Assembly: GCF_040954835.1 (NCBI RefSeq)
Contig: NC_090705.1
Coordinates: 17,372,436 to 17,436,435 of the forward strand
From: Lepisosteus oculatus
Lineage: Eukaryota > Chordata > Actinopteri > Semionotiformes > Lepisosteidae
DNA: 64,000 bases
Direction: 5' to 3'
Positions 1-64,000 of this stretch are shown in pieces. The notes beneath the pieces were generated by a model. The model saw nothing but the letters and a program-made list of their open reading frames with translations, had not been told where the DNA came from and searched no databases. The position numbers and the translations under genes were made by a program. Numbering within the stretch: the stretch's first letter is position 1; each line of letters begins with the position of its first letter.

Positions 1-3000
1 ATTTTCCTAAACAGTGTCAAGTTTAAAACAGACACTTTTTTGTTGAGAACTAATTGTTAGCCCTGTGAGGAAAGTATGAAAGTTCTATGGGGAGGTGGGG
101 CAGTTTGCCATGTACAGATGGGACTGGAAGGGTGTACTAACAATGGGATCGCCACAAGGGGCCGCCAAAATGAACCGGTCTGCAAATCTGTTGATCACTG
201 TAATTACATTATTTTGTAAAGGAATTTTCACACTGTAGGATCAGTTTAGGTCAAAGGTGTCCATCCCTGGTCCCGGAGAGCCCCAGTCCTGACAATTTTG
301 GAATATTCCATTGTGAATAATTAAAGGAATTGTAGAATCATATAATTTAAATATTATTCAGAACTAAAATCTTAAGAACTGTTCAGTTTTCCAAGAATTT
401 GTTTAAATAAACAGATTACACGCACGATTCATCATTATCTAACAAGTAATCTTTAAAAACAAGTGACCTACTGTATAAGACAAACCAGACTGGGGTTCTA
501 TAGGACTAGACTTGCTAGATCAAGATGTAAAAAAAGGGCATTGTTCCTTAGAGAAGACACTGTCTCCTCCAGTTCAGGTAGAGGTCAGTGGGAGTTGAGT
601 TTTATTATTGTAAAGTCATTTGTGTGTTTCAACAGAAACAAAGCCAAGAAACCGCTTGTAAATATCCACAATGCCCGTCATAAGGCAATAATCTTCCACA
701 GTGAGCTACTGAAAGACACAAATGTTCAGGTATCATTTTTTGATATACTGTACCTGACAAGCAGTTTGCCCTCAGAAGCAGAAAGTGTAAGAAACAGGAT
801 AGTTTACTTAGACTGTACTTACTGTATTACTGTATGCTGCAAAGCATCTAAAATAACCGGCTAAGGCAAACAACTCTTTATCGAATGCTTTGCTTCAAAC
901 TGTTAGTGGAGTAACTTGTGTTATTTCTTTAAATGCTATTATGAGGACTGCTGAAAAATTCGTATTAAACGGTAGTTCAACATTTAGTTTAACTGGAGTG
1001 GTCTAATTCAAATAAAGTAGCTAAAATTATCATTCTAATTCTGGGTATTGTCTAAGTGTAGGCAGAGCACTATCTGTTTGCCGATGAACAGCTCAAGTCA
1101 GATGTACAGTATGGTTTTCAGGAATGATTCAGCACAATAGGCATGCAGTACGTCTGTGGGTGGAAATCCCTCTCATGGCTTGTTTTTTAAATTAAAATCT
1201 TCTACGTAAGACTTGGTAACTGTAGCATTGGGAGCAGTTCAGTAATCCTAAACAGACTGTGGGTTTCCCAAAACATTCTTTTAGCATGTCTGTTGTTCTG
1301 CTGTCTCCACAATTAAATAGAACAAGTAAATGGAATCCTGTAAGAAAATGGGTGCTTACTTTTTTCCGAAAACACCAGAGCGATGCCTGCAAAACCTAAC
1401 TTCATAATCTACATTTAAAACACAGTGACACGAGGACGGTCATGAGATTTATTAAGGATGGAAGGTGTTGTTGATGGAATAAATCTGCACAACTGTTTTG
1501 TTTGCGTGAAATCGGAGGGCCTGAGATTTGTGTGAGGTCCTTTATGCATATAACTTACACCACAGATGTAGAGCATAGTGCTTCACAAGTAAAAAAATAC
1601 ATATGACAGCTGAAGTTTCAGTTCTGTTTCTTAGATGAAAAAGCTGCAGCTGAAAGTATTTTTTTAGGTTTGCATTGCATGACTTCGTACTGTATCCCGC
1701 TTTTGATTTCAGAATAGCCGCTGTCCATCTTTATCACTTGCTGAAATGTGATTAACCTTAGTCTCTAACAGTATGAAAAATGCTGCTCTTAAATGTATTG
1801 TTCATAACACATTTCAGAAGAAAGAAATGGACGAATTTAGTTATTTACTTGCAGCTGTGTAGTGTTTTTTTCATCCTAAAGGATCCCAGTACTCTTCACA
1901 TACAGTACAGTATACAGTAGGATGTGAATTCAGTGTGGCCGTTATGTGCATTCACCCCAACACACAGTTTATATTAGGAAGAAGTGCTAAATTACCTTGC
2001 CAACTGAATTAAGGCAAAGGCTGAGTAGACCAGATTATTCAAGCCAAGGACACTGATGTTAACACTGTTATGTTTAGTACCAAGGCACATTTAATTAACA
2101 CATAGTTAGTACCTTAGTTCAATGTTTCACCTAGAATTTCTCACCTAAAGGATTTTAGCTCTTACAGAACTTTGTATAAGTCTTATCTATACTTTGTGTG
2201 TATTATAAACAGCATAAATTGAAGACCAGGGAGAAATGAAGAACTTTTTAAAAAATGGTTCTTAACCTTGAGGCATGTTATATGACTTCTGTACCTGCTG
2301 TCATGTTTTATGGAGCCATTTTAATTACTACATTATTTCTTTTGAGCTGTGAGGAAAATGCTAATTAGAGATTATATTAGGATTAATTTTAGAGCGTATA
2401 AATGATGTTTCAAATGCTTTGAAAGGGATACTATGATCTTTACATACCGCATATCCTAAAACAAGTAATTATGTGCAATTTAAATCTGACAGTGGTGCCA
2501 CAGTATTAATCAAAAGTGATTTTGAGTAAGTGATGCATTCGTAGTAAAAACATTAAGGATTCTCTCCTAACACATTTAATGTTTTTATATGCATTTTAAC
2601 TTAGTTGCAATGCTTTGGAAGTCTAAAAAATCTCATTATTATGATTCATGTGGTTCCTAGTGAGGGATTAGAATCTCCAATCTATTACTGACACCTCCAT
2701 ACTCTTGAAAGCCAAGCGAAGAAGTCTTTTCTGGGGCTTAGAGGGTGCTTTGGCATAACTTAGAATTACAGTGCTTCAGCAAACTTTGTTTCTTGTCAAA
2801 AACTTGATTATTTGACACACGTCTGTGCTGCTGGTTGAATTAATTGTCCTTATGAGCTGGAAGTTTCCAGTACTCCTTAGGGATCTTTTAGGCTTTTCAT
2901 GCTAATCAAGTGGAATTGACATTGAAAGACCAATGAACAGCAAAACTGAATCACTTGACTTTTCATTCAAATCAATTCTCATTTCCCACCATTGAAAGGT

Positions 3001-6000
3001 TGGTTACAGCCCCCTTTGAAGTACAGTATTCCTTGTCTAACACAATAAGCATTAGTTACAACTGAATACCATGCTTGGCTTGCAGAGGTTATATGCTCGC
3101 ACCTGACCATTCACACTGGCGAGGATTCACAGCGGTTCCACTGTAATGGCAGGCCCTTGGAACGGCATCTGGTGAGGCTATGACCATGGAATGGAATGAC
3201 CACTGACAAGTATCTGGATGAAGGTAATGGGATGGTTCCTGAATTGGACCAGACATAGTTGGTTGGGTCAGAGGCAGAGGGTAGTGGAAAGCAGCCCTAA
3301 ATGTGCTTTATGGCCAAAATGTAGACCAATACATCTAAATGAAACTAAGGGTATTTGGCAGGGCAGACTACTGTACTGCCCTGTTGGGTAAAATAGTTGT
3401 AGTGCTGCTTACTTGAGCAGAATAACAGTAAGGCCAGTGACTGCCTTCGGCATGCAGACAGTCATTGCACAGCCAGTCATTCAGCCACTAGGGCTGTAGA
3501 CTTTAGCAACGAATGGCCTCGGCTCAGTTGTTTCAGACTCCACAGAGGAAAGACCAGTTAAGTCAGAACAAATTGTCAATGTATGAACGCAGTCCTTGTT
3601 ATACTCAACCATGCTTGGCAGGACGGCCCACAGTACAGTATATCAAGACCTACAGTATATCTCACATAAGGATCCTTGCTATTATTTACCTTACTATTTG
3701 GCTGGACAAAAAGATCTGCAGACGTTTTTTTCTGTTTTGGGAAACCCACCTGGTCTGAAGATGAGTGGACTTCCATAGGAAAGATCATGATCAGTAAGAT
3801 CTATAAGAAAGAACAGTTCAGATATATGACAATTTAAGGGACACATGGCACAGCTTTTTGGGCTTTGCAAAGATGTCACAATGTCTATACAAGTGAGGTT
3901 GGTTTGTCATGTACTGACCTCTATGCAAACTGCAAATTCAGGAACATCCCTTTGTGAATATGCAGGTGGAAACCTTATTAGGTGTTTAACTGCTAACAAT
4001 ATTAAGAGGGTGAAGTCAAAGGGCAGTTTGTCTGACTGGAAAGGTACTGATATGAAACATCTGGTATTGGATTTAAGAGAGCAGACAGAAAGATGGTTGA
4101 TAAAGCAATGGCTTTTGTCCAACACAGAGCTTTGTTTTACTGCATCATGAAGTAGCAAAACATTAAGATGTGTGTACTGTGATACTGCAGTCTTGTATTT
4201 GCAAATGACAACAACCAGGTAAAAACACTCTCTAACAAGGCAGCTTTAAAAACTATCTACTGTTTTTTAATGTAAAGACTGGTAGTATTATAGGCATGCC
4301 AGATACTGTCTAACCTCACAATCAGGTCACAGCAAGTTCAGCGTCTACCTTAAAGACATCAACACCTCTTGCATAAAAAACACATGTGACATTTTGAGTC
4401 CCTGCCAGTTAAGTCTGTTGGCAGTAAATGCATTGTGTTTGCCAGTGTTTCTAGCTATTTCAAAACAATTATGTACAATTATAAGTTGTGACTGCATGTA
4501 ACTCTGCCTTTGCTGTTGATGTTCTCGCCTGAGTTGATTTTCTGGCCTGTGTTCACATGTGCAACAGAACCCTGGAACAGAACAGCAGCTGAATGACAGT
4601 TACAGCAGTTATACCTTCTTTTACCTTCAGATGAACTTTGAGTTACAATTCAACTGCAATTATATTATCGTGATTTTTTTTTTATAATACAAATTGGCAA
4701 AAGAGACCAATGTGTTTAGGGCTCAATTATTCCCTTTGATTAAACTATCACATTATCATCCATTACAATGTTTCATTGCTTCACCAGTCTTTTCCCTCAT
4801 ATAAAAAATACTCCCTTGTTTTACTTAACAACAGCTTGTGCTGTTGTGAAGCATGTTTAAATGCTTTCTGTTCTAGGATCTGAAACATCTGATTACATCT
4901 CATGTTTTATTTGCATCCACAGTACACTTTCCTTAACTAAAATGTCTTCTATGAACAGTTCCTGGAAAATACCTTTGAATTGTTGCTTTGATACATTTTG
5001 GTATTTTATTACTAACACATTTTGTCACAAATACATTAAGCAAGTTTAGGTGGCAGATATACAGTTCAGTAGTACCTAAGTCACTCCAGACTTCAAATGT
5101 CTCTAGGTCTTTTCATAGGTGTAATATCTAGTCCTGCAGTTTGCCTAGGTGTGGTTCTTATTAACTTTAGAAGTATTGCAAAGGTGTCTAAACATGTCAC
5201 TCATGAGAACCAAATTAGAGCTAGCAACAGCTAAGTTTAATTTAGGAGAAACACTTTCCTTTCTGTGGAAATGATAGCCAATTTGACTGCTGCACTCTCA
5301 TGTTTATTATTTCTTCTGTGAGTTTTCCCCTTCTTTTTGCAGCACTTCTAGTCAACAACATTAATGAGACAGGTGGGTTTGTCAAAGGAATTCTAGTCCG
5401 CTGCCTCAGACAGTTCAAAGGGGATTTTCCAGATACTTTATTTGTACAGTACAGGTTCCAACTCGGTGCTTGTACATGGGAATATTCCCATGGTGAGAAC
5501 AATACATGAATGTCCTACAAATACAGCTATTACTAAACTTGTACAGTATGAAATACCTGTGTCTGGGAGCACTTTAATACCATTTTCTGTTCTTAGTCTT
5601 TGTACCTTAAAGTTTCACAGTTGTTTTAAACAAATGTATGGGGATGAGGAAGTGTTATATATTCATAAATAGGTTGCAACACTTTTCTTACTACTAATTT
5701 TCATTCAGTATTATTAGGTTATGGGTTTTATAGCATTTATGCTCTTTTGATGATGACTGAATCACCTGTATTGAACTTTTTTTTGGTTGCTTTACAGTAT
5801 ACAGTACTAGAAGATGACAGGCATAACTCCTTCGTGGGTGAAACCGTTATTATTTTGTATTGTATTTGGCTTTGCCTGCACAGAGATTAGGCAGGGCTGT
5901 AGTTAGGGCTTGGTAGTTTTAATTTGCATACAGAAGGGATGGGAGTCCAGGTTGGGTTATTGGTTCTAGTGTTCATGATTTTCCTGTTAGAACTGTGTGT

Positions 6001-6249
6001 AGTATAGAACTTGGGGGTGGTGTCTCGCCCCACAGCAGGGTGACTGTGGGATGGTTCAGAAGGAATGGCTCTTGAACGGACTTTTGTTAAAGTCTCAGTT
6101 AAAGATTAATAAATGAAGTGGGAGTTGAGCAAATTTTCAATTTCTTTCTCTTTTTTACCCAACATGAGCCCTTAAATGCTACATTTCTTCTAATAGACTA
6201 TTCAAGGAAGTACAGCAGTTTTTTTTTAAACATATAGCCAGCATTGTGT
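1..6249. other. Gene-free stretch
   Basis: AT-rich noncoding sequence with no supported gene. A short exon-like segment with a zinc-finger-like reading lies at 3086-3171 (see findings), and the TACAGTA motif is frequent (for example 1898-1920 and 3630-3660). Short open frames are at chance level. Confidence 0.5.
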
Positions 6250-6445
6250 GTAACACAGCTACAGTATATCACTCTGCAACTCAGCCTGGTCAGTACCTGG
6301 ATGGGAGACCTCCTGAGAAAGCTAAGGTTGCTGCTGGAAGAGGTGTTCGTGGGACTGCTCGCCTTATGGTCTGTGTAGATACCAATGTCCCAGTATAGCA
6401 ATGGGGAAAAAAGGTGCTCTTTGGCTGCAGTTGCATCATCCACGT
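6250..6445 (+). repeat. 5S-derived SINE fragment
   Basis: CACTCTGCAACTCAGCCTGG, then TCAGTACCTGGATGGGAGAC, then AGAAAGCTAAGGTTGCTGCTG, a 5S-type head with insertions, followed by a short body resembling the copy at 17930. Confidence 0.55.
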
Positions 6446-6900
6446 GTTACGATCCAGAAGAAGGACCTATGCAGAATCCTCAGCACTCGATAGAACAAGT
6501 AGAAGTTTATCCAGAAATGTGGGTCAGGAGGTCAGACCAGGGTCAAAAACCAATAAATCCACAAAGAAAGTTCAGGGGATAGAGATGAAAAACCGTAAGT
6601 TGACAAAGGAAGCAGAGTCCAAACCAGAGAGATCCACAATAACCAAGTCAAGAGCCAGAAGATGAAGTTAGAAACAAGCCAGGGGTCAGAACCAAGAACC
6701 TAGAAATCTTGCGGGGAGGGAACAGGAAACAATGCAGTTCTAGCCAGGTAAAACCCCATACTGAGCGAGGAGTGGAGTGTCAGGCTGGTTTAAGTAGGCA
6801 GGTGGAAGAAGGTATGTCTGATTACTTAGTTGGAAACTGCACTGGAATGTGAACGAGTTGATTGAGGGTGGTGAGTTCTCCGGGGATGTGACGTAACACC
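6446..6900. repeat. Unclassified interspersed-repeat-like sequence
   Basis: A purine-rich stretch with low complexity (many AACCAGAGA/CAAGTCA-type words), beginning TGTTACGATCC near 6444. It reads like the LTR or internal leader of a retroelement, but no termini or target duplication could be defined. Confidence 0.25.
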
Positions 6901-9900
6901 ACATAGGTTCTACTCCATTGGCAGTAGTGGCAGGAAGTCCCCATTACCTGTAGAGCTCTTTGAATGGAGTGTTCAGATCCTATAAGTTTAAAGATCATTA
7001 CTATTGTAACAGCCATGCTCAGAGGTAGGATTGGATTTCTTTCCTTCTTTCCTTTCATTCTGTTCTTTGTCCAGCACAACACCCAGCCTCCATCCCTCGT
7101 CCTGTTTCTTAATCAAAACTCCTCAACTGTTTCAACATTCATATACAGTATACAGTAAATGGCATCAAGGCTAATGCTATGTCCTCAAAACAATAGTTGG
7201 CCGGCATGGTAGGTTTATTTCCTGCTGTTCTGGGCTTGTATACTAATACAATAATGTATACCCTGAGATGAAAAGATGACTTTGAGACTATGGGTCAGAC
7301 TTCCATAAAGGTGTGCATTCCTAACTTGTTAGTCTCTCCAATGTTGGCAGAAATAGTTTGTTTCTCGTTGTTATTAGAAATAACTGTCACCATGGTATAA
7401 ATAATTTCCATTCCTTAGTTTATGTTTCATGTTCCAGAAGCTATTTAAAGTATTAATTTAGCTTTTGAATTGGAGAATGTTCCTACAAGAGTTGAATGTC
7501 AGGAGAAATAAAAAAAGGCCAGCACTAAGAGTTGAATGTCAGGAGAAATAAAAAAAGGCCAGCACTGTAACTTAATAATCACGCAACGTATAATTTGCAG
7601 TGCAGTGAACAAGATGTACCTACGAGCAACATGTTTAGGAATGCTAACCTTTAATCACTATTTATAGAAGACAAAAAAGATGGCATTTATTAACTAGCAA
7701 CCTCATAACAAAATTAAGCAAAAGGAAAGCTCTTGAGAACAGCCTTATGAAAAATATCTTGCAAAAATGTACCAGTACTAATACTTTTTCTGTAATGTAT
7801 CTGAAATATAATTTATGTCAACATTTAACAAAGAGAACATTCTGTACATTTTAATCTACCAGCATGCATCTCATAGCTCACCCAGTAAAGGCACTTATTT
7901 GTAGGTCAGGTTGAGTTTCATAATTTAAATATTATTAAATTGTTATTGTGAGTCTACATTCAAGCCACACCAGTCTGGTGATTTCCTGAATTGGTGTATC
8001 ACAGAGAGCTGCATCAGGTCTTCAGCCAATTCCCAATACCCTGCAGACATTGGAGTTCGTGATCTGAGAAATGAGTGTCTTGGCATTGAAGTTCTGCAGG
8101 ACATCACGCAGTACAGTATACCCATCCCCCTTAAGGAGGTGCAAGAGTCATAACTCTGAGTCTTGTTAAGTAATAACTGTTTATATAAATAAGAGGGTTT
8201 TAAAAATAAAATCTGCAAAACCAAATTAAAATATAAAAATTCAAACACTGTAAATGAGAAGAGGGTTGTTTTGAGGCTGAATTCTTTCTCAGGAGAGTCC
8301 AATTCAATATTTGATTGTACTCTGGAATGCTTGGAAAGCATTGGAAAGATCACTCATTGCACACTTTTGTTCAGTATATTGGTAATTCCTTTTCAAAAAT
8401 GTGTAACGGGATACATGTTAAAAGAGGAGATTCCTTTGCCAATGTGTGTAGATGATCCCTCCTGAATTTTTCTGCAATAGTCCTATTAAAATTTGATTTA
8501 GTGCAATGGGGATAATTGATTAAACAATTTGAAGCCTGAAAAAATTTCCTTAACTAAATGATTCTCAGTGCAGTGGTTCACAATACTCCCAAGTGTAATA
8601 TGTTACTGAGTGGCTGTTTATGCAGACACATTATGACAGCACAGAGGTGCAGTCACGGGCAGAGATGCAGGAGTCCTGAGTTTGACTGGTGATGTTTCTG
8701 TGTTGATGAGCTCTTCTGGGGTTGTACTTCAGGATGTTTACCTGGTGGTAATGCTGAGGCATGGAGAACTGTGGTAGTCATTGAAGATTCGTTTCTCAGC
8801 TGCTGCTGTGCCCTCATAGTTTTACAGCAGCAAGTCCCATAGACACTTGAATATTCAGAATTTAATGGAGTTACAAATTTATTTGGTCACTAGGAGATAC
8901 AAAAACTACCAACATCTACTTTTACTTGTGGAAAACTGCAACCAGAACCGAAAGTAACACTGAATCTTTCTAAGAGAACAGTAATTCTAGTACTCCTAAC
9001 CTTTGAAGAAAGGGGAAATGTTTATAAAATGTTTTTGTTAGAATGGAAAATATTGCAGAAAAGCTGACTGTTAAAAAGAAAACATTTTAATTGACATGAT
9101 CCAGAGCTTTCTGTTTTATGCCAGTCTTTTCCATAATTATGTAATTAATTTACTGTTTGAACAAAGAGTTTTTGTGTTCAGTCAATACTAGTTTATGCTG
9201 GAACTCATTTCCTTGCGCAAACATGTGCCAAGCGGACAGCTTTTATTTAATGTTGTTGCATTTTTGAAACAAGTTTTTTGAATGCTTCTAAAATATCACT
9301 GGGGGTTGTGATAGATATCATCTGAATTTTTATGGACTCCTGAGTTGCTGAACCAATGAGAGTATTTGTCCAGAGTGGAGGCTGTGTTCTCTATGATTCA
9401 GACATTGCCAGTTTGAAGCTGGGAAAAGCCATTAACTGTCTGCAACCTGGAATCCTTATGTGGCTGAAATACTGGCTGTGGTGGACATGAGTCAGTCTAG
9501 GCTTGCTTGGTTAGGAGAGATACATTGTTCCTCAAAGCAAGGCACTGTGGAGCAGTATATCATAGTCTGATCTGGGTTCATCCTAAGCTTCCTCTTTTTG
9601 GAAAGTTGTACAGTATGTGACATTTTGTGAATAACTGAAAGGCAGAGATATAGTAACCTTGGCAAAAAAAGCCATGTGCCGTGTGTGGGAATGATTTGTA
9701 CAGGTTTTAATGCACATGCTATAATCAATTCAAAATACATCCATTCATGGCAGTACAAGACAGTGTCTTGAGTTGTTTTCAGGCTATAAAACCTTCCTAT
9801 AAAAACTTGAATTCAGAGCACCATGGGGTATACTCTTTGTGTGTGTCTTCTGGAGTGTTCTCTGAAAAATTGCCTTTTTATAACAGATTAAAACAAATTT

Positions 9901-12900
9901 CAAACCTTTTCTGAACTGTGCTGTGACTTCTTGCATAATATTTTCAGTGTAGGTCAGCATTACTGAATAAATAGCACTGACAGGAGCACTTGCTGAGTGC
10001 GTTGGCTGAGCGTTCTCTCATCTCACTCGTTTGTTCAGGGGTTAGAGCAGGAGACCAAATTTAATGACTGGGTTTTCCATTTGGGAGGGATATAAAAAAT
10101 TAGAAAGACGTAAATAGTTGACTTGCAATGTATTTAATACAAATAAGAAAAATTCTTCCAAGTGTGAGGGTGAATCTGGGGTTCAGACTACCAGTTCAAA
10201 TTGAACAGTGTAATATACAACTTAATGCACTCAATGGATCAGGTTAACCTTAAGACTCTTAGTGAGAGTAGTGTTGCAATATTGTAGGGTTTACAGTCTC
10301 ATTCTGTGATTCTAGTCTCAGCACAACACATTACAATTATATTGTTCCTGTACATACCTGTACATTGTCTAGAAGATATTTCAGGTTAAATCTATCATTA
10401 ATGAATGCAACATAAACGCACACTGTATTTTTTAGAGAAATTACCATTCACTTTGTGACTACTGTGACAAAACAGTGATAGAATTACAGTAAAAAGGCAA
10501 ACTTATCATGGTGTAAACATTACAAGACATAATATGATAAATAATCCTTGTATTTTAAAAAAGGTAAAGTCCATACCAGAGCTACACTGAGCCTGAGCTC
10601 TGAGAGAAGACTAGAATACTGAGCAGACAAGAGAGAGCATGAACTAATTTCATTTTAGAAAACATTTTTTTTTTGTACTGTAGTATGGAGCAGACTATTT
10701 GAAAGGTACTGTAGGTGATGTGTGTCTGAAAAAACATCAGATGGGAAAGCTATCATACTAGAAGGAAATGCAAAGATTAAAGCTCTGAGCTTGGCCATTC
10801 ATGAAACAGATGTTTGCCAAAAAAAAGTAATTACATCCAGAATCAAACCGAACATAATTTCTTTAGCAAACTTTAACAGCATGGGCTCTGGTAGGGCCAT
10901 TCAAGGTCTTTTTAAACCTTAAAAGTAACAATTAAAAAGGAGAAACAAAGCAGTGAAGTGAACAGAGGGTCAGTTTCCTAAAGGTCATCGCACATGACCC
11001 CGCTGTCAAAGGGAGAATGCAGAATCTGTATAATAGTAGATAGAATAACCCTCACAAAAGGGAAATGGTCCCAGATAAGAACCACATAAGTGAAATGTCA
11101 TTAATTACAATTAGATGCACCAATAGATAACGAAAGTTAATTATTTATGTTGTTGAATATCGGGGAAGACCTGGGATTTTGGGGTGGCAGAATAATGTGG
11201 TTTGGATAATGCAAAACCAAGATAAAATAACTATGGTGAATGAATACCATACCTGAAAACTTTATTTTTCTCCATTTTGAAAATCAGCAGGACAAAATAT
11301 CCACATCTTTTTATAACCCCATCTCAGAAGAGGCCACATCACTGAGAGCGGCCTTTATTGAGAGAATGAATATTAATTCTTTTTCAAAACTAATGCAACT
11401 ACAAGGAAGCAAAATTAGCTTTTCCAAATAATCAATTACAAATTTTAATTAGGCTTGCACTGCATAAAAGTTTAAGATGAAGCCTTAAATATTTTGATAG
11501 ATGTGGCATATGGATACTGTATTTAAAAACAAACATCCATAACCCAAAACATATATAAGATAATACTGTATATCTTGTCAGAGGAAAAAATAGAAGTGAA
11601 ATGCATGCAAAATACATATACTGTATATCCTAAACATATTTGGGACCGCTACTGTTAATAACCAGTGCAATACCAGAAGTATGTTTGATGTAAAATCACT
11701 TTACACAAATCACTACAAACAAAATGTTGCTGGCAAAGACCATACAACACACCCTTATTCTGCCAATACAGTAGTCGAGATTTTTCACATATTTTACATG
11801 ATAAAAACCAGAATCCTCCTGAGTGTGTTATTTCTGAACAATGTTCATGGATTTAAACTACCAGTCATTATGTGGTATTAGTTTTTCAGTGAAAATATTT
11901 TATTGTTTTACAAATCCTCTCATGTCAGTGATACTCTAGGAAAAGGTTATCTGCCCATTTTGCACTTGCATATGTGCCCTGTCCTCACTGTATCAATAAT
12001 TACAGTTTTCTGATTCATTTTACCAATCTAAGAAAATGTACTGTATACATTAACCAAGTGGAGAAGGGTATATACGGTTCTTCACTAATCCTTGGTAAAC
12101 CACAAGTGTAATTAAAGTGAAAAATAGATTAGCAAGGTACTAAAGAGATAATTAATAGATATTTTAAAACGAAAGATTAATTCAAGAATGGAGACTCAAA
12201 ACTCATTGCATACCCAAAACTAGAAATTCACACTGATCTAGTAATGAACTGTTACCCAGTTCTCACCGATACAAACTGGATTGGATTGAAGCAGATGTTT
12301 AAGATGTATGGTTTAATGAAAGCTAATACCAAATCCCTTAAAAAGTGATTTATTAGAAGATGCATGCTAAACAACTTTTAAAATTGCTTGTTTTAATTCC
12401 AGGCAAATATATTTATGGTATAAATATATTTAAAAAGGTACAATATCACACAAATGTGTATCTAGAATTTAATAAATTAGATGCTGATGATGTGTTTATG
12501 ATGTTTTTCGAACATGCATTAATAGAATTTACAGAATTGTGAAAAAAAAGAATAATTCTGAATATCTATATTCTACAGATTATTTTATAGCTTGTTTTTC
12601 CATACATACATTATCTGTTCAATCTTAATTTTGTACAACTAATTTTCATGGTGCATCTCCAGAAGCTTCACAAGACACCCATCAATGTAAGACAGGTACT
12701 GTATACAGAAATACAGTGGATTAAACACAATAAAAAACTCGAGCATAAAGACAGCAATTAAAAGTTCTGGATGATTTCCAAGAGCTGGAATCTCATTCCA
12801 CAGCCTCAGAGAAACAGAATGCAGAGCAGCCTCCCAGTATTCCGACCCCCATTCAAGAAACTGGGCCCACACAGAGCCAGTGACCTGTGAACTTGGACTG

Positions 12901-13149
12901 ATTCCATGACCATCAATAGTTGACACATTTGCCATGTTAATAAAGATAGCTAGTCAGCATAATTTTGGTCTTGTCAGAGAGCTCAGAGCAGTAGAAGTGT
13001 TTCCATAGCCTGGCTGAGCTGATATACAGTACAGTACAGTAAGTTGCAGTTCAGTTGTTAGTTGTCTACACTTCTTTACTGTGGAGAAAAACAGTTAGAA
13101 TACCCATACTATTATTAATGTATTATTAATATTGATTCATTGACTGATA
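6901..13149. other. Gene-free stretch
   Basis: Apart from the 40-bp duplication at 7487-7566, nothing beyond AT-rich noncoding DNA was recognised. Frames in it are short and unrelated to known families. Confidence 0.5.
7487..7566. repeat. Perfect tandem duplication, 2 x 40 bp
   Basis: The 40-bp unit at 7487-7526, starting AAGAGTTGAATGTCAGGAG and ending GGCCAGCACT, is repeated without change at 7527-7566. There are only two copies, and the identity implies a recent event or an assembly duplication. Confidence 0.95.
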
Positions 13150-13325
13150 TTAATTATTATTATTAATTGGATGACACTTTATTCAGAGCAGCTTCAATGT
13201 GTACCCATCCGTAGAGAAATCTGAGATTTGCTCAAAGTACAACAGCAGTGTTCCACCCAGGATCTGAACCCACAATTTTCCCTTTAAAAGCCCAGAGTAC
13301 AAACCAATGCTCCACACAGCTGAAA
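13150..13325 (-). repeat. tRNA-derived SINE (minus strand)
   Basis: Minus strand: GTGTGGAGCATTGGTTTGTA, then GTGGGTTCAGATCCTGGGT (box B), then a short body ending at an ATT-rich tail near 13150. Confidence 0.5.
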
Positions 13326-13842
13326 AAGAAATATGGATGAAGTTTTCCTGAGAAAAGCGTAGGAGACTAAGTGGAACTTGATTTTTTTACTTTTTGCGAA
13401 AAGCAAGAGGTTTAGACAACTTTTTTGGGAAAACAATGCAGAACCGTTGTTAATATCCAGAGTACTTATGAAACAGGGTGAGAGTAATGATTAGAAGCCA
13501 AGTTAGTGTTATGACTATTTTCTATATTAAGGTTACTTTAATCAGATGTTTTTGTATGTATGAAATAAAGTAATTAAAAAGCATTCAAACATTAATTGTA
13601 TTCTAATTTCTACTGTTAAACAAAAGGTTAAAGCGGCAAAAAGTAATCAGAAAAAAGTCTGAAAATACAGTATACAGTATGTCTTTAGTACCTAAAACTG
13701 CTACTAGTGACTTGCAAGTTTTATTGTGGACCAAGACACCAAGTCTTGATAAATTGGAATTGTGAAAGAGCATTAAATAATGCATTAAAAGAAACACACA
13801 ATGTTGTCAGCTTTGGAAGAGTATTTTTTCCATTTCCATTTT

Positions 13843-13844
13843 AT

Positions 13845-13895
<51 letters not shown>

Positions 13896-14085
13896 TGCTT
13901 ACACTTATATAGCGCTTTTCTGGACACTCCACTCAAAGCGCTTTACAGGTAATGGGGACTCCCCTCCACCACCACCAATGTTCAGCACCCACCTGGATGA
14001 TGCGACGGCAGCCATAGTGCGCCAGAACGCTCCCCACACATCAGGTATCAGTGGGGAGGAGAGCAGAGTAATTCCTTTTCCAGAG
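13843..14085 (-). repeat. SINE/LINE 3' tail with long (ATT)n tract
   Basis: (AAT)n at 13843-13896, followed by CTTATATAGCGCTTTTCTGG and CACTCAAAGCGCTTTACAGG and a conserved body to about 14085. Read on the minus strand, this is a retroposon 3' end finishing in (ATT)n. Frames through it give runs of Ile or Asn and are not genes. Confidence 0.6.
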
Positions 14086-17000
14086 TAAAAGTGGATTTTT
14101 TTCTCCATAAAGATATTCATGCATGATAACTTGTTTTAAAAATGATCACCAATGTCAGAGTTCAAAAAAGGCCATCTAGACACAAATTAGTTCTCACCAT
14201 ATATCAAGCACACTGGAACATGTACTTGACAGATGGAATGTATTTTGGAATGCATTGGCTACTGTAACAGCAACCTTCCAAACCTGACTGATTGCCATCT
14301 CTTATATAGGCTTCATTCTTAGTGAACTCATCTGTCAGTCCCTGCTGATACCTGAGAGGGATAATGGTATTTTCCAGGTGAAAGAGTTTGCGGTTTTGTT
14401 TTTTTGGGATGTCTGGCAGATCTAGCTGCAAGGCTTCTGTTCCTCAGGCTCTGTCCACACTTGACAGCCACATGCTTCCCTCCCTGCTGGGAATAGCAGA
14501 AAAATCCCAGGTAAGAGGAATGTGATTCGTGATCTTTAAGAAACAAGCTCCTGTTCTTGCCACGAATGGGTGTGCCACATGGGGAGTTGTTCAGTTCAGT
14601 CATCGGAATAGCAAGTTACAGTACAATAACACCTCTGATCTCATCGATGTGATCCTGGCTTGCAAAGGACAAAAAATGGTTTTAGAAACCTTAATATCAG
14701 AAGGATACTTTAATTCTACTGCTGGACAGACATGAATGTTCTTGCTCTTTTGATTCTTGTGGTACGAAAGTCAGGACTTCACTTTTTACAGACCACAAAC
14801 TATGATCAATAGCTACAGGTAAAATGGTGGATATTCAAGCAAGAGCAAAGAAAGGAGAAAACTAGCTTTGAGAAAACAACCTGTTCGAAAGTCAAAGGGC
14901 AAATATTTCCTAAGGAGCTCTCAAACAACTTCAGACCCCAGTTTCACAGCAGATCTCACCACAGAATAGGAGTTATCAATATATGTATAGTATATAACTG
15001 TGCTTGGACACTAATTGAAAATTGCTTCTAAGATGAAAAAACTTCCAAAAGCTCTCACTAAACTCACATTATAAGATCATAGAAAGGGCTGTGAAGTTCC
15101 AGCAAAGGCATTTGCTCAGTGTAGACTTGGTCCTGCAGTGTAGACATCACAGGCTGGACTTGTCAGTGAATCTAGGGTTCCCCATTGGGTTTAGGCCTGA
15201 CTCACCAAGTAACAGAATTCCCCTGTGAATTGTATTCAGCTGTGAGTTACTGAAGCAGTGTTGTCTCCCTTAGCCAAATCTCTCTTCCCTTGGATCTTAA
15301 TCATCTGTAGGGCAGGGTGAAACTTGCAGCCTGACTGACCATGATACATACAGTATAAGTCACTCTTTTATATAAGCACTAATAAGTGAGAGAGTTGGTT
15401 GGGCTCAAATAAAATGCTGAGTTGCTAGACAGTGCAGGTTTAGGAGGAGAGCCACGTGGCACTGGCACACATGAGGAATGAGATGGCAGTGAGAGAAATT
15501 CGTAGCTGGCAATTGAAAAACTATTAAAGGAAGAACAATTTCATTTTTGAAAATTAAAAAGAAACGTATGAAAAAAGGAGCTTTAACTTTTCATCTCCAA
15601 GAAAATGGTATGTAAGAAGAAAAGCAGGGGAGAATATTGTGAAGGGCTTGCAATAACATTTTTGAAATGCTAGCATAAGGTTTGGAGAAAGTATTGATCT
15701 CCAGAAAATTTATTTTTTATATTGTAGCCTCAATAATATAGGCCTTATAAACCCAGTCCTGAACTGAGATAAACAATGAGATCAGTCCTCAAGCTTAAGT
15801 TTTTTGACATGCTGGCTAGGTAAATTAATATCTGTAAGCAGTCCCTGTGTGCTTTTGTGTCTTTGTGCATATCCATGTCCTGTAATGGAATGCTACACAA
15901 TAGATGCATTCCATGCTATTTGGACAGGCTGTTGTTTGTAATGACCTTCACCAGGAATAAACAACTTTCAGATATTGTATGAATAAATCACTCTACTTTC
16001 AATGAACATCATTAAAAGTGATAAAATATTCAATTTTAAATGTAACTATTATCTATTATATTAATTCTTACATTTTGTGCCACTGGAAAGAAAAACTTTC
16101 TAGGGATTTACTACATTACTATTCCAAATATTGTAATTCATATTTACTCATGTTTTATGCAGTTTTATACTGGAAAGTGTATCCTCATCCTACTGTCAAA
16201 GGCAGTTTTCTCCATACACAGCATTCCAGTAAGCCCTGATATCTTTAAAGAAAACCTAAACAAAGCTTTTCACACCTGCAATATGTTTAAAAACCTAAAA
16301 CAAAACAAAGATGGCTGACACAGTGCAATGCCTCTAAGCTCAGTTGAGTGAACGTTCATGATGACCCATAAACATAATATCCAGACAACTACATTCAAAC
16401 ACCAGAAAAACAGTTTGTTTCTGTAGCTTAAGAGTATCTTAAATATTATTGCAAGAAAACAGCAGTGAAGTTATTTACAGTGAATAATGTGTATTGTACA
16501 GAGATGTTTAGCTTAAGCAGTGGAGTGTGCATCAAAGTCAACAACAGACTGAAACGTTACGGCTTTTTTTTGCTCTTCTCTGTAAGACAACTAAGTCTTG
16601 GAAACAAGAAATTGCCCAAATTTGAAGACTGTAACTAGATAAGGGTAAATCTTAACAATCGAACTGAAATGTACAGAAAGGACAAGATAGAAAAATAATG
16701 AGCACACAAAATTAAAGCAGTTTTGGATCTTGTCAAATTCTTAAAATGCGAATTCACATTTGGCCAAAAATAAAACTTAAAAACTGAAAGCAATTTTTAA
16801 GTGGCATACAATTTTGATAACTCTCAGAAGACTTGTTAAATACTAAGGCAGTATTGAGCACAATTGACTAGTCAACTTCCTCCTCAAATTTACTTTCAAG
16901 TTTTTTTAGAACACCCCCCCCCCACCACCACCAAGGGAAATCATTTGTACAGCTCTGCAGCTACAGAAAAACAATTAAGCAGAACAGCAATTACTTTACC

Positions 17001-17870
17001 TCCCAGTTTTACTCCAAGTGTTAATGGGAGGTTAAATTGTGCAGAAAAAAATGCATCGCCACCTGTTTTCTTTGTTGCTGTGAGAAGAGTGACATAAGGC
17101 AAAAGACCTTCCTAAAAGTATCCTTTTAACAGAGGTGGTCTCCATTAGCTTTCCTGTACGCTATAATCTAGCCATCAGACTGTGGTTGCACGCTACCTGT
17201 TTTGGATAATGAGCTGCTACCCTTCTTTTATTAGGGCCATTTGCCCTGCCATTCAAACTCATGTGGGACATTTGGGTAAATATTACACTGCCACAGAACA
17301 GGGGATTTGCTTCCTTTATCTCAATGGCCTTTATGTGTCAAGAAGATATACTGTAGCCATTAAACAATCAGATAAAGGAATGCATTCATTCTTAAGTGTT
17401 TTAGTCAAATGAATGAACCTTTTAGTTTCTTGAGTGTTAAAACTGTTAAACTATGAAATATGTACACTGCAGTGCAAAAGCCTTACACTCACAAACTAGC
17501 ATATGTGATATGAGGAACAATAATTTACTTAAAGCCTCCACTTGTATTTCATACCATTATAACAACTTACAGTAGTTATTAATGCCACCCACATTGGCTG
17601 ATAAGAAGACATGGTTATCATTTATTAATCTTTACATTGGACTGAGAAGAAAAAAAACATTCTGCAAAAACTGTTTGATAAGAAATGTTATAGTAGGTAA
17701 TCAGCATATTTACCAATACAATCATACAGTACCTACATTAATTCTTTGCCAGATAATAATTTAATTATTACAGAAACTGGCTAAAATTTTAATAGAAGAC
17801 CACGGAAGAATTGTGCAGAAGAAGTATACTTATACAGTTCTATTTAAAATGTACAATATCAAGGATTTTG
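14086..17870. other. Gene-free stretch
   Basis: AT-rich noncoding sequence with a short C-run near 16914 and scattered TACAGTA motifs. No gene, RNA or element was recognised. Confidence 0.5.
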
Positions 17871-17872
17871 CC

Positions 17873-17907
<35 letters not shown>

Positions 17908-18215
17908 TATAATAATAACAACAACAGCAGCCACATCACTTTGCAACTCACAACTGGTAACCCACTGAAGCTAATCAGGTGTGAGCCTGGTCAGTACCTG
18001 GATGGGATGAAAAACTAAAGTGATGGAGACACTATACTGTAAACAGGCGCCGTCCTTCGGATGAGACGTAAAACCGAGGTCCTGACTCTCTGTGGTCATT
18101 AAAAATCCCAGGGCGTTTCTCAAAAAGAGTAGGGGTGTAACCCTGACATCCTGGACGAATTTCCCATCGGCCTTTATCAATCATGGCCTCCTAACAATCC
18201 CCCTCTATGAATTGG
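17871..18215 (+). repeat. (AAT)n tract and 5S-derived SINE
   Basis: An imperfect (ATA)n run (17874-17920) is followed by a 5S-like head: GAAGCTAATCAGGTGTGAGC, then CTGGTCAGTACCTGGATGGG, echoing 5S rRNA boxes. A body with GGCGCCGTCCTTCGGATGAG and ACGTAAAACCGAGGTCCTGA follows. It is the same family as the copies at 6250 and 48445. Substitutions in the 5S part rule out a working 5S gene. Confidence 0.65.
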
Positions 18216-18649
18216 CAGTGTCTATAAAATTGAGCATTTATGCAAATGTAAGGATGCTCAAATGTCTAAAACTACATTTCATGCAGAAGACAATTGATGA
18301 GCTGCAATTTTCAATTATGCTTTTGTTTTACAGGCAGACCATGACCATTTGGAGTCTCAAAAGTCTAATATTTTTATGCTGTATTTATTTTTGGATGCTA
18401 GTTTTACTGTATTTTCCTTGATTGATTAAAAATAGGCTTGACTTTTTTGAGGATCCATAATAATCTATTAGTCAAGGAAAAAAAAAACAAATAATAAGGA
18501 AAAAGTGGTGAATTCTAGAAAAATGTGACTCGCATTGTGTAACATACACAGCTACAATTTCAGTGGCATTTGGTTAAAGTTTTTTTTTTAATCCCTTCTT
18601 GAATGTGAAAAATGGTTTTGAGACACAAGGTCTTAGCTCTGGCTCCAGG

Positions 18650-18805
18650 GCTAGTGTACGTCAGTGTTGGTGCAGAGTTGTCAATATCTATACTCTACAC
18701 TCACCTGACAACATGGGGAGAGCATCCAAACTCCATGTAGATAGTACCCCAGGAATTAAACCCAGGGACCCAGCACTTTGAGGCAGCAATGCCAGCTAGT
18801 GCGGC
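18650..18805 (-). repeat. tRNA-derived SINE head (minus strand)
   Basis: Minus strand: GGCACAGTGCCGCACTAGCT, then TGCTGCCTCAAAG, then GGGTCCCTGGGTTTAATTCC (box B region), then TGGAGTTTGGATGCTCTCCC. This is the arrangement of fish V-/HE-type SINE heads. Confidence 0.6.
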
Positions 18806-19769
18806 ACTGTGCCATACTCCTGAGTTAATCATTCCACTTTTGTTTTGTACTTTTGTTCAGTACTTCTGTGGTTGCATTTGTACTGTACCTTTACATTCAT
18901 ATCTTCAGCTAAACCGTTTGTCACGTTCTGTTACAATGTTTATCTGTTTTGTGAAAGTGCAAAGGTTGCTGCTGTGTGCTGATGGTGGATTCCAAGCCAC
19001 AAATGACAAGACGTTTCTTGGTTATGCATGTGAGCAATGGATATTGTAGTTTGTTTATTATCTTCAACGTACAGGGGAAAAACAGAGGGTTTATGTCTGT
19101 AATCGGGGAGCAATTGAATCTGAATTTCCTCATTCTTTCCATTCCAGAGTGTAGGCATCAGGTCCTTAGCTAGCCCAGGATTCCCCTCCGTCATCCTGCT
19201 GACAAAAGGGTGACTCATTTTGTATCCACTCTCAGCCTAAAAAAGGGTGATGGACGGATTACAAAGAAATTATAATTTGACTCTTATTATTATTACTTTA
19301 TGGATTTTCTGTATTTATTTTATTGACTTTCTGAAAAGCAACTTTTGTTAATTTAAAAACAATGGACTGTATAAATTATTGATACTCAAGCCTCTAGCCC
19401 TAAACCTTGTCTTCTTTTCGCTCCAGCTGAGCTCTCAATTACTTCATCAAATTAATAATTGGTCATTCAGATGCTTATAATTGTTTGCAGGCCTTTTAAA
19501 CAGGTGGTGGTAGTTCAGGTAAGTGATACTGACAACACAGCAGTAACAAAAAGCAAATACATTTGAAAAAAGAGTGAGGTATTGTGCGAAAACCGTGTTG
19601 GAAAAGAGTAATCTTTGCTTTTTTACTTTCGATGTGGGGAATAGTTCCAGGAAACTAGAGGCCCTGTTATATTCATGACATGTGGCCAGATTTTAATGTT
19701 AAACCCAAATGGCATTGTTACAACATTCCTGGTACAAATAGGTGTCCTTCCAAAACAAATGGCACTTTC

Positions 19770-20250
19770 CCAGGCATGTGGACAGAAGCGCAGGGCGAGG
19801 CTTCATTTTACTATCAATTCATCTTTCAACCTGTATTCTTTTTTTTTCTTTCGCTGAGCAGACTCGAGCCTTTTGTAACCCAGCACAGGGAGGTTTCATG
19901 GAGTTCACCGACAAACCCTCGGGGGTTCCAGCGTTTTTTTTTTTCATTTTCGGATTAACGCTCCGCAGGTTAATGGAATCCCCTCCGAGCACCCCTGAAA
20001 CTCTTAATCCGGTTGCTGCACCCACTGTGAGTCACATTCTTGCAGATTTCTACCATGATATCAGATGTTGCGGCCACAATACACTTCCCAGCAGGCACAG
20101 ACAGAATTGTCAGACGGGCAGTGCTGCTTCAGAACCGATAGGCTTTTATTAGTCACTATCTCGAGCGTATAGAGATGCACAACTACGCAGCAGTTATTTC
20201 GGGTGTGTGCCTTCACATCCATTTTTAATCTTCTGACTTTGCATCAAATC
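19770..20250. other. GC/CpG-richer block in the gene-free left arm (candidate regulatory element)
   Basis: Contrasts with the AT-rich surroundings. It has many CpGs and several TTAATCC/GGATTAA-type homeodomain cores around 19950-20015. The best open frames (for example 19742-20152 plus) show no family resemblance. A conserved enhancer or promoter is possible but not shown. Confidence 0.3.
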
Positions 20251-21944
20251 AACTGAGAATATAAAATGATAAACGAATAAAAGCGTTCACCTAGGGCTTG
20301 GGCGAACTTAGAAACTTGGTGTTTTATACCCTAGTGCAGTGCCACATCTTTGGTTTAATTATATCTTATTTTCTGTTCTACACTTCCCAAAGTGCAGGCA
20401 TTGAACCGCGGGAACACCAGCTGTTTCTGCTGCATCCATAACAGTTTGCCATTTTTTTAAAGAGATGCATTACTTGTAACTGCTTAATAGCAGCCACATC
20501 ACTTCACCTCCTAACGTTGATTTTAAGGTGAAAACATTATTCCTGACTGGCCAATCCAGACAGTAGTGTTTTTTGTCTGTAGAAGGGATCCTTCTTCTTC
20601 TAGTCTAAAAGTAGAACAAGAAAATGTTGTAAAGAAGAACAGGTTGTTGCCATCCTAACTAGAAATACATGTAATAACTTTCTAATGATGGACGACAAAG
20701 TATGCTTGGCATCTCATACCCAGTATTCATGTTCCACACCTAAAGAAGGCTTGACAGACAAAACATTGTTTCTTTTTTCTTTTCAGCATGGAATTAACCT
20801 TTGCTTGTTCACTTGTACACAGTACACGCTGATGCAGTTAACTGCTTGAATCTCATGTCAAATGCCCACCAAGGAACTTTGGGGAGAATAGAAACAAACA
20901 CATTAAAATTTATGGAGTGTTCCTTCTACAGCTGATGATTAGATCATTCATAAATGGTCAGCCTGAGATGACACAGCAGCACATTCATACTACTTACACT
21001 ACATTGTTCTTTGATCCAAAATTCCATATTAGAAAGCCAGAGTCTATAGGCGGCTATAAAATTCATTTTTCAGGCTAGATAGTGAGCATGGATCAAAAAT
21101 ATCCTGCAACTGAGGCAGAAAGGTGTAACCAGTTTAGAAAATATATGTATTTAACAGGAAAACAAAAATTCCAAAGTATTATCAAGATACAGTACTAGGT
21201 GTATGCTATATACCTCTTAATACAGACATGGGCACAAACAGCTCACTGTATGATGAGATCAGGAAAGGTGTTAACAAAGGTAATGTGCTATTAACTGAGC
21301 ATGTCCAAGCAAAATTACAAGTTTGTCAAGGGAAAGACTAGAGACATTCATATGGTTGAAATGGTTATGCTTACACCATGCAGTGTACTCTACTGTACTA
21401 ATAAAACCTCATCTAGAAGATTTTTTGTTTCATTTCACAAAAAGAAATGAAAACTGAGTTCAAAGAGGAATAATAAAAATGATTCCCAGTCCCAGGGTGA
21501 TTGAATGTACAGAAATCAAAGGAGCTAAATCTCCTCAGTCAAGAAGAAAGGAGACTGATAGAATCTATCCTAGGGAAGACTACAAACTTTCAATTGGAAA
21601 CTAAAAGGGAATTAATTTTGGATAAAGAATAGTAAGCACCAATTTAGCAAAAATAACACAGAAACTGATACAGTACATGCTACCACAGTATAATGCTATA
21701 CATTTTATAATTTTCCATACTAGGCAAATGATGAAGCTGTCAACTGCAACTGTTTTTGAATTTGCCAAAAGCATTCAACTACTTTTCCAAATAAACCACA
21801 GCAAGTGACCAAGGAAAAGACTTTGATGCAGAAAATGTAAATGAAGAAGATGGAATACTATTGAGTACCTTATTTATTATATTTTTAGCAACCAATACCC
21901 GTTTTATACATATTATATTGTTCATTATTTATTATTCCTAAATT

Positions 21945-22690
21945 AATAGATAAGACTTAATTGATCCCGAAGGGAAATTGAGGTGTTACCGCAGCCCAGC
22001 CCAAGACAAGCAAAAACAGACATCAGAATAGACTTAAAAGTAAAATAAGTGCTGCAATACATAATAAAATAAATAGAGTTAGGTGAGTGATATACTGTCA
22101 CTGTAAAACAATAAAATATGTGCAAAATGTGCATAGGTATATACAGATTGAAAGTACCACAGTATAAACAGTATATTAATGCAGTGTCCAAAAAGTACAT
22201 TAGTGCAACATGCTGTCCATAGATGAGCAGATGAAGGGCTAGCAGTCCTAGCCTAGGGCAGTGTTATACACCCTGACAGCCACCTGGAAGAAGGACCTGC
22301 GGAAACATTCCCTTGAACACCGTAGCTGGAGCAGTCTGTTGCTAAAAGTGCTCCGCTGTCTAATAACAGTCCCATGTAATGGATAAGAGGTGTTGTTCAT
22401 GATGGCTGTGAGCTTGGCTATCATTCTCCCCTCCACTATCACCTCCAAGGGGTCAAGGCTCAGCCCCAAAACAGAGCCAGCCTTCTTGATGAGTTTATTG
22501 AGCCTATTGGCATCTCTTGTCATGATGCTGCTGCCCCAGTACACAACAGCCTAGAAGATGGCTGCTGCCACCACTGATTCACAAAAAATGTGTAGCAGTG
22601 TTCCACACACACCAAAGGACCTGAGCCTCCTAAGAAAATAGAGTCGGCTCTGACCTTTCTTGTACAGGGCATCAGTGTTAACAGTGTTAA
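21945..22690 (-). mobile_element. 5'-truncated L2/Maui-type LINE
   Basis: Two minus-strand frames (22520-22700 and 22248-22544) together resemble the C-terminal end of fish L2 reverse transcriptase: KKGQSRLYFLRRLRSFGVC, then RDANRLNKLIKKAGSVLG, PLHGTVIRQRSTFSNRLLQ and ECFRRSFF. They are separated by a frameshift. The 3' end near 21950 reads TTTCCCTTCGGGATCAAT, as in L2 tails. About 745 bp of 3' end remain. Confidence 0.8.
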
Positions 22691-25600
22691 TATTGTTAAT
22701 GACAATCAGAGATGTTATTATACATATACATATTCGGTTATTTTTATTTTTAGCTACCAAAATTTCCCTTTAGTTACAAGATTCTGTACCACTGTTCCAT
22801 ATTAAATGGATTTAAAGTAGTACAAAAGATTAAATTAAGCAATTGTTTCACTAACTTCTAATGCACCTGTACCACTTGTAGATCTTCTTTGGCCAGTAAA
22901 AGTTCAATGTGTCGAATAATATTTCCGCGGGAAACATTTTTGCCGTGCATTTCTGAGTGGCTCCATTGGCACATATTTTTAGGAACTGTTTTGCAGTCCT
23001 GACAACAAAGTATGAACAAAGAATACATTTGGAGAATCTATTTTTCAAAGACGTCTCCAGCCCATTAATCCAGCCAATGTCAAAACATGGCTGAAACATG
23101 GAGCCATGCATTGAAAATAGAATGGGTATATGGTGTATCAGCATTGCAAATAGACCACTAATTACATTATTCATTTATTTATCACTTGGCAGAGGTCTTA
23201 CAGTAACAATGACCTGGGAGTGCTACAAAAACTAGATCTTGGCACTACCTACATGATTAATGAGGTAAGTGCTGTGTACTATGCTTCTACCAAGATTACT
23301 GTAGATGGAATTTCTTTGGTAAATATTGTACAACCCGGCAATCTGCATCAAATGTCTGAGCTTCAGCTTAAACATGACCAAACACAGCTGACTTTTATAC
23401 TTCTGCTTTTGGTTATTCAGGCTGTTGGGGTATCAATTGCACAGTTTTATTATGCAGTTCAATTACAGTAATCTTTCCTTGATTGAACTTTTTTTCCCTA
23501 ACCTCTGAAAATTAATATAATAATATATTTCAAGATCGCATTCTAAGGATTTATAAGTTATGCATGGCTTTGATCAGCATTAGCAAGAGGTCAAAATGAT
23601 ATTTTTAAAAAGTCTATAGTAAGAATAGTCTCAGCATTTTGATCATACAGATAAAAAAAGACTTTCCAAAGAGAGTCCATATTCACAAAGCCTTTATTCT
23701 AATATGTACAGTATGTTATTACTTGGTATTACTTGGTTTTAAGGAGAAAAGAATGCTGCATCACTGTAAGTAAATAGCTGAGTTCTATACAGGGAATTTT
23801 AGAATGCTGAATTTTTATCTAAACGTAAAAAATGTGACAAAATAAAAAGTAAATTCTTTGGTTTAACCTGAGTGGGGGGAAAATAGGTTTATGTTTCTTT
23901 CTCTTATCAATCATTACTTTGTATATTGCCAAATGTAAAGTGATAGAGTTAAGGTTTGGAATTAACATGTATGAGATAGCTTATAACACAGTTCCCTGTA
24001 AAACCCCTTCCTTATTTACATGCAAAAGCAGTATTGACTTTAGAGCATTGTACACCCAGGCTGAAGACTTGAAAAGAAGCCCTAATCTACACCTGCCTAG
24101 CAATAGAAACAAACACAGCTTAGACAGGAAGCAGAGCAAACAGAACTAAAGTACTTGGGTCACTACAGTATGTCTGCGTGAACTTCTTTTTTAATTCTGA
24201 AGTTTCCAACACTGTCATGAGAAGAGGGCATATGCAAAAATTATATGGGCTACTCTTTGAATCTTTTTTACTTCTTTGGTGCTAATCACATCTGCTGAAG
24301 TTTTTTTTAAAAATAATAAAGTCCTGTACTTGTACTGTATGTACAGCCTTGCTGTCAGTAACTATCAATAGAACTGGATTAAAACAAGTACGGTAGCTCC
24401 TTATTAGTGTTTAGGTACATGAACCCCTAAAAGGCAGATGACAACTGTTAGCTTTTAATGATAGATAAATCACTTCAATTTAAATGTCTTCAGGAGGCAG
24501 TAGCTCAAAGAAATCGTACCACTTTTAAAAAGTAGCCCTGGGGGAAAATGAAATTTAAATCAGGGAAGACAGGTAGATTAAAATTACCACTGCATCTTTC
24601 TATTTTGTAATTCAGGAACAAAATGAAAGGTCTGTGACTAATACTTTAAAGGCCTATGAATATCTTTAAAAAGTTTTAAGCCTATTATCGTGTTACCCAT
24701 TTGAACTAAAAAAGGAAGCAATTTAATTAAGCAGCATGAATTTGTTCCCTTGACTACAGTACAGTAAGTCACTTAATTCGTCGAGACTGATGCATTTTTT
24801 AGTAAAAAAATATTATTTTCTAAAGACAGCTTCACTGTTTTCAAGGTTGTAAGCTAGTGCATTGCACAACACAATACAGTTCCTACATACAGCTCCTGAG
24901 AATTCTTAATTTGCAGATGCTTAAGATGCCTACAATTACACTGTCACGGTCAACCCTAGCCAGCTCTAATGTGAATGTGAGGTTTTCTCTGCCCTTAACA
25001 TGGTTTAAATTCTTTCTTGGATCATAAATACACCTGGATGACATCACAAAGAAAATACTTTTGAGCTTGTCAGGCGTGGTACTTAACATTTCATTATCTC
25101 AGCAATCAAAACATTTAAATTCTTGTCCTGCTGCTAATAAAAGAGGCAATTGTCCCATGAAAAAGAAAAGTTGCGCTGAACCTTTGTAACTCTGGCTGTG
25201 GTTTACTCTCTCACCTTGCAAAGAAAACTGTCTGTCAGGCATTTTCTACTGGCACTTTCCCACTACAAGTACAAGCTTGTTTCTGATGGACGTTTGCAAC
25301 TCAGATTAGAGCCAAATTCGACTTTAAATACATATACCATAAGATATGAAATGGGTTGCTTGATTTCTCACCTTTTGTGAGTGGTAATTGATGGAATAAA
25401 GCGTATTCTAGGAGATCCATGCCTCCTCATGCCTGTTGTGGGTCAAAATACAGATGAAGCAAGAAAGTGTGATTCTTTGTCATGGTCTGAAATACGTTAA
25501 AGGTGAAGTAGTTGTCATTTGTTTTGCACACACATGGCATTATCATGGTACGTATGTCACCAGAACATACAGTATAACAACCTTATCTGATGTTGTGAAT

Positions 25601-26035
25601 GCACCAGGAACTAACATAAGTGAAGACTTGTAACCACAGTATAAAGAGTATTTTATTTATGATATCAGAGTCATTTCTGATTATTGATTTATTTTGTTTT
25701 TCACCATATAGCCTTAGAATAGTTTTTCTGTTCTATGGTTGCCACTAGAAAAGGTAACTGATTCTTCAAAAGCTACAGTAAGTGATCCAAGGTTCACGTT
25801 GAGCTTTTTCTTGAAAGCAGCTTGAGCTTTAACAACATGATTGCAGTTTTTTTTCATACTCCCACAACCCTTTGTGCAAGTACCTCCTGTTTTCAATTTT
25901 AAAATCACTTCCACTTGACTTTGTGTTTCGTTGTTAATTTCGAAGACGTTCATAAGATTTAAATCAGTTCCCGTGTGCTCTGTGATGGACTGGCACCCCA
26001 TCCAGGGTATATCCCTCCCTGTGCCCATGGTTGAT
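22691..26035. other. Gene-free stretch
   Basis: No supported gene. A repeat piece shared with 38600-38690 lies near 25855-25925, and a short V-SINE piece is at 25975-26030. Confidence 0.5.
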
Positions 26036-26100
26036 TATAATAATAATAATAATAATAATAATTGCTTACACTAGCGCTTTTCTGGATAGTTTACAGGGAT
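26036..26100. repeat. (AAT)n tract with truncated SINE tail
   Basis: An (AAT)n run followed by TTGCTTACACTAGCGCTTTTC, a shortened copy of the tail seen at 13843-13950. Immediately before it (25975-26030), TGATGGACTGGCACCCCATC is a piece of a V-SINE-like body. Confidence 0.55.
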
Positions 26101-26579
26101 AGTCTCTAGCCCTCAAATGACTGAATTGGATGAAGCAGTAAGGAAATGAATGGATGAATCTGTTCCCTTTTAGGCTTTTCTTTTCAAGATAAGAAGGATT
26201 CAATTCTTTTAGCCTGTCAATGTAGGACTTCCCTTTGAACCTAGGGATGTACTGTACCTGGATGATTTTTCTTCTGAACAGATTCTAGAGGAGCAATATC
26301 TTTCTTGTATTTTGCTATACACAGTATTCTCAATTACTGTAGGTCCAATGAGGACACCTCTAACTGTTTCATCATTGGTTGAAAGACTGTAAGTCAGCAA
26401 TGAGATAAATTATGTCAGTATCATATCCTTTGCAATCTTGCTGAATGGTGTGAAAAAATAATACGGTACATACTGTGTGTGCTCCAATATAGGTGATATG
26501 ACTAAGTCCTCCTAGCACGTAATGCTTCATTTTTTAGACATTTACACTGTCTGGTCACTCTAAAATACTAGACCCAGTA

Positions 26580-26670
26580 TTGGATGATCCATCCATCCAT
26601 TTTCTAACTGCTTTATCCAATACAGGTCATGGGGGAGCTGGAGCCTATCCCAGCATGCAGTATAGGATGA
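26580..26670 (+). repeat. V-SINE-like tail fragment
   Basis: CATCCATCCATTTTCTAACTG, then GGGGGAGCTGGAGCCTATCC, a pairing common in fish SINE/LINE tails. Confidence 0.5.
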
Positions 26671-26929
26671 TAGTAAAGACAAATCTTTACACACATTCCG
26701 ACTGCCACTGCATGCTTCAGTTAAAGCCTACATAGTTATCATTAAGCCCCAGCAGAGTGGGCCATAATCTTGGAGCCCTGCCCAGCAATTTTCTCATCTC
26801 ATCCAGTTCTCTGCACATCTGCTCTCTGCTTTGCAAATCAATTAGCATGACATCATCTTGTTGCAATGGCTCACAGACTCATGCAGATGACCAACACAGT
26901 CATCAGTGTATAGCCTGTAGAAAAAGCCA

Positions 26930-27290
26930 GTATTTCAAAATAAAGCCTAAGTTTCAGGTAAGCCGAAAGCCAGTTTGGGGGGGGCGAGAAAAGCATACTG
27001 TACTGTATTTCTCTTCTCAACTAACAAGGACATTAGCATCCTGGAACCCATGGTGACTCCACTGTACTTATCATAGAAAATGTTATTCAAAGAAAATGGA
27101 TTTGAGGAGAGAACCAGCTCAGTGTAGGTTTGGGGGTCCAGCACTGCCCTGTGTTTTTGAAAACTGTGAGGCTGTTTTCTTGGGCAGGGACAGTGTAGAG
27201 GGGTGTGATGTCCATGGTTAAGGAGACACACTTCAGACCTTGCAACCGAAAGCTGAAAGCATGGATAGTATTCTTAATATACAGGAAGGA
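26930..27290 (-). mobile_element. Possible Penelope-like reverse transcriptase fragment
   Basis: On the minus strand one frame reads SSNPFSLNNIFYDKYSG, then VTMGSRM, resembling the F-x-FNG-x-x-Y-x-Q-x-x-G-x-AMG block of Penelope-like reverse transcriptases. Just upstream another frame reads TMDITPLYT, resembling the DVxSLYTxIP block. The two lie in different frames, so the piece is dead. The signal is short. Confidence 0.4.
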
Positions 27291-30209
27291 AGACCCTCTT
27301 CAAGGTCACATTAAACTGTCAAGGTAGGGTTATGAATAGTTAAGCAGTTGCAGGTCTTGAGAAAATCAAAAGTAAAATGCCTGTAAAAGTTCAACAATAA
27401 GAATGTTAGTTTCAGTAGGTAATTATTATTTGTCAATACAAAGAAGGATTATAGACTCAACTCCCACATGTTGGTAGTCAGTGGGTGGATCCTTTGAAAG
27501 AGTATAGTACACAGAAGTGTTACTTCACTGTGTTCAGCAATTAACTGGTTTTTCTGCCACACAACATCAGCTAGCCCCTCATGTGCAGCTTTGAACTGCC
27601 TTGACTCCTCTTTGGGTGAGTATGATAGGCCTCCCCCTAAGCAGGTGGCTCATTTTCCAAAACCATGATCGACAGCAAAAAAAAAAAACTAATATCATGC
27701 AACTGAGACTTTATTCAATCAAATCTTCTCACCCATTCTCTCCAAACAAAGACTTGCTCTAAATCAGCCCAACACCGGTTACTACCATGATTCTCTTCAT
27801 ATACCAAATTGTCCAAATCGTACCAAAGTGAACCTCCTATAACACTCTGGCTCTTATCCCTCCACCAGTTCACTAAATAAACAGGCAACACTCTTCATGT
27901 GATCCTGTATACAAGCAATAGAGGCTTCAATAGCTGCTATCCTCACCTTAGCTGCCTCATTCCCACAGTGAGATGGACCCGTGTTTCCTGAGGACAGAAA
28001 TTAATTTGGGTGCTTGGTTATTGGCTTGGTAAATGACTTAGTCTACCTGATGGTCCACCAGCTCTGTTTGGCATTAATTTTGTTTATGATGTCAATAACC
28101 AGGCTGTACTCGACTGTTGCCGAAGGAGTCTTATTTCAGAAGTGTGCTGTGAGATGAATCCTGCCGTATAAAAGGGTTAGATCAGTCTGGCCCTCTGGGG
28201 GGATTCCAGTGTTTTAGGAACTGTCACAAAGATGAAGCCCTACTGAGAAAGGATCTCTTGTCCTTTGATCTCTTGTTCTTTGGTTTAGTCCTTAGCATTG
28301 ACAGAATTTGATGAAAGCAGGTCCCACTGCAAATATATTTAAGTTTAAGAAACACGTTGGCTAAGTACAAGTATATTTCAAGCGAAACTTTCAAGCAGTT
28401 GTTGACAGAATATTTCGAAAGACAATATTAGTGGTGTATTACACAGACAATATTAGTGGTATAAATATAACAACTATTTTTCTAAACCTTAGCCCACTGT
28501 GTGTCATACTGTAAGTTAAAAGCAAACCCATACTTAGTTGTAAGAGGGCCCCTTTTGTACACTGTCAGTTTGGGTAAAGAAAGGTATATCTCATATCAGA
28601 ACAGGTCATCCTGGTTACTACAGCAACAAATGAGGATCTCCTGACTTCCTACCTGTCCATTATGGGGTAAAAAGCTGGGGAAAAGTACTGTACCTCATTC
28701 AAGTTACAAAAGCACTGTCAGCAACAGGGACCTAAATCCACAACCTGAAGTTACCAACCCAACAGCTTAACCACTATGCTATAACACTATGCCAAACATG
28801 AATGTGGATGAGCAAATTTACAAAATATTTCTCTTTCTTTAAAGCTTTTAGCTGGAATCATTTGTAAGGGATCTCAGGACAAAGAAATTAAAGTGATTTT
28901 ACAGTGCAAGGGTGGTTTAGCATGTTTGACAGCTCACCTCTTATATTTTATTTCTAATCAGGTGGAACAGTTTATCATTTCAGAGTGTCATTTGTTCCAT
29001 AAAGCAATTGTATAATTTTGCAAATGTTTTCTCAAATTATTCCTACTGCAACCTTCCAGAACAGGAGTTTGACATTCCTAACTTTATTGTCTAAATTATT
29101 AAATAAACCAGTTAAAATAGTGAGTTTGTTAGAAGTCTTTGAACTGGATTTCGATTCTCCCTGTTATAGAGTAAAGTGGGACATTGATGGGGGAACTTTG
29201 TTACTTTAGATCTTTCTGAACATGTGCCATTTTAATGCCCTTGATCTCAACAACAGATCAAGCTGGCAGCAGGATAAAAGAGTCATGAAGTTAGCTGTAT
29301 TTATTTCACATGTAGTTACTCATCCATATAATTTTCAAAGTACACATTGCTCTTTTTGCTTATTGGTTTATTTTCAGAAGATTACATTTCAAACAGGAGT
29401 TTAACCAGGACTAGTGTAGTTTTCAATTTAACTGAGGGCTGCTCGACACAAAATGAGACTTAGAAGGATTTAAAGATGACAGGCAGAAATTAGATGTTTG
29501 TGATCTTAATTTGTCTCCTAAAGTCTGCACAAATTACAATTAATAATATATATTTTAAAAATACCAAAAACTTTAATGAGCGATATTAAAAGGGAAAGAA
29601 CTCCAATTAAAAAAGATGAAGTGATATGTTGCGAGTGTTTTGGAATGTTGATCATTTAAACCTCACCCTGTTATTATATATTGGATAGAACTATTTATTT
29701 CTCGTAGTTATCGGGACTAACTGCTACAGATTCAGTCAGGAATTTACTTCTTTTCTAAAAGGCTCTCACCTAAACTAAATCAGTTTAAGCTGTGGGGACA
29801 TTTTCAAAACACTTATGACAAGACCAGAACAGGCTGTTCATTAGAAGTGAGTAATTTCGTTTATTTCAAGCGTTTTGTAGCAATCGGCAAAGAGTGGGAC
29901 TTAAACACTGCTCCTTTCTGCATTGTGTCATTATGCCAATTTGTAATACACAAAGAAAGCAATTTCATTTCTTTTTCAGCTCCCTAGCTAAGCACCAGAG
30001 CTTCAATGAGGCCTCAATGAGGTCTCTTCATGCCCAACGTAAGACAGAATTGTTTTTATAGCTAATATTGACCAGTCCAAAGACGGGAAAAACAACATAT
30101 TTTTGCCAACAACAGGCACACACACAAAGGTCATAACATGCCTAGTCTTGCATGCTGTTTTAAGTGCAGACTGAAAGACCAGAAAAAGGACAGAGTTTTG
30201 TAAAAAATA
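27291..30209. other. Gene-free stretch downstream of edn1
   Basis: Contains the SINE at 28640-28800 and an imperfect short duplication of GACAATATTAGTGGT (28423 and 28447). Parts of 27500-28300 may be more of the reverse-transcriptase element at 26930, but this could not be shown. Confidence 0.45.
28640..28800 (-). repeat. tRNA-derived SINE fragment
   Basis: Minus strand: GGCATAGTGTTATAGCATAG, then TGGTTAAGC, then AGGTTGTGGATTTAGGTCCC. This is the form of a worn tRNA head with box A and a degenerate box B, followed by a short body. Confidence 0.45.
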
Positions 30210-31172
30210 TTTATTTCCTAAGCAGTCTGCCTTTTCATGGCACTGGCAATTTATCACAACCTTTCACAGAAATTAAGTACAGTAGACATAGACCAATGTG
30301 GCCTGTATGGATTGCATATTTAACATGAGTAAACAGTGCTAAGGGCCATATTCAATACTGATAAAAGTCTAGGGACACCCGCTCTTTTAAATAGTCATAC
30401 AATATATTTAAACATCACCGTTATGTTGGGAGGTGATGGTAAATTGTCTAGTTTTATTGGAAGGCCATTCTGAAAGGCACATATTGGATATAGACCTTTT
30501 TTCAGTCTGCAAAAAGGCAAACAATGGAAACTTTCCAGCTGGAATGTGCTGATAACACTTTGAAGACTGCAATGTAAACAGTTACTGTGAACTTGAGATG
30601 TTTTCCACAGAATGTGAAATTCCATTGTGGTCCACGAGATTATCACAGAGACAGCAGACGGTAAAATGTCCAAACCTATTACCAGTAATAAATGCAGGGT
30701 GTGGAAAGACTTGCAAAGCAGAGTCCGAGGTAACTACTGTGACAAGTCCTTTGTAGGGATGTAGATAGAGGTAGATTTGTTTTCTCATCAGAAATGTCAA
30801 CTAAGTCTTCATCTCCTTTGGTTGTATTTCTTGAATCGTATAATCTCTACATTTTGCTAAAACAGCACATGTTTTGAGGGCTCTTCCAGTGAAAACATTG
30901 TAGCTCTGCATGTCAGTTGCAACAGTGTCTTTTTTGTGCAGACACTCTCAAAGATGCAGAGGTGATTTTGTAGTAAGGGGAAATTCGCTTGTCCAGCTCA
31001 CAGCGACTCTGGAGGACTTCAGACTCCCAACTCATCCACGGCAAAGTTCTCTGCCAAGTGGAATTCACAATCCGGTGCTTCTGGTCCATTTAGGAGCTGC
31101 ACCAGCAACACAAGCTTTTCCAGCAAAGCAAAATTAGACTCTTCCTTGTCAACTTGCTCACGTGGCTCTGTT
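30210..31172 (-). other. edn1: edn1 3' untranslated region and likely poly(A) signal
   Basis: No gene lies between the edn1 stop and 30210. AATAAA on the minus strand at 30210-30215 would give a 3' UTR of about 0.95 kb, similar in size to the long edn1 3' UTRs of other vertebrates. Open frames on either strand here are chance. Confidence 0.5.
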
Positions 31173-31302
31173 CTATGATGCTGACATAAGGCTCTCCCAC
31201 AGCTTTGACTTGTGGTTTCGTCTCTCCTCCTTCTTTTTAAGAAGATGCTTGGCTCTGAGCTTCACATTAGCAAGCAAGGCCCTTGCTTTACCAAATCTTC
31301 CC
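31173..31302 (-). CDS. edn1: edn1 exon 5 (C-terminus)
   Basis: 130 coding nt, acceptor TTATCTTTCCAG|GGGAAG, stop TAG at 31173-31175. It encodes a highly basic tail ([13 protein letters not shown]-like, ending WESLMSAS). It shows little sequence identity to human, as expected of this part of the precursor. Confidence 0.85.
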
Positions 31303-34193
31303 CTGGAAAGATAACAGTGAAAGGATTATATGATTTAAGTGGAAAAAACTTTCCATTCTAAAGGACATTCTAAATATGGAAAACAACCTGCTGCTTCATC
31401 CATCTCTACATATGAAATTCTGGCATTGATTTACAAAATAACCCTGTTACTTCCATCCTCTTCAAACTGACATTTAAAGACTTTGAAGATTTTAGAGTTA
31501 ATGCATATTAGAATAAATAAAGGATCAATAAAGCAGTTAAATAAAGCATCAACCACTCTGACCGAAGCAGACAAAAGAAAAAATATTAAAGCTTTTTTAT
31601 GTTTGGGTCAGATGAAAGTAGAGCATAAATATGTTAAAGAAACCTTTAGTCAATCCTTCAACAAACAAGAAATATTTTTTAAAAAGGCATTAACTATTTA
31701 AGATACTATCCACATTAAGACTTAAACCATGAGACTCTACATCCATCTCCAAACCATGATTTACTAAATAGCTGTTTCAAACTTGCATTGACCTCTTCCC
31801 AATTCACTTGCACACTTAGAATCTACTTGAAACTCAATTAGTTAAAAAATGTGGGATGAAAATTAAAGAGTACTGTACATATCGGAATCTATTCGTCTCT
31901 TGAAAGAGATCAAAAAACACATTCTGTTGTCTCATTGTTCTTGTCAATGACACAAAAAAGTGATTCTCAATGCATATATTCTATATACTGTATACCTATT
32001 TCAGAATGTTATGTGCTGTCACATTTACGGTGCATCTTAGGAGACATCTTACCCTTTTGAAGTTATGATTATGCTACAGTATGCCTTTCTTGGACACGTG
32101 TCGATTCGAGAGGTTGTAATCTCTTCTATTTCTTACCTTGTAATTTTTCTCTTGTTTGCTGCCAGATTGTATAAGCACTGCCACCCTGTGCAGTCCTGGG
32201 CTTCTGCAGAGACAGCCTGTAGTTTCACGTCTGTGCTTTGCAATCTAGAGATGAAAGTTTGTGTAATGTGAGACGAGAAATCCACAAAAACCTCACAGTG
32301 TTCCCAGTGTTGGTTGTATTGATGTTCTTTGAATTGTAGTAGCAATTCAAGTAGCACCTTAGTAACTCCTCTCATACAATTAAATCTCATTCAATACGTA
32401 AAACACAATGATTGATGCTTTAAAATCCATATATTGAATATATAGAAAATCTAAGAATTACACATACTGTATAGATTGAAGTAGATTTGTAACGTTTGTT
32501 CTAATTTCTTCTAACGTTTTTGAACACGTTCAAAAAGGATTAAAATTGGAACTTTAATTTTCGAGGGGGACAGCTTTTCTTAGCTTTAATTTAAAGGCTG
32601 GAAAAGGAGAGCACGTCTACCAGAGAAACAACTTCTGTTTTCTGGCAAATCACTTTGCTTTTAGGTTGTTTAAAAGCTGTTGATGGTGAACCCAGCTGAA
32701 CAGTACAGAGTCACGATTAATACGAGAAAAAACAATATTCTCCTGTCGTTCGCAAAATAACACTATCAGTGAAAACTGAAATCAGACGTGCAATCTTTAT
32801 TTAAGCATGAATACCCCCCAGTTCGAATAACAGAAATGTCACTTGCCTCTGTAGATTTTCCGATTGACAGAACGTCGCGCACGTTTTGTCTTCTTTACTG
32901 GCACATGTGCACCTTGAGTCTCCATGCGTCAGTCCGTTCGGAAAAGACCTGAGAGCGCGCTTCACTCTCGGAGCGCTTCCTAGCCCGTAGGAAACAGTGC
33001 GTCTGCAAAGACGAAGGAGTTACATTAGGTTTCTGGCAGTAAGGTTCTGGAATGCAGATTCCATGTGACCATGGCATGAACTGTAGCAACTTATTTTCCC
33101 CTGATGTGCTGTGGGTTGGTTCGTAGCGCAAGAAACACAAGAAGCAAAATGTCCTATGATAGGTTGTTACAGTAGCCTATACTGTATAAAGCGCTTGCTT
33201 GTTTAGTAATCGTTTTCTTAAGTTTCACTATCCAACGTTAGGAAATCAAAAAAGCAAGTCAAAATGATGGATTAAATATTCGATCCTACTCGTTATTCTC
33301 CTTTCACAGAATGCTTAACTTCACTTCCACCTGCTTTCATATAAGATCGAAATACCTCTGCAGTTATTTATATAATATATAAGTAGAGAGAGATTATTTA
33401 GGCAGGTTCTTACTCTGGTGTGTTGATCCAAATAATGTCAAGGTGACAGAAGTAGACGCATTCCTTGTCCAGAAATGTGGAACATGAGCACCTTTTCGTT
33501 CTGATGTGCCGCCAAGGTGCGCTCGAGACTGAGGATGTTTCTTGGCTTAAAGACATGGACACTGCAAAGACAACAACAATAAAAGGTTATATTTATACAT
33601 ATACGGGTTACACATAAATAAGTACTGACCGTAGACGAACAAAATACGTTGTTGTTGGGGGTACTGGGACATTTGCTTTTCCTCATAAAAATTACTTGCG
33701 ATTTGGTTAATTGCGCATTTGTGTCCCAGTATGGAATTTTGTCCAGTTGTCGAATAATGGCCATTTTTGTGTCAAAACGTATTGTATCGTCGCATTGCAG
33801 TTTTAAACAAAGTGTGCCCAATACACGAATGAAAATGAGACTGTCAGTTGTCATTGTGGTCCTCCCCAAAAAGCATTTCGAACGGTATATACTCTATATC
33901 TGTTATATGCACTTTTGTTTGTTACGGTACTTTAATTTGAATACATGAAGTAAAAAAAAATGCAATTCATCTCATTTAATTTCTGATCACAAATCGCATG
34001 TTTGCAATCTTTATTTTCTATAAAGATTAAAGTCCAAGATTAATGGTGTTTAAGAAACAGCGCCTATATACTGTATAGCTATAGACCTGACAGTTGTGAA
34101 AAAAGGCATAAACACCTAAGCGTTCAACTTACCTGTCTGAAGAAGTCCAGAATATAATAAAGACATCATTGAGAAAAGTATGTGTAATTCCAT
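31173..34193 (-). CDS. edn1: edn1, preproendothelin-1 (200 aa, five exons)
   Basis: Precursor of the secreted vasoactive and developmental peptide endothelin-1, which signals through endothelin GPCRs. Exons: 34133-34193, 33414-33561, 32847-33002, 32137-32244 and 31173-31302; 603 nt in all, phases 1, 2, 2 and 2. Residues 1-20 form a signal peptide ([20 protein letters not shown]). A dibasic KR (43-44) precedes the 21-residue hormone at 45-65 (CSCSTF...DIIW, four Cys in the usual spacing). Trp65-Ile66 is the converting-enzyme site; big endothelin ends at KR 84-85. The endothelin-like repeat [11 protein letters not shown] lies at 101-111. A later Cys pair (DCTGWQC) matches DCSKLGKKC of the human precursor. 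The length is close to the human 212 residues. Intron 3 uses a GC donor. Adjacent hivep1 favours edn1 over edn2. Confidence 0.96.
32137..32244 (-). CDS. edn1: edn1 exon 4
   Basis: 108 nt, acceptor TTTCATCTCTAG|ATTGC, donor ATTACAAG|GTAAGA. It encodes [16 protein letters not shown], then [11 protein letters not shown] and ANKRKIT. The two Cys and the basic tail line up with DCSKLGKKCIYQQL in the human precursor. Confidence 0.88.
32847..33002 (-). CDS. edn1: edn1 exon 3 (big endothelin C-terminus and endothelin-like peptide)
   Basis: 156 nt, acceptor TCTTTGCAG|ACGC. It encodes [15 protein letters not shown] (close to the human GLGSPRSKR), then [17 protein letters not shown], the endothelin-like repeat. 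The exon ends AGAG|GCAAGT, a GC donor. Confidence 0.93.
33414..33561 (-). CDS. edn1: edn1 exon 2 (mature endothelin)
   Basis: 148 nt, acceptor TTGTCTTTGCAG|TGTCC, donor CACCAGA|GTAAGA. It contains RTKR, then the mature 21-residue peptide with Cys at 1, 3, 11 and 15, then INTP. The six C-terminal residues HLDIIW are invariant in the family. Confidence 0.97.
34133..34193 (-). CDS. edn1: edn1 exon 1 (signal peptide)
   Basis: 61 coding nt from ATG 34193-34191 to the donor CAGACAG|GTAAGT, phase 1. It encodes a 20-residue hydrophobic leader. The human gene also ends exon 1 in phase 1 after the signal peptide. Too short to be seen without the splice model. Confidence 0.9.
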
Positions 34194-34374
34194 TTTTAAT
34201 ATTTATATAGAATAACTTTCCTCCGAATAAGTATTCCTTGCAATAATTGAATGTCGAATACCAGCAAGATGGAATTAAAGATGCTTCTGCACAGCAAGAT
34301 CAATCTTTCAAAAGCGCGAGTGTATTCCAGTCGGAGTCTTGAGAGAATAATTCTGCTTTTAAGAGCGCTTCTCC

Positions 34375-34520
34375 TTTTTATACATGTGTATATATACACC
34401 CCCCGCGCCGCTGCTTTCCTCCTCCTTCAGACGTGTGTAAACAGCTTTGTCTTGCGTCTCATTAAGAGACAATGCTATTTGTTATTAGTCACCAACAAGC
34501 AACGTGCAGGCTGAGATAAG
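34375..34520 (-). promoter_or_regulatory. edn1: edn1 core promoter and proximal GATA / HIF-type / AP-1 module
   Basis: Minus-strand TATAAAAA at 34375-34382 places the start of transcription near 34350, about 155 nt before the ATG. Upstream are an AP-1-type GTGACTAA (34485-34492), a hypoxia-type GCACGT (34502-34507) and a GATA site CTTATCT (34514-34520). The order GATA, HRE, AP-1, TATA and the surrounding bases (GGTGACTAATAAC, then CATTGTCT, then GCTGTTTAC) match the human EDN1 promoter as I remember it. Regulation by endothelial GATA factors, hypoxia and Jun/Fos is therefore a reasonable inference. Confidence 0.75.
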
Positions 34521-34619
34521 AAAAAAAGTATTTCGAGGACTTCAGAGGGATGGAGACGCCGAGCGGCAGTTTGAGGCGAAGCTCTTGCCAAGATTTCGGT
34601 GCTGCGCTTGCACATGCTT

Positions 34620-34636
34620 AACAGCAGAGGGCGTGC
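34620..34636 (+). promoter_or_regulatory. Candidate CTCF site upstream of edn1
   Basis: ACAGCAGAGGGCGTG fits most of the CTCF core (CCASYAGRKGGCRS), with mismatches at the first C and the last S. It is about 270 bp upstream of the inferred edn1 start. This is a motif match by eye only. Confidence 0.35.
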
Positions 34637-34699
34637 AACTGAAACATCAGCTACCATTTGTTTCGGTAGTTTTGGTCTGCCGAAGCTTGTAAATGACCT

Positions 34700-36640
34700 T
34701 GATGATCATGTCCGACGAGCACAAACAGCTGTAGGGAAATCACTGTATAATATTCAAAGCTGTTTTTTTATTTAATGCCTTTAAGTTACCTGTATTTTAT
34801 AAATAATACGTGGGCACTCGTCCGTATAATTGAATTCAGAGTTACGATATAGTCTTGTTAAACGGGCTTAGGCGATAAAACGAAGACGTGTTTGATGGAA
34901 GGTTCTTAACTCCTGTATAGGTAGACGGACTTGACGCGCAACAAGACAATTGTTCAAAATGTTTTGACTCGTGACAGAAGTTTACAACAGAAGTTTCGAA
35001 TCTTTCTACACGATTTCTACTCATGATACAAAACAGAAAATATGCTGTGGTCCTGACTGTTCTCATTCGACTGAGGAGTATTTGTCAGTATTCATCAGAG
35101 ATTTTGTGCTCTGAAAAGACTTGACAGCATCATCGAATTCCCTGTAGGTTTTTTTAGCTAACGAAAAATAGTTTAATAATTGTATCAAAAGAAGAATCTG
35201 TTTTGCTTACCAATATATAATTCATTATGAGTTTATTTTTTCAAAACACATCATGTTATGTTTGAAGTGTCGTTATATATGTAAAAATACACTGTGTAGT
35301 GAAATACAACGTTTGTAGAAAACCTAACATGTAAACGTTACAAACTAATCCCTTCTACCCAAACGTTACTTTCCAATATTAAAAGAAAGCTATGGGGTGT
35401 AAAAGGGGTACATTTTCGCCTTTTCATTTAAATTTTGTACCGTTTCTGATTACTGTATCAATAACTAAAAATGATCCCATTCGCTCTCTGTGCCACTGAA
35501 TTTTCGACGGAATAATCGGCGACAGTATTATAAATAAATCAATAATGACATTTCAGTCTTTAGCAATAAATGAAGCATAATGATAGTCCGTCGATGAAAA
35601 GCTTTACCGCTCTTGATATTTACTATTCCCCTTTAAAAACAAATCTTTTACCTAACACCTATACGTACAGTTATTCATTGCACTTTATCACCACAAGGAG
35701 GCGTCATAATCCACATTATACTGGCTAATGGAAGGCCCGACTCAGGGTGGCACTGCCGCACTGAGAATCGGAATCTCACTGAATATTTAATATCAATTAA
35801 GAAATCCATGCATTCCGAACTGTTACATTTAAAAAAAAATGTTTTGATGATTTAATATGTGAGGTGAATGTTTTCGTAACCATATTTATTAACCATATTT
35901 TCTGCGTCTTTACAATATCATCGCAAAAGGACCAAGGATTTATTTACCATTAACTGAAAGATCTAAATTAGAACTATGCAACAAATGAATTATATCCTTC
36001 GACCACAAAAAAGGGAAACAATTATTTGCATTATACCAGAAGCAGGAAAGATCTGAACGAATGACTACGATGTGTATTGTTCAGTGCACTGCTGGACCTT
36101 GGTTAATTTAGACATGGCAAGTTTGAAGCAATTTCATTTTTATTAGAGTGAAACAGAGACTGAACGGGTGTTATCACTTATGCAACATTTACAACACCAG
36201 GTGTTCTTGGACAGGATCATACAAAAGTATAGTTTCCTTTGCTGCGGAATAAAAAGGTTAAGGAAAGCAGACAGAATGAGCTAATCATTATAAAAGACTA
36301 CTGTGACTACAGTGAATTCATTTGTCTAAACACTTTAACCCAACAGGCTGTCAAACAAAGGTCAATACCCATTCACTTCAGTCAGAAAGCACTGCAGTTA
36401 ATTGCTGTTTTATTAGTATCCAGACTGTCTGGTTTCTATAAGTAATACATATCGCAGAATGCGTCGAAAAATATGAGTAATTCAATCAGCCATCGATTTA
36501 TAAATTATATTGTCTGTGCAGCAATAGTTTCTTTCAATTCGTGAAATGTGGTAGAAACATATAATATTTAACCTTTGCCCTTTTCAATTACATTCACTGT
36601 CAAAGAAGCCCTGTAATGCCACAGAACCACAAAAAGGGGT
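34700..36640. other. Intergenic region between the methyltransferase-like gene and edn1
   Basis: About 1.9 kb of AT-rich sequence upstream of edn1 with no supported gene, probably carrying further edn1 upstream control sequence. Nothing specific was recognised beyond scattered AT-rich homeodomain-type cores. Confidence 0.4.
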
Positions 36641-36647
36641 ACGTGTT

Positions 36648-36661
36648 TTTATTATTTTATT
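36648..36661 (-). terminator. Poly(A) signals of the methyltransferase-like gene
   Basis: Two near-adjacent AATAAA hexamers on the minus strand (36656-36661 and 36648-36653), about 50 nt after the stop codon. Their position supports the gene model. Confidence 0.6.
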
Positions 36662-36709
36662 GATGAAGTAAAATAGTAAAAGTAATTTGTTTACATATTA
36701 AACGGACCT

Positions 36710-36916
36710 TTAAGATGATAGATGTGCTTGGAGGGGTGACCTCAGGTATTTGACCATGTCTTCAGCCAGCGGTAATCTATACGTCACATCCTCAGGCCCG
36801 TGAGCAAGCAGGTGAGTCCGACCGGAGCGCTGGATTCCGGGACCCACAGCGCGGCTCGCTTGCCCTTTGTGAGCGACGATGAACAGCAGTGTGTCCTCAA
36901 AGCACAGAGTGTCCTC
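36710..36916 (-). CDS. Methyltransferase-like gene, last exon
   Basis: 68 codons plus stop, starting EDTLCFEDTLLFIVAHKG and ending SPLQAHLSS. Acceptor TTTTGTGCTCTGAAG|GAGGAC. An acceptor three bases further on is also possible. The F-D-LLFIVA strand is the usual last core strand of this fold. Confidence 0.72.
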   Translation of the reverse strand, partial: EDTLCFEDTLLFIVAHKGQASRAVGPGIQRSGRTHLLAHGPEDVTYRLPLAEDMVKYLRSPLQAHLSS

Positions 36917-39900
36917 CTTCAGAGCACAAAACGACCAAAATGTTTTTGATAAGTTTCACTTATTATTATTAAGTTTCACTTTTAGCAGCATCTCTAAAAT
37001 CAAGTGTACGCGAATGAATTTAAAAATCCGCAAAATTGTTTCTTTGGTGTCTGTTTTTACACTGTTATTGGACATTAAGGACCAACATAATGTTCATATA
37101 CAGTATGCGTCTACTGCACAGATATCCATGGGTGTTTTTTAGGCAAAATTAAGTGTGTCTTACACCTCTGGAGGTAAAAGTTCCGTACCATCAACTTTAA
37201 ATTCATAGCAATCTGGATTCGTACTGAATTTCACCCACCCTGACGTGTGCTCAAGTTTCTACAGCCAGGACTCGGTTAGAAACTGTCCATTCGATTATCA
37301 TGTTCTATACATGTTCTGTACATTCGGTTTCAAGCAGAATAGCTCGTTTTGATGATTTTTCAATGCGACATAAACGTTAGAATGAAATATGCCTGGACGA
37401 AATCGTAATTTCCTCCCACCTGCTGATTGCAATTTACATATTGGGTAAATTTTCCCAAGACTACATACAGAAAAGAACTCAAAACCAAATTGTACAGAAA
37501 AGTAGGCAAAACACTAAATTTACCAAAATCCAGACTTGCACAGCATCGCACCTACAGTACAGCTTCATCATTAGGTGCAACAGCTGGACATCTTTTGTAA
37601 CATAAATATATTAGTTTCTGACAAATTGTGGGCAGGTTTTCAGTATTTACTCTTTTAAATCGTCCTGAATCAAAATTTGTTTATGCTGCACTATGGATAG
37701 TAGTGAAAAAAAAAAACTGCTGATAGATATATACAAGGAAAGTTTACCGTTTAAGTGATTTGACGCTCAAGAACATGGAATTGTTTGCTGAATTATTTTT
37801 TTTTAACTTACAGAGTATTTGAGGCACCCTTCTCTTAGCTCCTGTAGTCCCGTAGTAATATCCTGACCACTTAGACACTGCAGCATGGGCACACACTTCC
37901 TTCCCAGCAAAGAAAGCCATTCTTCCTACAATGCGATAATATTGGGAATTAACCCCAAACCAAATTGTCACGACAACCAGGCAGTCAAAGACAAAGCGTA
38001 AGCGAGCTAATCAGACCCAGCAGCGGGTGATTATCAACAAACGCCGCCGCACGAGTTAAACCACCTGCGCACACTCATTGCGGTGCGCACTGTTATTTAA
38101 ACCATCTGCACCTGCTTCCCACTGCTCGGTATTGAGTCTACTCCTTGAGAGCTCTACCTGGCGTTTTTCCCCGTACCTCGTTTATTCCGGTTTTTGGATT
38201 CCCCTTCTGCCTTTTCGACTTTGCTCCTCGCCTCTCGACTCGGACTGTCTGCTACCGGTGAACTTCCTGGATTACGACTTGCCTTTCGCCTTTTGACTAC
38301 GACCTTGCCTCTCGTTCTGGTTTGTTCGCCTGCCTCATCTATCACCCGTGCCTGCGTCTGCACAGGATCCGTGTATCTTCTCACCAGGGATTCCTAACAC
38401 AAATATTGTCAGTATTAGATCCCATTCAGATAATACTTTTCACCTCAAGCTCTGTATGGCAATACATAATACATACAAATCTAAAAATCATTAAAATGGT
38501 CACAGACTAGCTATTTTGACTGTAGCTTAAAGATGTATGGATCCATCCAGCCATTTCTTGATAGAAGCCAGGGTATTAGCTGCAGCAGCACATCTGAATA
38601 GCTTGTTCCAGACTCCCACAACCCTTTTTTGTTAAGAAGTGCTTCCCGTTCTCAGTTTTAAATTCACATTCATGTAGTTTCCACTTGTGATCTTAGGATT
38701 AAGCTTTCCTCTTGATTTTGTAGTGCACTGGGACTTCAGACATCTTATGTTTTTGTGCTTGAAATGCGCAGCAATTTGGAAAGCTTACCTTAAATCTGTC
38801 TAGGCCTTCTAGTCCCATTAAAATAACAGAGAAATAATCAAACTAATATTAAGCAACATACAACAATTCCAAAAGGAGCTGAAACAGGACAAGAGGGAAT
38901 TCTGATTCACTAATACCACATCTGGCCAAAATCCAAGGAATGACAGGTCAGACGAATAGGCTCTCTGAGTGACAGGCAATGTATGACTTGAGGGACATAA
39001 GAAAGACTTCCATCACCTTCCCTTACCAGAACCAGCTCAAGATCTCAATCCAGTTGAGAACTAGTAAAATCAATTGAAGTTCAAGTCCTTACATCATCAT
39101 CTGAAGGTCATTCTTCTATAAAGGTGGGATGGGCTGCAAATATTTCAAAACCTTGTAGGACATATGCATGTGCTTTTACAGCTGTCCCTGAAGCTCACAG
39201 GAGCCTAACATATCAGTAGTTAAGCCTTCCAGATATTTTAACTTTCCTGTAATGGGAAATGCCCAATGTCCTGAAAACTGATTCCCCCATAATGGAATGA
39301 TGGTCAGATTGCACGTTCCATAATGACGTTTGAAAGACAAATCTCACTTGTAAACAGAAAGATAAGAGAATAGTGGGGAAAGTATTTTGTCTTTTGAGTA
39401 ATTGGTGTATTAGTTCGTACCAAAAATAATATCCTACTGTTTTCCCACTGTGATTTGGCAGTTTTAACACCTTAGGTTCACCGAAGGTTCTTCTCTATTT
39501 CTGTTAATAACCTGAGTTTTCAGTTTTAAGTTTCTTTTGTCTTCTGCGTGTACTGCAGCAGCCAACGCTCAGTGGGATAATAGGACTGTCTGTATGAAGG
39601 TGCTTATAAGAGAGCAATGTGGCTCAATGAAGAGCTCTCATTACCTTGATTAAAGTTATGAATAATGGCATTGCACAGCCTTGTGTGTCTTACTTACCTT
39701 TCTCATTTTTACTGGAACAGATTCTAGTTCCCACTCCAGCTCGGCTTCAACTAACCTCAGACTCTCAAAGATTTTCTGATGGAAAATGGACATAGTGAGT
39801 TGGAAACAGGAAATACCAGAGCCAGTGCGCACCTGTTTATGCCTTTTGTGGTTGCCATGTCTGTGGTGGACTTTAGCAAGGCTGAATGAATTGCTTTTAA

Positions 39901-41806
39901 ATCATACTATAAAAATATTATTACAATATTCTATGCTATTCCATACTACTATTGTAACATGAAATCACAGTAGTCTATAGTATTGCACACTACTACTGTT
40001 GTACAATAATATAACGATTTTTAAAAAGACAAACGTTGAATTTAAACACAAAGTTACAGGTACTGTACATCGTAGGCTATTCTGAATACTAAAATATTTT
40101 TTGTTTCCGAAAGGAAAATAAACAGAATAAACATTCTGTGCACTGCCTTCTGCTGTTCTGTGCCTGCAAGCCATCACAGCACATTTGTTGATACCGAACA
40201 AAATGTAAGTGTATATGAAATACAATATTTAACTACACACAAATTAAAGCTGAGGGTTATAAAACAACATGAAATGCTTCTGGTAAAAAAGTACACATCT
40301 GTTGGCAGAATTAGGAGAAACCTGCCAGTCTTGAGTTTTGGCCCTGTGGCTCACAGTTTCGAGGATAGATGCTTAATTACCTCAAAGGGATAATCCTGTT
40401 CTCCCATCTTGTCTTTGGCTTTCCTGAAGAAAGGAAGCGTTGTCACCGGTGCAGGACGGTGAATCAGGAGAGCTGCACCAGACTTACTCAGTAAACTGAA
40501 GACTTTTTTGAACATCTGCGATGGGCTCTGTTCTCAATTGAGAAGGATTTGATATCACTTAATCTTCCCGTGCCAAAAGGTAAGAAAATACATTTGTACA
40601 TGGAGACAAAAAAAGACACGGAAATTGGTGGCCCCAGTAGTCCTCAGATGTTTAGTTGAATGCCACAATATAATCACCAGTTTGCAAATCATCTCCAAGT
40701 ATCAACTTTGTGTAATTTTAACATGAGTCACTTTAAACAAACTAACACAAGCAAGTAACGAACGAATGCTCTTGTTGTGGTATCCAGACATACAGTACAT
40801 TAGCTAAAACAGGAGTTGTGGTGTACAGAATTGTCCTAGATTTGCTACTTAAAAGACATTGGCAAATAAAAACAGAAGTTTCTAAATTTAAATGATTAGA
40901 AGAATGTTTGGAACAATGTCATTCTATAAAGTTTTATATACTGTAAATTAGAGCAACATCTAAAGCTTTTTGCCAATTGGAAGTTCCATAGAAAAATCAA
41001 TAGCAGCAGGATCAATCTGGGAGGTGTAAACTAGGTGGTAGAATACGCAGAATCTCCTAGTGTTCACATGGGTTTTTCCCTAGTGCCCTGGGCTTCCTCC
41101 CGTCGTGCAAAAAACAAACTGGCTAAGTTAATGTCTAACATCCTCAGCATGTGATAATGGCTAACTTTTCCTTGTTTGTGTGCATGTGCCCTAAACACAC
41201 TGGATTTAACTGGCAGCCCAGCCTTGATATAGTCCTGCCTTCTGCCCTGTGTCTACTGCTGACACAATTGGCTGTCGATGATGATATTGGACACAATCTT
41301 AAGAAATATGAGACTGAAAGAAGCTGCAGAATATAGCATTATTCAATACCATTCAGAAAACCCGATTAAGTGAAACTGAAGTGGATTTGGTAGGTGCTAA
41401 GTAATGAATAATGAGCTTTTTTATTATTGCTGTTGCTATAAATACATACCTCTAAATACGGTAAGGCATTGACAAGCAAAGCCTTGTCAAAACTGCCTTT
41501 CTTTAGGTGTTGTAACCCTTCGATGTCACTGTTAATCTCTTTGGGATCAGCAGTCTCTCCCCACAACACTGGATGTAAAAGTACCAAAGTCTTCTCCAGG
41601 GCTGGAATCAGGTGTTCCCCATCTTCTCCCATGTAGAGCAATTTATGATGCGGATCCAAATCCAAATATTTCCATATCAGCTTGACTAAGCTCTCTTGAT
41701 AGTGACTTCCAAACACATGACAGTAAGCAGTGTGCCCTTCACTCCTTACTGAAGTTGACTGAAAGCCACTGCACATTAAACATTCACTCATCTTTTGTCT
41801 TAACAT
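36710..41806 (-). CDS. Unnamed SAM-dependent methyltransferase-like protein (300 aa, five exons)
   Basis: Five exons join in phase 0 throughout: 41450-41806, 40381-40527, 39698-39775, 37812-37925 and 36710-36916 (903 nt, stop at 36710-36712). The product has the layout of a class I (Rossmann) methyltransferase. Strand one with a motif I-like LLYMGEDGEHL is at residues 56-66, an acidic-start strand FDKALLVNALPYL at 106-118, a helix plus strand SLLSKSGAALLIHR at 130-143, and a closing strand FEDTLLFIVAH near 238-248. All introns are GT-AG, and AATAAA signals lie about 50 nt after the stop, so it looks like a live gene. The first Met could instead be 41791 (295 aa). Substrate and partners are unknown. 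The human interval between HIVEP1 and EDN1 has, to my knowledge, no such gene. Motif I is degenerate, so catalytic activity is uncertain. Confidence 0.75.
37812..37925 (-). CDS. Methyltransferase-like gene, exon 4
   Basis: 38 codons beginning EEWLSLLGRKCVPML and ending in ITTGLQELREGCLKYS. Acceptor CATTGTAG|GAAGAA, donor TACTCT|GTAAGT. A solo LTR begins 40 bp upstream of the acceptor, in the preceding intron. Confidence 0.72.
37961..38404 (+). mobile_element. Solo LTR of an LTR retrotransposon with 5-bp target duplication
   Basis: A 434-bp unit at 37966-38399 begins TGTCACGACAACC and ends ATTCCTAACA, so it has the TGT...ACA termini. It is flanked by identical CAAAT at 37961-37965 and 38400-38404. 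A TATA-like TATTTAAA lies near 38094. No second LTR, gag or pol lies next to it, so the interior was probably lost by LTR-LTR recombination. The 5-bp duplication is usual for Gypsy-type elements. It lies in intron 3 of the methyltransferase-like gene, antisense to it. The open frames inside it are not genes. Confidence 0.88.
38540..38720 (+). repeat. Interspersed repeat fragment
   Basis: The stretch around ACTCCCACAACCCTTT followed by a segment ending TTTTAAA and CACTT recurs near 25855-25925 in this window, which marks it as a dispersed repeat. The family is not identified. It lies in intron 3 of the methyltransferase-like gene. Confidence 0.4.
39698..39775 (-). CDS. Methyltransferase-like gene, exon 3
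   Basis: 26 codons (KIFESLRLVEAELEWELESV, then PVKMRK), acceptor TTTTCCATCAG|AAAATC, donor AGAAAG|GTAAGT. Both splice signals are strong and the exon is phase 0 at each end. Confidence 0.75.
40381..40527 (-). CDS. Methyltransferase-like gene, exon 2
   Basis: 49 codons beginning SPSQMFKKVFSLLSKSG, acceptor GAGAACAG|AGCCCA, donor TTTGAG|GTAATT. An alternative in-frame acceptor (CATCGCAG|ATGTTC) would remove four codons. It holds the helix and strand that follow motif IV in class I methyltransferases, including GAALLIHRPAP. Confidence 0.72.
41040..41290 (+). repeat. Degenerate SINE body
   Basis: Pieces such as CACATGGGTTTTTCCCTAGTG, then GCCCTGGGCTTCCTCCC, and further on CCTGCCTTCTGCCCTGTG resemble the conserved body of fish V-/HE-type SINEs. 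It overlaps the 3' region past exon 1 (intron 1) of the methyltransferase-like gene. Boundaries are uncertain. Confidence 0.4.
41450..41806 (-). CDS. Methyltransferase-like gene, exon 1
   Basis: 119 codons from Met 41806 to the donor TTAGAG|GTATGT. It carries the putative cofactor-binding strand (LLYMGEDGEHL) and FDKALLVNALPYLE at its end. The sequence just upstream of the Met is an A-run after a T-rich stretch and lacks a pyrimidine tract, which argues that this is the first coding exon. A non-coding leader exon may exist further upstream. Confidence 0.75.
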
Positions 41807-44730
41807 ACTGTTTTTTTTTGTTATAACGTTTTAAGAAGGCATTTGAATATGATATGACAATGAAGGAAAAAAAGAAACGTAAACACTATCCGTGTAACCT
41901 GCTGCCCTGGAATCAGCTTTGTGAACATGGTTCCCAAGCAACAAGGTTTCCACACACAAATTCACCACAGGTACAAGTCTCCTCTAGGCGTCACTCAAGT
42001 CACATCGTATCTGAAATTATAGTTCTTTTTAAAGCCACTCTTTCTTCAGGATTAGACATTAATACTGCTGTGCTTTGCTAGAAAACTGACGGCTCAATAC
42101 TGTGGCACATATAAAGAGTGCAGGGGAGGAGGATGAGTAGGACAATAGACAGGAGAAGACAAAGATATAACTACTTGTTAAAAACAAGCTGATATACTTG
42201 CACCCTTACCCACTGGACTTTCACCCTGGTCTGGTTCCCATTATCCTGTGTGTAATTTTAATACTGACCTTTGCTGCTAGCTAGGCAAGCAGCTACTGTA
42301 CATCTCCCCTCAATTATTAACTGTTGGCAGATGGGTTGAAGTTTTCATTATGTACGGTAGAATGTCATACTTAATATAAAGCATGAGCTGTGTGGGCCTA
42401 CATATGAATTTGATGAAAATGCATCCCCTTTTAAATTGTATTGAATGCCATCAGTGCCTAGACCACCCACATCCGGCATATGTTTTGTCTCAAATAAAAA
42501 TAATCCTTAAGGAAAAATCTGTCAGTGTTCATACTGTGGGTTTCTTACTCACTTACTGTACTTCCTTTGTCTGTCCTCTTTTTCACTGTCCATTATGCAA
42601 TAGCCTTTTTTGTGTTGGATGTTATTAAAAAAACAAGTAATAGTCTGATAAAAGTTTCCAGAAAAAACTTCTCACTAATGACTGGGAGAAAATTTCCAGG
42701 ACAAATACATTAGTGTGTCTCCTGAACTTATTAGTGTAGTGTTTCACTATGAAACACCAGTGGGGTAGGTCTCCAGTTCTTACCATTCTCTCATTGTGGT
42801 TTTAAACACTACAAAAAACTTGAACATACAGTAGAGTGTAATGAAGTATAAAATAAAGCCTATTAGGAAAACATTCAACCAATAAGGAAAGAGCTAATAG
42901 AAAAAAATAGAATAAACTAGTTATTGAAGTTAACTTGAGCTTTGTGAGCATCTGATGATCACAAGGCTCCAGATTCACTGAATGGGATTTTAACACTGCC
43001 CTTAAATTGAGAGATTTAAAGGTATTAATGTGTGAATTCAGCATTAATCCTTAATTACTATGCATTATGGGCACCGCTAGACTGAAAATGTGTGACACAG
43101 GTTCTCTAGTACCAGGAATGGGGATTCCTGTTTGAAAGCAATATAGTAGGAATTAGCTAATGAAAGCAAGGGAAAAAAACATCCCAATGTGCAACATTTA
43201 AAAGATGAGGTTCAATTTAATGCAAACATCTACTGTAAAAATGGCCTTTTCCTGTAGCAACATATTTAAAGTCTCAATTTAAGTACGCTGTGATATTTAC
43301 AACCACAAACGGTATCACTACTGTACGTTTCTAGACAAGTGGTCAAATGATTGGACTGCTCCAGGAAGTGAGAGAAAAACTTTTCCAGAGACTTTACCTC
43401 TGAAATTCGGGCATTAGGCATCTCAAACAGGACATTACTAGAGGCCTAATCAAAAAGTTCATCTCCAGTCTGGAACTGAATGCACATGGGCAAAGGAACT
43501 AAAAACTTTTAGAACCACTAAATGAGATGAATCTATTAACTTAGAGTAGCAGTACATTTTCACAGGACTCTTTTTGGAGTATTATTTAACAGCTGGTGCA
43601 CTCTGCTACAACTTTGCATTGTCAACAAATGTGGGCTTCTGATGAGAGTACTGATGATGTACTGAAATATTAAGGAAACTACAGTATGTGGAAATTAATT
43701 TAGGAGGCACATCTTCATCCAAAGAGTTGTAGGAGTATGGAACAACCTTTCTTATTAAGGAATCTACATTCCCTTGACATGGGTACTGTATACTGTAAAA
43801 GGATGTTTTTTTTCAATTGAAAAAAAATCTTCCTGTTGCGGTCAAATACTAAATAATGTGATGAGACAAATTTAAGACATAGTATACTTAATATTCTGAT
43901 ATTTGGTGTTAACTGAGAACTATACATCTCCTCCTCACTTGTGAGGAATAAACCACGGAGACAGGAGAAAGGAGGAAGATGGGATGGAGGGAGGAGTGTG
44001 AAAAAAGATGTGTACATAGAGGGCTCAGCAGTCAAAATATTTATACATAAGAGAGCGGAAGTGCAAGATTACAATTTGACTTTTTCTCCAGTCTTTTGTT
44101 ACAGAAGAGTTCTTCCTTTAACATCTCTGATGGAGCATAAACTCACCATATAAAAGTTATTAATCTCATTAATGCTCATTAATCACAAAAAGGTTTTTAT
44201 ATTTTCTTTTGGGGGGGGGACCTTCAAGTCTCTATCATTTCTATCTGATAAGTAAAAGTAAAAATATTTACTTATTGACATAGTTACTTAATATAATTAT
44301 GTATACTATTACTTACAATAGTAACTACTATTGTTACTTATTGACATCTTAAATATCTCACCCTAAAACTACATACACAATTACTAGTTTTCTACAGATG
44401 TGATATCTAATGAAGGTAATGTTTCTGATACTGAAGTTAAATGAGAGTATTGTCTTAGACTGCTGTAAGTTTGTGTTCACATGCGATAGTACTTCAAATA
44501 CAATAAAAGACATAGCGATCACTGACCTCTGTAAACAAAGTTTTACTGATACAGTTCATCAGATACCGAAATGTGAAGCTACCGTCTTACACAAGGAAAA
44601 ACATAGACATATGTTTCATGGCCAGTAGATGGATTACAATAAATAGTTTGAACTACAACATCTGTACACAGAAACATTTGCCCCATAGCCATAGAAATGT
44701 ACAATATCAGTGCAACATATATATATATAT
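41807..44730. other. Intergenic stretch between hivep1 and the methyltransferase-like gene
   Basis: About 2.9 kb without a supported gene. It should hold the promoter and 5' leader of the methyltransferase-like gene, but I see no convincing TATA box or CpG island near 41806. It is AT-rich, with a G-run near 44210. Otherwise nothing notable. Confidence 0.5.
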
Positions 44731-45116
44731 TTTATTATTCAGAAATTTATGACAGACATAACACTTTTGAAAATAAAAGTTTTTTTGTTTTATGTTTTTT
44801 CTAAATAAACACAAGCAACTACTGGATTTGTAATCTCTGTATTATATACAGGTTCTTAAACAAGAAACTCCAAAAGGCACAATTGTCTATACAACATGTA
44901 CAAAAAACAAAAAAAAATGGCTGGAGCCGACAAGAAAAATAAAAAGAAACAAGGTAAAGATTGGTCATTATTTATGATTGCACGTATAATATGAAATGTC
45001 AGAAAATGTGCTTTGAGGAAAGAGGTGTTTGCAGAATTGCAAACCTTTTAAGTGTTTTCAGTTTTACAAAGTGACAAGCATTACAAAAAATAAAATGAAG
45101 AACTCTCGTGAAGCGA
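44731..45116 (-). other. hivep1: hivep1 3' untranslated region with poly(A) signal
   Basis: The first AATAAA on the minus strand after the stop codon is at 44731-44736, about 380 nt downstream, within AT-rich sequence next to an (AT)n run. It is taken as the likely 3' end. Longer 3' ends cannot be excluded. Confidence 0.55.
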
Positions 45117-46316
45117 TCAGGTCGCTATTACAAGTCTGTCCTCGTCATCGCTAGAGACGTCATTGTACTCCACTGTGATCTGACGTCTTGGGGCCCCTGG
45201 GCATCCTTGAGGCCTTGCTTCACAGGAGCCTCCTGGAGAAGCCTCTTGCTTTGAGACTTCTTCCTCACTGCCCTTTACAAAGTGCTCAATGGCAGAGCCT
45301 CTGGTGCTTTGAAGTGGTGCTGTTTCTGGGCCAGCCTTGGGTCGTGACGCCACTTCTTCGTCACACTTTGCGCTCTCTGCAGTGCTTCTGGAGCCCGACG
45401 GCAGTTCTGGCCTGTTTGAGGGTGTGATTTCTAAATCCCTTAGCTGAATACTCGTGGATGTTTGTGGGGTTAATGCCCGACCGGCAGTGTTGATGTCGAC
45501 ATCCCCAGGAGGGATTATGGATCCTTGAGTAAGCGTAGCATCACAGGGTTTAGAATTGACATTGGAAGTTTCTTCCCCACCTTGGCTTTCAGCTGCAATC
45601 GGACTGACCGATGGAATGAGAGTGGGCAATGCTATGTTCAGGATCTGCAGCCCAGGGATGTGTGCTTGTGGGCTCGGGCAGTTCTGGCTTGGTGGGTTGG
45701 CGGCCAGCACTTGCAAGCCTAATGCGTTCAGAGTGAGGCTCTGAGGATGCACCTGGGGGGCGATGTTGGAGTTTGCCAGGCCCACAATGTTGAGCGTCTC
45801 TAGGCCCAGAGCCGGAAGGGGCTGGAGAGTCTGAGTGCTGAGGGTTTGCAGCCCTGTAACACTGACCTGTCCGATGGGAATGCAAGGCAGCACGTTGTTC
45901 ACTTGTTCGGTCATAGCCAAGGGGTTGCCAGCGCACGGCGCTCCTTCAGGGGATTTCTCTCCATGGGGGCTGGCTGTGCGGTGAATGACGCTCACAGCAG
46001 GGATGGTGAGCTGCACTGGCCCGGCCTGGATCGGCACAAAGGTGGAGTAGGCCGCCAGCCCAGCGGGCACCAGCTGGATGCCCCCCACAGGGATCATGCT
46101 GTAGGGGGTTCTGGTGGGCTGCTGGGAGTGCAGGGGCAGATGGCTGAACAAGTGTGTTGGTGCTGCTGCAGGATCTATCTGACTCTGAGGGAGGAACTGG
46201 GGCTGCAGTGGCGGCGCCGTGTAGACAGACGCAGGCACTAAATTGGTCTGAGTGCTGCGATCAACCGGCAGCCCAGCTTCACTCTGCTGACAGGACTGGC
46301 CCCCTGGCAAGTGAAC
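45117..46316 (-). CDS. hivep1: hivep1 last coding exon
   Basis: 1200 nt, acceptor TTCTTTTCAG|GTTCAC in phase 0, stop codon at 45117-45119. It encodes 399 residues with the conserved [64 protein letters not shown] and [19 protein letters not shown] segments. The C-terminus [13 protein letters not shown] is close to that of human HIVEP1 as I recall it. Confidence 0.95.
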   Translation of the reverse strand, partial: VHLPGGQSCQQSEAGLPVDRSTQTNLVPASVYTAPPLQPQFLPQSQIDPAAAPTHLFSHLPLHSQQPTRTPYSMIPVGGIQLVPAGLAAYSTFVPIQAGPVQLTIPAVSVIHRTASPHGEKSPEGAPCAGNPLAMTEQVNNVLPCIPIGQVSVTGLQTLSTQTLQPLPALGLETLNIVGLANSNIAPQVHPQSLTLNALGLQVLAANPPSQNCPSPQAHIPGLQILNIALPTLIPSVSPIAAESQGGEETSNVNSKPCDATLTQGSIIPPGDVDINTAGRALTPQTSTSIQLRDLEITPSNRPELPSGSRSTAESAKCDEEVASRPKAGPETAPLQSTRGSAIEHFVKGSEEEVSKQEASPGGSCEARPQGCPGAPRRQITVEYNDVSSDDEDRLVIAT

Positions 46317-49300
46317 CTGAAAAGAATGATCAGAACACAGAGAAAGACATTAGGTTCAACTAGAACAATGCTAAGGGAGGGATTCCTAATAAAAGCAAAA
46401 ATACCAAATTGCAAAAATGTATGCATAGACTCAAGCTATTCTCTGCATATGAAGAAAAAAAAAGAACAAAACATGTACTTGAAAGCACAGCTTTACTGAA
46501 ATTCTATTTAAAATGACCTATTTAACAATTATGGAAACTGTAACAACAACCAAAGTACAGTGTTGAAGTTTACCTTCACCTAAAATTCCTTAAATCATTT
46601 AAGTATTCAATTAAAGCTGGAAGGCATAGTCTCTTGTTGATGTAAAAGATAAAAACAAATGAATAAGGTTCAGTATGGAACTTTTTCCCACAGTGGGAAT
46701 CATTGTCCTTCTAACAAACAGGTCTGCAATGGGAAACCTTTTCATAACAGTCATGAAGTGTAGTCCAGTGAAAATGTTTCAGTTGCTGTTTTTTTAAATG
46801 GGGGGTTCCTTGAAGGTTAATGTTAATTCAATGGAAAGGGCTGAGCGTCCTTTCGGATTACGGTTTTTCCCACAAAAGCAGATGGATGACAGCTTCAGAC
46901 TAGACTGGAACATGCCATGATGAAGGATGCCAAACAAAGCAAAAGCTGCAGATGGAGGAAGAGTAGCTAATGGCTTCTGGTACTTTGGCCAGGCAGACTA
47001 CGCACTGGTGCAAGAGGAGAAGACATGGCGTGATGTGCCAGAGCACCTGGCTTTAGCACAATCCAAATATTTAACATACAAAATATTATTAACTGCAAGT
47101 ACATAGCATATGTTCTTAATGTGGTTAATTCTTAAACTTTCAGTTTCATTTTATGATTCTCCTTATAAATATTTATTTTTCTATAATTGGAGCTCAAATT
47201 CATGAATCCTCCCATTATATGATTTTGTTTAGCTTGGTCAAAGAATTACTCATTAAAATTAGGTTAAATTAAGATAAAGAAAATACTAAAAATCACTTAC
47301 TGCTTTTTTACCCCATCTTTCACAATAACTACAGTACATGTTTGGCCAGTGCTTCCCTTTCAGGAACTTGACCTATTCTACAAATCCATGCTTTACCATA
47401 ATCTCAGACTAAAACAAAAGGCAGTGTATAAAATGTTTTTAGAGCTAGTGTAGCCTTTCAACATGCTATTTAATTTGCTCCACTCTTTGCCACATAAGGC
47501 ATAAAAATAAACTTCCAAATACTTTTTTGCTTCAACAATGAGTTTAGTTCTGTTAAACTTGTATTTCTAGTGTTTGACGTTTTTTTTATAATATGCATAT
47601 AAAGAAGATGCAAAAACCTCTTGTAAGATGTGTCCTTACATTCTATTTTTTTGTTTTTTCTGGAAACCTAAAGAGCCACATACTGTATAAGTAACAACAC
47701 AACTACCCCTGCGCAGCCTCATTTTTGCTTGAGCTTGTATTAATCGCAAATATAAGGGACTTGATTAAAGTTGAAACTGGCGGATTGCCTGATTTTTTAC
47801 CTCGGTGTTCATTTCTTTTAAGTGCCAGCAATCTCAAAAGACCCGCATTTGTCACTATGTCAGTTCATGAGTCAAAAACACAACAGAAACAAAACGGCAA
47901 CCTTTGACGGCTCTGAGACCTTGTTTGAGGCCGAGGGACTGAGAGGATCGTCCTGCTCCGGGTAATCGATTGACATCTGTCGGCAGGGGGACTTGGGGCT
48001 CAGCATCGCCACTGCGTCTGACTCTGTCTCTGTGCCAGGGCTCCTGTGTGTGGAGCTGGCCTGTACTTCTTTAGTGGACAGAGGGAAGGCATCTCCTGAG
48101 ATACTCATTTGTGCCAGCAAGGCGCTTGGGAGGGTCTCCAGAAGAGCGGTGTCCAGCCTGGCCAGGCTCCTCGTCACCCTCTGCTGCTCGTCCGCACTGG
48201 CGCTGCTTGGAAACTCGCTGTGGCTACTGCCTGCTGGGTGATGCTGAGGGCTGGCAGTGACTGACGGGGTGGCAGACAGCACCGACTCTGCTTGGCTGTC
48301 TTCCTCATCCTCTTCCTCGTTGTCATTATCGTCATCGTCCGCGCCATCCGAGTCCTCCACGTCTGAGCCTGGGCGTTCGTATCCCAGTCTCCCTTTATCT
48401 CCTGCGGGGTACAGTGACAACAGGGTCATATCGTGATGTTTTAAATAAGTAATTGGAGTTATATAGCGCTTTTTATCCCAAAAGATCCCAAAGCATTGTG
48501 CTTGCTGGAGGAGACCCATTTTATCCACCACTTAAGCATAGCACCATCTGGGTGACACACAGCCATCTTTCTGTATCAACACTCCACTGCACAGCAGATC
48601 AGGTGGAGAAGTGAGAATGTGCTAAAAAACACAAGCTGAATTAAAGGGGAGCTCTGAGGAATCCAGACGGTAGAAGAACAGTATGGAATTTACCCAGGAC
48701 ACTAGGACTAACAGCCCTACACTTTTGAACAGTGCTATGTTATCTTTAATGACTAAGTAGTCAGACCTCGGGCTAATGTATTATCTGAAGGACAGCACCT
48801 ACGACAGCACAGTGTCCCTGGAGAAATCCTACCTCCTACTGGTCCACCAACACCAGTGAAAGATCCTGACCAGGCCCAGCCTTGCTGAGCTTCTGAGATC
48901 TGACCAAATCGGGTTATGAGGTGGTAACACCACTAGTAGCCCCTATTAAGTGAGAGTTCATGTGAACTTTTATATTTACACATACACACAGGTATGTGTG
49001 CGTTTCTGTATATATATATTTTACCGGTCTAGTGAAATACATCGTCAAACACATCTGGCTATAAAAAACCACCACAGTGTGTCCCTAAAACACAGAACAT
49101 ATAGTCAGTACATGGTTTAGCTCTCTCTAGTGTCCACTGTTTCAATATTAAATTATCAGAAATCCTTACTCTCAACAACAGTCTCAATGTGCTTTGTAAT
49201 AATAGGCAGACCCTTTACATTTCTAAGTGCTAATATAAAATTCTTCAATTCACCCAAGCCGATCCTCTGAAATGATAGAGATAAAAATGTATTGCTTTAT

Positions 49301-52300
49301 GCACTCACTGTCATTTTTCCTAAATATTAGGAAAAATATTATTACTCTTTATAAGCATGAATTAAAATATTTTCATAAGTCTTAAATCCCAGAGCTTCGA
49401 CACAAACAATCCTTCACATCAGTAATATCACTGCTGTCCTAGACTACATGCAGTTTTTTGTAATTCATCTGAAATGCTGCTTGGATATTTTGACTGAACT
49501 TCTAAAGTAATGCCCTTTTTTGTCATATTGACCAACTCAACTGGACGCAACAGAACCTGTTTTTATTAAAGATTTGTTCCAAAAGTGTGTGATCACATGT
49601 GGGAAGGATCATCCATTAGTAAAAGTTCTTATCCATTCACAGTGTTTTAAACTCCAGTCAGACAGAAATACTGTATGTCTGCAGATGAATCTTAATTCAC
49701 CTACAGTAGGTGGCTTGTTCACAACATATACCTTCTCATATCAGAATTGGTGTGCATCTCTTTGATCCTGTGTTACACATGCACTACAACAGATGGAAGT
49801 TAATGAAAAGCATTAATAAGATTTTTTCAGATTTAGAGTACATCATTTAGATTTAAATTTAAATCTACACAAATATCTTACACTGAAGAAAAGAAGCATG
49901 TTACCAGGGATATTAGGGCTGCTAATATACATCAACACATCAACTGTGAGTTTGCCAGGCCAGTAAAAAAAGCACTGTCAATGCATCACATACTGTAGGT
50001 GACAATTTTGCCAGGGAACCAGAAAACAATGAATGAAATTTCTAATGCCCTTAAAGTAATAAGTAATGACTAGCGGTACATTTCTCACAGCATGAACAGT
50101 ACAGTTGACCACAGGCAGGAGGAAACAAGCTGTACAAAGTGCTAATAATGAGATACAAGGCATTTGTCAAAGCACTCAGTGCATAGCAGTTTATGCCTGG
50201 CAATCTTACTACCTGAGAAAAAAAATCTTTAGTTATTAAGTTTTCACCAGGGCACCACATGGCTGTAAGCTGTACTACAATCCACACAGAACACAATTCC
50301 AATAGCTTATTTATTACTTTCTCCTAACAGTTCCACATTCCTTCCCGTGTCCTTAATACTGTAAAGACACTCTTCCCCCTCATGGGTTGAAAAGAGTGAT
50401 CTGCATACAATACTGCACTTACATGGCCATGGCACACAACATGTTTTCTGCAGACATTATTCTGAAACACTGGGTTCATGCCAATCAGTTTTAGGATTCA
50501 CCAAATAAATGAAGGGCTACATCAATCTACAGGGGCTAGTCATCTTAAATATAAAATATTTCATATTTTAACAATGCAATTCCAATGTTGCCCTTTGTGC
50601 TTCTATGTTAGTGATCCATTCAGGATCATTCATTTCATTCATTCCTTAAGGACACATTTCCACAGAAATTCCATAACTGCTGCAGAAAATAATTCCTGAT
50701 TTACAGGCAGAGAGTACTCTCAACCAACAGAGAGAAGACACGATATATACTAATTTATTACCCACATTTTCAAACACTTTCTAGAAAGACCAAAATAGGA
50801 ACCTATTAATGTTCGAAACTGTTTTGCTAAGTCCCCAATTCCTCCTCCTCAACAAAAGACTCTCAAAATGTCTAGCATTTCAATGACTTTTAATGGCAGT
50901 ATGTCAATCTTCCAAGGTTGGATGAACTACTTTACTCCTGGTAGCATTCCTTTGCAAAATGTCTCTTAAAGAAAGAAACTAGTTATTAGATAACAAATGA
51001 TTAGTTGCAGTGTGCTAATGCAAAAAATGTGCAAGTGGTCAAAAGAATATCTAATAAACTTGCTTAATTAGAACTGCTTTCTATTTTTCTGAAAAGATGA
51101 CATCACCATGCCCACACCTACACTGAGTTTTGGAAGAAAAGCTGCAGTCAAATCTGTACAGAAAAAAAAATATTGATGGTAACTGTTGTTCCCAGTACAG
51201 AGAAACGTAAGGAGCAGGAAACTGAGACGTTTTAATAATTTAAAATAGGTAGAACAGTTGTTCCACAGCTTTAATGAACCACATAATAATAGGAAGACAT
51301 CTGCAACAAATGTAATAAATGTTATATTGCCTCCTAGATCCTGTTTTATTGCTTAAGGGTTTTTTGTGCCTTAATGTAATGCTTGCTGGAATAGGTTCAG
51401 TGCGTATAGCGCAGTATTAGTATTCAATCCTGATCTTCATTTTTCTGCAATAAATCTGACGATTTCCATAGCTTTTCTTAAGGGGATGATTCACGTATCT
51501 AATCAAAGCCGGCAGTGGGAAAGGGCCCACACGGAGATGCTATCATTAGCACGTTTTGTGTGGCAAGGCGGCACTGGCTGAGTTCAGTCGTAATTGCAGA
51601 TGCTTCGGAAGCTCACTCTCCAGCTAACTCACAGGAAGCAGAACAGAAGACGACCATCCTAACCCCCCCCCGAACATACACACACAGCAGCACCTGCCCC
51701 CCCTTCGCTATTTTTTTTTACAGTGCTGGAGGAATTCTCAAAGGCGATTTGTCATCCTCTCCTGTATGAAAGCAGCGTGGGTGTAATGAGGCCCGTTTTC
51801 ATCCCTGTCACTCGCCCACAACACTGGCGCATGGCTCTAGGTAACTAATTAGAAGGCAAGCTGATGTAGGGGCTGGAAATGCACAGCAAATAAAGGATCC
51901 ATCACCCACATTCCCACAGATTTAGCAAGATACTGCTGTCAGCCTGAAAAACAAATACTCCAGAGCGTTTGCAACCAAAGAAAACACAAGCTTCTGTACT
52001 TTCTAATATTAGAAGCTGTAATTTCCTATTTTAAATTATGTGCATACCACCCACATGTGATTGGAGTCATAAAGAAACAACATTTAGCACTATATAAACA
52101 TCCACTACCATTCATCTTGCATTCCAAAAGTATTATAGAGGAAACACCAAGTTGTTCCAACTTTATTATTATTTTCAATTTCACTTTCAAGCTTGAGACA
52201 CAAGAACAGAAAAAATATCTTGTATGGAAATTATTCAAGGTTGCAAATCCAGAGTTAGGTATCTGCTGCAAAAAATAACCAGGTTCCAAATTTAATTTTG

Positions 52301-55300
52301 GTTAAATTATTTTTAAAAAATGAGTTTGTGTTCATCTTGAAACAGCAGAGGGGTAATTATGATTTTGATAGCATGGCAACTGTTTGTTAATGTTCAATTT
52401 AAGTACAATTCTCAGAAAAATCATTACATATAGATGGAAAAATCCTTATTTGATTGTGCAACATTACTAATAATAAATCATAACCACTTTGAAGATAAAG
52501 AGGTAAAAGAAATGAAATAGAGTAAAATATTCTTTTATTCCTGGTACTCTTGGCTTAGTTCACTCCTCTTCAGTAAAGACAGACCCAATCTTGGTTCACA
52601 GAGGTTAAAGAGTCGCCTTGTTTTTGAAATAGAGCTTTGGTCTCACAAATGAACGATGATGACTCACACTCCCTGAGGTATTTTATTGCGAATCCTTGTT
52701 GATCTACTCGGCAGGGGCTACAAATCTGGCAGAAAAGCATCCATCATCTTTATGGAGTGAAGAGGAATAAAAAATACAGTGCACACTCTTCATCAAACAT
52801 CAACTTACTTCTGCACTTACACCTCTCATTCCGAGTCATAAAACAGAAGGCACATATTTAAAAGGGTATAGTAAAGTATAAATTATAACTTACATTTTTA
52901 TGCAGTATAAATATATTTCTAAAAGGCCACACATAAAGGAAATCCCAGTGATCAAACTTTACAGGCATTATAACGTGCTACAGGGAAGACTTACTTCTGT
53001 GCAAATGATAATGACTCATACGAAACTTTCTGAGATTTTGACACAATTAACTTTGTACGGAACTGTTAAAGTTCTGTATGGCACTGCACAAGCCAACCGA
53101 GTTAATGTATCTGAAGTCATTTCAATGTGACGTGTGAAAAAAAAATTCATCCTCAGAGGTACAAACCTAGTTAACCCAAAGTATAAGGTAAGAATCTGTA
53201 GATGTAGGTAATTCCCTTATTTGAATCACAGCAGCCCAATTGGTCACAGCTCATCCTGATTGTTCCTGGCATTCGGTGGATTAGAGAGAGCACTTGACAG
53301 CCCCCTGAATGGGATGCCAGTCTGTCAAGAAAAATTATCCCCCAACTAAAGCAGCTGGATGGACTGGAGCAACTGGGGTGAAATATCTCACAAAAAGTAC
53401 AACAGCAGATCAACAGATGGAACTTGAACCCACAGCCAACCAGTTATGAACTCAGAGACTTGTTCAATATGCCACGGCACACCTGAACATTTTACAAACT
53501 GCTGTCATGCAATGAACTCTTGCCTCCATGAAAAAACACAGAAAAAAGATAGAACTGACTAAATATGTTTCAGCATTTCACTGGTAACTTTCATGATCTG
53601 TCCATACAATGCTTATTTTAACTTCTTAAAATAACTTCTTATAAAAGTAAAAACTACAAAATATTTTTTCAAACATTCAACCCGGTGGTGTTCAGGAAAA
53701 TGTATTTATACAGAAATGTGATATCTGGTTCATTACTCTCTTATATCTTGATTTAGAAACTCGAGATCCCATCCTCTTTTTTCCTTTTAGCCTCAGTCCA
53801 CCATACTCAACCAATCCAGCAGACCCAAAAGCTGAGTTTTTTCTAATATAAGGCAATAACTGTTTGTTCATGAACTTTAAAATGAGGCAGAAATACATTA
53901 TTATTACAAATTATCTTTCTCCAGCACTTGAATGAAGCAAAGGTGATGTAAATGTCTGATTTAATGTGTGAAGCTGGCACCGAGGGAACAGAGATCAAAT
54001 CACATGACAGTCACATGTACAGTATGTCCACGATCCTTTTTTTAACATTTTGCTTGTTTATTCATTTTTATACCTGCCCACGTTGGAACCTGTAATTATT
54101 TCTGTAGCTCTTGGCTACAGCTCATAGAAATGCCACCTGTCCTGCACAGGGAGAATCAGGAAGGGGAGACACACGAGCTCCCATCCACTGAGTTTTTGAC
54201 ATGCCGCCAGACTGGAGAATTCACTCCGACTGGAGGAGCAGCACATCCTTCACGGACACTGCTGCCAGCCTGCGGGCACAGGGGAATCTGCAGAAATCAC
54301 TAATTGGACAAAAACTGAGAAAGCCCTGCATGAGTAATCTTAAAGTGCTCCTTGGAGATAGATATCCAGCTCCATGGGCTTCTCCTGCTAAAAACTGGCT
54401 GGTGATACAATATTTTGAATTCTGATCACCAAGAGAACATAACCCTTATCAATGAATCCGACCAGAAATTACGGGCAATCAGGAATGCAGACAAAGCTTA
54501 CCTGACTCTTCTGCGTCTTGATCATCTATGAGACCCACAGAAACACCCATTTCCATGCATTTCTTGCTATGGGCTTTGGACTTCATGTGCTTGGTCAGGT
54601 TACCTGTGAAGGCAGAAGAAGGTAACAGTTAAATAACACCGCCATGAAAGAGATTTGGGAAATATGAAATGTACAGAATACATTAACAACCCATGCTGTC
54701 AAGGCGGAGACACATGGGATCTTTTCAAAACTCTTCACGCTGTGACAGAATCATCTGAGTAGTAAAAGAATGAGCTCTATTGGGCTGATAGTCTTGTCCT
54801 TGTTCTTAACATTTCTTATCGCCCACAGGTGAGTGAAAGTAGAGAAACGAAAAATGCTAGTGTTGTGATTAATGACCTTAAAAGTGGATGTAAATAAAGC
54901 TCACTTTAAACATGTATAAAAGCTTTAGAAAAAAATCAAAAGAATCATTCAATTAGTGAAAAAAGTTGCGGATTTCCTTTGTAATACTATATTTCAAAGC
55001 AGATCTCTTCCTGTTGTTTTACAAAATATTTACACCTATATTTATCAGCAGCACTGAACACAGTGCTAAATATACGCTCCAGCTTATGGTATTGCTTTGT
55101 TAGTGTGCTTGGTACTTTTTTACTACTTGAACTGAAAGTTGTAAAGAAAGAGTGGATTAGGATGTGCAATGAATTATCCACCTTGAAGTGTATTGAAATA
55201 ACCTTTCAGGAGCAACTATAGCACAAAGGCATCAGAAGAAATGTGAAACAGACTGTGAAAGGAACATACTGGCTGAATTGAGATAAATACTAACAAGCTT

Positions 55301-58300
55301 TTGAGGAATATTTTCCTTAGAATACCATGCAGGTGCTCTAAAAAGCTTCACAGGCTTGCAGTCTTCATACAAGGGGCTATAACTGCAAACACCATCATAT
55401 AAACTGGTAAGCTCTCTTGTGTACTACTGTATACTGCTGCACAACTGTTGTAATCCTCCCCTCCTTGATCCGGAGTGGAAAACTCAGCTCTACAAAGTAA
55501 GCACCATGCTATGGAAACACCAGAGGAATTACTTGGCACATTTTATTGCAAATGCATGAACCACAATCAACAATATATAATACAGATGAATGGAACTCAG
55601 TAAAAAACCAAAAAAAACAATATATCAATGACTTGCTCAGTAATTACATGACAAAGTAGCAGCCAAGAATCAAAATGGCTAACTATATGAAAAGCCCATC
55701 AGGCTAGGAGAGGACAGCATGCAAAATACTTTTATAAGCAGACAAACCATTTGAATTTCTGTAGTCTTATGAAACAAGAATTAATGAACTGATAAAAGAA
55801 AATTCCAAAACTCACAAGTGCACATACTGTACTGTAGATGGGTTTGTGTTTCATTTTATAACATGCAGAGAGGTGTCTGTTTTCACAGCACATTATTGTA
55901 TTTGGATTTTGTGCAGACAAAATAAGAGAAATAAAGTGTATTATACTCCATCTAGTCATAGAATTACTTTCTAGTACATTTAAATAGATGGCCAGAGGAA
56001 CAGTGTGGTATTCCTAATGCTGGAATTAAGAAAAGTTCGTCTGTATTGTGTCTACCTATTTTCCTATCCTACCATATCCCAAATATGTTCTGTAGGATTG
56101 AGGACAAAGACTTTACCAATCCCTGAAATGTTTTCAGTGCTGTTCTTCAAGAACACCACATCCAGAATTGTGGCTGAGCTTATCAGGATGCTCACCATAA
56201 AACTGCACCTTTTTGTCCAGAGAGGGACATGATTCGCCAGCAAGCAGTGCCTTTCACAGAAAACAGCAGCTTCCATTGACCTGTAAGGCACAGCCAGTGC
56301 CATGCTGAACTATAGGAGCAATATCTTGTGGACTGAACCTTTTTCTGGGCTTCTGCCATTCTTGCAGTATCCCATTAGAAACAATAGGACACATCACTCC
56401 AAAGCCAGGTGTTCTACATTCCACCATCAATTGTTCTGGGACAGCTGTAGCCATATCTGTGAATTCACATGGGGTGATCATTGACTTAGGATTGCCTGAC
56501 CCACCATAAAAGCCTTGGACATACAGTTCTTAAAATCAGTGGACACACCTGCAGGCACAACTGTGCAGTTAATGATTTCACCATGTGAATTGGAAATTGG
56601 ATTTGTGTTTACCAAGTACTTTACTGTATTGTTAGGTCCATTCTGACATTCTTTTAGGTTCTGCACTGATGTGTCTTACTTTCTTTTTCCACCAAATATT
56701 CCCCACATTGGACTCTGAGAACTATAACTACAACTCTGCTATAGTGTCACTTTTAAGACACCTTTAAGACACCTTAACTGCCTTGAATAAATTAGCACCA
56801 AACTGTTCTAAACTTTGATAAATGTCCACAATGAGAGGCACTGGCTGTATTAGGCTACAGATTTACATCATTATACCTGTGGACTTCCACACACATCCTC
56901 TGGATAAACACTGTCTTGTGCTACAATCCAATACTGCCAAAAGAACAATTTAATCTAAACTCTACCCATACTGTAACACCTTACAGATATGTTAGATAAG
57001 ATCCTGAAAAGTATGTCCATATCCAGCAGTGGCTTGAGCTGCACACATCATTCCACTAAATGCTGACAGATGTTCTTGCAGCTGTGGGACTTCATAGCCA
57101 ACAACAATTAACATAGCTCTGCATGAAATACAGGGACCATTAATGGATAGTGATTCAGAAGCTGCATGTTGCCTGAAATACTGTACAGCTGATGATTTTT
57201 TAATCTGTCAACGGCAGATAAAACCTTTGTGGCTTGACATATTAGCCTGGTCTGCTGCTGCCTTCCATGGTGCACCAGAGGTATAGTATGTGCATCAAAA
57301 ATCTTATCACTTACAGCAGCCTTCTTTCTCATTAGCATAGCACACTATGGAAAAGGTGTGATTTGATGCTGCATTACAGTCCTCAGGACTCCTGAGACAT
57401 AGGAATGCTTTCAGTTGAATATAGGACATATAGTTCTGTATAGTATTCAGTGCAGCATATATTGTATATGTGTGCCAAACCACAGAACATATTAACATTT
57501 CTTATAACTGTTAAGTCTTAGTAGCACAGCAGCTTATTTTGTAACTAAGAACGTTTTGAAGGCATGTAGGCAGTATTGATTTGCTGTTCCATTTCCCAGA
57601 GTATGTGGGCAGTGAGGTGATCCTTCATTGAGTCACACTGACCTTTTAAGAAATTGAGAAGCATAGGTTTATATTTTCATTCCTCTAGAAAACCATTTCA
57701 AATAATATGATTTAAGAAAAGGACTATGTGGCTCATTTTTTTTTATCATGTTACAGTCCTTAAACAAATATTCCACTCGTTAATATGCCTTGCTTTCCTT
57801 TTTCAGAAACCCGTAAACGTGGTGTTTTTACCAGGCTTGTAGGGGCTTAAACTGAATTTCCACTTTTGCACTATAAATATCATGAAAGTCCATAAGGTAA
57901 TATTTTAAGCACATCTTTTATATTACTTTGATATTTTTAACCTCTTTAACCAATTTATAGACATTTATATAACAAGGAGCATTAAAAGAAAAGTGAACAA
58001 GTACCAAGATGTAACTGTACTCAAACTCAAATAAAAATTAAGTTAAAATCTTCTAATTTCTTCTAATAGTTAAAAAAGTCTAATTCTCATTAGTGGAAAT
58101 AAAACATGACTGTAAACTACATTATTATACTTATTACTTTAGTACTTTGTATTATACTCATTACATTAAGTACACTTTTATTTCTGTACAATTTCTATAA
58201 TGATATGTAGAGTACATCTATTATATACCTACAGTAACTGTAACTTAACCTTATCAAGCAAGAATCAAAATGTCCTATATCACAGTGGCAAAGGGGTACG

Positions 58301-61300
58301 TTTTATACAGATTAGGTAAATGTCCCTATGTCCCTAGACAGTGCAAGTGAGGAGGACATATTCACAGTGAATGAGAGAATCCTGAGGCCAGGGCTAAGAG
58401 GTGTAAAAAGACTTTGATAAAGAATTCTTGCTGTGCTCTAAAACATGCAAAACACTGTTTTATATCACATTTTTAGAATGACACATAGCAGACTGATAAA
58501 GTTCTACTTAAAAAAGGTGAATATGACACAAAATTAGTTCAATAAGAACTAATGATTTTATATATTATTAGCTTTAAACCCAGCTCTAATTATTTAATAA
58601 GTTCTCGTTCTTTTATTTGGCAAAAAATACTCCTCAGTTTCTGCTGTTTATTGCTAAATAATTTATTACTTGTATGGTTATGTAGAATGAAGAATACTAT
58701 TAATAATGTTTATAAAGTTATAGAAAGTTAAAGTTCTGCTGTATAAAAAATGCCACTATGGAAGGAAGATCAGTTCTTTTTAAATAATTTATATTTAATT
58801 GAATATTTTTCTGCCTTCCTTCCATATAAACCCTATTAATACAGAAAACATACCCTATACAGTATATATCTAGTGTTTAGCATTTATTTGTATTTTAAAA
58901 GATTTTGGAAAAGTGTGCATACACATGAGATTCTTGTTAATTTTTTTCCATGCTTTCAGTGCCTCACCTTTAGTTTTGAAGGAAAAGTTACAGTAGGTGC
59001 AGTGGTAGGGGCGGACATCTGTGTGGGTTCGAATGTGCTTCCTCAACATGCTGGGCTTCTTACATCGGATCCCACACTCTTCACAGATGTACTTCCCTCT
59101 GCCCCTGCCCCGCACGTACACATAATCCTCATTTGACTTGTACCTGGGAATGAAACGTCAAGAGCAGAGTCAGATTTCCATTAAAGACTGGATGACCCAG
59201 GAATGAATCAGTTACATGACAGCCCTAAACGTCAACTCAAAATGGTCAAATATCTTATTTTTTAAATATTTTGAATTTTTCATATACTGTACTTTAAGGT
59301 GCATAATGTGTGTATCTCTCTCACCAGAGAGATACACACTGTTCTCGAATGTAAAAAAAAACACTTGATGCAGAAATGTCTTTACCAAGAAAGATACTTA
59401 ATATTTGCTCAGAAGTGTCTGAAATTATTGGGACCTATAATGTTTAGTGCTCCACTTTCCTTCCAGGCCTTGTATTGATTACATAGACTGTTTTGTCTTT
59501 AGTATAAGTTGTATTGAATCTGTGGCTGCTCAGACGGCAAGGGCATCTAGCTCCTGACTGGAAGGTCCTGGGTTCAATCCCAGGTAGGGGCAAGTGATGT
59601 AGCTTGCTCTAAATCCTTCCAGAGGGCTCCCAGGTCCACTCAGCCTACTTTCCAAATGAGTACCAGGGGATAATCCTTCTGGGGGTAATAGGCCAGTCAG
59701 AGCATGATGCTGACCATATCACCTCCACCTCCAGTGTCAGATGGTTGAGAAAAATGGGGGCCCTCACCCCCCTTTCCCCCATGGGCATTTATGGCCTGAA
59801 AAGGGGAGCTAACCTACAGTACCTACCTACATAAGCTGTATGAATGGCACTGAAATCCTCAGATTAGAAGAAATGATACAAAATATTTCATAAAGAAAAA
59901 TGTTTCTTTTTTAACAAACAGTATTTCTACACCATGAAAGCAAGACAAAACATTAAAATGTATTTCAGAATGTGGAAAACAAATCTGTATATATATACTG
60001 ATGGTAAAAAGAAACACATCATTTTCTGGAATGAGAATAGTATAGAAGGTTTCAGCAGACTGGCAGTACAGATGACCGTCCAAGATCTGGTCGCCCTTGA
60101 GTGACCACACCAGAGCAGGACCGAAACATCAGACTGGTCCATCTGAGAGACCATTTCAGATCTGCCACATGTACTGCTGCTGAAACTGCAGGCAGACACA
60201 ATGCCCAAATCAGTGACAGGACACTGTGCTGCTGGCCTGAGAGCAAGGTGACCTGCCAGAGGCCCTCTGCTCACACCTCCTAGACATCACACCCGACTGG
60301 CTTGGGCCAGACAGAGGCTGCGATGGACTCGTCAGCAGAGGCATCAGGTCCTCTTCACGGACGAGTCACTCTTCAGCCTGTTCCATGCAGACGGGAGGGC
60401 CAGAGTGTGGAGGAGGAGGTGTTGTGTTTTTTTCCCATCAGTATATATAGAAAACATATACAAATTGATTTGACTAGATTTTAAACATTTTTAAGGTTTA
60501 ATATGCACTGTTTACATGTTATACCCACATAAAGCATGATATTTACTGTTGACTGATTAAACATTTTTGGTTTAATAAAGTAATGCCAATCTTACTTTTA
60601 ATGTTGACAATACATGCTATGATAAAAGGCTTATGGCATGAAGTCGATTATAAATTTACCACAAGAAACAAATCTAACCATTTCTATATTTCAGTAGTAA
60701 GTAACTATGCACTTGCTTTCTGTTTTTTTTCTCACATTTTGGCTTGTATTTGTAGTAGTACGTACCCTCCATCAAAGATTTTGACTCGTCTTGGCTCACT
60801 TTTAGTTGAAGACTCCTTGTCTGACTCGCTGGTCTGTTGGTTTTCTGCTTTGCCTTTATTGTTTTTTTCCTTTGGCAAAGACGTCTGAGGGGCTAAAACC
60901 TTTTTAGGTTAAAAAAGTTAAGAATCGTAGATAGTCTTAGAAAGGTATTTATTATCCAAACTTCTATGCATTTTTCATTTTCTGTACTGAACTGACAGAG
61001 TTGTGGTAATGTTTATAATAAAAAACGTGTTCCTCTAACAATATTTAAAATGGTTAAAAATGAATAAAACTGAATGAGGCATATATGTTAGCAGTCATAA
61101 ATTACAGACTAAAATAAAGTACACACATCAGTAATTCATTTGCTATGGTTACTTGTGGGATTTTGTGCTAATTTAAATGGCAGATTATAATATATAATAA
61201 AAAAGTACATTTTAATCTGCAAAAAATACCACAGGCAACAATTTCAAATTAATTAATACATATGCTTGCATTAAATTATTTCCTAAAATGTCATTAAAAC

Positions 61301-64000
61301 TTTCTTAAAGTTTAAATATTTAATAATTGTATTAACTCGATGATTAAATAATATATAACCAAACTAATATTCAGCAATACTCAATTATAATTAAATAATA
61401 ATTACATTCAATCAAATGTAATGCAGATAATTGTATTACTTAGCAAATTACCTTGGGTAAGCTGTTCTTCAACTTGCTGGAGTACGCCAAGATGTCAGAT
61501 TTGGAGCTTGTGGTTATTGCTTGAGTGTAGTGTGTTTTCTTTGCTTTCTGTTTGGAATTGAAAAGCGACAGAGCCACTTTTGTCGGCAGTCCAAGTGGAT
61601 TTGGGTTGTTTGTACTAATGGACCAGGTGGCATAGGCCGAAATACGCTGGTCAGCCTGAAGGACATGCAGAGGCTTTCTTTTCATTAGGAAACACCAGGT
61701 GAAACTCGTTGTGGTCTTCAGGCTGGGAAATGACAAACGATGGCTATCCCTCGCGTTAACAACTGAAACCGATGAGGCGAGTTTAACCTGACCCTGGAAA
61801 CTCTGTGACCTCAACTGGGTTTTTGCAGAAGATCTTTCCTCAGTCTTGCCTTGAGATTTCAGTGCAGAATGGGCAGTTTGAGGTGAGACGGGTGGCCCTG
61901 GGGACATTCGTATCACAGAATTTGACACAGGATAGACTGCTGGCATTTCTTTTTCTGAGACTTCTCCTATAGCCTCTGTTGCTCTGGGTATACAGGTTTT
62001 GGATGCTTGGCTGTTAACAACCTTTTCAATCTCAGGCTTTTCCAGATGCTGCTGGGAGTTTTCTGAGTCTAATGGACTATCAGCTGGTTCGGTGGTACAC
62101 ACCTGTCTAACCAGCATGAGCTTCCTTTGTCTCGTCACCTCTCCCATCCTTGTGTTTAAGAAGTTCAGTGATCTGCCATCAGTTGAGCATGCAGATCCGT
62201 GTTCATCTTTTGCTCGTTTCTGGTGCTTCTCCATGGCAATGTCTAAGCTGTTGGCAGGTGAAAGCATGCGTTTGCTCGAAGCAGTAGGCTCCTGTTGAGG
62301 ATAAAGGCCCACAGGTTGTATTTTCTGAACACAGTTTGTGGCACCTAATGTAGACATGTTTCTGCTCTCACCAATGGGGTTCTGATTCTCAATTACTTGA
62401 ATATATTTTACCTGGGGATTAACAGAAGCTTGTGGCTTGTCTTGTTGAACATGTGGCAAACTTCTAATATCCGTGTCTGTGATTTGCACTGGAGCAGTGC
62501 TTACTTTGCAAGCAGTTGCACATGAAGAATTGACCTGATCTTGGGTTACTAATATCTGAGGCAAAGAGGTGAGGTTTGCTAGGCTGAATGATGACGAATT
62601 GTTCTGAAGGGTCCCAGGCAAAACAATGGATGCTACTGGCTGTATCGGTCCAGGCGAGGGAGTTGCAATAATTTGCTGCACTTGTGGGACCATATAGAGA
62701 TTCTGGATTGCATCTGAAGGCTTGGAAACAGTAATAACTTCATTTGAAACAGGAAGCGAGATTACAGGTACACTACTTGATGCACTTGGGAGCAAATATG
62801 ACTGGCTTGTTTTCAAAGGGGAAACTTGCAGTTGATATTTGGGTACATAGTTTTTCTTTTCTTGCAAATCAAGTGTAACAGCAGAATTATTTTGGATTTC
62901 TCCTTGGCCAGCTAATATTTGCCCTGAAGAACGCTGAACTCTTTGACCACTCAGGCCTGTGGAGATATGTTGCCATGGATGTGGAAGCCCATAAACGGGA
63001 GGATGCTGAGTGCTTGTTTGACTGCCCAAATTAACACTCTGGACTAAATTTTCACTCTTATTTTGAAAAATGTCACCATGACTGGCTGAGTGCATCATCA
63101 TAGGTTGCATGGAAGATCTACTAGCAGCCTGAAGCTTGTGTTGTTGAACTGGAGCCATATTGACAGAAGAACCATGTTGGAAAGACATGGGAAGATTTCC
63201 TCGTTGCTGCTGGGTTTCAGGACCAATTTTTAAAGACATCTGCCGAACTAATGGTCCCCTTCTTCTTTCAATGAGAGGCACCTGAACTCCTGTAACTGCA
63301 GGAGTCTTGGGTAAAACTGTCTCCATAGGTGACAGAGATCTAGTAGGTGATATGCTACCACAGTCAAAGGATTTGCTGCGGTACTCTGAAGTAACCTCCA
63401 CTGATGGTTGAGTGCAACTGATTTGCTCAGATGCAGCTCGTCTCATTTCCCTAGAGTGTGAACCAGGGACTCCCAGAGTATTGCAGCCCACTGGTGGTCC
63501 TTGATATTCAGGGGGCTTTCCAATACCTTCTGTCTTCAGTGGGCTCTCTGGCTTTGTCACCTCTTCCCGGTCAAAAGAGGCCGATATGCTAGAACAACGT
63601 GACAAACTGCTGTCCCGGCTTAGGCTCCTCGATAAGGTAGATTCAAAACTGGATTCCCCAGAGGAATGCTCTATTTCAGCTAATCGGATTCTTTTCTTCT
63701 TAGGTGGGAGCTTTTCCGTTGGTAATTTAGAAAGACTTTCACTGCGTTGGGGCCAGTTAAAAGTTTCTACAGGCTTTTCTTGTTCATTGACCTGGCTTTC
63801 CTGCTCCCTGTCGGGCTCCTCTGTTACCAAGATTTCGGGAACTTGAATGTTGTTTTGCCGAACGAGTCTTGATTGCTGTACAGGAACGACATTCTCACAA
63901 GGAACTGATATGCGATCATCATGCTGGTCAGCCCTTGGCTTTTCTGGAGTAACAGGTTGTTTCTGTATAGGGGCCAACTCAGAATGTCCATCTTTGCTAG
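45117..64000 (-). CDS. hivep1: hivep1, 3' part (ZAS zinc-finger transcription factor), partial at window end
   Basis: Large nuclear DNA-binding protein of the HIVEP/Schnurri family, which binds kappaB-like and related enhancers through two separate C2H2 finger pairs. Six coding exons are visible: 61452-64000 (5' end outside the window), 60766-60899, 58968-59143, 54502-54603, 47902-48401 and 45117-46316. Phases at the joins are 0, 2, 1, 1 and 0, and all agree. They encode the last 1552 residues: a long Ser/Pro/Gln-rich disordered region, the C-terminal ZAS finger pair, an acidic block followed by [19 protein letters not shown], and a hydrophobic/proline-rich tail ending DRLVIAT. The N-terminal finger pair and the start codon are not in the window. 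Recalled sequence resemblance favours HIVEP1 over HIVEP2/3 (for example [32 protein letters not shown] and the C-terminus), as does the neighbouring edn1. No frameshift or internal stop was seen. Confidence 0.95.
47902..48401 (-). CDS. hivep1: hivep1 exon with acidic block
   Basis: 500 nt, acceptor TACCCCGCAG|GAGATAAA (phase 1), donor TCAAAG|GTTGCC (phase 0; the donor is weak after position +2). It encodes [14 protein letters not shown], then a run of about 20 mainly Asp/Glu/Asn residues, then [19 protein letters not shown], then a Ser-rich stretch with [14 protein letters not shown]. These match the segment after the C-terminal fingers in HIVEP1. A 5S-derived SINE ends about 46 bp before the acceptor. 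Confidence 0.92.
48445..48945 (-). repeat. 5S-rRNA-derived SINE, near full length (minus strand)
   Basis: Read on the minus strand, the head at about 48945-48830 resembles a 5S rRNA: CCCGATTTGGTCAGATCTCAG, then AAGCTCAGCAAGGCTGGGCC, then TGGTCAG, as in the internal promoter of 5S genes. The tail near 48450 is AAAAAGCGCTATATAAC. It lies in a hivep1 intron with its tail about 46 bp from the acceptor at 48401. Confidence 0.6.
51480..51930. other. Low-AT, CpG-containing intronic block in hivep1 (candidate conserved element)
   Basis: This block stands out from the AT-rich intron. It has several CpGs, two short C-runs (near 51664 and 51697) and homeodomain-type cores such as CTAATTAG near 51846. 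No splice-flanked open frame with family resemblance was seen. An enhancer is possible, but this is inference from composition only. Confidence 0.3.
53225..53485 (-). repeat. tRNA-derived SINE (minus strand)
   Basis: Read on the minus strand, the head contains a box B-like GGGTTCAAGTTCC (rc around 53425-53440), preceded by a degenerate tRNA left half. The body ends near 53230. It lies in a hivep1 intron. Confidence 0.5.
54502..54603 (-). CDS. hivep1: hivep1 exon completing the second zinc finger
   Basis: 102 nt, acceptor CTTCACAG|GTAACC, donor GAGTCAG|GTAAGC, phase 1 in and out. It encodes [15 protein letters not shown], which supplies the two His ligands of finger two, followed by a short segment containing [14 protein letters not shown]. 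It is too short to stand out as an open frame and was found by following the finger across the intron. Confidence 0.93.
55990..57300 (-). mobile_element. Possible decayed Tc1/mariner-like element
   Basis: On the minus strand near 56064-56110 a frame reads [15 protein letters not shown], which resembles the transposase signature SPDLNPIEHxWD. The rest of the stretch has broken frames on both strands and no clear termini. The right boundary is a guess. It lies in the hivep1 intron between the exons at 54502-54603 and 58968-59143. Confidence 0.3.
58968..59143 (-). CDS. hivep1: hivep1 exon with C-terminal ZAS zinc fingers
   Basis: 176 nt with acceptor TTCCCAG|GTACAA and donor AAAG|GTGAGG. It encodes [18 protein letters not shown], then a complete C2H2 finger (Cys pair in CEECGIRC, His pair in HIRTH) and the first half of a second finger (Cys pair in CTYC, ending FKTKG). 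The second finger is interrupted by a phase-1 intron, and its His residues lie in the next exon. These residues are almost identical to the vertebrate HIVEP consensus, as expected of the DNA-contacting part. Confidence 0.95.
59308..59339. repeat. Perfect 14-bp inverted repeat (hairpin)
   Basis: The arm GTGTGTATCTCTCT at 59308-59321 is followed by a 4-base loop (cacc) and its exact complement at 59326-59339. It lies in a hivep1 intron, about 165 bp on the upstream side of the zinc-finger exon. The stem is too short for a normal microRNA precursor. Confidence 0.8.
59520..59825 (+). repeat. tRNA-derived SINE
   Basis: The head reads like a degenerate tRNA. Its T-arm is CCTGG GTTCAATCC CAGG (box B), preceded by a box A-like ggctgctcagacgg. 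A non-tRNA body of about 200 bp follows, with a GC-rich stretch and a C-run. It lies in a hivep1 intron, opposite in strand to the gene. The body shows that this is a retroposon and not a working tRNA gene. Confidence 0.6.
59990..60449 (+). mobile_element. Internally deleted Tc1/mariner element
   Basis: Matching inverted ends, TATATATACTGATGG followed by an A-rich run and AAACAC, occur at about 59991-60017 and, inverted, at about 60424-60449; TA lies at the edges, as expected for this superfamily. The interior on the plus strand reads as broken pieces of Tc1 transposase: an [16 protein letters not shown] block (linker region) and, in another frame, a trace of the catalytic-region motif FTDES, then RARVWRRR. 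The full transposase gene is about 1 kb, so most of it is missing. It cannot code for an active enzyme. Confidence 0.65.
60766..60899 (-). CDS. hivep1: hivep1 exon (linker before C-terminal zinc fingers)
   Basis: 134 nt, entered in phase 0 after AAAAAG and left in phase 2 at GGAGG|GTACGT. It encodes a Lys/Ser-rich linker ending in [13 protein letters not shown], a block found just ahead of the C-terminal fingers in HIVEP1. The acceptor follows a T-rich stretch interrupted by an A run, so the exact first codon is a little less sure than the rest. Confidence 0.88.
61452..64000 (-). CDS. hivep1: hivep1 giant exon (3' portion)
   Basis: Open without a stop to the window edge, so this is an internal part of the very large exon typical of HIVEP genes; it has no start codon here. 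It encodes 849 complete codons, rich in Ser, Pro, Gln and Val. Recognisable family blocks include [35 protein letters not shown] and [15 protein letters not shown]. The exon ends in phase 0 at the donor CCCAAG|GTAATT. Reading past this donor gives only three codons before a stop. Confidence 0.93.

Follow-up and report, generated by a model that had tools for sequence, protein, structure and literature searches.

The 64,000-nucleotide stretch of the Lepisosteus oculatus genome analysed here (contig NC_090705.1; hereafter the window) holds an intact five-exon open reading frame between two genes that we take to be hivep1 and edn1, and this frame is probably an intact multi-exon coding gene with class I methyltransferase-type sequence. 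We lean, with moderate confidence, to the reading that it is a real protein-coding gene with no detectable paralogue, whose single-domain product descends from class I SAM methyltransferases and no longer has the glycine motif that holds SAM. Three direct observations carry this reading: the five-exon frame is open and has coding periodicity, a methyltransferase match extends over the junction of exons 1 and 2, and the motif I glycines are absent. What appears to be new here, judging from the sequence, is the combination of the missing motif I glycines with a short N-terminal half of the protein.

Gene model and flanking genes

The five minus-strand exons listed in Table 1 join into one phase-0 frame of 295 codons, which begins at the ATG at 41791 and remains open as far as the TAA at 36710, with GT/AG boundaries and phase 0 at all four introns. 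The original prediction had described a 300-residue protein from five phase-0 exons, with poly(A) signals just past the stop; that version is the 295-residue product plus five more residues from the in-frame ATG at 41806, and all of the exons and the joined open frame were found as described. The poly(A) signals were found as well, as two AATAAA hexamers starting on the minus strand at 36661 and 36653, 49 and 57 bases past the stop. Exon 5 closes with 49 codons (ASRAVGPGIQ...QAHLSS; 36713-36859, minus strand) whose first and second positions have a higher GC content than those of the remaining gene. The residues they encode matched no known domain and are possibly a lineage-specific C-terminal extension.

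The end of hivep1 lies upstream on the same strand and edn1 lies downstream. The position between these two genes that had been claimed for the frame holds, as hivep1 exons and an endothelin-type peptide flank it, and the observation of an intact five-exon frame between hivep1 and edn1 is confirmed; the names of the flanking genes are putative, based on the known sequences of these genes and on the original prediction. The long hivep1 exons occupy 45117-46349, 47872-48531 and 61440-63998. Pfam named no family on the hivep1 pieces. When 849 residues of a long hivep1 exon were compared with the genome, hivep1 itself and two weaker relatives on other contigs were found; hivep is a three-gene family, of which hivep1 and two relatives are expected in a genome without teleost duplicates. 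A second cysteine-rich endothelin-like motif is present on the minus strand at 32911, and it is likely to be the endothelin-like segment of the edn1 precursor. To our knowledge, the human HIVEP1-EDN1 interval contains no coding gene, and the titles and abstracts found in literature searches on this interval and on related themes mention none there.

Table 1. Positions in the window of the candidate gene, its flanking genes and the intronic repeat.
Feature	Position	Strand	Description
edn1, likely first two coding exons	33410..34193	-	Signal-peptide ORF 34193-34116; endothelin peptide from 33496
Two AATAAA poly(A) signals	36648..36661	-	3' of the stop
Exon 5	36710..36916	-	68 codons + TAA; putative beta-7 (TLCFEDTLLFIVAHK), by eye; 49-residue tail without known match
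Exon 4	37812..37925	-	38 codons; putative helices between beta-6 and beta-7, by eye; least supported exon
Young solo LTR, 434 bp	37966..38399	.	TG...CA ends, CAAAT on each side; intron between exons 3 and 4
Exon 3	39698..39775	-	26 codons; putative beta-6 (LRLVEAELEWEL), by eye; chosen by the crude gene finder
Exon 2	40381..40527	-	49 codons; putative helix + strand beta-5 (SPSQMFKKVFSLLSKSGAALLI); ordinary acceptor; alternative in-phase start 40515
Exon 1	41450..41791	-	114 codons; N-terminal helix, degenerate motif I (LLYMGEDGEH), putative strand beta-4 (SFDKALLVNALPYLE); alternative in-frame ATG 41806
hivep1 exons	45117..63998	-	Last residues at 45117

Splice sites and coding signal

Among the 7,289 GT sites scored in the window, the donors of introns 1 to 4 rank in the top 0.8%, 2.0%, 0.08% and 7.8%, and among the 8,332 AG sites scored the acceptors of exons 2 to 5 rank at 44%, 3.6%, 8.5% and 6.1%. 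The donors are good (that of exon 1 reads GAG/GTATGT, the slash marking the cut) and the acceptors are fair, except for that of exon 2, which is ordinary.

The coding signal was measured as codon periodicity, that is, GC at codon position 1 minus GC at position 2, a test that makes no use of the methyltransferase match. The joined frame gave 0.18 against 0.02 ± 0.04 for 2000 stop-free simulated frames, none of which reached this value, and a null built from the exons' own dinucleotide content gave 0.03 ± 0.04, again with 0/2000 as high as 0.18. GC at position 1 exceeded GC at position 2 in every one of the five exons. This periodicity is the one homology-free measure that clearly backs coding. 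The amino-acid composition is protein-like when compared with noncoding DNA of the window (17.7 bits versus −36 ± 10; 0/2000 nulls), and it is equalled by 11% of the nulls that keep the dinucleotide frequencies of the exons. Little was gained from a codon model trained on 1,430 codons of hivep1, perhaps because of the skewed composition of hivep1: 7%, 23% and 37% of stop-free noncoding pieces reached the scores of exons 2, 3 and 4, and 0/2000 reached that of exon 5. The corresponding figure for exon 1 (52%) is void, as the pieces were of unequal length.

The stretch was also read with a crude gene finder that used fixed site costs and disallowed sites inside the intronic repeat. Its top-scoring chain, at 21.4 bits, started within exon 1 at an inner ATG (41632) and joined the 3' part of that exon to exons 3 and 5. 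When the repeat was left unmasked, two false exons were taken inside it. The best chain on the opposite strand of the same 7-kb stretch scored 8.6, and the maximum in 10 control strand-segments (window positions 1-35000, one of them containing edn1) was 11.1; in these controls nothing was disallowed, and most of that DNA doubled as the noncoding background. Since the gene finder picked part of exon 1 and exons 3 and 5 and passed over exons 2 and 4, exons 1, 3 and 5 stand without homology. The full five-exon chain scored −0.2 on the same scale, and the coding score of exon 4 was 0.7 bits. Exon 2 rests on the methyltransferase match described below and exon 4 mainly on its phase and splice sites, and these two are the weakest of the five exons.

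Methyltransferase-type sequence

The original prediction had called the product a class I SAM methyltransferase-like protein and had proposed a Pfam comparison of the joined translation. The joined protein matched PF08241 (Methyltransf_11) over residues 86-134 with an E-value of 0.0027, but the score of 18.7 bits lies under the curated cut-off of 21.2 bits. The aligned block, SFDKALLVNALPYLESPSQMFKKVFSLLSKSGA, spans the junction of exons 1 and 2, and a beta-4/helix/beta-5 sequence block is present in it; the profile matches to methyltransferases start within exon 1. No Pfam methyltransferase match was obtained with the exon 1 open frame alone, with exons 2-5 alone or with exons 3-5 alone, and none of seven shuffles of the protein matched any Pfam family at E up to 1. 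The claim is supported by the sequence block, the Pfam match and the leading splice join described next, and it is weakened by the sub-threshold score and by a degenerate motif I.

The junction itself was evaluated by scoring splice joins on both strands with a profile made from eight methyltransferase cores, at modest site thresholds, of which the acceptor threshold was low enough to let in exon 2. Across the 15,490 joins scored in the window (9,320 on the minus strand and 6,170 on the plus strand), that of exon 1 to exon 2 came first with 10.7 bits, and the next reached 5.4. A join of at least 10.7 bits was present in one of 120 dinucleotide-shuffled windows, which averaged 11,517 joins, fewer than the real window, so that the selection-corrected chance of such a join is about 1% per window. 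An alternative in-phase start of exon 2 at 40515, which removes the residues SPSQ, has the better acceptor (−0.6 versus −3.5 for 40527). It was rejected and the start at 40527 was kept, because exons 1 and 2 joined from 40515, in a construct without exons 3-5, gave no Pfam methyltransferase match.

A profile of juvenile hormone acid methyltransferases (JHAMT) matched residues 90-137 with 9.9 bits. When 1000 shuffles of the protein were run against two home-made profiles, 476 and 512 of them were listed with scores, and none of those listed equalled the real protein. In a search of solved structures the best matches had E-values of only 0.54 and 0.86, and the last 132 residues matched no solved structure; NCBIfam gave no match to the protein and Rfam none to the window. 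Exon 1 folded alone from its single sequence yielded a model with a mean pLDDT of 45 and helices only, and we regard this prediction as uninformative and not as contrary. The strand beta-6 in exon 3, the helices in exon 4 and the strand beta-7 in exon 5 are putative, as they were read by eye.

The SAM pocket

Motif I, GxGxG, is present in all eight methyltransferases used for comparison, whereas the protein of the window reads GEDGE (within LLYMGEDGEH), so that two of the three glycines are absent. The spacing from LLYMG to SFD is 51 residues as compared with 58, 58 and 66 in the three comparators counted, and since the shortened stretch lies wholly inside exon 1, no missed exon could fill it. 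An Asp follows beta-2 in 8/8 comparators. In the window protein Asp89 takes this place in one MAFFT alignment and does not in the other, hmmalign leaves this half of the protein unaligned, and in the Pfam and JHAMT profile alignments the neighbourhood of Asp89 falls further along the domain. On these alignments, motif I appears to be the only SAM contact that is clearly lost. The absence of the motif I glycines together with the short N-terminal half makes a pseudo-methyltransferase likelier than an active enzyme; the catalytic competence of the encoded protein is, as far as its residues can tell, doubtful, and because motif I is degenerate, the term methyltransferase-like should not be taken to mean an active methyltransferase.

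Relatives in the genome and rejected identities

The protein found its own five exons in the 1.2-Gb genome and nothing further below E 4, and the DNA of exon 1 matched at one place only; searches with the protein and with exon 1 DNA thus detected no paralogue in this genome. We regard a weak match on C3 (E 4.3) as noise. Because the exon 1 DNA and the exon translations match only their own locus, a repeated mobile element is an unlikely source of the exons and was rejected. No relative was found in plasmids, viral contigs or prokaryote genomes, which were searched in part with exon 1 only or with the first 245 residues. At E up to 1, the search of the genome with PF08241 returned 26 places. 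We read 24 of them in frame; none resembled the gene of the window, and those that could be named are, we assume, other methyltransferases. Two tandem clusters of Methyltransf_11 genes were seen in the same genome, at C5:32.74-32.78 Mb and C12:7.75-7.77 Mb, and they are presumably METTL7-like and DDB_G0268948-like.

The window protein shares the beta-4/beta-5 block with PF08241 but differs from the family in its sub-threshold score, its want of GxGxG and its short first half. Likewise, only residues 90-137 resemble the juvenile hormone acid methyltransferases (9xyq, 7ebs), and these enzymes keep motif I. Histamine N-methyltransferase (HNMT) was considered as an orthologue or paralogue, since by eye the last 60 residues of the domain look alike and the human enzyme (1jqd) is similar in length and in its hydrophobic last strand. 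There is no significant similarity, however: the score of the alignment with human HNMT was matched by 51% of 500 shuffles. In addition, the HNMT-like sequences of this genome sit on C12, where query residues 169-291 lie in one uninterrupted frame, whereas in the window gene the part after beta-4 is spread over four exons. Both the shuffles and the HNMT-like sequences on C12 refute this identity at the sequence level, and we give it practically no weight. Among vertebrate proteins, anamorsin (CIAPIN1) has a methyltransferase-like domain without the SAM motif, but its C-terminus is an iron-sulphur region with many cysteines, and the window protein has no such region.

Discussion

In the reading we lean to, an intact gene encoding a descendant of class I methyltransferases, the gene would be transcribed and spliced in the five-exon form, and its product, probably cytosolic, would fold as a methyltransferase core in which exons 3-5 supply beta-6 and beta-7. 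Such a product could be a non-catalytic pseudoenzyme whose role is to bind a partner or a small molecule. The original prediction had proposed either an ancestral vertebrate gene lost in mammals or a fish-specific insertion. A more far-reaching version of our reading, which we offer tentatively and consider somewhat unlikely, makes it an ancient pseudo-methyltransferase gene of vertebrates, present in a single copy at a fixed place between hivep1 and edn1, which some fishes have retained, which disappeared on the way to mammals, and whose non-catalytic function is undescribed.

The closest rival is a class I methyltransferase that is active and whose SAM pocket has diverged; here LLYMGEDGEH would still make up the glycine-rich loop, and Asp89 would be the acid that follows beta-2. 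The intact frame fits an active enzyme, as does the order of the expected core segments, which can be read by eye from exon 1 through exon 5, and one of the two alignments puts Asp89 on the acid. Yet two of the three motif I glycines are missing in every alignment that places the motif, the LLYMG-to-SFD stretch is shorter than in any of the three comparators counted, and both the Pfam and the JHAMT profiles carry the region of Asp89 to a later part of the domain; we consider an active enzyme unlikely.

The same degenerate motif I might mark a recent relic, a former methyltransferase gene in decay whose exons have so far been spared while its splicing fails, helped by the insertion of the solo LTR. 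The ordinary acceptor of exon 2 and the presence of this young repeat close to the acceptor of exon 4 agree with such a relic, but 295 codons free of stops and frameshifts, the excess of GC at codon position 1 over position 2 in all exons and the poly(A) signals speak against it, and we find it improbable. It is more improbable still that the exons are a chance chain of open frames that happens to resemble a methyltransferase. Such a chain would account for the shuffled window with an equally good join and for the low score of the full chain in the crude gene finder, and it was selected by the original prediction from many possible chains; on the other side, the periodicity test is independent of the methyltransferase match, and the control segments all scored below the best sub-chain. 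The reading of an intact, methyltransferase-derived coding gene is the one we retain.

If the gene is real and conserved, it would add one more vertebrate protein to the small set that has the methyltransferase framework without the standard SAM motif, and it would place an unrecognised coding gene in the interval upstream of edn1. In human studies this interval is treated as regulatory DNA. As a single gene with no orthologue or function known it is of moderate interest, which a series of conserved orthologues would raise.

A probable solo LTR in intron 3 and a tandem repeat

The 434-bp repeat in the intron between exons 3 and 4 lies 41 bp away from the point at which exon 4 begins. A genome search with this repeat gave 1,673 first-look candidates, and the 40 that were scored were all 98-100% identical to it; many of the scored copies were paired about 4.7 kb apart. 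The repeat is best read, from its sequence, as the solo LTR of a young, recently active family of LTR retrotransposons. As it lies near the expected position of the branch point before exon 4, it may influence the inclusion of this exon. Elsewhere in the window, positions 7487-7566 hold a tandem repeat of two copies of a 40-base unit that match at 100%.
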